From: an uncultured Eubacteriales bacterium
GTDB taxonomy: Bacteria; Bacillota; Clostridia; Lachnospirales; Lachnospiraceae
Direction of reading: 5' to 3'
Assembly (NCBI GenBank): GCA_900314565.1
Contig: OMVU01000003.1
Span: 1 to 64,000, forward strand
DNA: 64,000 nucleotides
Positions 1 to 64,000 of this stretch are shown here, one piece after another (the first letter of the stretch is position 1; each line of letters starts with the position of its first letter). The notes below the pieces were generated by a model, which saw only the letters and a list, made by a program, of their open reading frames with translations, was not told the DNA's origin and did not search any database. The position numbers were made by a program, and so were the translations under genes.

Positions 1-231
1 GGTCAAATATCTTAAAACAGAGAGCTTTAAAAAAGCTCGAAGGTTTTGATACCACCTCCATAGGACGCGGATCAGCACCGCATGGGGGTGGAGGTTCATG
101 AATATTTTAACCTATCCATGGCGGAGTGTCCATTCCATATAAAACCTCCATCTGATACAATGGAAGGCATCAGGGCACCTGCTGATCCCGCTTATTACGG
201 TTGTATTACAAGATATAGGAGGTACTGCTCC

Positions 232-891
232 ATGAAATTTAACGGAGTCGTATTTGATTTTAACGGAACGCTTCTTTTTGACGATGCCTTCCATGTGGAA
301 GCCTGGGACAAGATCTCCATGGAAGTCTGCGGAGAACACCTGACTGCGGAAATGATGGACACCAAATATGCCGGTTTTCCAAATAAGGAAATCCTCCGCC
401 GGCTGTCCGACGACACGCTGACAGAGGAGCAGCTGCTCTCCCTCTCCCTCCGCAAAGAGGAACTCTATCGGGAAATCGTACGCAATGTGCCCGGAGGCCC
501 GAAACTTGTTCCCGGAGCAGAAGAACTCTTCGATTTTCTGAAGATGAATGGAATTCCCTGCACCATCGCATCAGCCTCCATCATCCAGAATATCGAATTT
601 TTTGTGGACATTTTCCATCTCGACAGGTGGTTCGACATGGACCACATCATCTACGATGACGGTTCCTACGAAAATAAGATCATGATGTTCCGGGATGCGA
701 TCGACCGGATGCAGGTAAAAGAGAATGTTCTCATTTTCGAGGATTCTCTCTCAGGGATCACCTGTGCGGCAAAAGTCGGGGCTTCAGTCGTTGCCATCCG
801 CAAGGAAACGATGGAGCCATATTATCCGAAGTTCCCGGAGATCATCGGGATCGTTCCGGATCTTCTGGGCGCGAAGCGGTTCTTGAACTGA
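232..891 (+). CDS. HAD-superfamily hydrolase (beta-phosphoglucomutase-like)
   Basis: A 219-residue soluble HAD protein, probably a sugar-phosphate phosphatase or phosphomutase. Motif I is at residues 7-13 (VFDFNGT), motif II is the S/T of CTIASAS, and motif IV is the acidic IFEDS segment followed by the usual Gly/Ala-rich stretch. An alpha-helical cap sits between motifs I and II, as in the phosphoglucomutase subgroup. I chose the ATG at 232 because it follows an AGGAGG-type site; an upstream in-frame ATG at 82 has no ribosome site, and the residues it adds look non-coding. Oddity: the second Asp of the DxDGT motif is Asn here, which would weaken acid/base catalysis if it works like classical members. 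It stands alone, with a terminator hairpin just downstream. The substrate cannot be read from sequence. Confidence 0.85.
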   Translation: MKFNGVVFDFNGTLLFDDAFHVEAWDKISMEVCGEHLTAEMMDTKYAGFPNKEILRRLSDDTLTEEQLLSLSLRKEELYREIVRNVPGGPKLVPGAEELFDFLKMNGIPCTIASASIIQNIEFFVDIFHLDRWFDMDHIIYDDGSYENKIMMFRDAIDRMQVKENVLIFEDSLSGITCAAKVGASVVAIRKETMEPYYPKFPEIIGIVPDLLGAKRFLN

Positions 892-904
892 TGCAGACAG
901 ACAA

Positions 905-947
905 CAGTCCCCCCACTAAGCCTCAGACAGGCTGAGTGGAGGGACTG
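905..947 (+). terminator. Hairpin after HAD gene
   Basis: Long inverted repeat (CAGTCCCCCCACT... paired with ...AGTGGAGGGACTG) 14 bases after the stop codon. The T-tract is weak (only ACTGTTTC), so termination may be partial. Confidence 0.6.
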
Positions 948-1006
948 ACTGTTTCAGGAATTATTTAGTGGAAGACCAATATCAATCCTGAATCCAATTC
1001 TCGCTC

Positions 1007-1231
1007 TTATTTCTCCTTCTCCGCATCCGGATCATATTCCAAAATATCCCCCGGCTGGCAATGCAGTGTCTCACAGATCGCCTCCAGCGTAGAAAAACGG
1101 ATGGCACTGATTTTTCCCGTCTTTATCTTCGAGAGATTCACATTTGACACGCCAACGTGTTCAGAAAGCTCGTTCAGACTCATCTTTCGGTCTGCCATGA
1201 CCCTGTCCAGTCTCAATATGATTTTTCCCAT
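1007..1231 (-). CDS. Small XRE/Cro-CI (YozG-like) transcriptional regulator
   Basis: A 74-residue protein that is almost only a helix-turn-helix. The HTH runs from about residue 15 to 60 (LNELSEHVGVSNVNLSKIKTG), and the acidic end includes ILEYDPD. The segment TLEAICETLHCQPGDILEY is the signature of the YozG/Xre group of mini-regulators. The start at 1231 has a strong AAGGAGGG site. It is the second gene of a two-gene leftward operon, 12 bases after the membrane protein gene. In this family the regulator is usually paired with a DUF2975-type membrane protein, and it probably autoregulates through the twin palindromes around the promoter at 1869-1897. Confidence 0.9.
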   Translation of the reverse strand: MGKIILRLDRVMADRKMSLNELSEHVGVSNVNLSKIKTGKISAIRFSTLEAICETLHCQPGDILEYDPDAEKEK

Positions 1232-1243
1232 GACAGCCCTCCT

Positions 1244-1798
1244 TTATAAAATCTCGTCGATTTCAGTCTGCAGAGCTTTCCCGTATTCAAGTATGGAATA
1301 AATGCACCACATAAGCAGTGCTCCGACCACTCCGGGACCGACGCCCACAAATACGAGGATCGCTGCGGTTATGATAATAAAGCACACCTTGAGCCGACCG
1401 AGAATATAATCCGAGAACGGAGTATCTTCCTTCACAAGACTGTTGAAAATATTCTTAAACATAGATAAAACGACACTGATGATCAGGCAGATCACTGCAC
1501 CTGTGATACAGCTGACCGCCATGGGTACAGCATAACTTCCGGCCTCAAAAGCTTTTGTATAGTCGATCATAAAATGTAACATACCGCCGATCCGAATGCT
1601 CTCCACTGTGACCCGTCCGGCTCTTACTGCTTCTGCAAGATGCTCATTGATCATATTCCTCTGGGTAAAACAGATGACTGCACCCACAAAAGAAAGTACA
1701 ACACCTACGATCGTGATGATCTGAATAATACTCACGACCCTGGATGACATTTTGCAGCGTTCCTTCATCACTTCAAGTCTCTTGCCCTGTTCATACAT
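1244..1798 (-). CDS. DUF2975-like membrane protein
   Basis: About 184 residues with four predicted membrane helices, in order: VVSIIQIITIVGVVLSFVGA, a long extracytoplasmic loop, AVPMAVSCITGAVICLIISV, then two C-terminal helices around FIIITAAILVFVGVGPGVV. This architecture and the downstream YozG-like gene match the DUF2975 family, whose function is unknown. I place the start at the ATG at 1798, because GGAGG lies 8 bases upstream of it; the first in-frame ATG at 1813 has no clear ribosome site. Transcription probably starts from the promoter at 1869-1897. The pair is usually interpreted as a membrane sensor or regulated membrane protein; that role is inference. Confidence 0.8.
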   Translation of the reverse strand: MYEQGKRLEVMKERCKMSSRVVSIIQIITIVGVVLSFVGAVICFTQRNMINEHLAEAVRAGRVTVESIRIGGMLHFMIDYTKAFEAGSYAVPMAVSCITGAVICLIISVVLSMFKNIFNSLVKEDTPFSDYILGRLKVCFIIITAAILVFVGVGPGVVGALLMWCIYSILEYGKALQTEIDEIL

Positions 1799-1846
1799 CT
1801 CCATATCCTCCATTATTCTTTAGCCTGTTTCTTAATTCGATAAATA

Positions 1847-1922
1847 TTTAATGTTTATCGTTAAATAGAATATAACAGGTGCAGAAACGTTTGTCAATAA
1901 CTTTTTAATGTTTTTCATTAAA
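1847..1922. promoter_or_regulatory. Twin 19-bp palindromic operators flanking the promoter
   Basis: Two near-identical 19-bp inverted repeats: TTTAATG-TTTAT-CGTTAAA at 1847-1865 (between -10 and the gene) and TTTAATG-TTTTT-CATTAAA at 1904-1922 (just upstream of -35). Their centres are 57 bases apart, bracketing the promoter. The layout suits autorepression by the small HTH protein encoded in the same operon; that binding is inference. Confidence 0.7.
1869..1897 (-). promoter_or_regulatory. Sigma-A promoter of the DUF2975/XRE operon
   Basis: On the minus strand a perfect -35 TTGACA (1892-1897) is separated by exactly 17 bases from a -10 TATATT (1869-1874). This lies about 70 bases upstream of the membrane protein start. 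Confidence 0.85.
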
Positions 1923-2040
1923 TAATTGTTTGGGTCAGTTACTCTTTTCTTTGTCACAAAGCAGTCCATATATAGTATAATTAATTATAATATACTTCAC
2001 AAACTGAGCAGTATACTGACATTAACAGGAGGGTAATTGC

Positions 2041-2391
2041 ATGATACGCAGAAGCAAAGATAAGGAAAGCATCACCAAGCCGGCACCCTTTAACGGAATC
2101 GGAGAAATCACTGTAAGAAGCCTTTTGAACGGTCCTGAGGAGATGGAGAACAAGGGACGTGTCTTCGGACACACGACCGTTTATCCCGGAAGCAAGATCG
2201 GTCTTCATACCCACAAAGGCGACGCAGAGACTTATTATATCCTTTCCGGAAGCGGCAAATACAATGACAACGGGACGATCGTCGATGTACAGCCCGGCGA
2301 TGTATATTACTGCGGTGACGGCGAATGTCACTCCATCGAAGCCATCGGCGAGCCAATCGAGATGATCGCGCTGATCCTGTACACAAAGTGA
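2041..2391 (+). CDS. Single-domain cupin protein
   Basis: A 116-residue protein with one complete cupin barrel. Motif 1 is GSKIGLHTHKGDAETYYILSG, carrying the two His and one Glu that bind metal; motif 2 is GDVYYCGDGECHSIEAIG with the last metal His. Length and layout match small stand-alone cupins found throughout Clostridia, which are metal-binding proteins or isomerases of mostly unknown substrate. The start ATG follows AGGAGGG by 8 bases. A TATAAT-like box near 1975 may be the promoter, but the spacing to a -35 is poor. Three imperfect 16-bp copies of ACGCAGACCATATAG-type sequence follow the stop at 2397-2442. No co-transcribed partner. Confidence 0.85.
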   Translation: MIRRSKDKESITKPAPFNGIGEITVRSLLNGPEEMENKGRVFGHTTVYPGSKIGLHTHKGDAETYYILSGSGKYNDNGTIVDVQPGDVYYCGDGECHSIEAIGEPIEMIALILYTK

Positions 2392-2450
2392 TCTGAACGC
2401 AGACCATATAGACGCAGACTATACTAGCGCAGACCAATTCAGCATGTAAA

Positions 2451-2478
2451 AAGGCCGCCGGCATATGCCGGCGGCCTT
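2451..2478 (-). terminator. Terminator between convergent cupin and amidohydrolase genes
   Basis: Perfect 13-bp GC-rich inverted repeat with a 2-base centre. Read leftward it is followed by TTTTTA, so it best fits the end of the long leftward operon; it may also stop the cupin transcript. Confidence 0.85.
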
Positions 2479-2530
2479 CCTGTCGTGTTATCAAAAATCA
2501 CGCACTCCGATCTCCCGAACGAGACCTGAA

Positions 2531-3445
2531 TCAGTCGAAGTAGACCAACTTTGCGTTGTTGTAATAAATGTCTTCCAGCTCTTTCTGCGTGAAGACGTTG
2601 GACTTCTCAAGATAATCCGTTAGATTCTCGTAGGAATCCTGCGTAGCAGCGAACGGAGCATCGGTTCCCCACATCATCCTGTCAGCGCCGATGATGTCTC
2701 TTGCCTCTGCCAGCGTATCGACTGTCTCAGGATACGGATAGACATCCGGAGCCATGATCTTGGGCATTGCCGCGATGTCGAACCAGACATTTGCCTGTTT
2801 GAGCATCTGAAGCTCTGCTTTCCACTCATTCTTCTTCTCGCGCATCGGTGCAAGAAGGTGGCAGATCACGACCTTAAGATCCGGGCATCTGTCCGCAATG
2901 CGCAGCAGAGCCGTGGTCTGATGGCTCTCCATCAGGATATCGCCGACGTCCAGAGCGACCACGCCGTGATTCTTTTCAATCATCTTGTAGATCTCCATCA
3001 TTCTGTCTCCGGACAGATCGAAGGGATCATGGCAGCCCATGAGGCCGCCGCCGGAGCTGACTTCGAACTTGACAAGACGGAAATGCTTCTCCTCGAGGAA
3101 TCTCTGCAGTGTCTCCATATGATTGGTCGCAAAAGGCTCGACTTCACAGGAAGGGCAGAAACGATCGGGATATTTCTCAAGAAGTTCCTCATGATAAATG
3201 TTCTGGAAGCCATACATGCTTCCATTCATCAGAACCGCTTTCTCAACATCGTTGCGGTCCATGATCGCCAGCGCCTGCTCTGCCGTAAAGCAGTCCTCAC
3301 CGTAATCTCCCGTCTGCGGGAACAGCTGGAACACTTCACCGCTGCCCCACTGGCACTTTCCGCCGCCGATGGCGCGCAGCTCGCCGCGTCTGCAGTATCC
3401 GGCTACGATCTTTGCCAGATGTAAATGTGCATCAATTTTTTTCAT
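2531..3445 (-). CDS. Amidohydrolase family protein (PF04909-like TIM barrel)
   Basis: A 304-residue cytoplasmic metal-dependent hydrolase or decarboxylase. The N-terminal DAHLHL motif at residues 5-10 gives the first two metal His, VVICHLLAP carries a later His, and MWGTDAPFA near residue 262 carries the catalytic Asp. That order is typical of the amidohydrolase_2 group (ACMSD, 2-pyrone-4,6-dicarboxylate lactonase, uronate-type lactonases). It is the last gene of the leftward ABC-transporter operon, separated from the permease by about 100 bases containing a direct repeat. In that context it probably opens or processes the imported compound, perhaps a lactone. The exact reaction cannot be assigned. 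Confidence 0.85.
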   Translation of the reverse strand: MKKIDAHLHLAKIVAGYCRRGELRAIGGGKCQWGSGEVFQLFPQTGDYGEDCFTAEQALAIMDRNDVEKAVLMNGSMYGFQNIYHEELLEKYPDRFCPSCEVEPFATNHMETLQRFLEEKHFRLVKFEVSSGGGLMGCHDPFDLSGDRMMEIYKMIEKNHGVVALDVGDILMESHQTTALLRIADRCPDLKVVICHLLAPMREKKNEWKAELQMLKQANVWFDIAAMPKIMAPDVYPYPETVDTLAEARDIIGADRMMWGTDAPFAATQDSYENLTDYLEKSNVFTQKELEDIYYNNAKLVYFD

Positions 3446-3471
3446 AAGTAATCCTCTTTCAGTTGTTCGTT

Positions 3472-3543
3472 AAGGCTCGCACAGCATGCCCGAGCCTCGT
3501 TCAAATGATAGTAAAGGCCCGCGCAGTAAGCCCGAGCCTTGTT
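3472..3543. repeat. Two imperfect 30-bp direct repeats
   Basis: Copies at 3472-3501 and 3514-3543, offset by 42 bases, each with a small GGCTCG/CGAGCC-type hairpin (AAGGCTCGCACAGC... and AAGGCCCGCGCAGT...). They lie between the permease and amidohydrolase genes and could be a processing or partial termination site. Confidence 0.6.
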
Positions 3544-3548
3544 TACGA

Positions 3549-4532
3549 TCAGGCACTCGCCTTTTTGATCTTTTTGACTTTCTTTCTGGACTGGTCTGCA
3601 TGCTGCATAGCATCGAACGCAACAGCGACTACGATGACAAGACCTTTGACCAGACCGGCATGTGTGGACGGTACGGACATCAGGTTCAGACCATTGTTCA
3701 GAAGACCCATCAGGACTGCACCGAAGATCGCTCCGGGAACCGTACCTTCGCCGCCCAGAAGGGAGACGCCGCCGATGACCGCTGCAGTGATAACATCATT
3801 CGTGTAGCCTGAGCCGGTACCGGAAGAAGCCTGCTGTGTCATGGAAGCAAGAACGATACCGCCCAGAGCAGTTGTCAGACCGGAAAGTACGTAGCAGATA
3901 ATGGAAGCGGCCTTGACGTTGATACCGGAAATCTCGGACGCTGTGGGGTTACCACCAACTGAATAGACATATCTGCCGTAGACCGTCTTCCTGAGGATAT
4001 ACCAGCTGATCAATGCGATGATCACCATGAAATATACAGGAAGCGGGAATCCCAGGATCTTAAATGCACCGATTGCCGTGAAAGCGGGAACTGTGCAGCT
4101 GACGATCTTGTTGTTGGTGAAGACCATAGCGAGTCCCAGGAAAATACTCTGTGACGCAAAGGTCACCAGGAAGGCAGGAATCTTGAACGTCGTAATAATG
4201 ATACCGTGGATCGCACCTGCAAGTGCACCTACAGCGAGTGCGCAGAGAACGCCTACAATCACCGCAACAGGCGTATCGCCAAGAAGATGCGTGACTGAAA
4301 CGACTACGACCGCAGAGAAGGCACACAACGTTGCAATAGAAAGGTCGATACCGCCGATCAGGAAGACGAAGATGGATCCGCTGACCATGATTCCGATGAC
4401 CGCTACAGACCACAGCACGTTACTGAAGTTGTCCAGTGACAGGAACGCCTTCGGACGAAGAATCGACAGTGCAATAATGAACACGACGAGGATGATCGGT
4501 TTACTGTATTTACTCCAGTTAAAATCTTTCAT
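3549..4532 (-). CDS. Sugar-type ABC transporter permease (RbsC family), second copy
   Basis: A 327-residue integral membrane protein with about eight to ten hydrophobic segments and the BPD_transp_2 hallmarks: GGIDLSIATLCAF near residue 63 and GGVSLLGGEGTVPGAIFGAVLMGLL near the C-terminus. It forms half of a heterodimeric permease with the product of 6049-7059. Its ATG overlaps the stop of the ATPase gene by 4 bases (ATGA), so the two are translationally coupled. The C-terminus is a short Lys-rich tail. RbsC-family permeases import pentoses, galactosides, autoinducer-2 or sugar acids; the specificity here is not evident. Confidence 0.93.
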   Translation of the reverse strand: MKDFNWSKYSKPIILVVFIIALSILRPKAFLSLDNFSNVLWSVAVIGIMVSGSIFVFLIGGIDLSIATLCAFSAVVVVSVTHLLGDTPVAVIVGVLCALAVGALAGAIHGIIITTFKIPAFLVTFASQSIFLGLAMVFTNNKIVSCTVPAFTAIGAFKILGFPLPVYFMVIIALISWYILRKTVYGRYVYSVGGNPTASEISGINVKAASIICYVLSGLTTALGGIVLASMTQQASSGTGSGYTNDVITAAVIGGVSLLGGEGTVPGAIFGAVLMGLLNNGLNLMSVPSTHAGLVKGLVIVVAVAFDAMQHADQSRKKVKKIKKASA

Positions 4533-6049
4533 GTTTCCGCCTCCTCTTCTACACCCTGTCCAGCGGAAAGTACCTTGGACTGCGTGACCTCAACATTCTT
4601 AAACTCTTTAACAATATTTCCCTTGCGCATGACGATGATCCGGTGTGAGACTCGAAGCAGCTCCTGAAGGTCGGAAGTAACGACGATGACCGCAACACCC
4701 TTCTTGGCCAGATCTTCCAGGATCGAGTAGATCTCGTCCTTCGCGCCGACGTCGATACCGGCTGTAGGCTCGTCAACGATCAGCAGCTTAAGATCTCTCA
4801 TCAGCCACTTGCCCAGGACAACTTTCTGCTGGTTACCACCGGACATAACGCCGACCTGCTTGTTCGGATCAGACGGACGGATATCGATTGCCTCGATTGC
4901 CCTCTTACTCATTGCAAGCTCGTCTGCATCCGAAATGGATGTGCCGTTGATCTTGACAATGTCATAGTTGGTAAGCGCAACATTCTTGGTCGTAGACAGA
5001 AGCGGGATGAAGCCCTGATTTCTTCTGTCCTCCGGAACAAATCCGATTCCTTCCAGAATACTTGCCTTCGGAGAAGGATCAAGTTTCTTGCCGTCCAGAT
5101 AGACTTCGCCGGATGCAGCCTTGTCAACGCCGTAGATCGCACGAACGACTTCTGTTCTGCCTGCGCCGATCAGGCCGCCCAGTCCGAGGATCTCTCCTCT
5201 GTGGACCTGGAAGCTGATATTGCGATAGCGGTCGGTCTTGTCCGTGAGATTTCTGACATCCAGTCTGACTTCCGCATTGTCATCGGAGTGAAGCATCTTG
5301 CGGGAACCGGCAGACTCGTCGACGACCTTACCGATCATGGTCTCGATGACCTTTGCGGGAATGATATCCTGCTTCTCAAGAACTGCTGCATTCTTACCGT
5401 CGCGCAGGATGGTAAGACGGTCGGAAAGCATGTAGACTTCCTCAAGTCTGTGAGAAATGTAGATGATCGAAACGCCTTCGCTGCGAAGTGTCTGGATGAT
5501 CTTGAACAGCATCTCCGCTTCCTTACCGGAGAGAGAAGCCGTAGGCTCGTCCATGATCAGCAGCTTGGAATTCTGAGAAAGTCCCTTGAGGATCTCGATC
5601 AGCTGTCTCTGTCCGATACCCAGATTATCCACGATCGTAGTGGGCTTCAGCGGGAACTGGTACTTGTCGATCAGTTCCTGCGTCATCTTATTCATCTTGG
5701 CGTAATCAATAAATACACCCTTGCGCGGTTCTCTGCCGAGGAATACATTCTGTGCGACCGTCAGAGGCGGGATTACAGAAAGTTCCTGGTAGATACATGC
5801 AACGCCGAGCTTCTGGCAGTCCTGATAGCTGTTGATCTCTACAGGATTTCCTTCCCAGAAAATCTGCCCGTCGTCTTTCGTATATACGCCCGTGATGATC
5901 TTGATCAGCGTAGATTTACCCGCGCCGTTCTCTCCCATCAGTGCATGTACTTCTCCGGCTTTGACTTCAAAGCGGACATCCTGAAGAACCGGAACGCCGG
6001 AAAAGCTCTTATAAATGCCTTTGGCTTCAATCAATGTATTTCCTGCCAT
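4529..6049 (-). CDS. Sugar-type ABC transporter ATP-binding protein (RbsA family)
   Basis: A 506-residue protein with two fused ABC domains, the standard RbsA/MglA arrangement. The first domain has Walker A GENGAGKST at residues 39-47, signature LGIGQRQLIEI and Walker B LLIMDEPTASLS. The second has the family's degenerate Walker A (GGLIGAGRTEV), signature MSGGNQQKVVLGKWL and Walker B LLIVDEPTAGIDVGAK. Its ATG overlaps the preceding permease stop by one base, and its own stop overlaps the next permease start. It energises import by the two flanking permeases. Confidence 0.96.
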   Translation of the reverse strand: MAGNTLIEAKGIYKSFSGVPVLQDVRFEVKAGEVHALMGENGAGKSTLIKIITGVYTKDDGQIFWEGNPVEINSYQDCQKLGVACIYQELSVIPPLTVAQNVFLGREPRKGVFIDYAKMNKMTQELIDKYQFPLKPTTIVDNLGIGQRQLIEILKGLSQNSKLLIMDEPTASLSGKEAEMLFKIIQTLRSEGVSIIYISHRLEEVYMLSDRLTILRDGKNAAVLEKQDIIPAKVIETMIGKVVDESAGSRKMLHSDDNAEVRLDVRNLTDKTDRYRNISFQVHRGEILGLGGLIGAGRTEVVRAIYGVDKAASGEVYLDGKKLDPSPKASILEGIGFVPEDRRNQGFIPLLSTTKNVALTNYDIVKINGTSISDADELAMSKRAIEAIDIRPSDPNKQVGVMSGGNQQKVVLGKWLMRDLKLLIVDEPTAGIDVGAKDEIYSILEDLAKKGVAVIVVTSDLQELLRVSHRIIVMRKGNIVKEFKNVEVTQSKVLSAGQGVEEEAET

Positions 6050-7059
6050 TATTCAAGCCCCTCCTTAGCTCCTTCTTCTCTTGCTTTGCGGTCCATACGC
6101 GCCTTGTAGGTAGCATCGAAAATGACGACCGCAATAATAATAGCGCCTTTAATTACATACTGATATGCTGTATTGATGGACAGCTTACGGACACCGTTCT
6201 CCAGCGTCGCCATGAACAGAGCACCAATCAGTGTTCCGATCACATCACCGCTGCCGCCTGACAGAGCCACACCGCCGACGACCGCCGCTGCGATCGGGTT
6301 GAACTCGAAGTCCATACCGACTGCCGTGGTTGCGCTCTGCAGTCTTGCTGTTGTAAAAACAGCGCCAACTGCTACGGTAAATCCGGTGATGATATACGCG
6401 ATCATTCTGGTCTTTGCAACATTGATACCGGAAAGGGTAGCTGCCTTCTTGCTGGCACCTACAGAATACAGATTCGTTCCGTAGCGGGTATACTTGAGAG
6501 TGATCTGACCGGCCGCCACGATAATGATCATCGCCATGATGACATAATAGAATTTGCCGATACCGCCGCCCAGCCATGCGTACTGGGTATGCTTCATAGG
6601 CTGACTCATAATGACGCCGTTCGCGTCTCTGATCGCGATGATGTATGTGAGAGCTCTGAAAATACTCATTGTAGCCAGTGTTCCGATAAACTCAGGAACA
6701 TTGAACTTGGCGACAATAATACCGTTGATAAGTCCGCAGAGCAGACCGACCAAAATACCTGCAGGTATCATTACCCGGAAAGGAAGCAGCGTGTAAGCAT
6801 AAATATTCGCCATTGTCATTCCGACAAGAGCCATCATACTGCCCGTTGAAAGATCGATTCCCGAAGTAATGATAACAAATGTAACACCAACGCCGATGAT
6901 CGCCGGTATGGATGCATCTCTGACCACTTCGATCAGATTGTCGAAATTAAAGAACTTGCCTTTTCCTGCCCCTGCAAGGATGGTGAACAGCACGACAAGT
7001 ATGAGCAGCATACCGATCGAAACCAAGCGGCGCAACGTTGTCTGATTCATCCGTTTCAC
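6049..7059 (-). CDS. Sugar-type ABC transporter permease (RbsC family), first copy
   Basis: A 336-residue membrane protein with the RbsC hallmarks SGIDLSTGSMMALVGM (about residue 66) and GGVALSGGSGDVIGTLIGAL near the end. It starts with GTG at 7059: AGGAGG lies 9 bases upstream of the GTG, whereas the next in-frame ATG at 7050 is too far away. It pairs with the permease at 3549-4532. A hairpin of about 26 bases separates it from the binding-protein gene, so it is probably transcribed by partial readthrough. Confidence 0.93.
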   Translation of the reverse strand: MKRMNQTTLRRLVSIGMLLILVVLFTILAGAGKGKFFNFDNLIEVVRDASIPAIIGVGVTFVIITSGIDLSTGSMMALVGMTMANIYAYTLLPFRVMIPAGILVGLLCGLINGIIVAKFNVPEFIGTLATMSIFRALTYIIAIRDANGVIMSQPMKHTQYAWLGGGIGKFYYVIMAMIIIVAAGQITLKYTRYGTNLYSVGASKKAATLSGINVAKTRMIAYIITGFTVAVGAVFTTARLQSATTAVGMDFEFNPIAAAVVGGVALSGGSGDVIGTLIGALFMATLENGVRKLSINTAYQYVIKGAIIIAVVIFDATYKARMDRKAREEGAKEGLE

Positions 7060-7171
7060 TTGTTAATTCCTCCTCTCTTACACATTCCCGTATATACCGT
7101 CCCGTCATCTTGCAGCGTATCGTTCCGAATATGAAACCGGTCCGGTATTCTGGCTGCGGGAGAGTGCATAA

Positions 7172-7197
7172 GGGCGGGCATCAGGAGATTCCCGCCC
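7172..7197 (-). promoter_or_regulatory. Intercistronic hairpin between binding protein and permease genes
   Basis: GGGCGGG and CCCGCCC separated by 12 bases, flanked by ATA/TAT, with no T-run. Such hairpins after binding-protein genes usually stabilise that part of the message and give excess binding protein; applying that here is inference. Confidence 0.6.
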
Positions 7198-7221
7198 ATT
7201 CCTTATCACCGAAAGTACTGC

Positions 7222-8262
7222 TTACCAGCGGTCCTCCTCAGCAATAGTGCCGACATTCTCGGCAGTTACAACGATGGGCTCCATGATGACTTTCGGTGTT
7301 GCAGTAAGACAGGTATAATCGTACTCGGAACCGACCATGAGCAGAGCGATCTTCGCTGCTGTAGACCCTTCATCCCAGCTGTTGGTGTAGATCGTTCCGG
7401 CCATATCGCCGCTCTCGATCATAGCAAGGGCATCTTTCTCACCGTCAGCGCCCCAGATGCAGATCTGGCCCTTCTTGTTTGCAGACTGTGCTGCAAGTGC
7501 TGCACCTTCTGCCATCGCATCGTTGATTGCAAATACGCCCTTAAGATCCGGATGGGACTGAAGGAAGGAGTTCATAACTGTCATAGCTGTATCTTTCTGG
7601 AAGGAAGCGGACTGTGCCTCTACGATCTTGATGTTGGGGTAATTAGCGATCGTTTCACGGAAACCCCTCTCAAGGTTATCAGTACGCTCCAGTCCGGGAA
7701 CGCCCTGGATGATGGCGATCTCTCCGGTCTCGCCCAGCTGTTCAGCCATCTTATCAGCTGCCATACGGCCTGCATCGTAGTCTACAGCCATGACCAGCGC
7801 GCTGTGGATCGTGTCACTTGCGCAGTCAAGGTTGACTGTGATGACCGGGATGCCTGCTTCTTCAGCCTGCCTTACACTGGGAGCCAGAGCAGTTCCGTCG
7901 GAACACTGCAGAATGATTGCATTGTAGCCCTGGTTGATGCAGTCTGTCATGATCTGGACCTGCGTTTCAGCAGACTCCTCTGCACCGTAGGAATCCACTT
8001 TGATGTTAGACCAGGATGCACATTCTCTCTCGATTCCCTCTTTCCATCCCTGGTTGTTGGGGGTTCCGATATCATGCGCGATGTAAGCGATCTTTACTTC
8101 TTCGCCTGCATAAGGATCGACCTTCACTTTATTGCTGTTGCCGCCTCCTCCGCCTGCTGCGGCTGCCCACGGGTCTTCTCTCACTGTCTTTTCAGCGCTG
8201 CATGCAGCAAGGCTCAGTGCCATTAATCCTGCGAGCAGAAGCGCAATACCTCTTTTCTTCAT
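7222..8262 (-). CDS. Periplasmic-binding-protein-like sugar-binding lipoprotein
   Basis: A 346-residue substrate-binding protein of the RbsB/LacI-like fold. The lipoprotein signal ends at LSLAAC (Cys21), after which a Gly/Asn-rich linker precedes the domain. The body has the family pattern IAYIAHDIGTPNNQGWKEGI, then DCINQGYNAIILQ, then GIPVITVNLDCAS, with the Asp-rich hinge AINDAMAEGA typical of sugar-binding members. It is exported, lipid-anchored and delivers substrate to the two permeases. A strong AAGGAGG site precedes the ATG. Its position in mid-operon, behind three enzyme genes, suggests enzymes and importer serve one catabolic route. Confidence 0.94.
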   Translation of the reverse strand: MKKRGIALLLAGLMALSLAACSAEKTVREDPWAAAAGGGGGNSNKVKVDPYAGEEVKIAYIAHDIGTPNNQGWKEGIERECASWSNIKVDSYGAEESAETQVQIMTDCINQGYNAIILQCSDGTALAPSVRQAEEAGIPVITVNLDCASDTIHSALVMAVDYDAGRMAADKMAEQLGETGEIAIIQGVPGLERTDNLERGFRETIANYPNIKIVEAQSASFQKDTAMTVMNSFLQSHPDLKGVFAINDAMAEGAALAAQSANKKGQICIWGADGEKDALAMIESGDMAGTIYTNSWDEGSTAAKIALLMVGSEYDYTCLTATPKVIMEPIVVTAENVGTIAEEDRW

Positions 8263-8337
8263 TTGTCATCCTCCTTTGAGTGAAAATAGAAAATAGAAGA
8301 AATACATTTCTACTATTGTCCGGTCTGTAATGAGCGA

Positions 8338-9255
8338 TTATTCTTTCGGTCTGCCTTCCAGAGCATGGATCGTATTGACAACGAACTCATGGGTCGGAAC
8401 ACTGACTCCGACTTTCTTCGCTGCACTTACTACGGAACCGCTGATCGTATCGACTTCCGTTCTTCTGCCGGCGCGGATATCCGCACAGATGGAAGTCACG
8501 CCTTCCGGAGAACCGACGGATGTCTTATGGACCTTCTCGGTGATCTCTTCCTCATCTGCCTTGAGACCCAGCGCATGCGCGACTTCGACTGCCTCATGGA
8601 TCAGAGCGGTCGTCATTTTCCACGCATACTCATTTCCGGCAATATAACCGATGTTGCACTGAAGAACACCCGTAACGGCACTGAGCGAGACATTGGTGAA
8701 CAGCTTGTCCCAGATCAGCTGCTGGATCACGGAATGGATGCGGACATTAAAGCCGCAGGCATCGAATGACTCCTTGAGTTTGGGAAGGAAGCCGTTCTTG
8801 TCCTCTACCAGCATGCCGACGTTAGTGTTGCCTTCTCCACCGTGGCGAATGTAGCCCATGCCAAGCACTGCGCCGTTGTCTTCGGTCGTTCCGATGATGA
8901 TATGATCCTGATCCACGAACTCACCCAGGATATCTTCGTGACCGGAGCCGTTCTGAAGTGTCAGTACATAGGTATCGGGACCGATCAGGGCCTTGTTGCC
9001 GGCCAGGGCTGCTTTTGAAAACAGAGCCTTCACGAACAGAATGATCAGGTCCACGGGCTCGATCCCCTCTGTGGATGTCACAGCCTTGGGATGATACAGG
9101 TTGTCTGTACCGTATTCCTGAAGCTTAAGTCCGTTTTCATTTACAGCAGCGACTACATTCGGATTTGTATCTACGAGATAAACATCATTATGTAAAGAAA
9201 GGTGTCCTCCGTAAATGGAGCCCATGGCGCCTGCGCCGATAACTGCTATTCTCAT
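8338..9255 (-). CDS. Ketopantoate reductase-like NAD(P)-dependent dehydrogenase (ApbA/PanE family)
   Basis: A 305-residue cytoplasmic reductase. The Rossmann motif GAGAMG is at residues 7-12 (VIGAGAMGSIYGGHL). The middle carries the family's LILFVKA and LTLQNGSGHED segments, and the C-terminal helical domain contains the conserved Lys/Asn region around WDKLFTNVSLSAVTGVLQ, so the ApbA_C half is intact. It could be panE, but no other pantothenate gene is near, and it sits inside a catabolic ABC operon. I therefore read it as a paralogue that oxidises or reduces a hydroxy/keto acid in that pathway. Only 15 bases separate it from the upstream cyclase gene. Confidence 0.85.
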   Translation of the reverse strand: MRIAVIGAGAMGSIYGGHLSLHNDVYLVDTNPNVVAAVNENGLKLQEYGTDNLYHPKAVTSTEGIEPVDLIILFVKALFSKAALAGNKALIGPDTYVLTLQNGSGHEDILGEFVDQDHIIIGTTEDNGAVLGMGYIRHGGEGNTNVGMLVEDKNGFLPKLKESFDACGFNVRIHSVIQQLIWDKLFTNVSLSAVTGVLQCNIGYIAGNEYAWKMTTALIHEAVEVAHALGLKADEEEITEKVHKTSVGSPEGVTSICADIRAGRRTEVDTISGSVVSAAKKVGVSVPTHEFVVNTIHALEGRPKE

Positions 9256-9270
9256 ACTGTGTAAACTCCT

Positions 9271-9963
9271 TTATTCCGAAAACTCCTTAATTCCTTCGAT
9301 TGCATATGCATGAACAGGGCTGGAATCCAGACCTACGATCGGAAGCGGGGAGAAGGACATGAAGAATACGTCCTTTTCAAGATACTCGAGATTCTTGAGA
9401 ACTTCGATGAAAATGATATTCTCTGCCAGAAGGATGTCATGGAAAGGCTTGACATCTTCGTTGCAGTTCTCAATGGAAACACCATCACCAAATCCGACAG
9501 CCTTGACTTTGTGATCACGGAACCACTCTGCAGACTCTGCATTAATAAGGAGTCTCTTGTCAACTTCTGTATTGGTCGCCTTTGTGAAGGGCTCAAGCTT
9601 ATAGGAAGAATCGATGATCACGATATCGCCTTCTTTGACCTTATAAGCTACTCTGTCCAGGTCAGCCTTGGTAATGTGTGTATACGGTGCAACGGTGTCC
9701 TTGAAATCAACGTAGACGCCGCGGCCCACGAATGTTGTCAGCGGAAGTCCCGTGACATCCGGCCAGTTGTCATCGTGGTGATACGGGCACTCCGCATGAG
9801 TTCCCAGATGGCTCATGATGTCAAAATTTGTGTGGAAATCCGGAATCGGCCCGCCTGTGTTAAAACGGTGCAGTTTACATCTTCTGGTTTCTGTTGCCGG
9901 GTCAACAAGCTTGGAAAGGTCGATCATGCGCATTCCATTTCCCATATCATATACAACTTGCAT
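9271..9963 (-). CDS. Cyclase-family hydrolase (kynurenine formamidase-like)
   Basis: A 230-residue metal-dependent hydrolase of the cyclase superfamily (PF04199). The metal-binding motif SHLGTHAECPYHHDD lies near residue 54, close to the family's HxGTHxDxPxH. Conserved LIDSSYK and VKAVGFGDGVSIEN segments follow, and the C-terminus (MSFSPLPIVGLDSSPVHAYAI) forms the last active-site wall. Members hydrolyse N-formylkynurenine, isatin or cyclic and lactone compounds. The ATG has a strong AAGGAGG site. No tryptophan-pathway gene is nearby, so a lactone or cyclic amide derived from the imported compound is more likely than kynurenine. Confidence 0.85.
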   Translation of the reverse strand: MQVVYDMGNGMRMIDLSKLVDPATETRRCKLHRFNTGGPIPDFHTNFDIMSHLGTHAECPYHHDDNWPDVTGLPLTTFVGRGVYVDFKDTVAPYTHITKADLDRVAYKVKEGDIVIIDSSYKLEPFTKATNTEVDKRLLINAESAEWFRDHKVKAVGFGDGVSIENCNEDVKPFHDILLAENIIFIEVLKNLEYLEKDVFFMSFSPLPIVGLDSSPVHAYAIEGIKEFSE

Positions 9964-10093
9964 CTTTTCCTCCTTACTGTAAAAACTGTGTCATTGCTAC
10001 CTTTTCTATTAGTAATAGTTACAATGCTGAATTCAAGGCTCGCAGAATGAATCGCTTCATAGTGTGCAAGCTGCCCGTACGGCAGCACCTTTC

Positions 10094-10546
10094 TCAGATC
10101 TTCACTTTTACTACAACTTTTTTGACCGGAGCAGGTGTACCTGCTGCACAGCGCGGTTTGTGTGCGTCTTCCGGTGCTACAACTATGAGATCTCCTTCTT
10201 TGAGCAATACCTGTCCGAACAGTTCGGGATCTTCATAAAAAACGACATCGTTGGCGTCGATCCTGTCGATCTCCTTCAGTCCGTCCCGCTTACATACGCC
10301 GAACATCTCGTCTCCTGTTACCATGTACTGAATGTCAAAATACTTGTCATGCGTTTCAAACCGTCTCTCTTCCCAGGGAGAAGTCGAGTACTCCTGCACG
10401 CCTGCGATGACATCGTCCCCCATCAGCGGATAGGACCCTTCCGGGAGCTCCTTGATGTTGGTCTCTGCGAGCCACTTGTACGCAACAGTAAATTTATCAT
10501 CCAGATAGTTATACTTTTCGGCAATACTTACGTGACTAAAAAACAT
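10094..10546 (-). CDS. YhcH/YjgK/YiaL family protein (DUF386)
   Basis: A 150-residue cupin-like beta-barrel protein of the YhcH/YiaL/EbgC-C family, usually encoded with sialic acid, N-acetylated sugar or uronate catabolism and thought to act as a sugar anomerase or isomerase. Visible family landmarks are EVQEYSTSPWEERRFETH-like spacing (VQEYSTSP...ETHDKYFDIQYMV), FYEDPELFGQ and the C-terminal PEDAHKPRC metal-binding His. I start at the ATG at 10546; an in-frame TTG six codons upstream would overlap the ribosome site AAGGAG. It is the first recognised gene of the leftward ABC operon, so it probably belongs to the same catabolic route. Confidence 0.88.
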   Translation of the reverse strand: MFFSHVSIAEKYNYLDDKFTVAYKWLAETNIKELPEGSYPLMGDDVIAGVQEYSTSPWEERRFETHDKYFDIQYMVTGDEMFGVCKRDGLKEIDRIDANDVVFYEDPELFGQVLLKEGDLIVVAPEDAHKPRCAAGTPAPVKKVVVKVKI

Positions 10547-10726
10547 TCTCTCCTTCCTTTCCAAGTTCGATCTTTCAGAAAAAACATTAAAATTGCATAA
10601 ATATAAATATTTTTAATTAAGTTTCCTTATTTATTTGACTTTTCACATCCGACCTCCTGTACCTGCCGAAATAAATCAGTTCCCGGACAGTTAATGTTCA
10701 GGAATGCCGAGGCATTCCAAAATAAA

Positions 10727-10773
10727 AGGCACGGAGAAACAGCAGTCAATCTTTGCTGTTTCTCCGTGCCTTA
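10727..10773 (-). terminator. Strong terminator hairpin
   Basis: Perfect 19-bp stem (AAGGCACGGAGAAACAGCA and its complement) with a 9-base loop. The leftward reading is followed by TTTTATTTT, so it ends leftward transcripts entering from the methyltransferase side. Confidence 0.9.
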
Positions 10774-10869
10774 TTCCGGAACACTTGTTTCCGATGATTG
10801 CGACTAAAGTAAAATCAGGATTTAGATTAGTCGAAGAGCCTTGATATCATGTAGTTTTCCTACTATATT

Positions 10870-10891
10870 CAAGAACGCCTCGGCGTTCTTG
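10870..10891. repeat. Short palindrome with 2-base centre
   Basis: CAAGAACGCC-TC-GGCGTTCTTG, perfect 10-bp arms. Near-identical or same-format palindromes occur at 10702-10719, 34512-34529, 38215-38232, 43171-43192 and 51766-51783, all intergenic. Confidence 0.75.
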
Positions 10892-11077
10892 CTGCGACGT
10901 GCGCGACGCGTAAGCGCCTTCCACTGCGCCACATCCCTGGCAGGCCATCGCGGAGCGATTTTGTTCAACTGAATTTTATCTGACTATCCTTTTGCAGCGA
11001 CTTTCCGTAGATATACCTTCCGATCAAAAAAAGGCACAGTCCCAAAACAGTGGACAGCATCATCCTCTGCTTCCTTT

Positions 11078-11440
11078 TTATTCTCCGTTCATAGAGGTCC
11101 CTAATTCTTCAAACGCCTTGACGACGTCGACCAATCCGCCCAGCATCGCGTTCATGAATTCGGAATCATCCTCTATTTTTGCAACCTTCCATTTACCTTC
11201 CACCTTTGTCAGTTTCATCGATACAGTCTTTTCATATGATTTTTCCGTCAGATTGGTCAGCTCTTCTTCCAGGATCCTCTTGCCCATTGCATCGATCTCT
11301 TCCTCGGATGCACCACTGAAAGCGGCCGCCAGCAGTTCGCTCATAGCCCGTTCCAGATATTTCCCCATCATTGTTCCGAAATCATAGGTCTTGAAATGAA
11401 AAGCATCCGGCGGATCGCATCCTTCTTCCCAACAAAGCAC
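11078..11440 (-). pseudogene. C-terminal remnant of an unrecognised secreted-type protein
   Basis: About 120 residues without a normal start: only GTG at 11440, with no ribosome site, and the reading frame runs back in frame to the stop codon of the upstream methyltransferase gene. The text looks like real protein: an amphipathic helical part (MMGKYLERAMSELLAAAFSG), then SYEKTVSMKLTKVEGKWKV. That last pattern resembles the tail of DUF4878/DUF5105-like lipoproteins, which usually begin with a signal peptide absent here. It is most likely the end of a gene truncated by rearrangement. A terminator follows about 300 bases downstream. Confidence 0.55.
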
Positions 11441-11462
11441 AGTGGAATCAGTGGAATCGACT

Positions 11463-12275
11463 TCACGTCACAGATGAGAGCTCCCAAAAGGCCACCGCAC
11501 TGCACGCAGCCACATTCAGCGAATCGACCCCATGCGACATCGGAATTTTGATCGTATAATCACAGCTGTCGATCGTCTCGTCCGAAAGCCCGTCTCCCTC
11601 CGCTCCGAGTACGATGGCAAGCTTCTCCAGAGCCTTCAGTTTCGGATCCCGGATACTGACCGTATCACGGCGAAGCGCCATCGCCGCTGTCCTGAAACCA
11701 AGCTCCTTAATATAATCGATATAATGATCGTTGTCTGCATAAGTCCACGGCACCTGAAAAGTCGTCCCCATCGCGACCCTGCTCGCCCTTCTGTAGAAAG
11801 GGTCGCTGCAGGCTTTATTCAGAAGGACTGCGTCCATCCCGAGCGCCGCTGCAGAGCGGAAAATTGCGCCGACATTGGTGGGATTCGTGACATTTTCAAG
11901 GACTGCGATCCGGCGGCATCCCTCCGTGATCTCCTGAACCGACTTCAGCTCCGGCCGCGTAAAGCACACGAGCAGACCACGCGTCATGGGGATATTCGTG
12001 AGATTTCGAAGCGCCTCCGCTCCCCCGGTAAAGACCGGTATATCCCCGAGCTTTCCGAGGATCCCCCGTGCCTCTCCCTCCGCCTCCCTTCTGTCGACAA
12101 GGGCTGCGACGGGCTCGATCCCCGCAGAGAGCGCCCGCTCCGCGACCTTCGGGCTCTCCGCGATGAAGAGTCCTCCATTCGGTTCGTAATAATGGCGGAG
12201 CTGCGTCTCGTTCAGCCTCGCAAAAACGTCAAGACGGGGATCCCCGTAATCCTGTAATTCAATCAAAGAAGTCAT
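11463..12275 (-). CDS. SpoU/TrmH-family RNA 2'-O-methyltransferase
   Basis: A 270-residue SPOUT-fold methyltransferase acting on tRNA or rRNA with S-adenosylmethionine. Motif 1 is NPTNVGAIFRSAAALG (about residue 131), motif 2 is IVLGAEGDGLSDE (about 220), motif 3 is IPMSHGVDSLNVAACSAVAFWEL at the C-terminus; together they build the trefoil-knot cofactor site. The N-terminal 100 residues form the substrate-binding domain (FIAESPKVAERAL). It is a monocistronic leftward gene beside a helicase; the exact nucleotide target cannot be predicted. Confidence 0.93.
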   Translation of the reverse strand: MTSLIELQDYGDPRLDVFARLNETQLRHYYEPNGGLFIAESPKVAERALSAGIEPVAALVDRREAEGEARGILGKLGDIPVFTGGAEALRNLTNIPMTRGLLVCFTRPELKSVQEITEGCRRIAVLENVTNPTNVGAIFRSAAALGMDAVLLNKACSDPFYRRASRVAMGTTFQVPWTYADNDHYIDYIKELGFRTAAMALRRDTVSIRDPKLKALEKLAIVLGAEGDGLSDETIDSCDYTIKIPMSHGVDSLNVAACSAVAFWELSSVT

Positions 12276-12361
12276 AAAACCCCCTCACTGACAATATCTG
12301 TCTTATTTCGGCAGTGCATTCATAAAAACGGAAAAAATCACGAGCATTGCGCGATGAAGAA

Positions 12362-15300
12362 TCAATCCCTGCTCGTATTATTACATCCCTTCCCGTCCGG
12401 CCGGTAATTCGTACAACCTAAGAAATGAGAACCGTTCCTCCCCGACCGCACGATCAGAAATCCGTCCCGGCAGCAGCTGCATTTCCGGATCGCAAGCTTT
12501 CCTCCTGCCACGTCATTGGTCATAAAATCACAGATTTCGGGATCATTCGTGCAAATGTACAGGCGAAGGCCGTACGCCGTCTTCATACGGAGCTGCAGCG
12601 GATACCCGCAGACCGGACAAGGCTTAAATCCCTTTCCGCCTTCCGGCAGGGCTTCATTCCACCTCCCCCGAAGCGGGATCGTCTTGTAGTCACGCCGCAG
12701 CTCGAGCAGAAATTCTGACGGATTCTGTTCCGGCGCGATAAAGTAGCCCCGGTTCCTTGTTCTCGTCATCGCGACGTAGAAGAGTCTGCGCTCCTCCGCA
12801 TACTCAATCGTCCGGTCCTCATGGGTGACAAAGCCGAGCACCGGGTCATCCTCGATCTTTGCGGGGAATCCGTAGCGCTCATTTTTCCCGTTCAGGACGA
12901 TCACATCGTCAAAGCTCAGTCCCTTCGAGGAGTGCGCTGTCATGAAAGAGATCCGGACATCCGGGTACTTCCTGCACCGCAGTCTGTTGCCGTATTCCAG
13001 ATAGTCGAAAAGTCCGGTATGTTCCATCATCCGGCCGTCAAACCCGAAACGGCCGATCAGAAGGATCTCCCGCTCCACTCGATTCTCCTCAGCCGCGTAG
13101 GCGAGGATCTGGCCGATTGCATTTTCCACACATTTGGCGACCGCGTAATTCACGCCGCTCTTTTCATCATTCCTGTCACGCCGCAGGGAACCGTCATAGG
13201 TATAAATAATGACCGGATCCTTAATATGGCGGTCCGAAATCAGAGCCTTTTTGATCTGGGAACTGTTCTTCTGGATGAACCCGCCCGCCATGTCGATCAG
13301 CTCCTGCGAATTGCGATATGTCCGGTCGATCGTCAGGGATTCGGCATACCCCATTTTCTCCGCAAACTGCGTGAACAATGTGATGTCCGAACCGCTGAAT
13401 GCGTAAATGGACTGCCAGTCATCTCCCACCGCCACGATCCGCGCGTCAGAGACCTCGTGCAGTGCACGCACCAGATCAAAGCGCTGCCTCGAAATATCCT
13501 GATACTCATCGACCAGTATGTAGCGGAAGTTGAGACGCTCTTCATTTTCCTTATATCTGCGGAGCAGAGCAGCCGACTCGTTGATCATATCCTGAAAATC
13601 GATCGAATTGGTCTTCTCAAGATACCGCTGATATTCGATGTACACATCCCTGGCAATGCGGAGAAAGAGCCTGCTGCGGACATTGTCCGTACTCTGCCGC
13701 ATCCGCTCAAAGTCCGAAAGACCAAAGCCGTTCGTCTTAAAATTCACGAGGAACCGGCAGATGAGAACGATCATCCTGCGCATATAGCGGGTCCCGTCTC
13801 CGCGGGTCAGCCTGCCGAGGACATCCGCCTCGCTGACAGGATGGAGCGCAAACCCGGCGGCCACGAGCTTTTCTCTGAGATGTTCCATCCGGCTCCTGCC
13901 GTCCCGGTAAGAGGAATAGGTGTAGATGAGCTTCGTGCCGTGTGCCCTGTGGTGAAGGAATTTATTGTTCGCAGCCCTGATATACTGCGCAAGCTCCTCT
14001 TTGGAGTAGCGGTCATTTTCTCCGTCCTCACTGATGCCGAAATGCTCCAGCCAGACACAAAGATCACCCTGCCTCAGCAAAAAATCCGGTGTATAGGGCT
14101 TATTCGTCCCGGGCAGGTAATATGGATAAATCTCTTCATAGGAGTAGTCGATTCCGTTCAGATACAGGAAATTCGCGATCTCCACCTCCTCATGGGACCG
14201 CAGGATTTCCGCCCGCAGGGTCATCATCCTTCTGCTCCGCGCACTGACCACTTTCCGCTCGTATTCATCGAGATCGCTCTTCAGTGTGGACCGGTTCTCC
14301 CTTGCAAGGTGCGTGAAATACTCCTGCATGTCAGCTCCCTCATACGGAGCGTCAAAATATGTTCCGAAGAAAAGGAGCAGATCATGGACAGCACGCGCAT
14401 CCCGCATGACCGATTCGGTGAGATAGTTACGAGCAACACGGTAGAGCGCGCTTCCGTCAACGACTTCCGGTCTGTTCTCCGCCTCCCGCCTGAGGATCGT
14501 ATTGCCTGCTGCGTGAAATGTCCCGATCGGGCAGGGAATCTGCAGTTCCCGGTTGATATGCGCGCGGAGCTCTCCTACCGCCTTGTTCGTGAAGGACACG
14601 ACGAAAATGGATTCCGGCGGAACTCCCTGTCTCTCGACCAGATAGCGCACTTTGGCCGCAAGAGTCGTTGTCTTTCCCGCCCCGGCCCCTGCGATGACCA
14701 GCATATAATCCTCATCCGCAAGGATCACTCTGCGCTGGTTCTCATCGAGAGAGATCGCCGGATCGACAGGATCCAGGATATGGTCGAGGTATTCTTTTTC
14801 TTCCGCCAGTTTTTCCGTGAGGAACTGCTCGTTGAGTTTCCTGACGATCCTTTCGGGGTCTTCCCCGCAGAGAAGAATTCGCCGGACAGTCTCCTGAGAC
14901 CTCTCAGATCTCCAGCCTTCCCTTCTGCAGAACTCCGCGAAGGCCCCGGCAGATTCCAGATTTCGGAAAAATGTCAGTGTGCCCGAAAATTCCCCGATCC
15001 TGTCCCGGTAATCACTTCCGGCAATATAATGATCCGCGTGTTTCAGCTCTTTCAGGAAAGCATAGAGCTCGAGCAGGCGGAGTGCTTCGGGGTGGTGTTC
15101 GCAGGTCTTTTCGGTCCGGGTCTCAGGCGATTTCCGCCGGAACATGCCAAATTTACCAGATTGGGAAGTATGTCCCCCTGCCTTATTCTGAGCACTGCCA
15201 GGTTCCCGCTGAACTGAGACTGATACGTCGGTTCCGGAAGACCGACTCTCCTTCTTCCCGGCGCTGTCCGATTTCTGCCAGACGGGAACGAACACAAAGA

Positions 15301-15364
15301 AGCGGGTCCATACTGGTTTCCCGCTGCCATTTCCCCGCCTTTCTTTATCTTTCATGCTGCCCAT
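12362..15364 (-). CDS. UvrD/Rep-type (helicase IV-like) DNA helicase with C-terminal zinc ribbons
   Basis: A superfamily 1 DNA helicase of about 1000 residues. Motif I is VIAGAGAGKTTT, motif Ia FTNKAVGELR, motif II VDEYQDIS, motif III VGDDWQSIYAFSGSD, motif V TAHSSKGLSFDDVIVLNG and motif VI FYVAMTRTRN, so the motor is complete. The C-terminus carries topoisomerase-like zinc ribbons: CPVCGYPLQ, later CSCCRDGFLIVRSG and FLGCTNY. The N-terminal region before the motor is charged and poorly conserved. The start is uncertain: I take ATG 15364 (GGGAG about 10 bases upstream), with ATG 15355 as an alternative; an in-frame TTG at 15472 falls in repeat-like DNA. Likely role: repair or replication restart. 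Confidence 0.88.
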   Translation of the reverse strand: MGSMKDKERRGNGSGKPVWTRFFVFVPVWQKSDSAGKKESRSSGTDVSVSVQREPGSAQNKAGGHTSQSGKFGMFRRKSPETRTEKTCEHHPEALRLLELYAFLKELKHADHYIAGSDYRDRIGEFSGTLTFFRNLESAGAFAEFCRREGWRSERSQETVRRILLCGEDPERIVRKLNEQFLTEKLAEEKEYLDHILDPVDPAISLDENQRRVILADEDYMLVIAGAGAGKTTTLAAKVRYLVERQGVPPESIFVVSFTNKAVGELRAHINRELQIPCPIGTFHAAGNTILRREAENRPEVVDGSALYRVARNYLTESVMRDARAVHDLLLFFGTYFDAPYEGADMQEYFTHLARENRSTLKSDLDEYERKVVSARSRRMMTLRAEILRSHEEVEIANFLYLNGIDYSYEEIYPYYLPGTNKPYTPDFLLRQGDLCVWLEHFGISEDGENDRYSKEELAQYIRAANNKFLHHRAHGTKLIYTYSSYRDGRSRMEHLREKLVAAGFALHPVSEADVLGRLTRGDGTRYMRRMIVLICRFLVNFKTNGFGLSDFERMRQSTDNVRSRLFLRIARDVYIEYQRYLEKTNSIDFQDMINESAALLRRYKENEERLNFRYILVDEYQDISRQRFDLVRALHEVSDARIVAVGDDWQSIYAFSGSDITLFTQFAEKMGYAESLTIDRTYRNSQELIDMAGGFIQKNSSQIKKALISDRHIKDPVIIYTYDGSLRRDRNDEKSGVNYAVAKCVENAIGQILAYAAEENRVEREILLIGRFGFDGRMMEHTGLFDYLEYGNRLRCRKYPDVRISFMTAHSSKGLSFDDVIVLNGKNERYGFPAKIEDDPVLGFVTHEDRTIEYAEERRLFYVAMTRTRNRGYFIAPEQNPSEFLLELRRDYKTIPLRGRWNEALPEGGKGFKPCPVCGYPLQLRMKTAYGLRLYICTNDPEICDFMTNDVAGGKLAIRKCSCCRDGFLIVRSGRNGSHFLGCTNYRPDGKGCNNTSRD

Positions 15365-15550
15365 CGCATTCTCCCGGCTGACCTGACTCCCGATGGCGTC
15401 TGCTTTCCCTTTTTCGAACTGTTCTCTTATAAGCAAGTGGCGCTGAACAAGTTTCACTTTGCACGGCTGCAATCCGCCGGAGGTTTTTACCTTCTTTTTA
15501 TAATATCATGCATCCTCCGAAAAATGTTGAAAATCTCCTTTGCAACAAGA

Positions 15551-15578
15551 GCGGGAGAAGACTAAACTCTTCTCCCGC
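15551..15578 (-). terminator. Putative terminator after deoC
   Basis: GCGGGAGAAG and CTTCTCCCGC with an 8-base loop. T-runs are weak leftward and better rightward, so direction is uncertain. Confidence 0.5.
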
Positions 15579-15607
15579 CTCGAGTTCTCTCTCAACTTTT
15601 TTCGACT

Positions 15608-15630
15608 AATCAGGAATCAGATTCCTGATT
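15608..15630. repeat. Near-perfect 23-bp palindrome
   Basis: AATCAGGAATC-A-GATTCCTGATT. It could act with the neighbouring hairpin as a terminator or belong to the interspersed palindrome set. Confidence 0.6.
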
Positions 15631-15714
15631 GGTCAACTTTTACCTCGTCGTCCCGAGAAAAGACGCCATCTCCGTCAGTTTTCTCAACAGTTTTGACGCT
15701 GCAGTGCACCTGTA

Positions 15715-16392
15715 TCACTGCTTCTCTGCCCACATCTCCTCCACGATCTTAATTCCGCTCGAAGTTCCAAGCCGTGTCGCTCCCGCCAGGATCATCTCCT
15801 TCGCGGAAGCCCAGCTGCGGATTCCTCCGGCTGCTTTCACTCCGACGTCCTCCCCAGCATATTTTTTCATGAGCCTTACATGCTCCGGGGTCGCACCGGC
15901 CGTTCCAAAACCGGTGCTCGTCTTCACAAAATCCGGCTTCACGCGGGAAGCGATTTTCGCCACCTCTATGATTTCCTCCTCATCGAGATAGCAGGTCTCA
16001 AAAATGACCTTACAGCAGATCCCGGCCTTCCTGGCACAGGCCACAAGCTGCGTCATCTCCTCCTCTATGTAGGCGTAGTCATGCTCCTTCGCTTTCCCCA
16101 CATTCATCACATAGTCAAATTCCTGGCAACCGTCACTGATCGCATTTTCCGCTTCCGCAACCTTTGTCGCGATCGTCATCTGACCAAGCGGAAACCCGAC
16201 AGCCGCCCCGGTCAGGACTTCGGAACCGGAAAGCATCTCTCTGCACATAGCCACCGGGTACGTGTTGATCGCGACGGATTTAAAGCCGTATGCGACCGCC
16301 TCATTGCAAAGCTTCCTGAAATCTTCTCCGGTCGCATAGGGTTTCAGGTTCGTGTGATCGATCATATTCGCTACTTCTTTTACTGACAGCAT
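15715..16392 (-). CDS. deoC: Deoxyribose-phosphate aldolase
   Basis: A 225-residue class I aldolase that splits 2-deoxyribose 5-phosphate into glyceraldehyde 3-phosphate and acetaldehyde in deoxynucleoside catabolism. The N-terminal MIDHTNLKP motif, GAAVGFPLG, the FDYVMNVG segment and the Schiff-base lysine in DFVKTSTGFG are all present, and the phosphate loop VKAAGGIR lies near the C-terminus. Length matches the short bacterial DeoC type. The ATG follows GGAGGAGCGGAG. No other deo gene is adjacent. A perfect helper promoter was not found; tandem 31-bp repeats lie just upstream. Confidence 0.96.
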   Translation of the reverse strand: MLSVKEVANMIDHTNLKPYATGEDFRKLCNEAVAYGFKSVAINTYPVAMCREMLSGSEVLTGAAVGFPLGQMTIATKVAEAENAISDGCQEFDYVMNVGKAKEHDYAYIEEEMTQLVACARKAGICCKVIFETCYLDEEEIIEVAKIASRVKPDFVKTSTGFGTAGATPEHVRLMKKYAGEDVGVKAAGGIRSWASAKEMILAGATRLGTSSGIKIVEEMWAEKQ

Positions 16393-16422
16393 ATCTCCGC
16401 TCCTCCACCAAAATATATTTTT

Positions 16423-16499
16423 TTAACAGGAACAAACCTGTACCTGATTCCTCTTAACAGAAAGAGACCTGTATCTGATTTCTCTTACAGAAACCAAAC
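16423..16499. repeat. 31-bp tandem repeat, about 2.5 units
   Basis: Units at 16423-16453 and 16454-16484 (TTAACAGGAACAAACCTGTA... and TTAACAGAAAGAGACCTGTA...), with a partial third unit TTACAGAAACCAAAC. Just upstream of deoC. Confidence 0.7.
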
Positions 16500-16730
16500 A
16501 CTTCCTCGATAATTCTTCTATTTGACTATATTTTAACCGAGCAATTCACTGTTATCAATAAACAAGGAGATCACGCTGAATGCACGGATGCCGCGAGAAT
16601 CCGGATCTCATTTTGCGTTCGTGATTCCCTGAACGGATCCCACTAAAAATAATCATGCCGGAATCGAATGTGAACTGTATAATGAATAAAAGATCAGCAG
16701 GTTGGAAAATGTACTCACGATGAAGGCGAG

Positions 16731-16790
16731 CTTCACTTTGCGCACGTATCTCATGTCTGAAAACACGAGGAAAAGCGCGATGAAGAATAA
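16731..16790. repeat. Diverged copy of the 60-bp CTTCACTTTGCGC...GCGATGAAG palindrome
   Basis: Starts CTTCACTTTGCGCACGTATC and ends GCGCGATGAAGAATAA, matching the better copy at 38233-38290; a half copy ending GCGCGATGAAGAAT lies at 12343-12363. Confidence 0.65.
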
Positions 16791-16848
16791 AAACGAAGAT
16801 TGCGAATAAGAAAGAATGTAAGCTTTATTAAAGAAGGAAAATAATGAG

Positions 16849-17877
16849 ATGAAGAACACCTGTAAGACGATCACGCTCTCAGCACTCTGTCTGCTAGTCC
16901 TCTGTCTTCTCACATCGTGCAAGGGGGAAAGCAAATACCAGACATTCCGGCTGTACAGTGAGATAAAAGATGAAGCGTATACAGACAAGTCCGACATACA
17001 CTATAAAGAAAGGACCAGAGGTAACTACATGCGGACCTGCGCGGGCTTCCTCAAAGCACTGAACGACCGCGATGTGAACAGCATGAAGAAATTCTGTGCA
17101 GATGAGCTTCTCGCGATGGAAGGGACCGACGGTCTTCTCGCTGAGATCGTGAACGGTTTCGAAGGCGATATTACCGATACCAGTCCGCTCACAACTGACT
17201 TTGCGGCGACAAAATACTCACAGTGGTCAAAGACGGATCCGGTCGATTACTATGACGATGACTTTATCGTCTTTACCACGGAACAGACCTACTGGGTGTC
17301 ACTGTCCATGTATGCTGTCTGCGGAGAAGAATCTCTGATCGGCATCAACCGGCTGAGAATCCTGACGCTCGACAAACGGTTCGATATGGAAGTCGGCGCT
17401 GAAACGAAGAGAGAAGAAGGTTTGTCCGTCACCCCGTATACCTTCGCTGACGGGACGACTGCCGAACTCGTGCACAGGGACAACTGCGGCATATTGGTCT
17501 GTTTCGGTGACAGCGACGGTTACATTGCAGTCAATATTGCAAAGGGCAGCACATATAATATCTATAAACTGACCGGAGAAGAGGACGCGGTCAGCAGGGA
17601 CGTAATCGATGAGATCGATTTTTCTGATGAAAAAGGATCGTATGAGATCCTGTCAGAATACGAGCCCTACGCAATCGGCGAAGGATCCGCTGTACCGAAT
17701 TACTACTCGCAGGCGAGATTCTATGTGATCGAGGGATCTGAGAAGATGCTTTTCGTAAATGTCACGGGCGAGGGCGTACCGGAGAAAATCATCTACGCAA
17801 GCATATTCGACCCGACCATTCTGATCAATGAACAGAAGCCGGAAGTGCTCCACAGTCAGAAAAACAAGAAAACCTGA
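16849..17877 (+). CDS. Lipoprotein of unknown function
   Basis: A 342-residue exported lipoprotein. A classical signal peptide (MKNTCKTITLSALCLLVLCL) ends in the lipobox LLTSC with Cys24, so the mature protein would be anchored to the outer face of the membrane. The body is acidic, with no recognised domain; an early segment (TCAGFLKALNDRDVNSMKKFCADELL) resembles the start of DUF4878/NTF2-like lipoproteins. The C-terminal half is beta-rich. The ATG follows AAGAAGGAAAATAATGAG. It is a single gene, followed by a MITE-like palindrome that may also stop transcription. Function unknown. Confidence 0.8.
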   Translation: MKNTCKTITLSALCLLVLCLLTSCKGESKYQTFRLYSEIKDEAYTDKSDIHYKERTRGNYMRTCAGFLKALNDRDVNSMKKFCADELLAMEGTDGLLAEIVNGFEGDITDTSPLTTDFAATKYSQWSKTDPVDYYDDDFIVFTTEQTYWVSLSMYAVCGEESLIGINRLRILTLDKRFDMEVGAETKREEGLSVTPYTFADGTTAELVHRDNCGILVCFGDSDGYIAVNIAKGSTYNIYKLTGEEDAVSRDVIDEIDFSDEKGSYEILSEYEPYAIGEGSAVPNYYSQARFYVIEGSEKMLFVNVTGEGVPEKIIYASIFDPTILINEQKPEVLHSQKNKKT

Positions 17878-17894
17878 TTACAGAATACAACATG

Positions 17895-17974
17895 TGTCAG
17901 GGAAAAGCGAAACTCTGCTCAAAATAGAATTGTGTGAACAATTCCCATGAAGAGCAGCGTTTCGCTATTCCCTG
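17895..17974. mobile_element. MITE-like nested palindrome, short copy (A)
   Basis: An 80-bp nearly complete inverted repeat: TGTCAGGGAAAAGCGAAAC at the left and GTTTCGCTATTCCCTG at the right, enclosing GAATTGTGTGAACAATTC. It is flanked by direct repeats ACAACATG at 17887-17894 and 17975-17982, resembling a target-site duplication. No coding capacity. It shares the GCGAAACTCTGC ends and AATTGTGTGAACA core with the elements at 23535, 39728, 46373 and 56249. Confidence 0.75.
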
Positions 17975-18002
17975 ACAACATGAAAGCACCGGAGGAAAAA
18001 GC

Positions 18003-19079
18003 ATGATCAGCTATGAGCAAATTATCCGGCGGATCCGTCCCGCCGACCGAAAGGCACGGCAGGAGGCCTCGACATACATAGACGGGCTCATAAAGCCCAT
18101 GGGAAGTCTCGGGAAACTCGAGGAGCTTGCAGCAGACATCGCCGGCATTACGGGCAAAGTACACGGAAACGATCTGAAGAAGCGGACGGTTGTCGTCCTA
18201 TGCGCCGACAACGGCGTCTATGAGGAACACGTCGCCTCCGCTCCCCAGGAAGTCACGGTCCTCATGGCACACGCCATGGCGGCCGGCAGGAGCGGAATGA
18301 CAGTCCTTGCGAAAGAGGCCGGCTCCGACTGTACGCTCGTGGATATCGGGATCAATTCAGATGAACCCATTCCCGGTCTCCTCACGAGGAAAATCGCGAA
18401 GGGAACCGCAAATTTCACCAAAGGTCCCGCAATGACACGGGAAATGTGCATCCGTGCCATCGAGACCGGAATCGAGCTGGTGATCGATCTCAAAAAGGAG
18501 GGCTATGCGCTTCTCGGGACTGGCGAGCTCGGCATGGGAAATACCACTTCGAGTGCCTGCGTACTCATGGGCCTCGCCGGTGTACCTGCCGAGCAGGCGG
18601 TCGGAAAAGGAGCCGGCCTGACAGAGGATGGGTACGAAAATAAAAAAAGAGTGGCCGGGCTTGCTCTCTCGGTGAATAACCCCGACCCGGGGGATCCGAT
18701 CGACGTCCTCGCAAAGGTCGGAGGATTTGATATTGCGGGCCTTACAGGCATCTTTCTGGGCGCTGCATACTGCAGGATCCCGGTCGTGATCGACGGTTTC
18801 ATCTCCGCGGTCTCCGCACTCGCGGCTTCCCGGCTGTGTCCGGATGCTGCAGATTTCATGATCCCGTCCCACGCCTCGAAGGAGCCCGGCTTCGCCTGCG
18901 CCATGAAAGAGCTCGGAAAAGAGCCGATGCTCCTCATGGATATGCGGCTCGGCGAGGGCAGCGGCTGTCCGCTTGCCTTCCACCTGATCGACGCGGCTAT
19001 CACCATGATAGAAGAAATGGCGACCTTCGAGGAAGCCGCCATCGACGGGACGTCCCTTGTGGACATCCGGAATAACTAA
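18003..19079 (+). CDS. cobT: Nicotinate-nucleotide--dimethylbenzimidazole phosphoribosyltransferase
   Basis: A 358-residue cytoplasmic enzyme that makes alpha-ribazole phosphate from the lower-ligand base and nicotinate mononucleotide, for cobalamin nucleotide loop assembly. Conserved blocks are all present: KPMGSLGKLEELA near residue 31, VVLCADNGVYEEHVASAP, LGTGELGMGNTTSSAC, and the catalytic-glutamate region MDMRLGEGSGCPLAF near 315. Length matches the family. AGGAGG lies 10 bases before the ATG. It is isolated from other cobalamin genes, and no cobalamin riboswitch is visible upstream. It may serve salvage of corrinoids, which many anaerobic pathways need. Confidence 0.96.
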   Translation: MISYEQIIRRIRPADRKARQEASTYIDGLIKPMGSLGKLEELAADIAGITGKVHGNDLKKRTVVVLCADNGVYEEHVASAPQEVTVLMAHAMAAGRSGMTVLAKEAGSDCTLVDIGINSDEPIPGLLTRKIAKGTANFTKGPAMTREMCIRAIETGIELVIDLKKEGYALLGTGELGMGNTTSSACVLMGLAGVPAEQAVGKGAGLTEDGYENKKRVAGLALSVNNPDPGDPIDVLAKVGGFDIAGLTGIFLGAAYCRIPVVIDGFISAVSALAASRLCPDAADFMIPSHASKEPGFACAMKELGKEPMLLMDMRLGEGSGCPLAFHLIDAAITMIEEMATFEEAAIDGTSLVDIRNN

Positions 19080-19150
19080 GATCAATGGGAGGCCGCCTTT
19101 CATCCGATGCGGCACCCCCATTCATATTGCGGCCGGTCAATCGGCCCAAT

Positions 19151-19180
19151 TACCGGCAGTTCCCCGCGGAACTGCCGGTA
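19151..19180. terminator. Terminator between convergent cobT and small membrane protein genes
   Basis: Perfect 13-bp inverted repeat TACCGGCAGTTCC/GGAACTGCCGGTA with a 4-base loop, lying between the convergent ends of two genes; T-rich on the rightward side (CGATTCTTTA). Confidence 0.75.
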
Positions 19181-19187
19181 CGATTCT

Positions 19188-19391
19188 TTACTCCTCTTTC
19201 ATCACGTCCTCTTTCATATCATAAGGCGTCTTCAGATTGTCCTCTCTCTTCATATTGTCGAACCGCTTCACCATGAACGGTTCAAAAATATAGTATATGA
19301 ACTTCCCGTCCAGGTCATAGTAGAAGACCGCAAAGAGCGCCGCGTAGATGACCGCCAGAATGCCGAATATTTTCAAAATGAATTTCTTCAT
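19188..19391 (-). CDS. Small single-helix membrane protein of dehydratase module A
   Basis: A 67-residue protein with one N-terminal membrane helix (FILKIFGILAVIYAALFAVF) and a charged tail. The ATG follows AAAGGGGAAAC, and the gene lies 18 bases after the large dehydratase subunit gene, clearly in its operon. It visibly resembles the 55-residue protein at 27623-27790 in module B: both read IL-x-V-x4-LFAV-x4-LD-x-K, then FD-x2-K-x2-D. A related mini-protein beside each paralogous dehydratase pair suggests a conserved accessory subunit or membrane anchor. No known family was recognised. Confidence 0.8.
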   Translation of the reverse strand: MKKFILKIFGILAVIYAALFAVFYYDLDGKFIYYIFEPFMVKRFDNMKREDNLKTPYDMKEDVMKEE

Positions 19392-19409
19392 GATGCGTTT
19401 CCCCTTTCT

Positions 19410-21110
19410 TTACCAGCTGGAATCATCCTCAAAATCCAAAAGCGTGGGATCCAGCGGTTCCTCGCGCATGACTGTGATCATATAATCGCTGATGATCTTG
19501 CGGATCTCCTTTCTGGAGACCGTCCGCTTATCCGGAAGTGCATGGGGAACCCAGATTGCATGGATATCTCTCTTTCTGAATTCGTCCTCGAAGACTCCGT
19601 GGATCCCCTGCATGCCCTTGCACTGCAGCTGATCGTACATGACGACCATGTCGCATTTGAATCTTTCCATGTAGTCCCAGAGGGAGAGGATGTGCTCGTG
19701 TCCGCCGACGGCCATTGCGCGCATCGGGGCTTTCTCGTTGTACCAGGAGAGATCCTCCAGCGCATGCTCATACGTATCGGTCCTCAGGAACTGGTCGAAC
19801 ATAAGGGAGTCCATATTAATGACGCAGTTGAGGCCCCAGCAGTTATAAGCCCATGTGCACCAGCTGGAATAATAGAGCGGTGCGCAGCTCCATGCGATTA
19901 CACGGTGACGGGTCTTGGGCAGCGTGACGATCTTGTTCTTCACGGTCTTGTTCATGATCTTCCGGACGTGGGCATCGATCTCGTGCCAGATCGGCCGGTT
20001 GCCATCCTGCGAATAGTAAATACGGTAGAGCGCCTGCGCAACACCGTTGATCGGGTAGTACGGGGTGTTGGCAGCGACATCCCATTTTTCATGCTCGAAG
20101 GCGGTCAGCTTATTCTGCTCCTCGGCATACTTGCAGTACATTTCCCAGTTGAAGGGAACGCCGTACTGCTTCTCGATGAACTTCCAGCACTCCTCGATCT
20201 CCCTCTGACAGTGTTCCTGCACGAGCGGATCGTCGTAGCGCATCGGCTGAGGCATGGCGAAGAGCGGGCGGTTCAGGAACCAGTCCTGAATGACCGACGT
20301 CGCGACCGAGCCGTCGCAGGCTTCGTTGGACGTGATCATGGTCGGTGCGAAATCCGGATAATCATCCAGCACGAACAGACCGTATTCCGCCTGGCACATC
20401 GGACACGGGTCCGCCGGGAGGCCGATCGACTGCGCTGCATCGATATAGTTGAGGACCGTGTGGTTGTTGACATGGCAGGTGACGAAATAGGTGATCATCT
20501 CCAGCGGGATGTCCTCCAGCACATCGTGGAAGCCGTAGAAAATGCTGCCGCTCACGGTCTCATTGTGCGCAATATTATGCTTCCACTGTTCGCTCTCCTT
20601 CCCTCCGTGCAGTTTTTTGTCGGAGGCGAACATTTCCTGGAACTGGCGGATCGTCTCAGAGACCATGCCGCGGTAGTGCCAGGCTGAACCACGGAGGATC
20701 GGTCCGCGCATTCCCTCAAGACCGCGGTCGAACCAGTGCATAACGGTGAGGTAGGTCTGCCCCATCCAGCGATAGCGCATGAGTCCCTTCGAGAAGTTCA
20801 CGACGCCTTTGACCGGTCCGCCGCCGTACTTCATGATGTCCGTGACCATGTGCGCGTAGTTGTAGAGCCAGATCATATTGAAATAATACATTGTATCGAC
20901 GAAACCGCGCCACTCTCTGTGCTTGTAGAGACCGGTGTCACCGACATAGAGATCTCCGAGCCGTCTCTCCTCATGGGGCTTGCCGTACCAGAAATCTCGG
21001 GCGATCTTTTTTATATCTTTTTTGCCTTCCTGCTGATTCTCCGGCTTCTCCACGACGAAGAGTTCCTTCATCTTTTCCCGGACGATCTTCGCTTTATTTA
21101 AAATCTTCAT
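19410..21110 (-). CDS. 2-hydroxyacyl-CoA dehydratase-like large subunit, module A
   Basis: A 566-residue member of the HgdB/FldBC/BcrBC iron-sulfur family. The C-terminal two thirds match the dehydratase fold; possible [4Fe-4S] ligands are in ADPCPMCQAEYG, SNEACDGSVATS and MYDQLQCKGMQG. About 150 N-terminal residues before this are extra compared with classical subunits of roughly 380-430 residues. It ends MREEPLDPTLLDFEDDSSW, nearly identical to the end of its paralogue at 24880-26661. Its start overlaps the stop of the partner gene by 4 bases (ATGA), so the subunits are translationally coupled. Family chemistry is ATP-activated, radical dehydration or reduction of acyl-CoA; the substrate here is unknown. 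Confidence 0.85.
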   Translation of the reverse strand: MKILNKAKIVREKMKELFVVEKPENQQEGKKDIKKIARDFWYGKPHEERRLGDLYVGDTGLYKHREWRGFVDTMYYFNMIWLYNYAHMVTDIMKYGGGPVKGVVNFSKGLMRYRWMGQTYLTVMHWFDRGLEGMRGPILRGSAWHYRGMVSETIRQFQEMFASDKKLHGGKESEQWKHNIAHNETVSGSIFYGFHDVLEDIPLEMITYFVTCHVNNHTVLNYIDAAQSIGLPADPCPMCQAEYGLFVLDDYPDFAPTMITSNEACDGSVATSVIQDWFLNRPLFAMPQPMRYDDPLVQEHCQREIEECWKFIEKQYGVPFNWEMYCKYAEEQNKLTAFEHEKWDVAANTPYYPINGVAQALYRIYYSQDGNRPIWHEIDAHVRKIMNKTVKNKIVTLPKTRHRVIAWSCAPLYYSSWCTWAYNCWGLNCVINMDSLMFDQFLRTDTYEHALEDLSWYNEKAPMRAMAVGGHEHILSLWDYMERFKCDMVVMYDQLQCKGMQGIHGVFEDEFRKRDIHAIWVPHALPDKRTVSRKEIRKIISDYMITVMREEPLDPTLLDFEDDSSW

Positions 21111-22300
21111 TTCGCGGCACCTCCCTGGATCTTTTTGATCTCCAGGCTCTCGACAAACGCCTGGAAACGGGTCCGAAGCTGTCCGACAGCATTATTGACG
21201 TATTCCTTTTCGATCGAGCAGACCGGGATACCGTAGTCTCTCGGCATGATCAGTGTGTCGATTGTTCTCTCATAGCTCCAGTATTCACAGAATTTCATCT
21301 GGCAGATGATGATTCCGTCCGCCTTGTACTCCTTTGCCACATCCGCAAGATATTTTTTGCGCTCGCGCATCGTGTGCTGTTCCATGAAGCGCGGACACAT
21401 GGACGTCTCCAGATAATGGCGTGCGATGGCCCGGAGCGGGGTCTCATTTTCCCCGACAATGATATCCTCACGCCCCGGAATGGAACCGTAGCAGTGGCGG
21501 TCCGCCACGACGAGCGCCCCGCACTCTTCAATCAGCTGCACGAAATACGGATCGTCCTCCTCGGAACCCGTCAGGACGACCTTGCACTTGTAAGCCGGCT
21601 TTTCATCCGGTTCGCGGGTCTTAAGATCCTCGGCGATCTCACGGAGCTGGTCGATGATCAGGTGCTTCGGACATACCTGCGTGACGAGCTGAATGATGGA
21701 AAATTCCGTACCGGTGATCGTCGGACGGTCCAGCTTTCTGTAGCTTCCGATCTCCCGGATCAGCCGGCACACCTCATTGTGCTCGCGGATCGCGGTCAGA
21801 AGTGCCTCGTCAGAGGTATCGATCCCGAAATGCTCCTCGAGCTTGTCAAGAACATGGGCCCTGAGCTGTTTTTCGTAGTGGTCGATGGAGTTCTCGTTCT
21901 TCTTAAACGGAACATCCGTGAATTCGCAGAAGAAATCCGGATTCTGGATGATATCCATGAGCTGCAGGTGCTCCTGGAACCGGCACGTGACCGTACAGGT
22001 CTCCGTCGCCATCTGCGCGTCCAGGAAATTAAAGCCGCCCTCGAGTGCGCGCTCTAAGAGACACCGCCCGTAGAGGCAGGTCCGGTTCGACATATAGTAC
22101 GTCGCCATGTCCGGTGAGCCGCTGCGGGGAGCGCGAAGGCGCACGGAAAAGCATCCGGGAAGATCAAGCAGGACCTCCGGCATGAAGTAGCAGGTGTAGC
22201 CCAGGGCACGAAGCCCCTCTTCTTTGCCCCGGCGCACATATGAGTTATAGGCTTCCTGCAGCAGGTCCTCAAATTCGATGATGTGCTTCAGATCTTTCAT
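21107..22300 (-). CDS. 2-hydroxyacyl-CoA dehydratase-like small subunit, module A
   Basis: A 397-residue HgdB/BcrC-type subunit. Visible landmarks are GYTCYFMPEVLL near residue 36, LRAPRSGSPDMATYYMSN, GALVVADRHCYGS and the late cysteine motif GIIICQMKFCEYWSYE that ligates the [4Fe-4S] cluster in this family. The start at ATG 22300 has AGGAGAG upstream and gives MKDLKH, matching the paralogue at 23685; longer in-frame extensions upstream have no counterpart. It is the first gene of a leftward operon (small subunit, large subunit, mini membrane protein), transcribed away from the CooC-like gene. No activator gene is in this half; the one at 26767 probably serves both pairs. Confidence 0.87.
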   Translation of the reverse strand: MKDLKHIIEFEDLLQEAYNSYVRRGKEEGLRALGYTCYFMPEVLLDLPGCFSVRLRAPRSGSPDMATYYMSNRTCLYGRCLLERALEGGFNFLDAQMATETCTVTCRFQEHLQLMDIIQNPDFFCEFTDVPFKKNENSIDHYEKQLRAHVLDKLEEHFGIDTSDEALLTAIREHNEVCRLIREIGSYRKLDRPTITGTEFSIIQLVTQVCPKHLIIDQLREIAEDLKTREPDEKPAYKCKVVLTGSEEDDPYFVQLIEECGALVVADRHCYGSIPGREDIIVGENETPLRAIARHYLETSMCPRFMEQHTMRERKKYLADVAKEYKADGIIICQMKFCEYWSYERTIDTLIMPRDYGIPVCSIEKEYVNNAVGQLRTRFQAFVESLEIKKIQGGAAK

Positions 22301-22725
22301 AAGTACTCTCCTATTGTAAAGCCAGCCGGAAAAAACACGCCTCCTCCTGACGGACTGCCCGGGAGACTGCAGATTCCGGCACAGAAACCATTTCCCATAA
22401 GACAGGCAGATCACGCTGTACGATGTACGCAGTATTGTCTTTCTTTTGCGTATACAACGTGCACGGCGTGCACGGACGGCACTGCGTAAAGTCGCCTGAA
22501 ACGGGCTTTGTAAAGATTTTAGCATAATTGATGATACAATAAAATATTTCCCGAAAAATTATTAGGCAATATTTTATTTGTTCTTCCAATTTTATAACAT
22601 TCACTTGTATGTTGTGCATAATTGTGTTTGAATATAGACAGGGAATTTTGACTTTTATTACAAATCTCCGTCATTCGAAGATTCCAGTTTTCTAAATTTT
22701 CAGACATCCGGAGGACACCCTCACC
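22301..22725. promoter_or_regulatory. Divergent control region between module A and the CooC-like gene
   Basis: About 425 bases without a credible gene. The right part is very AT-rich. One leftward promoter candidate reads TTGCCT-17-TATTTT (22541-22569). Around 22455 the sequence GTGCACGGCGTGCAC forms a direct and inverted repeat of GTGCAC that could bind a regulator. No riboswitch was recognised. Confidence 0.4.
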
Positions 22726-23487
22726 ATGGATACAAAGAATATCGTAATCGCCCTGACGGGCAAGGGCGGCGTTGGAAAGACCTCTCTTTCCGCCTCGTTC
22801 GTCCGCATTCTCACAGAAAAAAAACCGGAGGCCCGCATTCTCGCAATCGACGCGGATCCTGCGATCGGCCTGTCCGTCGCGCTCGGCGTTGAGGTCACGG
22901 AGACGCTCGACGAGATCCGCCGCCGCATTGCGGAGGATGTGACGGGAAAGCTCAAGGACACGGAGAACATACTGGCCGAAGCGCGTTTCCGCCTTTTTGA
23001 CGCGATGAAGGAGACAGACGGGTTTGCATTTCTCGCAATCGGCCGGCCGGAATCCGCAGGCTGCTACTGCGCAATCAATACCTATCTCCGGCAGGTCATC
23101 GGTCTTCTGGTAAATGATTTCGATTATGTCGTCATCGACGGCGAGGCCGGGATCGAGCAGATCAACCGCCGTGTCCTCGAAAAGGTCACGCATCTCGTCT
23201 GCGTATCCGACCAGAGCCGCAAGGGACTTTCCATCATCAAGACGATAAAGGAAGTCTCGGACCGTCTCGTCATGTACGACGAGATCGGACTCATCGTGAA
23301 CCGCGCGCCGATGCCCGACCGCATTCCGGAGAGCGAGGAGCTGGGTGTTCCGGTCCTCTCCGTCATTCCGCAGGACAACGGCATGACGGAAAATGATATC
23401 GAAGGCCGCAGCATTTTCGAGCTGCCGGCTGACTCCCCGATCCTGAAAGGTGCGGAGGACGCACTTTATAAGATGCATATTTTATAG
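22726..23487 (+). CDS. CooC-like nickel-insertion ATPase (MinD/ParA fold)
   Basis: A 253-residue deviant-Walker P-loop ATPase. Walker A is GKGGVGKT at residues 12-19, the switch region carries AIDADPAIGLS, and DYVVIDGEAGIEQ is Walker B. A Cys-x-Cys pair (GCYC, Cys113 and Cys115) sits almost exactly where CooC1 of Carboxydothermus binds nickel between subunits (Cys112/Cys114), which is why I call it CooC-like rather than a plain ParA protein. Known CooC proteins insert Ni into the CODH active site. The gene stands alone between two divergent dehydratase modules; no CODH gene is in the window. A MITE-like element follows at 23535. Confidence 0.85.
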   Translation: MDTKNIVIALTGKGGVGKTSLSASFVRILTEKKPEARILAIDADPAIGLSVALGVEVTETLDEIRRRIAEDVTGKLKDTENILAEARFRLFDAMKETDGFAFLAIGRPESAGCYCAINTYLRQVIGLLVNDFDYVVIDGEAGIEQINRRVLEKVTHLVCVSDQSRKGLSIIKTIKEVSDRLVMYDEIGLIVNRAPMPDRIPESEELGVPVLSVIPQDNGMTENDIEGRSIFELPADSPILKGAEDALYKMHIL

Positions 23488-23534
23488 GAACTGATTCAGC
23501 TCTGATCCATTAAAGAAAATCCGGTCCGTTTACC

Positions 23535-23657
23535 ACAATTTTGCGAAGCTCTGCGCGGAATGTAATTGTGTGAACAGTTCAAACTATCTGCACACGGAAG
23601 CCGTTTGAATGTTCATACAATTACCATGAATCACAGACTTTCGCAATAATTACGGGA
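23535..23657. mobile_element. MITE-like nested palindrome (B)
   Basis: About 120 bp: outer arms TTTTGCGAAGCTCTG and CAGACTTTCGCAATAATT, inner arms AATTGTGTGAACAGTTCAAAC and GTTTGAATGTTCATACAATT. The flanks are near-identical 11-mers, GTCCGTTTACC at 23524-23534 and GACCGTTTACC at 23656-23666, consistent with a target-site duplication. It separates the CooC-like gene from module B. Confidence 0.75.
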
Positions 23658-23684
23658 CCGTTTACCCATGAAAGGAGGAATAGC

Positions 23685-24875
23685 TTGAAGGACCTGAAAC
23701 ACCTGCTGGAATTTGAGAACCTGCTGGAAGACGCGGCGAATCCGCTGATCCGGCAGGCGCAGGCAGACGGACAGTACGCAGTCGGCTACACATGTTATCA
23801 CATGCCCGAAGTGCTGCTCAACGTCGACAACTGTTTTTCGACCAGAATACGGGCACCGAGAAGCGGCTCGATCGACATCGCAACGTACTACATGTCCAAC
23901 TACACCTGCGAGTACGCCCGCTCTCTTCTCGAGAGAGCAATCGAGGGCGGATATGAGTATCTCGACGCGATCGCCGGCGTCGACGCATGTTCCGCCATGA
24001 ACCGCTGCTACGAACACATGGAGATTCTGAAATGCAATACGAAGCCTCATTTCTTCGTGACGCACACGGATGTCCCCTACAAGATCGAGGAATACACGAT
24101 CGACCAGTTCGAAACACAGATGCGGCTCCGGCTTCTCGACGTCATGCACGAAAAATTCGGCACGGACACTTCCGACGAAGCGCTGATCAAAGCCGTGCAG
24201 GAGCACAATGAAATGTGCAGGATCATGACCGAGATCGGCGAATTCCGGAAAATGGACAACCCGCCGGTGACCGGCTATGAATATCACGTACTCTGTCTTG
24301 TCTCCTACTGCTGTCCGACGAAGCTCATCACTCCGCTTCTCCGCGAGACACTGGAGGAAATCAAGACCCGCGAGCCGGATCAGAAATGTCCGTACCGCGC
24401 ACGTGTTGTCGTCGCGGGTTCTGAAGTCGATGATCTTGACTTCACCAGACTCCTCGAGGAGGCCGGCGCGCTGGTGGTCGCCGACCGCTACTGCTACGGT
24501 TCAAAGCCGGGCCGCGAGGAGATCATACTGAACGACCACGAAGATATCCTCCGCCAGATCTGCCGTCATTATATGAAGACCTCGGAGTGCGCGCGCTACA
24601 TGGCTGCGGACAAGATCCAGCAGAGGCGCGACACCATCGATCAGCTCGCAAAGGATTTCCGGGCGGACGGCATTATCTTCGAACAGATGAAATACTGCGA
24701 TTTCTGGGCATTTGAGCGGCCTCTGGCAAGCCACATCCTCGCGGAAGAATACGGATGGCCGGTCCTCTCCATCGACCGGTCCTACAACGTCCGCAACTCC
24801 GGACAGCTGAGGACCCGTTTCCAGGCATTTGTCGAAGCCCTTGAGATCAAGAACATCCAGAAGGGAAGGAGGTGA
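23685..24875 (+). CDS. 2-hydroxyacyl-CoA dehydratase-like small subunit, module B
   Basis: A 396-residue paralogue of the product of 21107-22300, alike over its whole length: GYTCYHMPEVLL, IRAPRSGSIDIATYYMSN, GALVVADRYCYGS and GIIFEQMKYCDFWAFE. The start is TTG at 23685, preceded by AAAGGAGGAATAGC. This gives MKDLKHLLEFENLL, matching the ATG-started paralogue, so the TTG is well supported. Only 4 bases separate it from the large-subunit gene. As in BcrC/FldC proteins it should carry a [4Fe-4S] cluster and pair with the large subunit. Confidence 0.88.
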   Translation: MKDLKHLLEFENLLEDAANPLIRQAQADGQYAVGYTCYHMPEVLLNVDNCFSTRIRAPRSGSIDIATYYMSNYTCEYARSLLERAIEGGYEYLDAIAGVDACSAMNRCYEHMEILKCNTKPHFFVTHTDVPYKIEEYTIDQFETQMRLRLLDVMHEKFGTDTSDEALIKAVQEHNEMCRIMTEIGEFRKMDNPPVTGYEYHVLCLVSYCCPTKLITPLLRETLEEIKTREPDQKCPYRARVVVAGSEVDDLDFTRLLEEAGALVVADRYCYGSKPGREEIILNDHEDILRQICRHYMKTSECARYMAADKIQQRRDTIDQLAKDFRADGIIFEQMKYCDFWAFERPLASHILAEEYGWPVLSIDRSYNVRNSGQLRTRFQAFVEALEIKNIQKGRR

Positions 24876-24879
24876 CACC

Positions 24880-26661
24880 TTGTCGGCAAAATATCCGGAT
24901 CCGAAGTTTTTCCGCTTTAAGGATCATATCAACTGGAAAGCACAGGCGGATAATATTAAGGAGATCGGCGGCATCGTCGCGGAGCTCCTCAAGGAGACAG
25001 ACTGGAAGGATGTCGGCAAAGCGACCGCCGGAGACATGAAGGCGTTCGCAAAACGCGTTTCCTATGAAGCCTCACTGCTCAGAAAAATGTCCGCCGCAGA
25101 GAAAAAGGACCTCCTTCTGAACGGGGAAAAGCAGCTCGGAAAGCTCTATCGCTCCGGGAAAATGGCGACCGTCCGCCGCGAATGGAGAGGTCTCAAGGAC
25201 ACGGGCGTCGATTTCTATGAATGGTGCAGGATGTGGGGCATGCTGCTTGCGACATTCAGCAAAGACCTCATTCCGGCCCTGGGCGGCGCAGTCCACTACC
25301 GCTGGATGATCTCTTATTTCTGCTGCCACAGCTTTATGGATAAGAATACGCTCGGCCTCCGCGGCAAAGCGCTCAAAATGCACCACGAGCTGATCTACGC
25401 GATCTTCCGCTATGTCGCCGAAAATCTCGTCCTCCTCATGAAGGGCGACGAGAAGGTGGGCAACAGTGTCGACCTTTCAAAAAAGGTCGTCCTGCTCGAC
25501 GAGATGACGATGGCCCAGATCATGGCCGGTTTCCCGGACCTGGTCGGCATCCCGTATCAGCTCATGCCGGTCTTCCTCCTCTCCGAGATCGACCAGCTGG
25601 CCTGTGAACCCTATATCGACGCGGTCGAATCATACGGCCTGCCGTCAGATACATGTCCGGTCCCGACCTCTGAGTGCGGAGCCTGCGTGGTAGATGCTCT
25701 TCCGCATCTCGGAGCCTGCTTCATCTCAAGCTCGATGCCCTGTGACGGCTCGGTCATGGCATCGTCCTACACGTCAAGGCGGTTCAAGGATCTTCCGACC
25801 TTCCACCTCGCCTTCCCGGTGCGCTACGAGGACGAGTCGATCATCGACAATGCTGTCAAGGATATCAAGGCCTGCATCAAGTTCATCGAGGATCAGACCG
25901 GTGCAAAGTGGAACTGGGACGCTTACTTCGCTGCAATGAAGCGGTTCAACGAAGAGACAAAGTACGAGCTCCGCAAGTGGGAAGTCAACCAGACGCCTTA
26001 TCCGCAGCTCATCGGTCCCTGCTACGAGCTCTTTCGTAAATGGAATTATGAAATGGACGGCGGAATCGACCCGCGCATCCTGAAGACCTTCAACAAGGTC
26101 GACCGCCTGATGATGCAGGCGTACGAGAAGCGCGAGGAGCCCTGGCGCGGAAAGATGCGTCACCGGGCGATCGTCTGGTCCGTACCGGCCCACTATTACG
26201 CGAACTTCTCGAACTGGCTCGCCAACTGCTGGGGCATCAACGTTCTCGTCGAGATGGAATCCCTGAACTTCACGAAGCCTCTCGAGACGGAGGACAAGGA
26301 GGAAGCTCTCCGGGATATGGCGCGTCTCTATGAGAGAATGGTCATGCGGCGCCACACGAACGGCGGCTATGATCACGTACTGACAGAGCTCTGGCGTCAG
26401 GTCGAAGCCTGGAAGCCCGACATCGTCATCATGTACCAGCATGTCTCCTGCAAGAATATGTCGACCCTGAACGGTCTCTTCGAAGATCAGGCGAGGGAGC
26501 GCGGCGTGCGCCTCATCTGGATCGAGCACGACCTGATGGATCCCCGCACAGTCTCGAGGAAAGACATGCGTTCCAAGGTAAATGAATACATGCGCACTGT
26601 CATGCGCGAGGAGCCGCTCGATCCTTCGCTGGTGGATTTTGAGGACGACGCTTCCTGGTAA
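24880..26661 (+). CDS. 2-hydroxyacyl-CoA dehydratase-like large subunit, module B
   Basis: A 593-residue paralogue of the 566-residue module A subunit. Cysteine-bearing segments are CPVPTSECGACV, SSMPCDGSVMASS and MYQHVSCKNMST; the end MREEPLDPSLVDFEDDASW matches module A almost exactly. The N-terminal extension of about 170 residues shares the REWRG motif with module A and has no equivalent I know in classical dehydratases. I start at TTG 24880, which has AAGGAGGTG just upstream; an ATG-started frame from 24829 would lie inside the preceding gene. The gene precedes the activator gene by about 105 bases. Substrate unknown. Confidence 0.86.
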   Translation: MSAKYPDPKFFRFKDHINWKAQADNIKEIGGIVAELLKETDWKDVGKATAGDMKAFAKRVSYEASLLRKMSAAEKKDLLLNGEKQLGKLYRSGKMATVRREWRGLKDTGVDFYEWCRMWGMLLATFSKDLIPALGGAVHYRWMISYFCCHSFMDKNTLGLRGKALKMHHELIYAIFRYVAENLVLLMKGDEKVGNSVDLSKKVVLLDEMTMAQIMAGFPDLVGIPYQLMPVFLLSEIDQLACEPYIDAVESYGLPSDTCPVPTSECGACVVDALPHLGACFISSSMPCDGSVMASSYTSRRFKDLPTFHLAFPVRYEDESIIDNAVKDIKACIKFIEDQTGAKWNWDAYFAAMKRFNEETKYELRKWEVNQTPYPQLIGPCYELFRKWNYEMDGGIDPRILKTFNKVDRLMMQAYEKREEPWRGKMRHRAIVWSVPAHYYANFSNWLANCWGINVLVEMESLNFTKPLETEDKEEALRDMARLYERMVMRRHTNGGYDHVLTELWRQVEAWKPDIVIMYQHVSCKNMSTLNGLFEDQARERGVRLIWIEHDLMDPRTVSRKDMRSKVNEYMRTVMREEPLDPSLVDFEDDASW

Positions 26662-26766
26662 AGAAAATACAGGCAGATGACAGCATCTGCATCCGGCATG
26701 TTTAATCTGTATCTGACATAACGATTAAGACAAGAACATAAGTATGTTTAGGAGGATAAAAGAACT

Positions 26767-27570
26767 ATGAAATATTTCGGCGGCTGTGACGTAGGCTCTA
26801 CATACACCAAGGCAGTCATTCTGGACGAGAACGGAAAGATGGTTGCCGACACCACACTGAAAAGTAAAATCATCGCCCGGGAATCCGCCGAGCTCGCCAT
26901 GAAGGAAGTCATTTCCCAGGTTCCGGATCTCGAGAAGCCTGAAGACCTCGCTTACCTGATCGGTACCGGCTACGGGCGCAACAAAGTCCCCTTCGCGGAT
27001 GAAAATGTATCCGAGATCTCCTGCCATGCGATGGGCGTTCATATCACGAACCCGACGGTCAAGGCGATCATCGATATCGGCGGACAGGACGTCAAGGGCA
27101 TCGCCATCGACACGGACGGAACCGTCAAGAACTTCGCGATGAATGACAAGTGCGCTGCGGGAACAGGACGCTTCTACGAGGCGATGGCCCGTTCCTTCGA
27201 GATGACGCTCCCCGAATTTTCAAAGCTCTCTCTCACCGCGAAAAATGTCATTCCGATCACCGCGCAGTGCACGGTCTTCGCTGAATCCGAAGTCATCACG
27301 CTCGTCGGAGAGGGCAAGCCGATGAACGAGATCGCAGCCGGCATCCAGATGGCTGTCGCAAAGAGATGCTTCGTCATGGCGAAAAAGGCAGGCGCAACGG
27401 ATTCCATCACACTGACCGGCGGCTGCGCAAAGAACAGCGGCTTAAAGGCTGCGATCGAGCGCGTTCTGAAGCTGAAGGTCGTGGAATTAAAGACCGACCC
27501 GCAGCTCATGGGTGCTCTCGGAGCGGCTGAATTTGCCCGCCAGAAGGGGCTTGCCAAGGCCTCCCGCTGA
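26767..27570 (+). CDS. Acyl-CoA dehydratase activator ATPase (HgdC/BcrAD/BadFG family)
   Basis: A 267-residue ASKHA-fold ATPase, the right length for the archerase that injects one electron into dehydratase or reductase subunits at the cost of ATP. Phosphate-1 motif DVGSTYTKAV is at residues 8-17, IIDIGGQDVKG lies near residue 100, and the two cysteines that share the [4Fe-4S] cluster between subunits are in NDKCAAGTGRF and ITAQCTVFAESEV. The adenosine motif LTGGCAKNSGLK is near the end. AGGAGG precedes the ATG. It is the only activator in the window, so it probably serves both dehydratase modules. Confidence 0.95.
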   Translation: MKYFGGCDVGSTYTKAVILDENGKMVADTTLKSKIIARESAELAMKEVISQVPDLEKPEDLAYLIGTGYGRNKVPFADENVSEISCHAMGVHITNPTVKAIIDIGGQDVKGIAIDTDGTVKNFAMNDKCAAGTGRFYEAMARSFEMTLPEFSKLSLTAKNVIPITAQCTVFAESEVITLVGEGKPMNEIAAGIQMAVAKRCFVMAKKAGATDSITLTGGCAKNSGLKAAIERVLKLKVVELKTDPQLMGALGAAEFARQKGLAKASR

Positions 27571-27622
27571 GAGAAGGCAGTTTGAATAACGTAAAAACCT
27601 TTAATAACGAGGAAACGATCGA

Positions 27623-27790
27623 ATGAAAACACTTTTTAAACTCATTCTGACAATTATAAAGATCCTTACCGTTGTCCTCGGTGTTCTTTTCGCCGTATAT
27701 TTCTGGAATCTCGATCAGAAACTCATGGCGTGGGCATACACACAGGTCAACAATATCTTTGACAGAAAGAAGCAGGATCTGAACTTCTGA
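27623..27790 (+). CDS. Small single-helix membrane protein of module B
   Basis: A 55-residue protein (MKTLFKLILTIIKILTVVLG...), below most gene-finder cutoffs. One membrane helix is followed by LDQKLMAWAYTQ and a charged FDRKKQDLNF tail. The ATG follows GAGGAAACGATCGA. It lies between the activator and the ACS-like gene in one operon and resembles the 67-residue protein of module A: ILTVVLGVLFAVYFWNLDQK aligns with ILAVIYAALFAVFYYDLDGK. The repeated association with both dehydratase pairs argues that it is a real gene and a partner of these complexes. Unknown function. Confidence 0.75.
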   Translation: MKTLFKLILTIIKILTVVLGVLFAVYFWNLDQKLMAWAYTQVNNIFDRKKQDLNF

Positions 27791-27811
27791 TATCTCTCTT
27801 TGGTAACTGCC

Positions 27812-28528
27812 ATGAAATTATATGATTCAATTATAAAAAGTACGGGTGAGATCCTGGCACAAAAGGAAGGCATGCGCTTCCCCTACGATCGTTCCCGCGT
27901 CTGGAAAAATCTCGGAGAGAGCGAGCTCATCATGCGGCGGGACGCCGCGTTCGAGCTGGGCGGCCAGGGACAGCCTTCCGTCAATTACACCTGTGTTACG
28001 ACGTCAGGGCTGATCACAGAAGATGAGGTATATGTCTACGGCCCGGATCTTCCGGACATCCGGGCCGATGTCCCGTTCGCGAAAATAGTCTTGCTGGAGA
28101 CGAACGATCTCGGGGAATCCGAGGACGAGGAGAAGGCTTACGGGACGATCAGGAACATCGAATTCGTCCGCTACCATGTCTTCCCGGTCGGATACATGGT
28201 CCGGGTCTCCGCGCAGAGCAACGAGGAGCAGGTCCGGGTCAGCAAAAAAGTCATCAATTCCGGTATCCGCTTCTCCTATGTAGGGGCAGCCTATATCAAA
28301 AAATACAGGGCGCTTCCGGAAGTCCGGCATGTACGCATCATCTTTATCACGGATGGAGAACTGGTCGAAAAGCTCATGCCCTATGCGGGCAAAGTCGACG
28401 GTATCACGCGGACGCTGACGCACATTCTGGACGGTCTCCCGACAGACTGCGGACACTGTACCATGAAGGCTGTCTGTGACGAGGTGGAAGGGATGCGGGA
28501 GCTGCACCTTAAGCAGAAAAAGGGCTGA
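27812..28528 (+). CDS. Stand-alone acetyl-CoA synthase central-domain-like protein
   Basis: About 238 residues. Comparison from memory with the AcsB/CdhC beta subunit shows parallel order: AAFELGGQGQPS against the ACS VEFGGPKTPAFE region, VYVYGPDLPDI against VEVIGPDIDSV, a central YMVRVSAQSNEEQVRVSKK against WVRISKEAF, VRHVRIIFITDGELVEKL against VDRVQVTIYTDEQKVLEL, then CGHCTMKAVC against the CLLCQSFAPTHVC motif. It ends there, so the A-cluster (Ni-Ni-[4Fe-4S]) domain of ACS is missing. The ATG at 27812 has a weak ribosome site but follows the mini-gene by 21 bases. Possible roles are CoA or metal binding for the dehydratase complex; both are inference. Confidence 0.7.
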   Translation: MKLYDSIIKSTGEILAQKEGMRFPYDRSRVWKNLGESELIMRRDAAFELGGQGQPSVNYTCVTTSGLITEDEVYVYGPDLPDIRADVPFAKIVLLETNDLGESEDEEKAYGTIRNIEFVRYHVFPVGYMVRVSAQSNEEQVRVSKKVINSGIRFSYVGAAYIKKYRALPEVRHVRIIFITDGELVEKLMPYAGKVDGITRTLTHILDGLPTDCGHCTMKAVCDEVEGMRELHLKQKKG

Positions 28529-28547
28529 CAACAAATAAACAGAAAAA

Positions 28548-28592
28548 CCGCGTTATACAGCAGACAATCATACAGTCTGCTATATAACGCGG
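28548..28592 (-). terminator. Terminator between module B and the CooT-like operon
   Basis: Stem CCGCGTTATA-CA-GCAGAC paired with GTCTGC-TA-TATAACGCGG, 9-base loop. Leftward reading is followed by TTTTT, so it ends the CooT-like operon; it probably also limits the rightward module B transcript. Confidence 0.85.
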
Positions 28593-28616
28593 TCAGGGGC
28601 TTTCATGCAGCCGGCT

Positions 28617-28802
28617 TTATTCATCGACGCGGATCTCGATCTCGTTCTTCTCAAAGTCTGTCGATACGATCGACCCCTTTATTTCCCGGACAGATCCGAA
28701 AAGATCTCTCAGACGGATGATGTCACCATCGACCTCGATCCGGCTGGTGTTCGACATGAGAAGAGAGTGATCATCCTTGCGGTATGCATTGGAAAGACAC
28801 AT
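28617..28802 (-). CDS. CooT-like nickel-binding protein
   Basis: A 61-residue protein starting MCLSNAYRKDDHS. CooT of Rhodospirillum rubrum is a similarly tiny beta-rich protein beginning MCMAKV, whose Cys2 binds Ni(II) in the homodimer; the Met-Cys-hydrophobic start, the IEVDGDIIRLRDLFG turn and the final IVSTDFEKNEIEIRV strand all fit. I start at the ATG at 28802 (GGGAGGGTTAAT upstream), which puts the cysteine at position 2 as required. It lies one base after the His-rich gene and is translationally coupled to it. It probably assists nickel delivery together with the CooC-like protein. Confidence 0.82.
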   Translation of the reverse strand: MCLSNAYRKDDHSLLMSNTSRIEVDGDIIRLRDLFGSVREIKGSIVSTDFEKNEIEIRVDE

Positions 28803-28803
28803 A

Positions 28804-29214
28804 TTAACCCTCCCCGCACTCATTGAGTGCTTTACTTAACAGTTCGTTGCCTGAACGATACGCATTGAGAGCTTCATCGATAAGCCCCGCTGCTTTTTCT
28901 CTTCCTTCAGCGCGAAGAGCAGCCGCGAGTTCGACGAGCTCCTCCGCATGATGCATATTATGATCATACATATACCTGAGAAGGATCACATTGCGGTCTG
29001 CAGGTCCGTCTGCGGGAATATCGTGTGTATGATGGCCGTGATGACCGTGATGTTCATGTCCCTCATCCGATCCGTGATGGTGGTGATGACCGTGATGCTC
29101 ATGGCCTTCGTCCGGTCCATGATGGTCATGATGTTCATGGTGCTCATGTCCGCCATCCGGCAGTACCTGCTCATTATCAGTTGTAATCTTGTCCTGTTCA
29201 TCGAAACAGCTCAT
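28804..29214 (-). CDS. Histidine-rich metal-binding protein (CooJ/HypB-tail-like)
   Basis: A 136-residue cytoplasmic protein with a central run of about 25 histidines in three imperfect repeats of DEGHEHHGHH type (roughly residues 22-65), followed by an alpha-helical domain (NVILLRYMYDHNMHHAEELVELAAALRAEG). Such tracts store or deliver Ni or other soft divalent metals in CooJ, HypB and SlyD. I start at ATG 29214, which has GGAGGGGG upstream; a longer frame to 29265 lacks support. It is the first gene of a two-gene leftward operon with the CooT-like gene, which points to nickel. It is not homologous in any obvious way to CooJ outside the His tract. Confidence 0.8.
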   Translation of the reverse strand: MSCFDEQDKITTDNEQVLPDGGHEHHEHHDHHGPDEGHEHHGHHHHHGSDEGHEHHGHHGHHTHDIPADGPADRNVILLRYMYDHNMHHAEELVELAAALRAEGREKAAGLIDEALNAYRSGNELLSKALNECGEG

Positions 29215-29492
29215 CGCAATACCCCCTCCGCTCCGGGCGGTCAGTTCCTGTTCCACTTTGCTCATACATCTGACGACGGAAATAAAAGAATTCCGCGTCA
29301 GAGATCATACAACGGTTCATTTTGAAAGCTGCTCAGGCAGCAGCTTATAAAACGAACAGCGCTGCATCTGTTTTTCATTTGACAAGCAGCGCATCGGCAG
29401 CTGTTTGAAAGCGTGCATATTATTCGGACCTCAGGAGATCCGGTCCGATCTTATTATAGCAGTACCCAGTTTCTTTATAAAGGAGGATTTCA
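29215..29492. promoter_or_regulatory. Divergent promoter region, His-rich protein / flavin reductase
   Basis: About 280 bases. A perfect 7-bp inverted repeat TCGGACC/GGTCCGA with an 11-base spacer (29423-29447) lies just upstream of a TATTAT box (about 29450), an operator-like placement for the rightward gene. A TTGACA occurs near 29390 without a well-spaced -10. The 19-bp motif AATTCCGCGTCAGAGATCA at 29289-29307 recurs at three other intergenic sites. Confidence 0.45.
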
Positions 29493-31556
29493 ATGAAAGC
29501 ACAATACGACCCGCTCTTTACCCCATGGAAGATCCGGGATCTTGAAATCAAGAACAGGATCGTCCTCGCTCCGATGGGCGGGACCTGTATCTTTGGGTGG
29601 ATGGAGCCCCTGGGCAGCCATTTTGACTACGAGGCCGCCCGTCTCCTCATGAATATCGCAAAGTCCGACTGCGGACTGGTCATCCCGGGAATCGCTCCCG
29701 TAAAGGACATGCTCGGCGGCAAGTGGCTCTATCAGAATAAGCGCAAATTCAAGGAGCTCAAGGCTTTCATGGATGAGTTCCACAAGACCGGAGCGAAAAT
29801 GTTCATCCAGATGACCGCCGGCTTCGGCCGCTCAATGGCGCTCACCGCTCCGCTGGCCATGCTCGCAAAAAATAAAGTCCTGAATAAGCTCGCAAGCCCG
29901 ATCATCGACGCGGAGTATCTGACGGCAGCACCCAGTGTACTGCCGAACCGCTGGGCAGACGACGTCATGACAAGGCCTGTCACCGTGAAGGAGATCGATG
30001 ATATCGTCTACGCCTTCGGCGAAACAGCCCGCCTTATTAAGGAAGCCGGCGTCGACGGCGTTGAAGTCCATGCAGTCCATGAAGGCTACCTGCTTGACCA
30101 GTTCACACTGCCCTACTCCAATAACAGGACCGACGAATACGGCGGATCCTTCGAGAACCGCTACCGCTTCGCCATCCAGATCATCAATGAAATCAAATCA
30201 AAGTGCGGGGAGGACTTCCCTGTCTCGCTCCGCTATTCTGTCCGCTCCATGACAAAAGACTTCCGGTACGGCGCTATGCCGGGCGAAGATTTTGTGGAAA
30301 TCGGCCGTGACATGGAGGAATCCGAGAAAGCAGTCAAGTACCTGCAGGATGCAGGCTATGACATGCTGAACTGCGACAACGGGACCTACGATGCCTGGTA
30401 CTGGGCACATCCGCCGCAGTATATGCCGCAGAACTGCAACCTCGAGGACGTCGAGCACATTAAGCAGTTCGTCGATATTCCGGTCGTCTGCGCCGGACGT
30501 ATGCAGCCGGCTGTCGGAGCGGAAGCGATCCGCGACGGAAAGATCGATGCGATGGCCGTCGGACGCCAGTTCCTTGCGGATCCTCACTGGGTCACAAAAC
30601 TGATCCGCGGACACGAAGAGGATATCCGCCCCTGCATCTGCTGCCATACAGCCTGCTTCAACCTGACAAAGCACAACGGATCCGCCAACGATCAGGATCT
30701 GTCAGAGTCCGCCGGCATGTGTCACTGTGCCGTCAATCCGATCTCCATGCAGTCGAAGAAATACTACATCCGCCCGGCCAAAAAGCAGAAGACCGTGGCT
30801 GTCATCGGCGGCGGAATCGGAGGCATGGAGGCTGCCCGCATCCTTACCCTTCGCGGCCACAAGGCTGTGATCTACGAGAAGAGCGACTGTCTCGGAGGCA
30901 TTTTCATCGCTGCTGCAGCGCCTGAATTCAAGGAGAAGGACAAGGAGCTCATCAGCTGGTTCAAGCACCAGATCGACAAGCTGGGTATTGAAGTCCATCT
31001 GAACACGGAGGTCACGCCCGAGGATATTCCGGAAGCTGATGAGATCATCGTTGCGACCGGCGCCGCTCCGAACCGTATTCCGATCCCGGGAGCGAGCGAG
31101 TACGCGATGGACGCCACAGAATATCTTCTTGGCGAGAAGGAAGTCGGCGACAACGTCGTGATCATCGGCGGCGGTCTGACGGGCTGTGAGATTGCGCTTG
31201 ACCTGTTCAGAAAGGGAAAGCATCCCGCTATCGTGGAAATGAAAGACGACCTCATCGCCGTCAAGAATATGTGTCTCGCAAATACGAGCTATCTGCGCGA
31301 CTGCTTCAAGACCAACAAGGTTCCGGTCTACCTGAACGCCGGCGTAAAGAACATCTCGGAGACAGAGGTCTCTGTACAGACGAAGGACGAAGGGATCGTC
31401 ACGCTGCCGGCTGACAACGTCATCATGTCCGTCGGTTATCATCCGATGCCGCTCAAGGAGGCTTCGGAGCATGTCCACCTGCTCGGCGACTGCAGCAAGG
31501 TCGGAAATGTTCGCTCAGTCATCTGGGGCGCATGGGATATTGCGATGAAGATCTGA
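29493..31556 (+). CDS. Fe-S flavin enoate reductase (2,4-dienoyl-CoA reductase / BaiCD-like)
   Basis: A 687-residue old-yellow-enzyme multidomain reductase. Residues 1-370 form the FMN TIM barrel (PWKIRDLEIKNRIVLAPMGG; then EGYLLDQFTLPYSNNRTDEY). Next come the [4Fe-4S] cysteines in CICCHTAC and a further CHCAVNP, the FAD-binding VAVIGGGIGGMEAARIL near residue 430, and a second nucleotide site VVIIGGGLTGCEIALDL for NAD(P)H. Family members reduce dienoyl-CoA, cinnamate-type enoates, bile-acid intermediates or trimethylamine. The gene begins after AAAGGAGG and ends at a clean terminator. Lying next to the dehydratase/nickel cluster, it could reduce the enoyl product of dehydration; this link is only positional. 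Confidence 0.92.
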   Translation: MKAQYDPLFTPWKIRDLEIKNRIVLAPMGGTCIFGWMEPLGSHFDYEAARLLMNIAKSDCGLVIPGIAPVKDMLGGKWLYQNKRKFKELKAFMDEFHKTGAKMFIQMTAGFGRSMALTAPLAMLAKNKVLNKLASPIIDAEYLTAAPSVLPNRWADDVMTRPVTVKEIDDIVYAFGETARLIKEAGVDGVEVHAVHEGYLLDQFTLPYSNNRTDEYGGSFENRYRFAIQIINEIKSKCGEDFPVSLRYSVRSMTKDFRYGAMPGEDFVEIGRDMEESEKAVKYLQDAGYDMLNCDNGTYDAWYWAHPPQYMPQNCNLEDVEHIKQFVDIPVVCAGRMQPAVGAEAIRDGKIDAMAVGRQFLADPHWVTKLIRGHEEDIRPCICCHTACFNLTKHNGSANDQDLSESAGMCHCAVNPISMQSKKYYIRPAKKQKTVAVIGGGIGGMEAARILTLRGHKAVIYEKSDCLGGIFIAAAAPEFKEKDKELISWFKHQIDKLGIEVHLNTEVTPEDIPEADEIIVATGAAPNRIPIPGASEYAMDATEYLLGEKEVGDNVVIIGGGLTGCEIALDLFRKGKHPAIVEMKDDLIAVKNMCLANTSYLRDCFKTNKVPVYLNAGVKNISETEVSVQTKDEGIVTLPADNVIMSVGYHPMPLKEASEHVHLLGDCSKVGNVRSVIWGAWDIAMKI

Positions 31557-31569
31557 ACGTAATATAAAG

Positions 31570-31610
31570 AAGCCGGAGAACGGTTCGTGATCAGTTCCGT
31601 TTTCCGGCTT
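31570..31610 (+). terminator. Rho-independent terminator of the flavin reductase gene
   Basis: AAGCCGGAGAACGG paired with CCGTTTTCCGGCTT, followed by TTT; starts 13 bases after the stop codon. Confidence 0.92.
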
Positions 31611-31722
31611 TTTGTATATTAAGCATCAAATATCCACTCACCGACACTTTACGTCATTTCCAGGCTTGTCGAATATATTGATTCATCTCATGATTGAAAT
31701 CATGATAATTCTGTGTCAGAGA

Positions 31723-33246
31723 TCAAACGTCAATATCGAATTTCGTAATATCGCGGAAGACAGCTCTGCCTCCTTCCGCAAAGAACCGAATCCCCTTTTC
31801 CTTGTCCGGATCCGGATAAACATTTCCCGTCATGGCATATCTGCCGCCATTGATGAACAGTTCAATGGAGCTGACATCCAGGAAGATTTCCATCCTGACC
31901 TTCTCACACTGTCCGATCGGACATGCACGGACATGGACATTCTCCTCCGAGCCGGTGAACTTTATGCCGGAATTACTCCTGTCAAAGACGACTTTTCCGG
32001 CATCCCTGTCGTACCAGATCAGCGTTTCATGCGTACCGTCGCAGAACAGCTTCACACCTGCCTTTGACGATGTGGCCGGATCCAGCTCAAAGGAAAGGGA
32101 AATCACATCTCCCGCGATTCCGGGAACGGCTGCTTCCGAATCCTCGACTTCGATCTGATTCGCCTTCACAGGGTCAGTGTAGAACTGTTCAATTTCACGG
32201 ACAGGACGCTGGATCAGGAAATCACCTTCTGTGGAAAGTTCACGCGGCAGCGTGTACGTACCCGCCCATCCATATTGAGCGGTCGGGAAATTACGGTCCC
32301 ACATTTCCTTCCATGCAATCATAATGATGCGGCCGTCCGGCATACGCAGTGTCTGCGGTGCATAGATATCAAAACCGTTGTCGATCTCGCCGATCACCCG
32401 CACCTTGAACTGACCTGTCTCAAAATTCAGCTTGCCGAGCATATAAAGCGTTGAATGGACATTCTGATAATGATCCCCTGACTGCGGCAGGTTCTGCGGA
32501 CTTGAGATGAGAACCTCTTCACCTGTATCCGTTACGAAATAATCCGGGCACTCGTAAACACCGTTCAGCCGGTAAAAATCTTCCGAGAATCCAGGCTGCG
32601 GATACAGCAGGTGTCCGACGTATTCCCAATGGAACAGGTCTGTTCCTTTCAGCAGAGCGAGGTTGCCCCAGCCTTCCTTCACATGGCTCTGCTCAGGAGG
32701 ATATGGATATGTGTTTTCCCTCTGATTTACAACAGGCGAAGGTTCTTTTCTTTCTCCGTTTTCAAGATAGCGGATCCCAGCGAGCAGATAATAGATGCCG
32801 TCCTTTTTGAAGACCCGGGGGTCACGGAAATCTTCTTCATAAATTTCCGGCGACAGCATTTCCGCTGTCAGGATCGGGTTCCCTTCATATTTCTTAAAAT
32901 GATTTCCATCGTCATCCGATACGGCGAGACACTGTCTCTGCATCATATGCTGCGCTGCCGTGTACATCAGCCAGAGCCTTCCGTCTTCTTCAATCGCGGA
33001 ACCGGAACAGCATCCGTTATTGACCTCATACGGCTGGTCCGGGTAAAGGGCTACCGGTCTCTGTTCCCAGTGAATAAAGTCCGTTGTTGCGACATGAAGC
33101 CAGTGCATCGGTCCCCACTCTGGCGCATGCGGATAATGCTGATAGAATAAATGTGCTTTATTGTTGTAATAGATCGTGCCGTTGGAATCATTTCCCCAGC
33201 CATACGGCACGGAGACATGGTAACGCGGGCGATAATTCGTATTCAT
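31723..33246 (-). CDS. Glycoside hydrolase family 32 beta-fructofuranosidase
   Basis: A 507-residue enzyme hydrolysing sucrose, sucrose phosphate or fructans. The five-bladed propeller motifs are present: PYGWGNDSNG at residues 14-23 (nucleophile Asp20), LFYQHYPHAPEWGPMHW, EEDFRDPRVF with the transition-state Asp, and YECPDYF with the acid/base Glu. The C-terminal beta-sandwich runs from about residue 370 to the end and includes LFINGGRYAMTGNVYPDP. The usual WMNDPNG motif reads WGNDSNG here, a mild variation. No signal peptide, so it is cytoplasmic. No PTS or sugar transporter neighbours, so the substrate entry route is not evident. Confidence 0.93.
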   Translation of the reverse strand: MNTNYRPRYHVSVPYGWGNDSNGTIYYNNKAHLFYQHYPHAPEWGPMHWLHVATTDFIHWEQRPVALYPDQPYEVNNGCCSGSAIEEDGRLWLMYTAAQHMMQRQCLAVSDDDGNHFKKYEGNPILTAEMLSPEIYEEDFRDPRVFKKDGIYYLLAGIRYLENGERKEPSPVVNQRENTYPYPPEQSHVKEGWGNLALLKGTDLFHWEYVGHLLYPQPGFSEDFYRLNGVYECPDYFVTDTGEEVLISSPQNLPQSGDHYQNVHSTLYMLGKLNFETGQFKVRVIGEIDNGFDIYAPQTLRMPDGRIIMIAWKEMWDRNFPTAQYGWAGTYTLPRELSTEGDFLIQRPVREIEQFYTDPVKANQIEVEDSEAAVPGIAGDVISLSFELDPATSSKAGVKLFCDGTHETLIWYDRDAGKVVFDRSNSGIKFTGSEENVHVRACPIGQCEKVRMEIFLDVSSIELFINGGRYAMTGNVYPDPDKEKGIRFFAEGGRAVFRDITKFDIDV

Positions 33247-33388
33247 AATTATTTCTCCTTATGATTGCATACGGTCATGGTCCGTACAAATGAGATATAT
33301 ATATTGTCCCAAAAAACCCGCATACAGTCCAGCAATATATTATCAAAGTCGGCTATATTTACATACTTTTTAGCCGAGGGAACAAAAC

Positions 33389-33448
33389 AAGACCGCGATA
33401 CACGGCATCCGAATCATACGATCCCGGAAAGCCATGCATCGCGGTCTT
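33389..33448 (-). terminator. Terminator downstream of pta
   Basis: AAGACCGCGAT paired with ATCGCGGTCTT, with a long 38-base loop. T-rich flanks occur on both sides (TTTTCATTTTTT rightward, TTGTTTTGTT leftward). It sits after the leftward pta gene. Confidence 0.7.
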
Positions 33449-33475
33449 TTCATTTTTTATTGCCAGTACATTCCT

Positions 33476-34474
33476 TTACCCGTTCTGGGCCTGCACCGCC
33501 GTCATCGCGGCAGTATTGACGATATCTTCCACAGAGCAGCCGCGCGAGAGGTCATTGCACGGCTTCTGCAGCCCCTGAAGCACGGCAAAGCAGTCCGCCC
33601 CACCAATCCTCTGCGTGATTTTATAGGCGATATTGCCTGCCTGCAGATCCGGGAAAATGAGAACATTGGCTCTTCCGGCCACCGGACTTCCCTTCGCTTT
33701 TCCGGCTCCGATCTCCGGCACGATCGCTGCGTCGAACTGCATCTCCCCGTCCAGAAGAAGATCCGGCGCAATCCTGTGCGCAATCTCCACCGCCCGCTGC
33801 ATCTTTGAGACCGACTCATGCTTCGCGCTTCCCTTCGTGGAGAAGGACAGCATGGCGACACGCGGCTCGGCAACTCCGCAGAGCGTGCGGGCCGTATCAG
33901 CCGCAGCCACCGCGATGTATGCCAGCTCCTCTTCCGTCGGGCTCGGCACGACCACGCAGTCTGCGTAGACGAGAAGGCCGTCCTCCCCAATTTCCTTATT
34001 CGGGCAGTCCATGAGGAAGCTCGACGAGACGATCTTCATTTCCGGCTTCGTCTTGATGATCTGAAGCGCCGGCCGCAGCATATCCCCGGTAGTGTGCACC
34101 GCTCCGGACACCAGTCCGTCCGCATCCCCGCACTTGACCATCATGATTCCGAAATACATCGGATCTTTGGCGACTTCTGCCGCCTTCTCGCGGGTCATTC
34201 CTTTCATTTTTCGAAGCTCATACAGCGTCTCCGCATACTCCGAAAATTTTGCATCGAACTCCGGATCCACGATGCGGATACCTGTGAGATCGGCATGAAG
34301 CTCCTCCGCCTCCCGCAAAATGTCCTCCGGCTTTCCCAGAAGGACAGGATCCGCTATCCCTTCAGCTTTAAGGATCGCGCAGGCTTTGACGGTACGCGGT
34401 TCCAGGCCTTCCGGAAAGACGATCGTCTTTCTGTCCGCGCGCGCTTTCTCCTTTATTCTCTCAATCATGCTCAT
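33476..34474 (-). CDS. pta: Phosphate acetyltransferase
   Basis: A 332-residue short-type Pta interconverting acetyl-CoA and acetyl phosphate. Family motifs include KTIVFPEGLEPRTVKA near the N-terminus, DPMYFGIMMVKCGDADGLVSGAVHTTGD in the middle, SSSFLMDCP and GRANVLIFPDLQAGNIAYK near the C-terminus. This pattern fits Pta better than the shorter phosphate butyryltransferase. I start at ATG 34474 (MSMIERIKEK); longer frames upstream are not conserved. It is transcribed behind the butyrate kinase gene, 139 bases away. The usual partner would be acetate kinase, so the pair may have broad acyl-phosphate specificity. Confidence 0.92.
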   Translation of the reverse strand: MSMIERIKEKARADRKTIVFPEGLEPRTVKACAILKAEGIADPVLLGKPEDILREAEELHADLTGIRIVDPEFDAKFSEYAETLYELRKMKGMTREKAAEVAKDPMYFGIMMVKCGDADGLVSGAVHTTGDMLRPALQIIKTKPEMKIVSSSFLMDCPNKEIGEDGLLVYADCVVVPSPTEEELAYIAVAAADTARTLCGVAEPRVAMLSFSTKGSAKHESVSKMQRAVEIAHRIAPDLLLDGEMQFDAAIVPEIGAGKAKGSPVAGRANVLIFPDLQAGNIAYKITQRIGGADCFAVLQGLQKPCNDLSRGCSVEDIVNTAAMTAVQAQNG

Positions 34475-34511
34475 CTTTATATACCTCGTTACTTTCACAG
34501 GAAGATCTTCC

Positions 34512-34529
34512 GGTCTCGCTTGCGAGACC
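34512..34529. repeat. Palindrome with 2-base centre
   Basis: GGTCTCGC-TT-GCGAGACC in the buk-pta spacer; same format as the palindrome at 10870-10891. Confidence 0.6.
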
Positions 34530-34613
34530 CGAAACATTCTGATGCATGAACAAGTCTCTGCCTTTAATGACCGCTGCCACAGCACAGAGTGCGGCACTTC
34601 ACCGGACGTTCGA

Positions 34614-35729
34614 TCAGAGATCGATCCCCGGGAACCCTTCCCAGACATTCCTGCCTGAGTAAGTCATGGCTGTACGTTCCCCTTTAAGAGCCTGCAGCGT
34701 CGGGATCGCCATCGCCTCCTGCTCCATTTCTCCCGGATAAACGCTGATCGGTGCAATGAATCCGCAGCGCTTTTCAATTCCTTCCGTAATATCCGAAAAA
34801 CGCATAAGCCCGCCGGTAAGCAGGATCGCGTCGACCTGTCCGCAGAGGACTGTGCTCATCTCTCCGATCATCTTGCAGATCTGGTAGATCATGGTATTCC
34901 AGACGAGACCTGCCTTCTTATCTCCCTCCTCCACGAGCGCATGGATCATATCGGAATTTGCAGTGCCGAAAAACTGGACAAATCCTCCGGAACGCGCGCA
35001 CAGAAGACGCGTCTCTTCCAGTGAGTGTGTCTCCAGATAATCGAGGAGCGAGAGCACGGGCACCGAGCCGATCCTGGTCGGTGTGAAAGCACCCTCTCCG
35101 TCCGCGCCCATATTTCCGTCGACCATGCGTCCGTGGTCATGCGCGCTGACTGTAATTCCGCCGTCGATGTGGGCGACGATAAAATTGCAGTCCTCGTACC
35201 GCTTTCCGATCGTCCCGGCATGGTACTCCGCCACCGCCTTCTGATTCAGGACATGTGAGTGCGAAATGCGGTAAATTCCCTTCACACCCGTGAGTCTGGC
35301 ATAGTCGCCATACTCGTCCACGTTGGTCGGATTGAGCGTGTAGGCGTCCTTCCCGTACTTCTGCGCAAACGTCCAGGCGATCATGACGCCGAGCTTGGCC
35401 GGATGCTCTGACCCGCCCACTGCGGCGACTGTATCGTCGTATAATTTCTGATCGATCTTCGTGAGACCGCCGGGCTGCGTGCAGGCGCTGCCGCCGCGTC
35501 CGACGAAGGCATCGATTTCATACGGATCCACCTTCTCTTCCGCAAGCATCTTCAGGATGACATCGCATCGGAAAGGAAGCTGATCGTTCACATGGGGGAA
35601 CTTAAGAAGCTCCGGCGCGTCATGGAACAGATTTCTCTCGAACAGCTCCTCCTCGTCGAGAAAGAGGCTGACTTTCGTAGATGTCGAGCCCGGGTTGATA
35701 ACTAATATTTTAAATTTCCTGTCGGTCAT
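34614..35729 (-). CDS. buk: Butyrate kinase
   Basis: A 371-residue acetokinase-family kinase making ATP and a short-chain fatty acid from its acyl phosphate. The phosphate-1 loop VINPGSTSTKVSLF starts near residue 10, FVGRGGSACTQPGG follows at about 84, HIDGGITVSAHDHGRMVD near 190 and the adenosine motif ILLTGGLM near 300. GRGG and HIDGG are the butyrate/branched-chain kinase versions; acetate kinase has different text there. Length is close to the usual 355. It heads a leftward buk-pta operon, implying fermentation of an acyl-CoA with substrate-level phosphorylation. Confidence 0.93.
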   Translation of the reverse strand: MTDRKFKILVINPGSTSTKVSLFLDEEELFERNLFHDAPELLKFPHVNDQLPFRCDVILKMLAEEKVDPYEIDAFVGRGGSACTQPGGLTKIDQKLYDDTVAAVGGSEHPAKLGVMIAWTFAQKYGKDAYTLNPTNVDEYGDYARLTGVKGIYRISHSHVLNQKAVAEYHAGTIGKRYEDCNFIVAHIDGGITVSAHDHGRMVDGNMGADGEGAFTPTRIGSVPVLSLLDYLETHSLEETRLLCARSGGFVQFFGTANSDMIHALVEEGDKKAGLVWNTMIYQICKMIGEMSTVLCGQVDAILLTGGLMRFSDITEGIEKRCGFIAPISVYPGEMEQEAMAIPTLQALKGERTAMTYSGRNVWEGFPGIDL

Positions 35730-35799
35730 TGTACTATCCCCTCACCCAGTTTATTCCACTCTTGTTTTGGAAAGTTAATGTTTTACCCACCACCTGCAG

Positions 35800-35857
35800 G
35801 CAGGATATTGTCTTACCCACTGTCTGCAGAGACGGAGGTCTTCCCTACTGAGATAAA
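35800..35857. repeat. 58-bp interspersed repeat, copy 1
   Basis: GCAGGATATTGTCTTACCCAC... ending TCTTCCCTACTGAGATAAA. The copy at 43299-43356 differs at only a few positions; there it forms one arm of a larger inverted repeat ending in TTTATCTCAGTGGGGGA. Confidence 0.75.
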
Positions 35858-35985
35858 ATTGAACAGCAAATCAGAGGATTTGTCAATCAAAAACACTGGT
35901 CTATTTTTGCATAAAGGAGAGGAGCGAAGGGTGCGAAGCACCTTCCTCTTTGCGCGGCTGCGATCCGCCGTGCCTGAGCATGCGT

Positions 35986-36012
35986 AAACAATGCTCCGGT
36001 GGAGCATTGTTT
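35986..36012. repeat. Perfect 27-bp palindrome
   Basis: AAACAATGCTCC-GGT-GGAGCATTGTTT, intergenic, with no T-run either side. Confidence 0.7.
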
Positions 36013-36267
36013 AGCTGCTTTAGGCCGATTTTTCAAATTTTTCCATTCTATTTTCCTTACTTCCCGATTCGTGTCCTTTTAAATTCACAATTTACTGTTG
36101 TCCAAAGTTTATCATTGCTTAAAAAGCAAATAGCATTTATGATTTTTATGAAGTGTACATAGCTTCCCTGAGAATTTATCAGATCCTTGATCAGAATCAG
36201 TCAGCGCACCAGAATACACAAGTATTCTGAACGGAAAGAATTATCGGGATACAGGCGAGGAGAGACG

Positions 36268-36873
36268 ATGCGTGAATTAATCAATGATCCTTTTTATGAA
36301 ATGATCAGCACTTACAAAAACTGTCTGATCGACTATTGTCTCATCGAAGATGATACGCCGCATCAGGGATACCATTCACATAAAGATGCCATTCTTTTTT
36401 CGATGCTCAAAGTGATTGAGAGGTACATTGACGAGCAGCTCATGTCAGAAATCAGATACCGCAGAGAAGTCGGCGAAGAACCATTTCCGTGGAATCTGGA
36501 TATCGGAAAGGCAAAGGCACACAGAATCGACGCATCTGAACTGCTGGCAGTGCCGGAAATCCTGCGCACAGACCGGATCGGACAGAGGTTTTATGCCGGC
36601 GGTCTGCCGGATCCTCTGAAAGGTGAACAGATTCCCTACTGGTATGCTTTCTGGGAAACACCGCATACATCGGGATACGGACCGGAAGAGTTTAACAGGA
36701 TCAATTCCGTGCTTTTTCCTATGGGCACAGATGATCTTGAAGTATATGAGTGGTCCGATGACTGGTCGAATTATTTTGATGACGGCCATGAATGGTGGGG
36801 AACGGCATGCTGGAGCGTATATGACAGGCGCATGAACAGATACGCTGTCATCATGGCATCAGCCACTGACTGA
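36268..36873 (+). CDS. Hypothetical protein, about 201 residues
   Basis: No family recognised. The protein is soluble, acidic and Trp/Tyr-rich, with no signal peptide or membrane helix. Its C-terminal half contains GEQIPYWYAFWETPHTSGY and YEWSDDWSNYFDDGHEWWG. I start at ATG 36268 because GGCGAGGAGAGAC lies just before it; an ATG further upstream in frame (36187) lies in AT-rich leader. The gene is single, with a strong terminator 28 bases after the stop. Base composition is slightly lower in GC than the neighbouring metabolic genes. Function unknown. Confidence 0.75.
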   Translation: MRELINDPFYEMISTYKNCLIDYCLIEDDTPHQGYHSHKDAILFSMLKVIERYIDEQLMSEIRYRREVGEEPFPWNLDIGKAKAHRIDASELLAVPEILRTDRIGQRFYAGGLPDPLKGEQIPYWYAFWETPHTSGYGPEEFNRINSVLFPMGTDDLEVYEWSDDWSNYFDDGHEWWGTACWSVYDRRMNRYAVIMASATD

Positions 36874-36900
36874 CCTGAAGCAAAAAGAGAGAAAACAGAA

Positions 36901-36934
36901 GGGGTGTCGCACTGATCACTTAGTGCGACACCCC
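36901..36934. terminator. Bidirectional terminator between hypothetical gene and dapL
   Basis: GGGGTGTCGCACT paired with AGTGCGACACCCC, 8-base loop, between convergent genes. Confidence 0.9.
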
Positions 36935-36958
36935 CTTTACATATACTGCCAAATCAGA

Positions 36959-38179
36959 TCAAATCGAAAGCTTTTTAATTCGCTCGATCGCCGCTTTTGT
37001 ATTTTCATAGGTACCGAATGCCGTCATGCGGAAGAAATGCTCCCCGCTCGGTCCGAAGCCCGATCCGGGCGTTCCGACGACGTTCGCATTTTCCAGAAGG
37101 TAATCGAAGAACTCCCAGGAAGACATCTTTCCCGGCGTCTTGAGCCAGATATACGGCGCATTCACACCGCCGTACACGGTATAACCGGCCTCCTCCAGTC
37201 CTTCCCGGATACATGCCGCATTTCTCATATAATAGGCGACCTGTTCTGCCGTCTCGCGCTGTCCCTCCTCGGAGTAGACCGCTTCCCCGGCGCGCTGAAT
37301 GATGTAGGCCGCGCCGTTAAATTTTGTCCCGTGCCGTCTTGCCCAGAGCGCGTTCAGCGAAACGTCCCCGCACTTAAGATTCTTCGGAACGACCGTGTAG
37401 CCGAGGCGGGTTCCGGTAAAGCCTGCGTTCTTCGAGAAGCTGCGAAGTTCGATCGCGCAGCGGTCAGCGCCCTCGCACTCATAGATCGTGTGGGCAATTC
37501 CCTCCTCCGTAATATAGGCTTCATAAGCCGCGTCATAAATGATGACCGCACCGACCGACAGAGCGTAATCCACCCATTTCTGGAGCTCTGTTTTCGGGAT
37601 CGTCATTCCCGTCGGATTGTTCGGGAAGCACAGATAGATCATATCCGGTGCCTCTTCTGGGAACCGGGGAAGGAACCCGTTTTCCTCCGTGCAGGGCATG
37701 TAGATGACTCTGGAATACCGCCCGCTCTCCGGGAGATACTCTCCCGCGCGGCCGTCCATCACGTTCGAATCGAGATAGACCGGATAGACCGGGTCACAGA
37801 TCGCCACCCTGTTCTCTCTCCCGAAAATTTCACCGATGTTTCCGGAATCGCTCTTGGCACCGTCGCTGATAAAGATCTCGTCGATCCCGATCTTCGCCCC
37901 TCTCCGGGCGAAATCATTCTGTGCAATCGCGCTCCGAAGGAACTCATAGCCGAGATCCGGAGCGTAGCCGCGGAAGGTCTCCCTGACCGCCATCTCGTCG
38001 ACTGCACCATGCAGGGCCTTAATGACTGCAGGGGCAAGCGGAAGCGTGACGTCACCGATCCCCAGACGGATGAGCTCTTTATCAGGGTTATTCTCCGCGT
38101 AAGCTTTCACCTTCTTCGCGATCGTGGAAAAAAGATAGCTTCCCTGCAGTTTCAGATAGTTTTCATTGATTTGGAACAC
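36959..38179 (-). CDS. dapL: LL-diaminopimelate aminotransferase
   Basis: A 406-residue PLP enzyme converting tetrahydrodipicolinate directly to LL-diaminopimelate, for lysine and cell-wall synthesis. Text typical of Dap[16 protein letters not shown] near the start, [53 protein letters not shown] and the Schiff-base lysine in [17 protein letters not shown]. The start is GTG at 38179, with AGGAGGGG 8 bases upstream. Monocistronic. This pathway is common in Clostridia, which supports the host assignment. Confidence 0.96.
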
Positions 38180-38214
38180 TTTCTTACCCCTCCTGATATT
38201 AATGCGTATTAACA

Positions 38215-38290
38215 GGAACGCCCCGGCGTTCCTTCTTCACTTTGCGCGGGTATCTCATGACTCAGGTCACGAGTATTGCGCGATGAAGAA
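38215..38290. repeat. Palindrome plus 58-bp imperfect inverted repeat
   Basis: GGAACGCC-CC-GGCGTTCC (38215-38232) abuts an imperfect inverted repeat running from TTCTTCACTTTGCGCGGGTA to CACGAGTATTGCGCGATGAA (38233-38290). The second part recurs in diverged form at 16731-16790 and as a half copy at 12343-12363. It lies in the 257-base dapL upstream region. Confidence 0.7.
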
Positions 38291-38436
38291 TAAATCCCCC
38301 CTGAAATGTTGTATGCCGATTCCGCCATCCTGCCGACTTACGGCTTCGAACGGAATCCGGCTCACGGGTAAACGCAAGTCATACGAAGCAGCACTGAACC
38401 GTGCTCTAAACACCCGGAAGATCTCCTTCAGATTTA

Positions 38437-39690
38437 TTACATCATTCCGCCCGGTCCGATGACATCATTGATCAGATATCCGTTCCAGATCGTCGGATAG
38501 ACATCAAGCTTCGGATATGCATAAATGACGACCGCCGCCGATGCTGCAAAGATCAGCACATATATGCCGAGCTTAAAAGCGGGGTTCATTTTCTGGATCG
38601 GCGTTGCCAGCGTAGCGCTGTAGATCTTTATGATGAGCCAGCAGAGAATGAATACACCGAGCGCTACAACAAACGGCAGGAAGTCCGAATCCGGAAGCTT
38701 TCCGTTAAGTGCGATCAGAATAGTCTGCAGCGGCATAATGATCATGTAGCTCGTGCAGAAATAGCGGTTCACGTTGCTCGAAATATTCCCGATCGCCTTC
38801 GGAGCCTGTCCGTGGAAGGCAGCCTTGATCAGCTTGTAGAAAAGCGCGATGAGCACGATGCTCACAAGACTGGTCGCAATGGCATCCGGGAAGGGCTGCA
38901 GGCAGTACTGCAGGTCGGTGGAAATCGCCGGAAGGACCGGGATCTTCACTGTAAAACGGATTGCATAGTAAACAACACAGATCGGCAGGATGCGGGTGAA
39001 GACCCACATGCACATCTTGTCCTTATCTCGGATCCGTCTGTAATAGGCACCCACATAGTAGCCGAACGCGACGAAGAAGAAATAAGAGCAGAACGGAAAA
39101 TAGCTCTCAGCGTTCGTGATAAAGAAGAATCCGACGAACTGGCTCAGCAGGTAGCTCGAGGGCGGCGTAACGGTATAGTTGAAGACCATGCTGAGGATAT
39201 TCAGCACAGCGCCGACGATGAGGACCGTCCTCGGAGTGCACTTCAGTGCCAGAAGGATCGCCATCATGAAAAATGTGATCGACGCAAATGTCAGGATATC
39301 CGCCTGCAGGACGAGCATCTGCTGCGTGAGGAACCATTTTCCTCCGGTAATAAAATACGCGATCAGATTCGGAACAACATTTCTCCCAAGGTTCAGGAGC
39401 TGCGCGACAGCCATCAGAGACAGGCCGCGGAGTGCCATATTTTTTGCGTTGACACGCCTTGAATACTGCATGCTGAGGCCCATCGTGAACATAAAGGATG
39501 CACCGCCGATCAGGCACGTCAGATATCCGAAAATGCTGTCTGATTTTCCGACGGCATCCGAGGCAAAGCAGTCCCCGAAAACGTGAACGCCGATCATTCC
39601 GATGATCAGAAATGCCTTCAGAAAATCAAGCTCCCCCTGTCTGCCGGTATTTACATCCTTCTTATCAAGGCATGCGTTAAATGATCCCAT
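38437..39690 (-). CDS. Multi-pass membrane protein, acyltransferase-3/HGSNAT-like
   Basis: A 417-residue protein with about ten membrane helices. The start GELDFLKAFLIIGMIGVHVFGD places an Arg/Glu-rich N-terminus before the first helix and a His near its end, the layout of acyltransferase-3 and heparan-alpha-glucosaminide acetyltransferase-like (DUF1624) proteins. Helices such as ILTFASITFFMMAILLALKC and YYVGAYYRRIRDKDKMCMW follow. It would modify an envelope sugar or another extracytoplasmic substrate; the family assignment is moderate and the substrate unknown. Single leftward gene, ATG start. Confidence 0.7.
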   Translation of the reverse strand: MGSFNACLDKKDVNTGRQGELDFLKAFLIIGMIGVHVFGDCFASDAVGKSDSIFGYLTCLIGGASFMFTMGLSMQYSRRVNAKNMALRGLSLMAVAQLLNLGRNVVPNLIAYFITGGKWFLTQQMLVLQADILTFASITFFMMAILLALKCTPRTVLIVGAVLNILSMVFNYTVTPPSSYLLSQFVGFFFITNAESYFPFCSYFFFVAFGYYVGAYYRRIRDKDKMCMWVFTRILPICVVYYAIRFTVKIPVLPAISTDLQYCLQPFPDAIATSLVSIVLIALFYKLIKAAFHGQAPKAIGNISSNVNRYFCTSYMIIMPLQTILIALNGKLPDSDFLPFVVALGVFILCWLIIKIYSATLATPIQKMNPAFKLGIYVLIFAASAAVVIYAYPKLDVYPTIWNGYLINDVIGPGGMM

Positions 39691-39727
39691 TACAAAAACC
39701 TGATTCCTTTCCTTTGATTATAAGTTT

Positions 39728-39810
39728 AGGCAATTGCGAAAGTCTGAGCTTCATGGGAATTGTATGAACATTCAAACAATTTTATTTCGCACAGAGTTTC
39801 GCAAGCGCCT
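39728..39810. mobile_element. MITE-like palindrome, short copy (C)
   Basis: Ends AGGCAATTGCGAAAGTCTG and CAGAGTTTCGCAAGCGCCT, core GAATTGTATGAACATTCAAACAATT split by a few bases. Flanking 11-mers GATTATAAGTT and TATAAGAAGTT match at 8 of 11 positions, possibly an eroded target duplication. Confidence 0.7.
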
Positions 39811-39813
39811 ATA

Positions 39814-39930
39814 TAAGAAGTTGATACTATTCTATATATGCGAACCGCTTCGCGAACCTCATAATCATAATTCAGGCGATTTCATCACCCTTTTATCGGG
39901 TGTTCCCTGCGGAACTTCCGATAAGAAACA
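39814..39930. repeat. Repeat module shared (inverted) with the insert in MITE D
   Basis: Read on the minus strand this segment (TTATCGGAAGTT... GAATTATGATTA... GGTTCGCGAAGCGGTTC) matches 46505-46600, where the same module is nested inside a full-length MITE-like element. It contains its own hairpins and no gene. Confidence 0.7.
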
Positions 39931-39950
39931 AATTCATTGCCGAAATAAGC

Positions 39951-41771
39951 TTATCTCTTCTTCTTTCGGGTCCTGAACCACCGGAAGATCTCACCGCTCT
40001 GGAAAATACCGAAAATGATCATTCCGGCAACAGTCACACTGATAAAGCCTCTTAAAAGATCTCTTCTGAGTGTCTTTATCGTATAATCCGCAGTCTTGTA
40101 GTATCCGTTGAACCGATAGTGAAGGAGTGGTTCTATGAGCATTCTCTGCAGAGGAAGCGGATCCTCCACCATCTCCACCTCTTCCCCGAGGACCATTGTC
40201 TTTCTTGTGTACTCATCATAGGGGTCCCATCGATGCTCTTCCGTTCCGGGGTTGCCTGTCTTGGCGAAATTCACCCACATTTCCTGAACAAGGGCAGAAA
40301 GCTCCGGATCAGCCGGATCTCCTGTATAGATCGTATCATTGAGATTTCCGAACACATAGGCAAGCTCGACCGCATGGCAGGCTCCATAATCAGGGATGGT
40401 GGATTTCTTCGTCCAGTAATACATGTACGCTTTCCCGCCATTTCTGGAATGAGCGACTGACTGATAGATCGCCGGTACACGAAAGACCAGTTCATTCATG
40501 AACTCTGTGGCGTTCCATACTTCATCCTCAGTCTGAAGATCCATAAATGCTTTGGCATACTTCCGGTCTTCTCTTGAGAGCCTGGAAACCATGCTCTCAA
40601 ACATCAGAGGAGCTGCAATCTTATAAATACGGATTCCGCCGATCTCTCCGATGAAGTAGCGGGCTTCGTCCTCATTGGTCCCTGACATCATATCAATGCC
40701 GGCCGTTACACCTTTATCGTACGGGGCGTACACATCCTCCGGAAGAATATAACCGTCTCTCTCAGGGAAGTTATTGTAGTCATTCAGGATCTCATTGGCC
40801 TTCATAAGTTCCTCTTCGGTGAGCGCCATCAGATCGTCCATCGTCTTCGCGCCCGTCTTTTCCAGGAACATCTCTGTAAGTGCCAGATCCTCTTCCTTGC
40901 TGAAGGTAAATGCAACAGAACCGCTCTGTGCGATCACCCTGTGGAAAAGCCCTTTCGACTGCTCCATGATAGGAAGAAGCGAAACGCTGCAGCCTCCGGC
41001 GGATTCCCCGAAGATCGTCACATTATTCGGATCTCCTCCAAATCCTCGGATATTCTGCTGTACCCACTGAAGCGCACAGATGTGATCCAGAAGGCCGAGG
41101 TTGCCGCTCTCCCTGAACGACTCGCCCCCCTCGACCGTGGAGAAGTCCATAAAGCCCATGAGACCGACCCTGTAATTGACCGTCACGAGGACGACATCCT
41201 TCTGGGCTTCGGAAAAATTCTGGCCATCATAGATCGGATCGGCGGTACCGCCCCATCCGTACGCACCGCCGGGGAAAAATACCATGACCGGCTTTCCTTC
41301 CGAAGGTCCGTTGTCATTTGTCCAAACATTCAGCGTCAGGCAGTCCTCTCCCTGCGGATAGGCGGATGCCTGTTCTGTCTCAGCCTCCGTCTGGATCGGA
41401 CTCTTTCCATAATAGTAGGCTTCATAGACTCCGTCATCAGCTTCCGCAAGGACCGGAGCCTTCCACCTCAGCTCTCCGACGGGCGGTTTGGCGTAGGGAA
41501 TTCCCCTGTAAGAGCGCACGCCGTTTTCTTTCTTTCCCACATACGTCCCGTTATGGCATGCGACCGCGAGGGAGCTGTCATAATCAGATCCTTCAATTTT
41601 CCTGTTCTCTCCATATGTTGCCTGAATCTTCTCTCTCATGTCGTTTGACATTTCTCCTACATTCTTCAAATCCACATAAGCAATGACTGCCTCTACCACT
41701 ACAAGTAAAATAATAAAACAAGCCAGGATCTTCCATGGGATTTTCTTTATACTGAACTTTTTTTCACTCAC
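39951..41771 (-). CDS. Membrane-anchored type B carboxylesterase
   Basis: A 606-residue alpha/beta hydrolase of the carboxylesterase/cholinesterase group. An N-terminal membrane helix (ILACFIILLVVVEAVIAYV) places the catalytic domain outside the cell. Visible motifs are YRGIPYAKPPVGELRWKAP, EDCLTLNVWT, the oxyanion-hole segment FFPGGAYGWGG, and the nucleophile elbow GESAGG with Ser near residue 255; Glu and His follow in the usual positions (GTNEDEARY; YGACHAVELAYVFG). A second helix near the C-terminus (GFISVTVAGMIIFGIFQ) with an RTRKKKR tail suggests two anchors, which is unusual for the family. Likely role: release of acyl groups from dietary or host esters. Confidence 0.9.
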   Translation of the reverse strand: MSEKKFSIKKIPWKILACFIILLVVVEAVIAYVDLKNVGEMSNDMREKIQATYGENRKIEGSDYDSSLAVACHNGTYVGKKENGVRSYRGIPYAKPPVGELRWKAPVLAEADDGVYEAYYYGKSPIQTEAETEQASAYPQGEDCLTLNVWTNDNGPSEGKPVMVFFPGGAYGWGGTADPIYDGQNFSEAQKDVVLVTVNYRVGLMGFMDFSTVEGGESFRESGNLGLLDHICALQWVQQNIRGFGGDPNNVTIFGESAGGCSVSLLPIMEQSKGLFHRVIAQSGSVAFTFSKEEDLALTEMFLEKTGAKTMDDLMALTEEELMKANEILNDYNNFPERDGYILPEDVYAPYDKGVTAGIDMMSGTNEDEARYFIGEIGGIRIYKIAAPLMFESMVSRLSREDRKYAKAFMDLQTEDEVWNATEFMNELVFRVPAIYQSVAHSRNGGKAYMYYWTKKSTIPDYGACHAVELAYVFGNLNDTIYTGDPADPELSALVQEMWVNFAKTGNPGTEEHRWDPYDEYTRKTMVLGEEVEMVEDPLPLQRMLIEPLLHYRFNGYYKTADYTIKTLRRDLLRGFISVTVAGMIIFGIFQSGEIFRWFRTRKKKR

Positions 41772-41861
41772 AAATCGACCTCTCTTAAAGATACTACGGT
41801 TTATAATAACACATCCAGGGCCCTGCGTGACTATAAACGTGAAAAACGTTTTGTTTTCCTC

Positions 41862-41899
41862 TTGACAAATGCTATGAATATGATATCATCGTGATATCA
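41862..41899 (+). promoter_or_regulatory. Promoter and twin TGATATCA boxes upstream of the SPFH gene
   Basis: TTGACA (41862-41867), 16 bases, TATCAT (41884-41889). Two copies of the self-complementary octamer TGATATCA lie at 41881-41888 and 41892-41899, overlapping the -10 and the expected start site, so a repressor bound there could block transcription. Confidence 0.7.
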
Positions 41900-41941
41900 C
41901 TTACATATCCATTTGTTTCTTTTTATATCAGGAGGCATACA

Positions 41942-42979
41942 ATGGAAGATAAAATTTTAACAACAAAGATGACAGAAAAAATTTTAACGAACAAGAAGAA
42001 CGGAATGGCCGTCCTTCTGGGAACGATCGTGCTGCTTCTCGGCGGCGTGTTCCTCTGCATTTTCGGTGCAGCAACGAACCCGCTTCTCACGGTGGTCGGC
42101 ATCCTGATCCTCTGCCTGGGCTGGATCCCGTTCCTTGGCCTCAAGGTCCTTAAGCCGCAGGAAGCCCTCGTACTTACCCTTTTCGGAAAGTATATCGGCA
42201 CACTGAAGGGAGACGGGTTCTATGCAGTGAATCCATTCTGCACCAGTGTAAATCCCGCGGCAAAGACCAGACTGGGGCAGAGCGGCGACGTGGACGGCGG
42301 AGCTCCTGCATCCAGCAAGCTCCAGATTGCGCTGGGTTCAGGCAGCAAGGATATGGAGATCGTCAGCAAAAAGATCTCTCTCAAAGCGATGACACTCAGC
42401 AACGCAAAACAGAAAGTCAATGATGTGCTCGGCAATCCGGTGGAGATCGGCGTGGCAGTGATCTGGCGCGTCACAGACACCGCGAAGGCTGTATTCAACG
42501 TAGACAACTACAAGGAATATCTCTCTCTGCAGTGTGACACAGCCGTCCGCGATATCGTAAAGATCTACCCGTATGATGTGGCACCGAATGTTGATACTAC
42601 CGGTGACGGCAGGGCGGACGACGGAAGCCTCCGCGGATCCACGACTCTGGTAGCCGGCCGGATCCGGGATATGATCCAGGAAAAGGTCAATGAAGCCGGG
42701 CTGGAGATCATCGAAGCACGCATCACCTATCTTGCATACGCACCGGAGATCGCAGCTGTCATGCTGCAGCGCCAGCAGGCATCCGCTGTCATCGACGCCC
42801 GCAAGATGATCGTTGACGGCGCAGTCGGAATGGTCGAGATGGCGCTCGACCGTCTGAAAGAAAACGGCACCGTGGATCTGGACGAAGAGCGGAAAGCCGC
42901 TATGGTCTCGAACCTTCTTGTGGTCCTCTGCGGCAATCACGATGCACAGCCGATCGTCAACTCCGGCAGCCTGTACTGA
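41942..42979 (+). CDS. SPFH/Band 7 domain membrane protein
   Basis: A 345-residue protein with two hydrophobic stretches at about residues 21-60 (GMAVLLGTIVLLLGGVFLCIF and LLTVVGILILCLGWIPFLGL), then a long SPFH domain starting KPQEALVLTLFGKYIGTLKGDGF and containing PVEIGVAVIWRVTDTAKAVF and LEIIEARITYLAYAPEIAAVMLQRQQA. SPFH proteins form large ring assemblies on membranes and assist protease or microdomain functions. AGGAGGCATACA precedes the ATG. The Arc-like gene at 43382 lies downstream on the same strand and such pairs recur in related bacteria, but 400 bases of repeats intervene here. Confidence 0.92.
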   Translation: MEDKILTTKMTEKILTNKKNGMAVLLGTIVLLLGGVFLCIFGAATNPLLTVVGILILCLGWIPFLGLKVLKPQEALVLTLFGKYIGTLKGDGFYAVNPFCTSVNPAAKTRLGQSGDVDGGAPASSKLQIALGSGSKDMEIVSKKISLKAMTLSNAKQKVNDVLGNPVEIGVAVIWRVTDTAKAVFNVDNYKEYLSLQCDTAVRDIVKIYPYDVAPNVDTTGDGRADDGSLRGSTTLVAGRIRDMIQEKVNEAGLEIIEARITYLAYAPEIAAVMLQRQQASAVIDARKMIVDGAVGMVEMALDRLKENGTVDLDEERKAAMVSNLLVVLCGNHDAQPIVNSGSLY

Positions 42980-43100
42980 TAATTCAGGGCAGACTCTGCT
43001 GATGTTCCATGGCAGCCTGTACTGAAGATCCAGACGAAGTGCAGTCTGTGATGAAGATTCAGGCGAAATGCAGCCTGTACTAAAGAATCAGGCGAAATGC
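42967..43100 (+). repeat. Tandem repeat derived from the 3' end of the SPFH gene
   Basis: Imperfect units of 29-45 bases beginning GGCAGCCTGTACTGA recur at about 42967, 43011, 43041 and 43070, each followed by AAGATYCAGGCGAARTGCAGCC-type text. The first unit covers the last codons (Gly-Ser-Leu-Tyr-stop) of the SPFH gene, so the array seems to have grown by duplication of the gene end. Confidence 0.7.
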
Positions 43101-43170
43101 AGCCGCGCAATAAAAACTGTGCTTCGAACCCTGCGCGGCGGGCAAAAAGCCGGAGAAATCCTTATAAATT

Positions 43171-43356
43171 CAATTCTCGCTCGCGAGAATTGGCGCGGGA
43201 TTCGGGTCAGCGTAAGCTGACATCTTCCAAACCGAATCCCTGCGCATCCTAGCGGAGCGTTTATCTCAGTGGGGGATTGAAACCCGCCACTGAGACGAGC
43301 AGGATATTGTTTTACCCGCCGCTTGTAGAAGCGGGGGTCTTCCCCACTGAGATAAA
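43171..43356. repeat. Composite palindromic region between SPFH and Arc-like genes
   Basis: Contains CAATTCTCGC-TC-GCGAGAATTG (43171-43192), then GCGGGATTCGG...CCGAATCCCTGC enclosing GTCAGC/GCTGAC, then a roughly 100-bp inverted repeat from TTTATCTCAGTGGGGGA (43260-43276) to TCCCCACTGAGATAAAG (43341-43357). The right arm is the repeat also found at 35800-35857. No coding sequence in this 400-base gap. Confidence 0.7.
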
Positions 43357-43381
43357 GTACCAGGAAAGCTGAGGTCAACAA

Positions 43382-43573
43382 ATGGCAAAAAAACAGATCC
43401 CGCTCAGACTGAGCGAGAAACTATACGACGCGATCGCAGCCTGGGCGGAGGATGACTTCAGATCGGTGAACGGACAGATCGAGTATCTGCTCACGGAGTG
43501 CGTGCGGCAGCGTAAGAAGAACGGAAAATACGTGTCAGAACATCTGGATGAACCGCCGGAACTCGACATATGA
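43382..43573 (+). CDS. Arc-like ribbon-helix-helix protein
   Basis: A 63-residue protein beginning [37 protein letters not shown], the Arc/MetJ-type pattern: a beta strand that dimerises and reads DNA (QIPLRLS), then two helices. The tail is charged. Often labelled antitoxin-like, but no toxin gene is adjacent. The ATG is preceded by GAGGTCAACAA. It may bind the TGATATCA boxes at the SPFH promoter; that is a guess based on neighbourhood only. A terminator follows 49 bases after the stop. Confidence 0.8.
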
Positions 43574-43622
43574 TCTCTCACCCGGAAATCCCGGGGATGT
43601 AATGAACGATAAATTTCACAAT

Positions 43623-43672
43623 AAAGACCTCCCTGCAAAAGCTTCTGTATAAAGAGCTGCAGGGAGGTCTTT
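43623..43672 (+). terminator. Terminator of the Arc-like gene
   Basis: AAAGACCTCCCTGCA paired with TGCAGGGAGGTCTTT, 20-base loop, ending in TTTTA. Confidence 0.9.
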
Positions 43673-43820
43673 TATGTTATAATAGAAAAAATCAGATGCT
43701 CTTGAGGAGCTCCCCCGGAACTCCGAAATATTATGCATACAATATCAACCGGTAACTGTCTTCAAAGCTCCGGACCAGGTCATACATGGACCTGCCCGGC
43801 ACATTACAGGAGGTATTACT

Positions 43821-44849
43821 ATGAGAGAAATCACGCTTGGACGCACCGGTATCACCGTCCCGCAGAACGCCTTCGGCGCGCTTCCGATCCAAAGGGTCCC
43901 CATGGCGGATGCTGTACAGATCCTTCGCAGCGCCTATGAGGGCGGCATGCGCTATTTCGACACCGCAAGAGCCTATACAGACAGCGAGGAGAAGCTCGGC
44001 GAGGCTTTTACCGGTATGCGGGATAAGATCTATATCGCGACCAAGACCCAGGCTAAGACACCGGAGAAGTTCCGGGAAGATCTGGAAACGTCGCTTACTA
44101 AGCTGCGCACCGACTATATCGATGTATACCAGTTCCATATGATGTCTGAATGCTGGAGACCCGGCGATGGCACCGGCATGTACGAGTGCATGCTGGAAGC
44201 CAAAAAACAGGGGAAGATCCGCCATATTTCCGGGACTGCCCATAAGCTGGACGTCGCCTTCGAGATCGCGAAGTCCGGTCTTTATGAGACGCTTCAGTTC
44301 CCCTTCAGCTATCTGGCCGGAGAAAAAGAACATGAGCTTGTCCGGATATGTAAAGAGAACAATGTAGGATTTATTGCAATGAAAGGACTGGCAGGCGGGC
44401 TGGCTAACCATTCTGACGCCTGCATGGCTTTTATGCTTCAGTTCGACAATGTTCTTCCCATCTGGGGAATTCAAAAGCAGAGCGAGCTTGACGAGTGGAT
44501 CTCCTACATGGACAATCCTCCGTCCATGACCCCGGAAATGACTGCCTTCATTGAAAAAGAGCGAAAGGAACTTGCCGGAGACTTCTGCCGCGGATGCGGA
44601 TACTGCATGCCCTGCACCGTCGGAATTCAGATCAACAACTGTGCGCGCACTTCCCTGATGCTGCGGCGCGCTCCGTCCTCCTTCTGGCTCTCTCCGAAGT
44701 GGCAGGCAGAGATGATGAAGATCGAGGACTGTGTGAACTGCGGACTCTGTTCATCACGCTGTCCGTATGAGCTGGATACCCCCGCGCTCCTGCGCAGGAA
44801 TCTGGAGGATTATAAGGAAGTCCTTGCCGGAAGAAGAAAAGTCCAGTAA
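43821..44849 (+). CDS. Aldo/keto reductase with C-terminal [4Fe-4S] domain
   Basis: A 342-residue oxidoreductase. The barrel carries FDTARAYTDSEEKLGEAF with the catalytic Asp and Tyr, YIATKTQ with the Lys, and VYQFHMM with the His. The NADPH-binding end of a classical AKR is replaced by two cysteine clusters: CRGCGYCMPC near residue 257 and CVNCGLCSSRCPYELDTP near 305, typical of the ferredoxin-like AKR subfamily of anaerobes. It begins after AGGAGGTATTACT. Monocistronic. Substrate unknown; electron donor could be ferredoxin. Confidence 0.92.
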   Translation: MREITLGRTGITVPQNAFGALPIQRVPMADAVQILRSAYEGGMRYFDTARAYTDSEEKLGEAFTGMRDKIYIATKTQAKTPEKFREDLETSLTKLRTDYIDVYQFHMMSECWRPGDGTGMYECMLEAKKQGKIRHISGTAHKLDVAFEIAKSGLYETLQFPFSYLAGEKEHELVRICKENNVGFIAMKGLAGGLANHSDACMAFMLQFDNVLPIWGIQKQSELDEWISYMDNPPSMTPEMTAFIEKERKELAGDFCRGCGYCMPCTVGIQINNCARTSLMLRRAPSSFWLSPKWQAEMMKIEDCVNCGLCSSRCPYELDTPALLRRNLEDYKEVLAGRRKVQ

Positions 44850-44899
44850 AAGGCAGCAGTAAAAGACACGGTAAAAAATGCAGACCGGTCCTGCAAAAA

Positions 44900-44967
44900 G
44901 AAAGCAGGCTCACACATAGAGGCAATGACCATTCACCGATGGAACCTTCATGTGTGAACCTGCTTTC
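44900..44967. terminator. Hairpin between convergent aldo/keto reductase and CDF transporter genes
   Basis: GAAAGCAGG-TCACACAT paired with ATGTGTGA-CCTGCTTTC, 32-base loop. Confidence 0.7.
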
Positions 44968-44999
44968 CTTTGCGCAGTCAACTCACCCTTTCGTCGCGG

Positions 45000-45118
45000 G
45001 AATTCTGCGCCACTGAATTTTGCATCATTGAATTCTGCGCCACTGAATTCCGCATCATTGAATTCTGCGTCACTGAATTCTGCACCAATGAATTCTGCAC
45101 CACGAATTCTGCGTCAGA
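45000..45118. repeat. 15-bp tandem repeat, eight units
   Basis: Eight consecutive units of GAATTCTGCGCCACT type; the seventh has 14 bases and the last, GAATTCTGCGTCAGA, runs into the 19-bp motif found elsewhere in the window (45105-45123). It ends directly at the stop codon of the CDF transporter. Every unit has an EcoRI-like GAATTC or a close variant. Confidence 0.9.
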
Positions 45119-45120
45119 GA

Positions 45121-46278
45121 TTAAATCTCACTGTAGTCCGTATCCATTACCCCGATGATCTGATAATCCGGGAACTTCTCTTCCACCTTCTTCAGGATCT
45201 CATTGAAAAGCGCATATCTGTCATTCTCATCAAAGCTTATGACCGTATCGAACCGGATCGTCTTCTCCTTCTCGTCAAGATAGAAGCCATGGACCTGAAG
45301 GACATTCTTGTAAGACTTCGCGATCTTCATGACCTCTTTTCGGGCTTCCGTAGCTTCCAGATTCTGTGTGTTGTAGGCGTACACCCCGATTGCTGTGAGT
45401 ATAACATCCAGTTCTTCGTATACCTTGACCTGGATCTCCCGGACCAGCTGATCGATCTGATCGGCAGTATAGTAATCCGGCACCTCGATATGCACGGATC
45501 CGTTATAATTGTCCGGCCCGTAATTATTGAGGATCAGATCATAGACTCCCCGCACATCGTCATATTCCATGATGGTTTTTTTAATTTTCCTGGCAAGCTC
45601 GGGGTCGATATTTTCTCCGAGGATCTTTGACAGCGTTTCCCGGAGCATTTCAATACCGGATTTGATGATAATGACGGAGATGACCGCACCGAGCCATGCT
45701 TCCAGGGATACTTTTGTGAAAATGAAGATCAAGGCCGCAGCAAGCGTCGCCGTCGAGATGAGCGAATCAAGCTTCGCGTCTTCCCCGGAATTGACCAGAG
45801 AATCAGAATTGAGTTTTTCTCCCTGCGCTTTGACATAAGTTCCCAGTATGATCTTCACGAAGACAGCGACCGCAACGATCACAAGTGTCACCGGTCTGTA
45901 ATCCGGTGTCTCCGGATGGATGATCTTTTTCACTGATTCGACCAGCGACGTAACACCGGCGTACAGAACGATCAGTGAGATGGTCATCGCGCTCAGGTAC
46001 TCGATCCGCCCATGTCCGAAAGGATGCTTTTTGTCCGGGCTCCTGCCCGCCAGCTTTGTACCGACGATCGTGATGACAGAAGACGCAGCATCGGACAGGT
46101 TGTTCACCGCATCCAGAATAATTGCGATGGAATGGGACAGGAGACCGACGAAGACTTTGAAACCGGCAAGAAGAAGGTTCGCGGCAATTCCAACGAGGCT
46201 CACCCGAATGATCTTCCTGTCCCGGCTCAGGACATTTTCCGTGCGGGTGCCGATACCCATATTCTTTTTATCTTTCAC
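45121..46278 (-). CDS. Cation diffusion facilitator transporter
   Basis: A 385-residue CDF-family divalent-cation/proton antiporter (Zn, Fe, Mn, Co or Ni). Six membrane helices occupy residues 20-230; site A residues are in SHSIAIILDAVNNLSDAASS and the paired DAKLDS motif lies after the long loop, while KHPFGHGRIEYLSAM is the classic helix II-III motif. The cytoplasmic domain begins near residue 235 and includes VHIEVPDYYTADQID. I start at GTG 46278 (AGAGAGGTGACTTTA upstream); an ATG six codons later is an alternative. It stands alone. A nickel or zinc role cannot be separated from sequence. Confidence 0.92.
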   Translation of the reverse strand: MKDKKNMGIGTRTENVLSRDRKIIRVSLVGIAANLLLAGFKVFVGLLSHSIAIILDAVNNLSDAASSVITIVGTKLAGRSPDKKHPFGHGRIEYLSAMTISLIVLYAGVTSLVESVKKIIHPETPDYRPVTLVIVAVAVFVKIILGTYVKAQGEKLNSDSLVNSGEDAKLDSLISTATLAAALIFIFTKVSLEAWLGAVISVIIIKSGIEMLRETLSKILGENIDPELARKIKKTIMEYDDVRGVYDLILNNYGPDNYNGSVHIEVPDYYTADQIDQLVREIQVKVYEELDVILTAIGVYAYNTQNLEATEARKEVMKIAKSYKNVLQVHGFYLDEKEKTIRFDTVISFDENDRYALFNEILKKVEEKFPDYQIIGVMDTDYSEI

Positions 46279-46372
46279 TAAAGTCACCTCTCTCTGCCGC
46301 CTGACGGCGGCTGTGCTGGTATGATTATACACCATACACGATATTTCACAACACTTCATCCTCTATCACGGT

Positions 46373-46712
46373 CAGGCAGTTGCGCAACTCTGCTCTAAAT
46401 AGAATTGTATGAACAATTCAAACAATCTGCACAAGCCGTAGAACTTCTTCATGAGCGAAAGATGTGGAATGAGCAAAAACCGAATTGTCTGAGCGAAGCG
46501 AGTTTTGATATTATCGGAAGTTGCAAAGCAACTTTCGATAAAAGGCCGATTTATCGGCCGAATTATGATTACAGGGTTCGCGAAGCGGTTCCTGTAATAT
46601 GTTTTTTGCGAATGCTTTTCCACATCTTGAGTGAATGTTAGAAGTTCTTGGCGCGGAAGCCGTTTGAATGTTCATGCAATTCCTATGAAGAGCAGAGTTG
46701 TGCAAGCGCCTT
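46373..46712. mobile_element. MITE-like nested palindrome, longest copy (D)
   Basis: About 340 bp between perfect 11-bp direct repeats TCTATCACGGT (46362-46372 and 46713-46723). Outer arms: CAGGCAGTTGCGCAACTCTG / CAGAGTTGTGCAAGCGCCTT; middle arms: AATTGTATGAACAATTCAAAC / GTTTGAATGTTCATGCAATT; inner arms: AGAACTTCTTCATGAGCGAA / TTGAGTGAATGTTAGAAGTTCT. A module of about 100 bp (46505-46600) with two hairpins is nested at the tip and is absent from copy E. No coding capacity; it lies downstream of hydABC and upstream of the CDF gene. Confidence 0.85.
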
Positions 46713-46734
46713 TCTATCACGGTGATACCAAAAA

Positions 46735-46780
46735 AATACCACTGAACATGGCCGCATTCCCAGCCACATTCAGTGGTATT
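46735..46780 (-). terminator. Terminator of the hydABC operon
   Basis: AATACCACTGAA paired with TTCAGTGGTATT, 22-base loop, followed leftward by TTTTTTT. Lies 28 bases beyond the hydA stop. Confidence 0.93.
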
Positions 46781-46807
46781 AAAATCATAAACAGCAGACA
46801 GCGCTGT

Positions 46808-48571
46808 TTATTTGAGGATCTTAAATTTCTCCTTCGGTGAATAGGTGGTGTGCAGCAGCTTCTCAGCAAGCTCGCTGCCCGGCTCTCCGAAGAACTCGGT
46901 GTACATATCCGTCATCTGCGCATTGTCCATGGACACTCTCTTCGGCATCATCTTGTCTTCCTCATAGAGGGTCTCCATACGCCATACCTTGTACTCATCG
47001 CCTACACGGGCCTTCTTACGGCCGGAAATGATGGACTGACCGCCGCCGTTGATGCAGCCGCCCGGGCATCCCATAACTTCAATGAATGTGTACTTGGATG
47101 TGCCTGCACGCACTTCGTCAAGAAGCGGCTTTGCGCAGGTCATGGACGATGTGATCGCGATCCAGATCTTCTTGCCGTTCAGGTCGACTTCGGCTTCCTT
47201 TACGCCTGCCATACCGCGGCATTCCATAAAGTCAACGCTCTCAAGCGGCTTGCCGTCGAGGATCTGCTTGACTGTACGGAGAGCGGCCTCCATAACGCCG
47301 CCGGACGTACCGAAGATAACGCCTGCGCCGGTGTACTCGCCGCAGAAATCCTGATCGAACTTCTCGTCATCGAAGATGTCGATATTGTCCATACCATACA
47401 TCTTGATCAGGCGGGCAGCTTCTCTTGTCGTGAGGACCGCATCGACATCCTGATATTCGCCGGTCTTGCATTCCGGACGAAGGATCTCGGTCTTCTTCGC
47501 GATACAGGGCATGATGGAGACAACGAAGATCTTGGACGGATCGATGTTGTTCTTCTCTGCCCAGTAGGTCTTCAGCGCAGCGCCGAACATCATATGCGGG
47601 GACTTTGCGCTGGAGAGGTGCGGAAGCAGATCCGGATACTCATACTCGATGTACTTGATCCATCCCGGTGAGCAGGATGTGAACATCGGAAGTGTTCCGC
47701 CGTTCTGGATTCTCTTAAGAAGCTCTGTGCCCTCTTCCATGATGGTCATGTCAGCGCCGAAGTTCGTGTCATAGACACGGTCAAATCCGCAGCGCTTCAG
47801 AGCAGCGACCATCTTGCCTGTCACCAGCGTGCCGATCCTGTGGCCGAACTCCTCGCCGAGGGATGCTCTGACTGCAGGAGCAGTCTGGCAGATGACGACC
47901 TTATCCGGATCATTGATCGCCTGAACGACTTCGTGGATGCTCTCCTTCTCTGTCAGAGCGCCGACCGGACATGCTGTCACGCACTGTCCGCACTGCATGC
48001 AGTTGACATCCGTGAACTTCGCGTCATAAATCGGCCCGACTTTCGTCTTGAAACCACGGTTGATAAGTCCGAGAACGCCGATGCCCTGGACCTTCTTGCA
48101 GGTCTGGATGCAGCGCTCGCAGAGCACGCACTTGGATGTATCGCGAACGATACCCGGGCTTGCATCCTCGAATGTTGGCTCGGTGTACTCGCCTTCGAAT
48201 CTGTTCTCGCGAACACCCAGCTCCTGACAGAGCTTCTGAAGCTCGCAGTTCAGATTACGCTTGCAGGACAGGCAGTTCTTGTTGTGGTTGGACATGATGA
48301 GCTCAACCGTTGTTTTGCGGGCGCGAATCGCGCGTTCGGAGTTGGTCCATACGACCATGCCCTCGGAGACCGGCGTTGTACATGCGGAAAGCAGAGCCCT
48401 TGCACCCTTGACTTCCACAAGACATACGCGGCACGCACCGCTCTTTACGACATCCTTAAGGTAGCAGAGCGTTGGGATCCGGATATTTGCCCTTCTGGCA
48501 GCATCCAGGATCGTTTCACCGGCCTGTGCTACGATCTTCTGATTATTTATAATTACATTCACTTCACCCAT
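46808..48571 (-). CDS. hydA: [FeFe] hydrogenase catalytic subunit, NAD-linked bifurcating type
   Basis: A 587-residue group A3-type hydrogenase. N-terminal [2Fe-2S] domain with CRVCLVEVKGARALLSAC, a His-Cys3 cluster (HNKNCLSCKRNLNC), two [4Fe-4S] motifs (CVLCERCIQTC and CMQCGQCVTACPVG), then the H-cluster domain. L1 is FTSCSPGWIKYIE, L2 is MPCIAKKTE, L3 is EVMGCPGGCINGGGQ, so all H-cluster ligands are present. The C-terminal small-subunit-like tail ends in the usual helical region. It oxidises NADH plus reduced ferredoxin to make H2, or the reverse, with HydB and HydC. Last gene of the operon. Confidence 0.97.
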   Translation of the reverse strand: MGEVNVIINNQKIVAQAGETILDAARRANIRIPTLCYLKDVVKSGACRVCLVEVKGARALLSACTTPVSEGMVVWTNSERAIRARKTTVELIMSNHNKNCLSCKRNLNCELQKLCQELGVRENRFEGEYTEPTFEDASPGIVRDTSKCVLCERCIQTCKKVQGIGVLGLINRGFKTKVGPIYDAKFTDVNCMQCGQCVTACPVGALTEKESIHEVVQAINDPDKVVICQTAPAVRASLGEEFGHRIGTLVTGKMVAALKRCGFDRVYDTNFGADMTIMEEGTELLKRIQNGGTLPMFTSCSPGWIKYIEYEYPDLLPHLSSAKSPHMMFGAALKTYWAEKNNIDPSKIFVVSIMPCIAKKTEILRPECKTGEYQDVDAVLTTREAARLIKMYGMDNIDIFDDEKFDQDFCGEYTGAGVIFGTSGGVMEAALRTVKQILDGKPLESVDFMECRGMAGVKEAEVDLNGKKIWIAITSSMTCAKPLLDEVRAGTSKYTFIEVMGCPGGCINGGGQSIISGRKKARVGDEYKVWRMETLYEEDKMMPKRVSMDNAQMTDMYTEFFGEPGSELAEKLLHTTYSPKEKFKILK

Positions 48572-48585
48572 TTGTCATCCTCCTG

Positions 48586-50487
48586 TTAATGCCTTTCAAC
48601 AGCACCAAACTTGCAATTTGTAATACACAGACCGCATTTGATGCACTTATCGGCATCGATCTTGTAGACTTCCTTGCCGGGCTTGCCTGTGATGGCCTCA
48701 GCCGGGCAGTTGCGGGCGCAGAGTGAACAGCAGCGGCACTTATCCGGATTGATCACGTAGGTCAGAAGCTTCTTACATACGTGTGCCGGACATTTCTTCT
48801 CAAGGATGTGCGCTTCATACTCAGATCTGAAATGCCGCAGCGTGGAGAGAATCGGGTTCGGCGCCGTCTGACCAAGGCCGCAGAGCGCTCCGTCTCTGAC
48901 CTCGTAGCAGAGCTGCTCCATCTCATCGAGCATCTCCATCGTGCCGTTGCCTTCAGTGATCTTGGTGAGCATCTCAAGGAGTCTCTTGGTTCCGATACGG
49001 CACGGTGTGCACTTGCCGCAGGACTCGTCACAGATGAATTCCATATAGAACTTAGCTACGTCGACCATACAGTTGTCCTCATCGAGGACGATCATACCGC
49101 CGGAGCCCATCATGGAGCCGGCCGCTACGAGATTCTCGTACGTGATCGGAGTATCAAGTTCTTTCTCTGTCAGACATCCGCCGGACGGACCGCCCGTCTG
49201 GACTGCCTTGAATTTCTTGCCTTCCGGACATCCGCCGCCGATATCATAGATGATCTCACGCAGCGTCGTGCCCATCGGAATCTCGACAAGACCTGTATTG
49301 ACGATCTTTCCGCCAAGGGCAAATACCTTTGTACCGGTGGATTTCCCGCTGCCCATAGCAGCATACCATTCCGGACCGTTCAGAATGATCTGTGTGATAT
49401 TTGCAATTGTCTCGACATTGTTGATCGAAGTCGGCTTCTGCCATACGCCGGAAACTGCCGGGAAGGGGGGCTTCGGTGATGGCATGCCGCGCTTGCCCAT
49501 AATGGATGCAATGAGCGCGGTCTCTTCGCCGCAGACAAATGCGCCCGCGCCGAGGCGGATCTCAATATCGAAGTTAAAGCCTGTGCCGAAGATGTTCTCT
49601 CCGAGCAGGCCAAGCTCTTTCGCTTCCTTGATCGCGATGCGGAGTCTGTTGACGGCGATCGGATACTCGGCACGAATGTAGACATAACCCTGATGCGCGC
49701 CTACAGCATAAGCCATGATCGCCATGCCTTCCACGATGGCGTGCGGATCGCCTTCCAGAATGGAACGATCCATGAATGCGCCCGGGTCACCTTCGTCAGC
49801 ATTGCAGATGACATACTTCTCATCGCCCGGCTGATCCTTCTCGAACTGCCACTTAAGGCCTGTCGAGAAGCCCGCGCCGCCGCGTCCGCGGAGACCGGAA
49901 GCCTTCACGATGTCAATAACTTCCTGCGGGGTCTTTTCCGTGAGCACATGGTACAGGGCCTCATATCCGTCGATGCCGATATACTCATAGATATTCTCCG
50001 GATTGATGCGGCCGCAGTTTCTGAGAGCGATTCTCTGCTGCTTCTCATAGAAGCCGATCTTTTCGATATCGTAGACTTTTTCTCCGGTCTTCCTGTCGGT
50101 ATCGAACATCTGGAGTTCTTTGATGACATGTCCGCCGACAACGTGGTCGTTCACGATCCGCTCTGCGTCTTCCGGCTTTACATGTGTGTAATAGATGCGG
50201 TCCGGATAAACAGCGACGATCGGTCCCTTCTGGCATAAGCCGAAGCATCCGGTCTTAACGACCTTGACCTGGTCCGCCAGCCCTGCTTCCGCAAGTTTCT
50301 CATTCAGTGCGCTGATAAGAACTTCGGAATCACCGGCAGTACAGCCTGTACCGGCGCAGACGAGGATATTCATATGCTGGTCGCCTTCATCGAGGTCGAA
50401 CTTGTTTTCCAGTCTGAGCTGAAGATACTTTCTCTCAGCTTCCTTTACCGCAAGAAGTGATTTTAAAGTTGAAATCTTTTCTTTCAT
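48586..50487 (-). CDS. hydB: Hydrogenase NADH-binding subunit (NuoF-like)
   Basis: A 633-residue flavin/Fe-S subunit. An N-terminal thioredoxin-like domain (VCAGTGCTAGDSEVLISALNE...CFGLCQKGP) carries a [2Fe-2S] cluster; the centre is NuoF with the NADH and FMN sites (GRGGAGFSTGLKW; NADEGDPGAFMDRSILEGDP); SCGKCTPCRIGTKR binds a [4Fe-4S] cluster; the C-terminus adds two more (CRCCSLCARNCPAEAI and CIKCGLCITNCKFGA). This is the HydB arrangement of electron-bifurcating hydrogenases. The start overlaps the hydC stop by 4 bases. Confidence 0.97.
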   Translation of the reverse strand: MKEKISTLKSLLAVKEAERKYLQLRLENKFDLDEGDQHMNILVCAGTGCTAGDSEVLISALNEKLAEAGLADQVKVVKTGCFGLCQKGPIVAVYPDRIYYTHVKPEDAERIVNDHVVGGHVIKELQMFDTDRKTGEKVYDIEKIGFYEKQQRIALRNCGRINPENIYEYIGIDGYEALYHVLTEKTPQEVIDIVKASGLRGRGGAGFSTGLKWQFEKDQPGDEKYVICNADEGDPGAFMDRSILEGDPHAIVEGMAIMAYAVGAHQGYVYIRAEYPIAVNRLRIAIKEAKELGLLGENIFGTGFNFDIEIRLGAGAFVCGEETALIASIMGKRGMPSPKPPFPAVSGVWQKPTSINNVETIANITQIILNGPEWYAAMGSGKSTGTKVFALGGKIVNTGLVEIPMGTTLREIIYDIGGGCPEGKKFKAVQTGGPSGGCLTEKELDTPITYENLVAAGSMMGSGGMIVLDEDNCMVDVAKFYMEFICDESCGKCTPCRIGTKRLLEMLTKITEGNGTMEMLDEMEQLCYEVRDGALCGLGQTAPNPILSTLRHFRSEYEAHILEKKCPAHVCKKLLTYVINPDKCRCCSLCARNCPAEAITGKPGKEVYKIDADKCIKCGLCITNCKFGAVERH

Positions 50488-50987
50488 GCCTTCGCCCCCG
50501 CTTTCTTTTCCTCACGTACAATTCTTCTGATCTCGTTCGTGAAATCACTGCTCGCAAGGGCATTACCAAAGTACTTTCCGTCAATGATGCATACCGGCGC
50601 AAGTCCGCATGCACCCAGGCATCTGGTCGCATCGAGGGAGAATAGTCCGTCTTCAGATGTCCTGTTGACCTTGGCACCGGTCAACTTCTCTACACGGTCG
50701 ATCAGCTGCTGTGCGCCTTTGACATAACATGCCGTACCGAGACATACATTGATAACGTGCTTGCCCTTCGGTTCTGTTGTGAACTGCGCATAGAACATGA
50801 CGACGCCGTACACTTCCGCAGCGCTGCTTCCTGTTGCCTCCGCGATCTTTTCCATAGCCTCGAACGGGATATAGCCAAGTTCGTTCTGAACTTCATGAAG
50901 CATTTCGATGCAGGGTCCGGCCTGATTTTTGTGCCGCGCAACAATCTCATCAATCGTCCGCAGCGCTTCTCCATTTAGCTTTTCCAT
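50484..50987 (-). CDS. hydC: Hydrogenase [2Fe-2S] subunit (NuoE-like)
   Basis: A 167-residue thioredoxin-like ferredoxin. Its four cluster cysteines lie in CLGTACYVKGA and CLGACGLAPVC. The helical N-terminal half (GPCIEMLHEVQNELGYIP) matches NuoE. I start at ATG 50987 (AAAGGGGCTTTTAT upstream). First gene of hydCBA; promoter TTGTTA-17-TATATT at 51055-51083. Confidence 0.96.
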   Translation of the reverse strand: MEKLNGEALRTIDEIVARHKNQAGPCIEMLHEVQNELGYIPFEAMEKIAEATGSSAAEVYGVVMFYAQFTTEPKGKHVINVCLGTACYVKGAQQLIDRVEKLTGAKVNRTSEDGLFSLDATRCLGACGLAPVCIIDGKYFGNALASSDFTNEIRRIVREEKKAGAKA

Positions 50988-51054
50988 ATAAAAGCCCCTT
51001 TCTTTGCAACAACAATTTACCTCAGCATGGTTGGTTGCACAAATATCTATCATA

Positions 51055-51083
51055 AATATACCCGCAAAATGGAATTTTAACAA
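51055..51083 (-). promoter_or_regulatory. Promoter of the hydCBA operon
   Basis: Leftward TTGTTA (51078-51083), 17-base spacer, TATATT (51055-51060), about 70 bases before the hydC start. Confidence 0.7.
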
Positions 51084-51230
51084 TAATTTAAAGGGTCCTA
51101 ACTACAACTTTTTTAAATTTTTAACATTTTCCGGTACACATATCTTATTGATTGATAATAGCAGGTCCTTACAGCCGCCAACCGGAAGCTGCTTCGTTCC
51201 CATGTTATTCATACTCCCCGGTGTATCGGA

Positions 51231-51569
51231 TCATTTCGAATAATGCGGGCGACGTCTGCGGATCATTTCCCGGACAGCCATCACTGCCGCAGCAACAGCC
51301 ATAGCTGCTGCCAGAGTCAGCAAACTGCCCGCTATGCTGTGCTTAATTCCCGGCAGATGTTTACAAATCATGATGACCTGAAAATGAAACAGGTAGATAT
51401 ATATACTCAGTTTGCCGAGTTTTGCCCATAATGCGCATCCGTGACAGTTCAGCCAACGGCTGACCGGCCCGAAGTTGTTATTACCGTTAAGCAGAATAAA
51501 GGAGAACGGAATCAGCCAGAACACCATATCGGCGTTGGGAATAACATCCTTCGGGAAGACAAACAGCAA
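51231..51569 (-). pseudogene. C-terminal fragment of an acyltransferase-3 membrane protein
   Basis: About 112 residues with three hydrophobic stretches (MVFWLIPFSFILLNGN, KLSIYIYLFHFQVIMICKH, AGSLLTLAAAMAVAAAVMAV). The LGKLSIYIYLFHFQVI pattern is the last-helix region of OafA-type acyltransferases, which are normally about 350 residues. Only a TTG at the 5' end is available, with no ribosome site, and the upstream part of the gene is missing. It is a decayed remnant rather than a functional gene. Confidence 0.6.
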
Positions 51570-51862
51570 TATATTTAATTATATTTCTTTAACCGAAAAC
51601 TTTCAAATGCCGTATCAGCCTGAGTCAGCTTGCTCATGACTCTGCAGCCACGAGCATCCTGCACCGGTCAGTGAAGAGCTGCAGCGGTGTCTCTGAATGA
51701 AAATAAGAGTGTCCCGATACAATGCACGAATACATCATTTCGGGACACCCTCTCAGGTCTTATTCAGAACGCCTCGGCGTTCTTTCCTCATCTCTTAAGG
51801 TGAGAAGCTCCTTTCTCTTTGCGCGGCTTCTGTTCTTCGGAGCCTGTGAGAAACAGACTGTT
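51570..51862. other. Gene-free region downstream of the surface protein
   Basis: About 290 bases. Holds AGAACGCC-TC-GGCGTTCT (51766-51783), an inverted pair GTGTCCCGA/TCGGGACAC (51710-51748) that may terminate the surface protein transcript, and CTCTTTGCGCGGC (51814-51826) shared with other intergenic repeats. Confidence 0.55.
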
Positions 51863-54800
51863 TTATCGTTTTGCTTTTCTCCTGCTGCTTACGCCTTTCG
51901 CGATGACGAAAAGCGATATGCCAAGGAGAGAGATCCAAAGGAGCGGGCTGCTGCTGTCGCCGGTCTTCGGAGATTTTGCGGATCCCTTCGCCGCACTCTG
52001 GCTGGTCTTCTTCGTTACGGTCGTTGTCCCCGACGTCTTTGCAGGTGTCGGCGCAGCCGCATGCTTCTTTTCTTTGATCGTAAATTCTGCGGAAGGATTG
52101 TTCCCGTCATCAAAGACCGCAGTGAGCGTATGCTTTCCGGCAGACAGCGTCTCCAGATATTCCGGCTTCAGCTTTACGATGACACTTCCGGATACTGCCG
52201 TATAATTCGCGACATCCAGATCCTTTCCATCTACCTGCAGTCCCGTGAAATGAGAAAATGCCTTTTCGTCTTCAATGCTGCGGTTGAAAACGAACTCGAG
52301 CGCATCCGAACTTCCATTCTCCCAGGTGTTGCCATCTCCCTTGGTATTGCGGTACTCCACGACAAGGTGCGGGATCGTTCTCGTCTCCGTCTCCTTGCAG
52401 CGGGTGCAGGTGCGTGTTTCCTCTCCGTCTTCGGTCTCCGTGACTTCTTTTGTAACTACCCATGCACCCCAATTATGACCGAGCGCATCGCTCGCGCGGG
52501 TCTCCTTCTCACTGCAGCGGGCGCAAGTGCGGGATTCCTCACCCGGCTCAGTGCAGGCCGGAGCCTTGGTCTCGCTCCACTCACCCCAATTATGACCGAG
52601 CGCCGCGTCCTCCACCGTAGTGCGGGAGAGTTCGGTACCGCAGCCCTTGCAGCGGACGACCTCGTCATGTGAACCGGCATCGATGCAGCCGGGCAGGGTG
52701 ACGTTCTCTTTTACAGGGTCTGCCGGGTCGTGGACAACTGCGACCTTAAGGGTGGCTTCGAGAGCATTGTCTGCAACAGTGGCTTTCACAAGCTCCCCGC
52801 CGCTTACGGCAATCTGGCCGCCGAACGATCCGTCCGTGCCGGCCGCAAATCCGTATCCGAATGCCGGCTCCAGCATTACGACAGCGGAATATTCCTCTCC
52901 GCCGACGAAATCACCCTCGTAGGATTCTAAAAAGTCGAAGCCCCAAATAGCGGGAAGTAAGCTTTCATTACCGCCAAGTCTGTAATTACCGCCGCCGGGT
53001 ACCGAAACTGCAGGCGGATTGATCTGATTCGTCCAGGCCCAGCCGTCCTCGAACACCTCGGTCGATGTACCGCAATAAGGCGCCTCGATTGTCAGCTCCG
53101 CCGAATCGATCGTTTTCAGCATGATGGCGTAAATGTCCATGCTGTCGTTCACTGCAGTCGACGCCTCGAGCCTGCCGTCATAGGAAGTGTTCATCTCGCC
53201 GTATGATGTGAAATCCGTGATAGGCTTCTCGCAGAAGCGGCCGAACGGCATATAACCGTCCTTCTTGAACGGCGAGTCGCTGAAACTGTACCCTGCATCC
53301 TCCAGGATATCTCCGAGCTTCCTGCCGGCCGTAAACGGAATCTCGATGGGATCCATCAGATCCACGCCGTCGACAGAGCTCCAATGGATGGTCAGTGTCT
53401 TTTCAAAGACAGCAAAGAGGATCGTCGGCGTCTTACTGAAAGTGAACTCATAAGAGGCGTCCGTACAGAGGATCGTGCCTTCTCTCCTATCCTTTGCCCA
53501 GCCGACGAAACGCCATCCTTCCGCAGGATGTGCCGTGAGCGTAACGGCTGTGCCTTCCGCTATGCTGTCCGTGTCGAAATTAGTAACTCCTTCACCGGCA
53601 GCTTCCGCAGTCATATAATCAAAGGTGCCGCCGGCTTCGACTTCGTTCCCGGTCCTGTCGTAGGTGAACACGCCGAGCTTGCCGTTCCACCGCGCATAGA
53701 GATCAAGGTCTTCCGTCACTTCGGAATCAAAGCTGAAAGCTTCCCCGTATCCTTCGTCCTTATACCAGCCGCCGAAGTCGAAGCCGCCTTCCTTCGTGGG
53801 CGCGGCGGGTTCGTCCGCCTTGCCCCCCGGCGCAAAGGTCTGCGCGGCGGGTTCCGGCGTGCCGCCGTTTGCATGGAACGTGACAGTGACCGTCGTATCC
53901 TTCTCCCACAGAATTTTGAATGTGGCTCCTTCGGAGAAATTGAGACCGGTGATACTCTGGCCAAGAGCTCCGGTATGGGCGCCGTTTTTGTCGGTGACCT
54001 CGAGCCCTGCATACCTGCAGCCGTCAGGTGGGATTGCCACATCCTCACCCGTTTCCGGATTAACAAGATCGTTGCCGACATCCACCACAAACACGGAACC
54101 TATGTAACCCATGGTGTACGGGATTTTGATCAAATCGCCCGGCCATGCGGGTCCCTTCGTCCCGCCGTTCACATCGTAGTTGATAGTTACGGCCCTTTTC
54201 GCGTCTACGACGATGACGACCGCATCCTCAGGCATCGTGAAGGCGACCGTGAGGCCGGAGCCGTCTTCCGAGGAAGCCACCATGAAATCATCGATCGTTA
54301 GTCCGTCGGGCAGAGCGGCGTCGGAGAGAAGTGCATTATCCCCTGCGTTCATGACAGCGACCACGGTCGATCCTGCAGCGATCTGTCGTGAGACCTGCAT
54401 TCCGCTGACCGGGAGAAGCCAGTCTTCCCCATTGACCGTAAATGAAGACACGATGTCTGTCAGAGACATCCCTGCTCCGTTTGCAATCTGAAAGTCGAAC
54501 GTCAGATCCTCCAAAGGCGCCTCTTCCTCGAACAGCGCGTAAAGGGTCTTGCGGGACTCATTGATGAACGAATACACTGGATCGGTCCACTCAATATCGT
54601 CCTTCGATTTACTGGACGACCAGCCGACAAATTTAAAGCCCGGATTCGGGTTGGCGGTCAGCGTTTCCCGGGTTCCCTCGATGACGGTAGTCTGAGCATT
54701 TGAACGCGTCTGAGGTGAACCGTGATAAATGTGATCCCATGTAATCGTGCCTCCCACACTCCAGACATCGTTCGTAATATCATAAGCCTGCAGCGAGAGA

Positions 54801-56212
54801 ACCGTCTCATAGAGGGCATAAATCGTCATGTCTTCCGTAACAGGATCCCGGAAAGGGTAGCCTGTGTTCCAGAACGTGTCGTAAGTCAGATCCTCCGGGG
54901 CATATTTGTTCCACCTGCTGAAACGCAGACCCGTCGTGTCGTAATCGGAGGCTTTATCGTAGTTGACGGGACTGGCCGGCTTGACTGCCTTCTCACCGTC
55001 TGCAACCTTCTGCGATGCGACTTCAGTGTAATGCCCCCGCATATCGAAGGTCACGGTATGGGTATCTGCTTCCGGGATCGTGACAGCGATGATTGCCTGG
55101 ATCCATATGTATGCGCCCCCACCTGCCTTTGTCACTGCAGAATTAGACTGCGCGATCTTTTCTCCGCCGGTTACCTGCAGATCGGTATTAAATGTGGAAC
55201 CTCCGGCCGTTGCGGCGAAACTGTCGTTGCCATCGCTAAGGCATACATATGCGTAGTAGGTCTCACCCGCCTCGAAGGTCGTGCCGGGATCAAGAACCTG
55301 ACGCCCGTATAAATTGCTGCCTGTCACCCACTGCAAACTGAACCCGTCAGAAGCTTCAGAGACAAGCCCGTAGCCGGCATCGCTGGGAAAGCTCACCTGA
55401 GGTGCCTGGGCAGCCGTTGTACCTGCAGCGGGAGGAGTGATCGTCAGATATGCTGTCTCCAGGCCGAAGTATGCAGCCGCTTCTGTATCTGTTCCTGCTA
55501 TGAGTGTATTGTCTGCGGTTCCGACCCACTGCCAGGACCCGTCTGCTTTCGTGACCCACCAATGATCCACCAAGTAACCGGAATCCGGTACAGCAACGAC
55601 GGAAACTTCCGTGCCCTTATACCATGTGCCCGAAAACTCGGTGCCGTAGTCAGATCCGTTCACCAGTACCCTTCCGTGCCCGGGCGTCCATACACGCATT
55701 TCCACGGTTTCCCGGGATTCCTCCCCGGCCCCGACGAGGGCAGGCTCGGCAGCGGTCTTGCTGCTTTCTGCAGGCCTGGATTTTTCATCCGCAGCTTTTT
55801 TTGAAGCGCCGGGCGCCGCCTGTACCGGTTCAGAAGGTGTATCCTCTGCTTCTGCTTTTGCGGGCTCTTCGTCGACTGCGGGTGCAGTATCGCCGTCGAC
55901 ATTGGCAGCGGATGTATTCCCGTCAGCGGTCTCGTAAACAGGCTGCTCTTCCTGCGCTTCTGCTGTTTCCTCCTGTTCGCCCGCTTCTATATCACAGGCT
56001 GCGGCCGATTCTTCCGGTACGGCAGCCGGTTCTTCATCAACGTAAACCGCCGGAGCCGCATCATTCTCGAAGATCTCTTCGGCAGCAGGCTCATTTTCTG
56101 AGATCGCTTCTGCAGTTCCTCCGGCTGTCTCCTCCGCCATTACAGGAAAACCTGCTATGAGGTTCAGTACCATAAAAAGTACCAGAAGGGCGGATATCAG
56201 TTTTTTCGACAT
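51863..56212 (-). CDS. Large sortase-type surface protein with InlB B-like repeats
   Basis: A 1449-residue secreted protein. Signal peptide residues 1-26 (LISALLVLFMVLNLIAGFPV), then a Glu/Ala/Pro-rich stretch to about 160, then several beta-rich modules of the Listeria-Bacteroides (InlB B) type: VTFHANGGTPEPAAQTFAPG...FDFGGWYKD...LDLYARW and looser versions with GWSSSKS and FSRWNKY. Near the C-terminus are two GHNWGEWSETKAPACTEPGE-type repeats with CxxC pairs. It ends SPKTGDSSSPLLWISLLGIS plus RRKAKR, a variant LPXTG sorting signal (SPKTG). I start at ATG 56212. It would be linked to the cell wall as an adhesin or matrix-binding protein. Confidence 0.9.
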   Translation of the reverse strand: MSKKLISALLVLFMVLNLIAGFPVMAEETAGGTAEAISENEPAAEEIFENDAAPAVYVDEEPAAVPEESAAACDIEAGEQEETAEAQEEQPVYETADGNTSAANVDGDTAPAVDEEPAKAEAEDTPSEPVQAAPGASKKAADEKSRPAESSKTAAEPALVGAGEESRETVEMRVWTPGHGRVLVNGSDYGTEFSGTWYKGTEVSVVAVPDSGYLVDHWWVTKADGSWQWVGTADNTLIAGTDTEAAAYFGLETAYLTITPPAAGTTAAQAPQVSFPSDAGYGLVSEASDGFSLQWVTGSNLYGRQVLDPGTTFEAGETYYAYVCLSDGNDSFAATAGGSTFNTDLQVTGGEKIAQSNSAVTKAGGGAYIWIQAIIAVTIPEADTHTVTFDMRGHYTEVASQKVADGEKAVKPASPVNYDKASDYDTTGLRFSRWNKYAPEDLTYDTFWNTGYPFRDPVTEDMTIYALYETVLSLQAYDITNDVWSVGGTITWDHIYHGSPQTRSNAQTTVIEGTRETLTANPNPGFKFVGWSSSKSKDDIEWTDPVYSFINESRKTLYALFEEEAPLEDLTFDFQIANGAGMSLTDIVSSFTVNGEDWLLPVSGMQVSRQIAAGSTVVAVMNAGDNALLSDAALPDGLTIDDFMVASSEDGSGLTVAFTMPEDAVVIVVDAKRAVTINYDVNGGTKGPAWPGDLIKIPYTMGYIGSVFVVDVGNDLVNPETGEDVAIPPDGCRYAGLEVTDKNGAHTGALGQSITGLNFSEGATFKILWEKDTTVTVTFHANGGTPEPAAQTFAPGGKADEPAAPTKEGGFDFGGWYKDEGYGEAFSFDSEVTEDLDLYARWNGKLGVFTYDRTGNEVEAGGTFDYMTAEAAGEGVTNFDTDSIAEGTAVTLTAHPAEGWRFVGWAKDRREGTILCTDASYEFTFSKTPTILFAVFEKTLTIHWSSVDGVDLMDPIEIPFTAGRKLGDILEDAGYSFSDSPFKKDGYMPFGRFCEKPITDFTSYGEMNTSYDGRLEASTAVNDSMDIYAIMLKTIDSAELTIEAPYCGTSTEVFEDGWAWTNQINPPAVSVPGGGNYRLGGNESLLPAIWGFDFLESYEGDFVGGEEYSAVVMLEPAFGYGFAAGTDGSFGGQIAVSGGELVKATVADNALEATLKVAVVHDPADPVKENVTLPGCIDAGSHDEVVRCKGCGTELSRTTVEDAALGHNWGEWSETKAPACTEPGEESRTCARCSEKETRASDALGHNWGAWVVTKEVTETEDGEETRTCTRCKETETRTIPHLVVEYRNTKGDGNTWENGSSDALEFVFNRSIEDEKAFSHFTGLQVDGKDLDVANYTAVSGSVIVKLKPEYLETLSAGKHTLTAVFDDGNNPSAEFTIKEKKHAAAPTPAKTSGTTTVTKKTSQSAAKGSAKSPKTGDSSSPLLWISLLGISLFVIAKGVSSRRKAKR

Positions 56213-56747
56213 AGAATGCACTTCCTTTCCCTTGAATTTTTATTCAGGCTCTTGCGAAACTCTGTGTGAAATGGAATTGTGTGAACAATTCAAACAATCT
56301 GCACAAGCCTTGGAACTTCTTCATGAACGAAAGATGTGGAATGAGCAAAAACCGTACTGTCTGAGCGCAGCGAGTTTACGCTTTTTGCGAATGCTTTTCC
56401 ACATCTTGAGTGAATGTTAGAAGTTCCTGGCGCGGAAGCCGTTTGAATGTTCATGCAAATTCCATGAAGCACAGACTTTTGCAATTGCCTGGAATATAAT
56501 TTGAGATATTATCTCAGCTTCTCCATTGCTTCGCCGAAGCAAAATGTACGCATGCAAAAGCATACATACGGGATCTGAATTCAGATTGTTTTATATTGAT
56601 CTATATAAAAAGCAGAATTCTTCCCCTTTATATGATAATAAAGATATCTGATGAACTCTATTCGATTTCCGATAAAGCACTGGTTTTGTCGGAAATATTC
56701 CTGTATCATTTCTGTATTCTTATGCATTACATCGAGGTGTCTCATCT
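56213..56747. other. Gene-free region between surface protein and regulator
   Basis: About 535 bases; the left half is MITE-like element E, the right half (56491-56747) is AT-rich with no gene. It must contain the divergent promoters, but no convincing -35/-10 pair was found. Confidence 0.55.
56249..56490. mobile_element. MITE-like nested palindrome (E)
   Basis: About 240 bp with the same plan as D but without the nested module: outer arms CAGGCTCTTGCGAAACTCTG / CAGACTTTTGCAATTGCCTG, middle AATTGTGTGAACAATTCAAAC / GTTTGAATGTTCATGCAAATT, inner GGAACTTCTTCATGAACGAA / CTTGAGTGAATGTTAGAAGTTCC. Flanking 11-mers GAATTTTTATT and GAATATAATTT match only at 7 of 11. It lies directly upstream of the surface protein gene and could affect its expression. 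Confidence 0.8.
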
Positions 56748-58484
56748 ATGAAATTCAATGAGCAGTTAAGTACCTATCTTCATTCTGTCTCTGCCACGCA
56801 AAAAGAGCTGGCGGAATGCTCCGGCCTGAGCACGGCAACGATCAGCAGGTTCCGTTCCGGAAAAAGGGAGCCCGCTTATAACAGCAAAGAACTCGAAGAC
56901 CTTGCCCGGGCACTCACAGATCTCGCGGAAAAAAAGCAGATCCCGATCGGTTCCTTTGAAGAAGTCTATCAGACTCTGCGGGATTCCGTGGAGGATCTGC
57001 TTCGTGTGGATCATGACGTTTTTCTTGGAAATCTGAATTATCTCCTGAAGTACCTCGGTGTCAGGAACACGGAGCTGGCCGGCGGGATCCACAGTGATCT
57101 GTCGCACGTCTCCCGGATCCTGGCGGGGACCAGCAATCCGGGGAACACCAACATTTTCATCCATGAGGTGGCGACCTATCTTGCCATGCGCTACTCGGGA
57201 AGCAGTGAGCTCGAATCGATCGCAAAGCTCCTCGGCGTGAACACTTCCGAGATCTCCACGTCCGCCGGACTGCGGGATCATATCGTGTACTATCTCGGCT
57301 CACATGCGCATACCGAAACGGACGACTCTTTTCCCCGGTTCCTGGCTGCTCTGGATACGTTCGACCTGAATGATTATCTGAAATCAGTACATTTCGACGA
57401 GATCAAAGTGCCCTCTTCGATACCGCATCTCCCTACGCGAAAAGAGTACTACGGTATCAAAAAAATGATGGAGAGCGAGATCGACTTTATGAAGACGACC
57501 GTTCTCTCCAAGTCAAATGAGGACTGTATTCTGTACAGCGATATGCCTCTTGAAGAGATGGCATCCGATCCTGAATTTCCGAAAAAATATATGCTTGGCA
57601 TGGCACTCATGCTGAAGAAAGGCCTTCATCTCCATCAGATCCACGACGTGAACCGGCCTTTCCCGGAAATGATGCTGGGTCTCGAGAGCTGGATCCCTCT
57701 TTATATGACAGGGCAGATCTCGCCATATTATCTTCCCACTTCTCAGAATCAGGTGTTTCTGCATTTTCTGAAAGTGTCCGGCGTTGCTGCGCTCGAAGGA
57801 ACTGCCATCGCGGGGCACCAGGCTTCCGGAAGGTATGTGCTCTACCGCTCCAAAGAAGATGTGAAGCATTATCAAGTCCGCGCAAAGCAGCTTCTTTCGA
57901 AAGCGCATCCGCTCATGGATATTTACCGGCAGGATAAGGCAGAACTCTTTCATAAGAAGCAAAGGCAGGCATTCGCCGGCAGCAGCTGCAAAATAATCTG
58001 TTCGAACCTTCCTGTTTACTTCCTCCCGGAAGAGCTCCTTCTCGGAGTACTGGAGAGAGCAAAAGCGAACAGAAAAAACCGGGCTGCCATTCTGCAGTAT
58101 TACAGGAGTTCGCAGGACGTGCTGCAGACACTGCTCAGAGAGCACACGGTGCATCTGGTCGTGCCTGCGCCCGATGCCGCTTCGTTCGAATCCGGCGCAC
58201 CCGGTCTCGCTCTCGCCGATCTCTTTCTGGATAAAGAAATCTCTCTTACCTATGAAGAATATGCCGCCTGTATAAAAGCATTGAGGAAGATGGAGGAAGA
58301 AAATGAGAACCTGCAGCTGGAATTCGATCCTTCTCCCATATTCCATCACATCAATATCTGCATCATCGGTGATAAATCGGTCATCGTCTCAAAGGAGAAG
58401 AGCCCGACCATCCACTTTGTGATCCATCATAAAAAGATGATCAGGGCTTTCCGGAACTTCATTCCGCCGATCGTTGACAAATGA
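56748..58484 (+). CDS. Large helix-turn-helix protein, probable transcriptional regulator
   Basis: A 578-residue cytoplasmic protein. The N-terminal HTH (residues 10-60) reads TQKELAECSGLSTATISRFRSGKREP, a good XRE/LacI-like HTH; a second HTH-like segment appears near residues 105-135 (GVRNTELAGGIHSDLSHVSRILAG). The remaining 350 residues have no domain I recognise but are well ordered and include a hydrophobic strand IHHINICIIGDKSVIV-like end (FHHINICIIGDKSVIVSKEK). Proteins of this layout occur in Clostridia as regulators of unknown signal. It lies between the surface protein gene (divergent) and the Fe-S oxidoreductase gene (same direction). Confidence 0.75.
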   Translation: MKFNEQLSTYLHSVSATQKELAECSGLSTATISRFRSGKREPAYNSKELEDLARALTDLAEKKQIPIGSFEEVYQTLRDSVEDLLRVDHDVFLGNLNYLLKYLGVRNTELAGGIHSDLSHVSRILAGTSNPGNTNIFIHEVATYLAMRYSGSSELESIAKLLGVNTSEISTSAGLRDHIVYYLGSHAHTETDDSFPRFLAALDTFDLNDYLKSVHFDEIKVPSSIPHLPTRKEYYGIKKMMESEIDFMKTTVLSKSNEDCILYSDMPLEEMASDPEFPKKYMLGMALMLKKGLHLHQIHDVNRPFPEMMLGLESWIPLYMTGQISPYYLPTSQNQVFLHFLKVSGVAALEGTAIAGHQASGRYVLYRSKEDVKHYQVRAKQLLSKAHPLMDIYRQDKAELFHKKQRQAFAGSSCKIICSNLPVYFLPEELLLGVLERAKANRKNRAAILQYYRSSQDVLQTLLREHTVHLVVPAPDAASFESGAPGLALADLFLDKEISLTYEEYAACIKALRKMEEENENLQLEFDPSPIFHHINICIIGDKSVIVSKEKSPTIHFVIHHKKMIRAFRNFIPPIVDK

Positions 58485-58877
58485 ACTGCACCTGCGCGAC
58501 CATATTCCGCCTGCAAAAACGTTCAGTAAGTTTGATGAACTTTGTAAACACGACCATGTTCCATCCGCGAAAGCACTCAGTCAATTTGATGAACTTTGTA
58601 AATGCGACCATGTTCCGCCTGCAAAAACGTCCGATCAGTTTGTCGAACCTGTCGAGGATTTTCATTTTCAGCGGACTTTTATTGAAGTAATATGCACAAA
58701 ATGATACTATGAAAACAGATTAAAAAACGTATCCTGTTTCTAATGTATTGCTCAGACTGCGGACAGCGTTTACGTTCCCCGCAGGCACTCACGACGCAAA
58801 AGACGGGATTTCTGCGTCAGAGATCAGATCCTTCGATGCAGACAGTCTGAGCTGCTTAAAAATCAAGAGAGGTCACT
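58485..58877. other. Gene-free region upstream of the Fe-S oxidoreductase
   Basis: About 390 bases: the 54-bp tandem repeats, then AT-rich DNA, an imperfect hairpin GACGCA...TGCGTC (58793-58818) and the 19-bp motif ATTTCTGCGTCAGAGATCA (58808-58826). The promoter of the following gene probably lies at its right end. Confidence 0.5.
58498..58659. repeat. 54-bp tandem repeat, three units
   Basis: Units 58498-58551, 58552-58605 and 58606-58659, each beginning GACCATRTTCC and containing TTTGATGAACTTTGTAAA in the first two. The unit is 18 codons long, so all frames stay open on both strands through the array; I see no ribosome site or start that would make it a gene. Confidence 0.8.
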
Positions 58878-61688
58878 ATGGGAAAAAGTATTGAAGAATG
58901 GAAAATCGGCGATCCCATGATCAACGAGCGGGATTACTGGCAGGACCCCAACTACGTCGCCCCCGACAAGGAAAAGGAAAAGATGGTCCTGAAGCTCGCG
59001 AGCATCATAACGGACCGCTATGTAAAAAAATTTACGGGAACGATCAACAACAGGGATCCGGAATACTGGATGCTGGACATGATCCTCACAAAGGAGCAGG
59101 TCCGCTTCCTTCTGAATTTCAAGAAAACGCGCGTACCCTACACCATCAGGGAGCTTGCCCGCATCAACAAAATGTCCATTAAGCACACGAAGGACATGGT
59201 GAAAGAACTCTGCTGGATCGGCGTCGTCGAGATGACGCGCGAAGGTGAGGACAAGCACAAAGAGTATAATCTGCCGATCTTCGTCCCGGGCTCCGCGGAA
59301 TTCATGATGATGCAGCCCGCCCTCACGGACAAGTTCCCGCAGCTTGCCACCTTCTTCAACCTGATGACACAGCTTCCGCTCGGCGGCATCACCCAGATGG
59401 TCCCAGAGGGCGGCTCCGGTATCGGCATGCATGTCATCCCGGTCGAGAAGGCCATCAGCATGGAGAACAAATCCGTCTCCATCGAACATCTCTCCCACTG
59501 GCTTGAGAAGTATGATAAGTTCGGTGTCGCCGAGTGTTCCTGCCGCAAGCAGCAGTGCATGCGCGGAGAGGGATCCGGCGAGGTACGCGGAGAGTTCTGT
59601 ATCGCCTGCGGCGATCTCGCCGAATATGAGTATGACCGCGGAATCGGCCGCAATATTACGAGGGAAGAAGTCTATGAGATCCTCGAGCGCGCTGAGCGTC
59701 ACGGCTATGTCCACCAGATCACCAACATTGACGGCGAGGATAAGATCGTTGCCATCTGCAACTGCGCCGTAGGCGTCTGCAACGCCCTGCGCACGTCCCA
59801 GCTCTACAACACGCCGAACATGTCTGCTTCCGCTTACCGCGCGCACGTGGAGAAAGAGAAATGCGTCGCCTGCGGAAAGTGCGTGGAGGTCTGTCCTGTC
59901 GGCGCGGCCAAGCTCGGCCAGAAGCTCTGTAAGAAGGACGGCTCTGCTGTCACGTATCCGAAATCCGAGCTCCCGAACGCAAAGGTCTGGGGACCGGACA
60001 AATGGAATTACAACTATCGCGAGGATGTCCGTATCCATTGCTACGACACCGGAACATCGCCCTGCAAGACGGCATGTCCGGCCCACCTGGCCATCCAGGG
60101 GTATATCAAGATGGCGTCGGAAGGACGTTTCCTCGACGCTCTGAAGCTCATTAAGCAGGACAATCCGCTCCCGGCTGTCTGTGGCGCAGTCTGCAACCGC
60201 CGCTGCGAGGACGCCTGTACGCGCGGAACCATCGACCAGCCGCTCGCGATCGACGAGATCAAGAAGTATATCGCAGCCCTCGATCTGAACAGCGAAGAAC
60301 GCTACATCCCCTTCTGCGAGAAGCACGACGGCGGTTTCTGGGGCGACGAGTATAAGATTGCAGTCATCGGTGCAGGTCCGGCAGGTCTCTCCGCGGCCTA
60401 TTACCTGAGGCTCAACGGGTATCCGGTCACTGTCTTTGAGAAAAATAAAAAACCCGGCGGCATGCTGACCTACGGCATCCCGTCCTACCGCCTCGAGAAG
60501 GACGTCATCGACGCCGAAGTGGACGTGATCCGCGAGATGGGCGTTGAATTCAAATGCGGCGTTGAAATCGGTAAGGACATAACGATCGAAGAGCTCCGGA
60601 AAGAGGGCTACAAGGCCTTCTTCGTGGCGATTGGCGCGCAGGGCGGCCGTCTCGCAGGTGTCCCGGGTGAAGACGCAGAGGGTGTAGAAACGGGTGTGGA
60701 TTTCCTGAGAAGAAATAATCATGACCACGAATCCGCCACCCTCACGGGCGATACGGTGGTCATCGGAGGCGGAAACGTCGCAGTCGACGTTGCACGCACC
60801 GCTGTCCGCGCCGGAAACGGAAAGGTCACGATGATCTGCCTCGAAGGCCCGGACGAAATGCCGGCGGCCCACGACGAGGTCGAGGAGGCAAAAGAAGAAG
60901 GCATCTGCGTGATCAACGGCTGGGGTCCGAAGGAGATCCTCACCGAGAACGGTCACGTGACAGGCGTCCTCTTCAAAAAGTGCACATCCGTCAAGGATGC
61001 GGACGGCCGCTTCAACCCGCAGTACGATGAAAACGAGACCATGACCCTTGCCTGCACGAACGTGCTGCAGTCCATCGGTCAGTCGATCCTCTGGGGAGAC
61101 CTCCTCGCCGGCACAAAGGTCGAACTGAACCGCAACGGGACCGCCGTGGCGGATCCGGTCACCCGGCAGACGGCGGAACCGGATATCTTCGTAGGCGGAG
61201 ATGTCTTTACCGGACCGCGCTTTGCCATCGACGCAATCGCAGCAGGACGGGAAGGCTATGACTCGATCAACCGTTTCGTGCATCCGGGCAATTCCCTGAC
61301 GATCTCCCGCGACCTCAGGAATTTCGTAGAACTCAACAAGGACGACATTCTCGTCGAGACCTTTGACAACGCGAAGCGCCAGATCCCCGGCAGAAAAGCA
61401 GGGATCGCCACCGAGACCTATGAAGACCTCCGTCTCTGCCTGACACCTGAGCAGGTGCAGACCGAGGCTGCAAGGTGCCTCGGATGCGGCGCGACTACCG
61501 TTGACGAGAACCGCTGCATCGGCTGCGGCCTGTGCACGACAAGGTGTGAATTCGACGCGATCCACCTTGAGCGGACGCATCCGGATGCGAGCACCATGGT
61601 AACGGCAGAGAAGAAATTCAGCAAGATCGCGCCCTATGTCCTGAAGAGGGCCGGTAAGATCGCGATCAATAAGGTGACACGTAAATAA
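58878..61688 (+). CDS. Multidomain Fe-S flavin oxidoreductase (GltD/NfnB-like core)
   Basis: A 936-residue protein. Residues 1-320: a part with a winged-helix look (TIRELARINKMSIKHTKDMVKELCWIGVVEMTR) and cysteine motifs CSCRKQQC, CIACGD and CNCAVGVC. About 325-345: ferredoxin motif CVACGKCVEVCPVG. About 390-470: GltD-type N-terminal cysteines (CKTACPAHLAIQGY, CGAVCNRRCEDAC). Then FAD-binding VIGAGPAGLSAAYYL near 500, NADPH-binding VVIGGGNVAVDVARTA near 630, and a C-terminal CIGCGLCTTRCEFDAI. It should pass electrons between NAD(P)H and ferredoxin-like partners. The start follows AAGAGAGGTCACT. It could feed the dehydratase activator or the hydrogenase; no direct evidence. Confidence 0.88.
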   Translation: MGKSIEEWKIGDPMINERDYWQDPNYVAPDKEKEKMVLKLASIITDRYVKKFTGTINNRDPEYWMLDMILTKEQVRFLLNFKKTRVPYTIRELARINKMSIKHTKDMVKELCWIGVVEMTREGEDKHKEYNLPIFVPGSAEFMMMQPALTDKFPQLATFFNLMTQLPLGGITQMVPEGGSGIGMHVIPVEKAISMENKSVSIEHLSHWLEKYDKFGVAECSCRKQQCMRGEGSGEVRGEFCIACGDLAEYEYDRGIGRNITREEVYEILERAERHGYVHQITNIDGEDKIVAICNCAVGVCNALRTSQLYNTPNMSASAYRAHVEKEKCVACGKCVEVCPVGAAKLGQKLCKKDGSAVTYPKSELPNAKVWGPDKWNYNYREDVRIHCYDTGTSPCKTACPAHLAIQGYIKMASEGRFLDALKLIKQDNPLPAVCGAVCNRRCEDACTRGTIDQPLAIDEIKKYIAALDLNSEERYIPFCEKHDGGFWGDEYKIAVIGAGPAGLSAAYYLRLNGYPVTVFEKNKKPGGMLTYGIPSYRLEKDVIDAEVDVIREMGVEFKCGVEIGKDITIEELRKEGYKAFFVAIGAQGGRLAGVPGEDAEGVETGVDFLRRNNHDHESATLTGDTVVIGGGNVAVDVARTAVRAGNGKVTMICLEGPDEMPAAHDEVEEAKEEGICVINGWGPKEILTENGHVTGVLFKKCTSVKDADGRFNPQYDENETMTLACTNVLQSIGQSILWGDLLAGTKVELNRNGTAVADPVTRQTAEPDIFVGGDVFTGPRFAIDAIAAGREGYDSINRFVHPGNSLTISRDLRNFVELNKDDILVETFDNAKRQIPGRKAGIATETYEDLRLCLTPEQVQTEAARCLGCGATTVDENRCIGCGLCTTRCEFDAIHLERTHPDASTMVTAEKKFSKIAPYVLKRAGKIAINKVTRK

Positions 61689-61702
61689 ACGAACAATTCG
61701 GC

Positions 61703-61733
61703 GGGGAGGATGAAAAATCCTCCCCGTTTTTTA
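61703..61733 (+). terminator. Terminator of the Fe-S oxidoreductase gene
   Basis: CGGGGAGGAT paired with ATCCTCCCCG, 5-base loop, TTTTTT. Starts 15 bases after the stop. Confidence 0.95.
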
Positions 61734-62049
61734 CGCACTTCGGGTACACACTTTCGTTTCCTTTTGCAATTTACAGCATCTCGCTTTCCGCCTTTCCGGG
61801 AAGGCAAAAGGGACACCACCAATTTAAAGTCCTGAAATATGTTCTCAAAAAATTGTATGCTAACTAATACATTTCTGTTATAATATCCGAGTTAAGAAAA
61901 ATTTTATAAATGCCCTCTGTCTTCAGCCCCGACACAGAATGGCTGAAACTCGCATGCTGAAGGCCCGGAATATGAAAATCTCTTCAGAAACAGTATGGCA
62001 AACGTCATATTCCGAACAGTAAGGGGAGCAAAGAGAAAGGAGTATTATT
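61734..62049 (+). promoter_or_regulatory. Leader region of the alanine/glycine symporter
   Basis: About 315 bases. Contains TTATAATAT near 61879 as a probable -10, with no ideally spaced -35 (TTGTAT lies 20 bases upstream). The 170-base leader has small hairpins such as TTCAGCC/GGCTGAA around 61922-61947. I looked for glycine- or amino-acid-sensing riboswitch features and did not find them. Confidence 0.4.
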
Positions 62050-63447
62050 ATGAGTTTTCATGAAATGGTATCAGCCGCCGACAGTTTCCTGTGGGGTTGG
62101 CCTCTCATCATCCTTCTGTTCGGGACACATCTCTTCATGACGTTCCGTACCGGCTTTATTCAGAAGGATATCTTCAAGGCAATCAAGCTTTCTGTCACCA
62201 AGGATCCTGACTCTGAAGGCGATGTCTCCCAGTTCGGCGCTCTGACCACTGCGCTTTCCTCGACCATCGGTACCGGCAATATCGTCGGTGTAGGAACTGC
62301 GATCGCGATGGGCGGCCCGGGAGCAGTCCTCTGGATGTGGCTCACAGGTATCTTCGGCATTGCGACCAAGTACGCTGAAACTCTGATTTCCGTCAAATAC
62401 CGTGTTAAAAGTGAGGACGGCTCCATGATCGGCGGTGCAATGTACGCCCTGGACCGCGGACTTCACATGAGATGGCTCGGTATTATCTTTGCGGTACTTG
62501 CATCCGTCTGCGCGTTCGGCATCGGCTGCATGGTACAGGCCAACGCCGTTGCCGCCAACTTTACGACAAATTTCGGCGTTCCTTCCTGGATCATCGCAAT
62601 CGCCCTTGCGGCTCTGGTCGCGCTCGTCATCATCGGCGGCATCAAATCCATTACCAGAGTATCCGAACTTCTTGTTCCGTTCATGGCTGTATTTTATTTT
62701 ATCGGATGTCTCATCATTCTGGTCATCAATCGTGACGTTCTTGGTCAGGCGGTCGCCATCATCGCAAAATCCGCCTTTACCACAAGAGCCGCGAGCGGCG
62801 GTTTCGTCGGAAGTACGATCGCGATCACCTGCCGTTACGGTTTCGCGAGAGGTCTGTTCTCGAATGAATCCGGTATGGGTTCCGCGCCCCTTGTTGCCGC
62901 TTCAGCACAGACACGCAACCCGAAGCGTCAGGCTCTGGTCTCCATGACCGGAACATTCTGGGATACCGTAGTCATCTGCCTTATGACGGGTCTCGTTCTG
63001 GTGTCCTGCATCATCAAGTACGAGCATATCGACGGACTTTCCGGAAACGGAGCCGAACTTACCTCCAAGGCATTCTCCATGATTCCTTACATCGGTCTTC
63101 CGATCCTTGTCGTCGGTCTTATCACTTTCGCGTTCTCGACCATCCTCGGCTGGTACTATTACGGCGAGCGTGCGGCAGTCTATCTGTTCGGAGAGAAAAC
63201 AATCATGGTCTATAAGGTCCTCTGGGTCGCAGCGGTCTTCATCGGATCTCTCCAGGAGCTGAACCTCGTATGGGATCTTGCCGATCTTCTGAACGGACTG
63301 ATGGCGATCCCGAATATTATCGCGGTGCTGCTGCTTTCCGGCGTCATCGTTGCAGAGACGAAGAAATACAACGGAAAACATATTGATGACAAAGATGACA
63401 CACAGATCCCTGTTCTGAAGAACGCAAAGAAGGGTATCCTCGGATAA
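62050..63447 (+). CDS. Sodium:alanine/glycine symporter (AGCS family)
   Basis: A 465-residue membrane protein with about ten or eleven helices. Family signatures: FGALTTALSSTIGTGNIVGVGTAIAMGGPGAVLWMWLTG near residue 60, the FARGLFSNESGMGSAPLVAA signature near 275, and TFAFSTILGWYYYGERAAVYLFG near 360. It imports alanine or glycine with sodium. AAAGGAG precedes the ATG. Monocistronic with its own terminator. Confidence 0.96.
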   Translation: MSFHEMVSAADSFLWGWPLIILLFGTHLFMTFRTGFIQKDIFKAIKLSVTKDPDSEGDVSQFGALTTALSSTIGTGNIVGVGTAIAMGGPGAVLWMWLTGIFGIATKYAETLISVKYRVKSEDGSMIGGAMYALDRGLHMRWLGIIFAVLASVCAFGIGCMVQANAVAANFTTNFGVPSWIIAIALAALVALVIIGGIKSITRVSELLVPFMAVFYFIGCLIILVINRDVLGQAVAIIAKSAFTTRAASGGFVGSTIAITCRYGFARGLFSNESGMGSAPLVAASAQTRNPKRQALVSMTGTFWDTVVICLMTGLVLVSCIIKYEHIDGLSGNGAELTSKAFSMIPYIGLPILVVGLITFAFSTILGWYYYGERAAVYLFGEKTIMVYKVLWVAAVFIGSLQELNLVWDLADLLNGLMAIPNIIAVLLLSGVIVAETKKYNGKHIDDKDDTQIPVLKNAKKGILG

Positions 63448-63470
63448 ACAGAAATGAAAACATGACTTTA

Positions 63471-63505
63471 AAAAAGGATCGGCTCCGAACGGACCGATCC
63501 TTTTT
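63471..63505 (+). terminator. Terminator of the symporter gene
   Basis: AAAAAGGATCGG paired with CCGATCCTTTTT, 11-base loop. Confidence 0.95.
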
Positions 63506-63635
63506 CTTTGAAACATTATGCTTTTTCCTGCAGCGCATGCCTTCATCAGACTGTAGTATCATGTCAGACAAATGCATATTTCATACAGACCGCAGATGCC
63601 TTCCATTCAATTGTTCAATTCCTGCAGCGTGTATC

Positions 63636-64000
63636 TTACATGCCGAACTCTTCGCAGAGACTCGCGTATCTGGCCTTCTCTTTGTCCTTGACCTTCTTTG
63701 AGAGGTCGTTCATGCAGTGGTGGATCACATCCGCATCCTTCAGCACCTCATCCATCGGAGCATCCACGGCATATTTATCATCATGATGATAAATCGCTGA
63801 ACAGATGATTTCCGTCTCCTCTTCCGAAGTCAGTTCGAGTTCACCGAGGATCTTTCTCGCAAGCTCCGCCCCTTTGTGCGCGTGATCGTCATAGCTTCCG
63901 CTTTTGTAAGCGTGCAGGTCATGCAGCATCGCTGCCATTGATGCAAGCTCCGGGTCCAGCCCCCGCTTTTTCGCGATCATCGTCGCCGCGAGCGACACAC
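63636..64000 (-). CDS. HD-domain phosphohydrolase, partial at window edge
   Basis: The last 121 codons of a leftward gene whose start lies beyond the window. Visible HD-domain text: AAMLHDLHAYKSGSYDDHAHKGAELARKIL (the metal-binding His-Asp pair) and IICSAIYHHDDKYAVDAPMDEVLKDADVIHHCM with the later His/Asp. Such proteins hydrolyse nucleotides or other phosphates. An apparent GTG start at the edge is internal, because the first metal-binding His of the domain would be missing. Confidence 0.85.
   Translation of the reverse strand, partial: VSLAATMIAKKRGLDPELASMAAMLHDLHAYKSGSYDDHAHKGAELARKILGELELTSEEETEIICSAIYHHDDKYAVDAPMDEVLKDADVIHHCMNDLSKKVKDKEKARYASLCEEFGM

Follow-up and report, generated by a model that had tools for sequence, protein, structure and literature searches.

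The genes between positions 19188 and 29265 of the window, by which we mean the whole 64,000-nucleotide stretch of DNA analysed (contig OMVU01000003.1, from an uncultured Eubacteriales bacterium of the Lachnospiraceae), raise the question of why genes of nickel-maturation type should be packed around two small/large subunit pairs of the benzoyl-CoA reductase (BCR)/2-hydroxyacyl-CoA dehydratase (2-HAD) superfamily, no member of which, to our knowledge, is known to need nickel. Besides the two pairs, the set comprises an activator and CooC-like, acetyl-CoA synthase (ACS)-like, CooT-like and His-rich proteins. An earlier note on this DNA had offered two answers, viz. a CoA-linked complex, reductase or dehydratase, that contains a nickel component, or a maturation island for a carbon monoxide dehydrogenase (CODH)/ACS encoded elsewhere. 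Examination of the open reading frames and their profile matches showed that all of the genes it named are present where it placed them and match the families it proposed; its inventory lacked one 55-aa membrane peptide (27623-27790). The features are as follows.

19188..19391, minus strand: 67-aa peptide with one hydrophobic stretch (19-mer), downstream of large subunit A
19410..21110, minus strand: large subunit A, 566 aa, [4Fe-4S]-type (PF06050, E 2.6e-25, from residue 219)
21107..22300, minus strand: small subunit A, 397 aa, BzdN/double-cubane type (PF06050, E 1e-89)
22726..23487, plus strand: CooC-like P-loop ATPase with Cys-Tyr-Cys (family match; closest solved structure 3kje)
23685..24875, plus strand: small subunit B, 396 aa, TTG start (PF06050, E 2.9e-91)
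~24880..26661, plus strand: large subunit B, ~593 aa, putative TTG start, frame at start checked (PF06050, E 5.8e-36)
26767..27570, plus strand: ASKHA-type ATP-dependent activator, 267 aa (TIGR00241, 215.5 bits, over cut-off)
27623..27790, plus strand: 55-aa peptide containing the motif VYFWNLDQK and a single hydrophobic stretch (seen in the sequence; recurs in other loci)
27812..28528, plus strand: stand-alone ACS middle-domain protein with C-terminal C-x2-C-x5-C-x9-H (PF03598, over cut-off)
28617..28802, minus strand: CooT-like protein with Met-Cys start, set by alignment (PF10133, 55.9 bits, E 5.4e-15)
28804..29265, minus strand: His-rich protein, 26 His in 153 residues, CooJ-like in composition only
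29493..31556, plus strand: BaiCD/OYE-type flavoenzyme, 687 aa (PF00724; NF041087 below cut-off)

The two small subunits score 302 and 307 bits against PF06050 and the two large subunits 90 and 125 bits, and large subunit A carries an N-terminal extension of ~200 residues ahead of the PF06050 region. The 67-aa peptide is similar to the 55-aa peptide; peptides of the same profile as the former directly follow the large subunit in other units, and a peptide of the 55-aa kind was detected in 71 of the 80 named loci. The conserved start of the CooT-like protein is the Met-Cys at 28802. For the His-rich protein no family model was matched at a meaningful score, nor did the matches include a model for CooJ.

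The maturation-island proposal, that the block serves a CODH/ACS whose genes lie elsewhere in the genome, draws upon the known occurrence of CooC, CooT, and CooJ in CODH operons (PMC6006190 and PMC13056359). In profile searches of the 191-contig assembly from which the window derives, no CODH or ACS was found. Its PF03063 matches are far below the CODH cut-offs (TIGR01702, NF040764) and are, in our reading, hybrid-cluster-type (Hcp-type) proteins, and its sole PF03598 match is the ACS-like gene at 27812-28528. Among 12 Lachnospiraceae genomes with an ACS-like gene, a CODH over the cut-off was detected in two, in one of them (G056) only just (478.7 vs 478 bits), and a full ACS in one. The genome containing both enzymes (G026) has a CODH/ACS operon with two CooC-like genes of its own, and these fall outside a group formed by 32 CooC sequences from operons of the present type (support 99/94), in a tree where they are the only CODH/ACS-associated outgroup and both have long branches. 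Additionally, the nickel genes of relatives adjoin PF06050 pairs and not CODH/ACS, the opposite of the arrangement (nickel genes beside CODH/ACS, unlinked to dehydratase pairs) that the earlier note had set against its own proposal; it is the linkage to the pairs that is conserved. In view of these results, the maturation island is contradicted for this genome, barring a gap in the assembly at the CODH/ACS genes, and is an answer to which we attach scarcely any credence.

The conservation of gene order, which had been suggested as a check, was borne out in related genomes. Among 100 Lachnospiraceae genomes, the 12 with the large subunit (E <= 1e-60) are precisely the 12 with the ACS-like protein, the genome under study being one of them. 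Of the 80 named loci, 50 have at least 6.4 kb of upstream DNA, the other 30 having too little for the order to be counted; in 39/50 the order CooC-small-large-activator-peptide-ACS-like is retained, the core order is kept in 44/50 if the peptide is not required, and six do not show it. As this arrangement recurs in dozens of loci, it reflects more than chance. Of the 39 complete named loci, 37 have a BaiCD/OYE-type gene no more than 4 kb after the ACS-like gene or 8 kb before it, and in another taxonomic order the system adjoins acyl-CoA dehydrogenases. As judged from these sequences, the gene set is conserved in rumen and gut bacteria, in genomes that mostly lack CODH. No viral relatives were detected in a scan of viral contigs with one protein. 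The cobT-like gene nearby, at 18003, prompted consideration of a corrinoid connection, but this was set aside, no cobT-labelled cluster being present among the neighbour families common to at least four loci.

The number of units varies among genomes. In 12 genomes chosen by hand, 11 because the locus obtained lacked the large subunit and one (containing L106) because of a different gene order, the large subunit was encoded in 11, with up to nine near-full-length copies per genome, and was absent from one. One genome (G855) has two ACS-like genes (L093 and L255), so that genomes are not strictly limited to one module each.

The conserved residues of the two subunits provide information about the likely clusters. 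In the small subunit, six Cys are retained in 72/72 sequences at positions that align with the [8Fe-9S]-ligand Cys of BzdN and DCCP, and all six are also present in 7/7 sequences when aligned with a divergent group (the L248 large subunit, its slice being out of frame, was not counted in the divergent-group alignment). The ligands of an [8Fe-9S] double cubane are thus in place in the small subunit, for which this cluster is predicted. In the large subunit, three [4Fe-4S]-type Cys are retained in 89/89 sequences; two of them align with DCCP and one with MbdO, BzdO itself giving no alignment. Three residues past the second Cys, a Ser is invariant in two sets of 34 and 11 aligned large subunits. 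An extra Cys (in NCWG) and a His of the large subunit were considered as a universal nickel site, but both are absent from the divergent group. The conserved-residue counts reported here include one or two duplicates (L026 is the same locus as L040, and there is an overlap between L106 and L261), and with duplicates removed they rest upon 71 small, 87 large, 45 CooC, and 68 ACS-like sequences; the alignments with the window sequences took in 33 of 76 large subunits and 61 of 75 usable ACS-like proteins from the named loci.

The CooC-like protein has as its best solved relative a CooC (3kje, E 2.6e-12), with whose Cys-Tyr-Cys its own Cys-Tyr-Cys is aligned, and both the deviant Walker A motif (GKGGVGKT) and the Cys-x-Cys are present. 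The Cys-x-Cys is found in all 45 CooC-like relatives, a count that does not include the window's own protein, and as GCYC in the CooC-like protein of L191. Of the other nickel-linked genes, CooT-like genes are present in 32/80 loci and His-rich genes likewise in 32/80, each being missing from over half of the named loci, and the His-rich profile can match unrelated His-rich proteins. In 5 of 118 loci, 116 of which are distinct, small/large units have as a neighbour a flavoprotein that we call IsrA-like, from its domain layout and HypA/HypB neighbours and not from comparison with IsrA itself; HypA is found in four of these five loci and HypB in one. These HypA/HypB and IsrA-like neighbours of a few units are a second link to nickel.

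It could be argued that nickel is not involved at all and that the CooC-like and ACS-like proteins mature or repair an Fe-S cluster such as the [8Fe-9S] cluster, or handle zinc or cobalt, with the CooT-like and His-rich proteins serving for general metal storage. The P-loop family of CooC also includes Fe-S ATPases, the present protein having weak matches to NifH and ParA/Mrp-type ATPases; zinc is also bound at the same site by CooC-1 of Carboxydothermus (PMC6006190); and the limited occurrence of the nickel-binder-like genes noted above points in the same direction. However, according to PMC11971306, which describes the clusters of BzdN and BzdO, the [8Fe-9S] protein was obtained from E. coli carrying a bzdNO plasmid, and hence no dedicated CooC was needed for the cluster there. 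The recurrence of CooT-like, His-rich and, rarely, HypA/HypB genes beside the units also argues against this explanation, which we regard as unlikely, while giving it more weight than any of the other alternatives.

The ACS-like protein shows significant similarity to a profile of 28 ACS sequences (probability 97.2, E 3.4e-11), in a match that covers only the middle domain and not the Cys motif. The C-terminal motif of three Cys and a His is present in 69/69 sequences, the His being replaced in four of six divergent homologues. A stretch, VRVSK, is common to the ACS-like and ACS families. The latter similarity and the three invariant Cys are consistent with a different division of labour, in which the ACS-like protein is the catalytic or CoA-binding partner with an Fe-S(-Ni) centre of its own, and the small and large subunits and the activator do no more than supply it with electrons at the expense of ATP, in a role comparable to that of the reductive activators of corrinoid proteins or MCR. 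The ACS middle domain is, moreover, reported to contact CoA and CoFeSP (PMC12289521). The presence of several large subunits but mostly one ACS-like gene per genome fits a shared helper better, and we consider a catalytic role for the ACS-like protein to be quite improbable.

A related suggestion is that the operon encodes a non-canonical CODH/ACS, the missing enzyme of CODH-active Lachnospiraceae such as 'Ca. Galacturonibacter soehngenii', a MAG for which PMC7000372 describes CODH activity and labelled acetate despite the absence of CODH/ACS genes. The nickel-chaperone-like and ACS-like genes are indeed found in Lachnospiraceae in which CODH/ACS is mostly not found. Against this, strong tandem CFeSP matches (E < 1e-30) are present in 1/30 genomes with the ACS-like gene vs 3/30 without it; a further nine, of which five have the ACS-like gene, exceed the PF03599 cut-off only through 25-30-bit matches inside 800-aa proteins and are not counted. 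Further, four of six carriers in another taxonomic order, where the neighbours are acyl-CoA dehydrogenases, also have a full-length ACS, and the ACS-like protein lacks the Cys-Gly-Cys nickel site. This suggestion is thus very improbable. ACS-type chemistry with a corrinoid protein was discarded, strong CFeSP matches being absent from 29 of the 30 genomes with an ACS-like gene.

Of the two alternatives originally proposed, the CoA-linked reductase or dehydratase complex is therefore the better supported, its nickel component being suggested by sequence relationships. The explanation that we favour, and consider on balance somewhat probable, is that the block encodes two paralogous copies of an ATP-driven Fe-S reductase of the BCR/2-HAD superfamily and, with them, a CooC/ACS-like maturation or activation module whose metal is probably nickel. 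By analogy with the superfamily, ATP hydrolysis by the activator would drive low-potential electrons into the small subunit, which, through its predicted double cubane, would pass them to the [4Fe-4S] site of the large subunit, where the substrate, possibly an acyl-CoA or an olefinic compound, would be reduced. The CooC-like and ACS-like proteins would most likely load nickel into the latter, or through it into the reductase, with the CooT-like and His-rich proteins as optional nickel binders of the module, and the membrane peptides may tether the units. A single module would usually serve one small/large pair or several, and the pairs probably act on different substrates. A more specific form of this explanation is that these are nickel-Fe-S enzymes of a distinct class, in which CooC and an ACS-derived protein put nickel at or near a BCR-like active site, with up to nine paralogous units per gut genome acting upon different substrates; this we put forward tentatively, as possible but rather doubtful.

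The gene set may thus represent a new kind of nickel-supported chemistry. If the nickel reading is correct, the conserved association with CooC and an ACS fragment would widen the chemistry known for nickel enzymes, of which there are few, and the system would illustrate the reuse of parts of ACS. It would also give gene handles for unexplained reductions in the rumen and gut, and it provides testable candidates for the Lachnospiraceae reported to be CODH-active without CODH genes. Among the papers listed in our searches of the open-access literature, we recognised no account of this combination of genes.

In comparison with known systems, the ACS-like protein shares with acetyl-CoA synthase (AcsB/CdhC) a homologous middle domain followed by a Cys cluster, but it has no N-terminal domain, and in place of C-x2-C-x8-C-x9-C it has C-x2-C-x5-C, the fourth A-cluster Cys being missing; the four A-cluster Cys and the Cys-Gly-Cys are present in 28/28 reference ACS sequences. 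The similarity to the CooC/CooT/CooJ proteins of CODH consists of the CooC relative with its Cys-x-Cys and the CooT family member with its Met-Cys start; here, in contrast, they are associated with a reductase of another superfamily, and no CODH was found in most carriers. The isr operon of Acetobacterium wieringae, in which, according to PMC10134865, nickel chaperones (HypA/HypB) are neighbours of a putative anaerobic C=C reductase, the genome having no NiFe hydrogenase, is similar in placing nickel chaperones by a reductase, and IsrA-like genes adjoin some of the small/large units; IsrA, however, is a flavoprotein and not a PF06050 reductase. With DCCP and its reductase, the system shares the six aligned small-subunit Cys and an ATP-dependent activator, but it has two unlike subunits, and its scores with NF040772 are 136-142 bits vs a cut-off of 350. 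A further parallel is Class I BCR of the bzd type (BzdNOPQ), with its two PF06050 subunits, six Cys for [8Fe-9S] and three for [4Fe-4S], and ASKHA ATPase(s). The present system is far below the NCBIfam equivalog cut-offs (85-88 bits vs 454 for BzdN), and it has Ser at the position that would correspond to the catalytic His131 of BzdO, an equivalence drawn via DCCP and not from a direct alignment with BzdO. One activator is present in the window and two in the divergent L168 operon. Lastly, the large subunit of the present system has the extension of ~200 aa, and to the basic bzd design it adds the CooC, the ACS-like protein, and the membrane peptides.

The window, which is contig 160 of its source genome (4.2 Mb in 191 contigs), contains a compact gene block for which both the gene list and the coordinates of the earlier note were confirmed by open frames and family matches; its inventory had, however, overlooked a 55-aa peptide. 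The block consists of the following features:

Within 19188-29265: two small/large PF06050 subunit pairs in divergent orientation
Within 19188-29265: CooC-like ATPase, ASKHA activator and stand-alone ACS middle-domain (ACS-like) protein
Within 19188-29265 (27623-27790, +): 55-aa peptide with a single hydrophobic stretch
Within 19188-29265, opposite strand: CooT-like protein and His-rich protein
Next after 19188-29265: BaiCD/OYE-type flavoenzyme

A third small/large pair of this genome is located on contig 86 (L013:8775-11535), where none of the surrounding frames of at least 100 aa was read as a CooC, activator or ACS-like protein. The window also carries, on the minus strand, a NuoE/NuoF/HydA-like gene set (46808-51083), which we take to be probably an electron-bifurcating [FeFe] hydrogenase, and a phosphate acyltransferase and acyl kinase pair (33476-35729), presumably of the Ptb/Buk or Pta/Ack type.

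The linkage of the ACS-like gene to the dehydratase-like pair is real. A scan of named genomes yielded at least 592 candidate stretches; a relative is encoded in 413, from which the best 80 were retained. Among the matches listed, the closest named relatives of the window's ACS-like gene were from Clostridia and Lachnospiraceae MAGs. The hosts of the best 80 loci were Lachnospiraceae, including many Butyrivibrio, together with Oscillospiraceae, Ruminococcaceae and one spirochaete, and profile matches were found in these loci for the ACS-like protein (80), membrane peptide (71), activator (68), large subunit (62), CooC (55), small subunit (53), OYE-type enzyme (53), His-rich protein (32) and CooT-like protein (32). 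In the 50 of these loci with at least 6.4 kb upstream, the order CooC-small-large-activator-peptide-ACS-like was observed 39 times, or 44 times with the peptide optional, and the core order was absent from six (L087, L105, L106, L107, L111 and L112). The ACS-like protein was present in 30 of 397 family genomes; in a set of 100 it was found in 12, the source genome included, and these were identical to the 12 matched by the large-subunit profile (E <=1e-60), a coincidence with a chance of about 1e-15 by our own arithmetic, which ignores kinship. Gene-order conservation, which the earlier note proposed to tabulate, upheld the linkage (39/50 loci), as did the shared 12/100 genomes.

The earlier note also considered that the block may be a maturation island for a CODH/ACS encoded elsewhere. 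This reading was rejected, as neither CODH nor ACS was found in the source genome or in most of the 12 family genomes with the ACS-like protein. In the source genome neither CODH nor full-length ACS was found: its PF03063 matches, with scores far under the CODH cut-off, are three hybrid-cluster-type proteins (a type assigned from their N-terminal Cys pattern) and one fragment, and its sole PF03598 match is the window's ACS-like gene. Two of the four PF03063 matches (L002, L003, L004 and L005) adjoin genes read as ferredoxin-like. Of the 12 carriers in the family set, two had a CODH over the cut-off (G056 barely) and one a full ACS. In G026, the one genome with everything, the CODH/ACS operon is on a separate contig and includes its own pair of CooC-like genes; in a tree these two rows, both long-branched and serving as the outgroup, fell outside the 32 operon CooC sequences (support 99/94). 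For a Lachnospiraceae, CODH activity in the absence of CODH/ACS has been reported (PMC7000372, in part).

A divergent branch was found in the order of G259, where a stand-alone ACS-like protein is present in 6 of 71 genomes, four of which also have a full-length ACS-sized match. CooC comes after the ACS-like gene in all six carriers; Cys-x-Cys and the three ACS-like Cys are retained in 6/6, and the His is replaced in 4/6. In the three loci whose wider neighbourhood could be viewed (L168, L194 and L195), two acyl-CoA dehydrogenases, a large subunit and at least two ASKHA proteins are encoded. These dehydrogenases and the co-occurrence with ACS point to an acyl-CoA-type substrate in the wider family and argue against the system being a CODH/ACS replacement. 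L168:8599-19258 also encodes 230- and 599-aa proteins without a Pfam match, the latter with relatives in L194 and L195.

Additional large subunits were sought in 12 hand-picked genomes, 11 with no large subunit in the fetched locus and one with a differing gene order. All except that of L112, where none was found, encode it (11/12), several in many copies; near-full-length matches numbered nine in G860 and eight plus one split in G863. The source genome has three. In 13 of 20 stretches around extra copies, the large subunit occurs without an activator or ACS-like match; in one of these (L243) a CooC-profile match lies about 4 kb off. There is thus as a rule one CooC/ACS-like module for one to several reductase units, although two ACS-like genes occur in G855. 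Eight of the 20 stretches have the peptide directly after the large subunit and six (L243, L245, L248, L251, L258 and L261) a TetR-type regulator nearby, so that these units may be substrate-induced paralogues.

The likely ligands are strongly conserved (a few duplicate rows are included in these counts). Six Cys, retained in 72/72 small subunits, align to those of BzdN and DCCP; the BzdN [8Fe-9S] cluster is held by six Cys, and the same is reported for DCCP (PMC11971306, in part). Three Cys are retained in 89/89 large subunits, two aligning to DCCP Cys and one to an MbdO Cys, and a Ser appears to occupy the place of the catalytic His131 of BzdO. The CooC Cys-x-Cys (45/45) corresponds to the site at which CooC-1 binds nickel or zinc (PMC6006190, in part), and the ACS-like protein has C-x2-C-x5-C with a His ten residues further (69/69). 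By family resemblance, the activator would inject electrons, driven by ATP, into an [8Fe-9S] small subunit, with reduction taking place at a [4Fe-4S] large subunit. CooC together with the ACS-like protein would most likely supply nickel. As the double cubane forms in E. coli carrying a bzdNO plasmid (PMC11971306, in part), the task of CooC and the ACS-like protein is probably something other than that cluster.

No description of this gene set was recognised in the open-access literature searched, and the consulted parts of PMC13056359 and PMC7306483, on CODH operons and DCCP, do not mention it. Of 118 loci (116 distinct), five have small/large units next to an IsrA-like flavoprotein, with HypA beside them in four and HypB in one. 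These five flavoproteins, four of them frames of 934-971 aa and that of L245 known as a tblastn match only, share 52-58% identity (52-55% for four of them) with a 936-aa NAD/FAD/Fe-S flavoprotein of the window (58878-61688, +); among the frames flanking the latter, short upstream ones excepted, none was read as HypA. IsrA, a putative isoprene reductase, is described with HypA/HypB genes beside it (PMC10134865, in part), and the layout of flavoprotein and HypA/HypB matches this description, IsrA being compared by description rather than sequence. These neighbours are a second nickel link.

In comparison to ACS, the middle domain of the ACS-like protein is homologous: PF03598 is over the cut-off, a profile comparison with 28 full-length ACS gave a probability of 97.2 (E 3.4e-11), and a profile search of 398 phylum genomes matched ACS-sized proteins too. 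Its Cys motif follows this domain, where ACS carries the A-cluster Cys, but the protein has neither the fourth Cys nor the Cys-Gly-Cys nickel site; because the profile alignment stops short of the motif, kinship with the A-cluster Cys is suggested by position. As the ACS middle domain is reported to be contacted by CoA and CoFeSP (PMC12289521, in part), the ACS-like protein may, by analogy, bind CoA or a partner protein.
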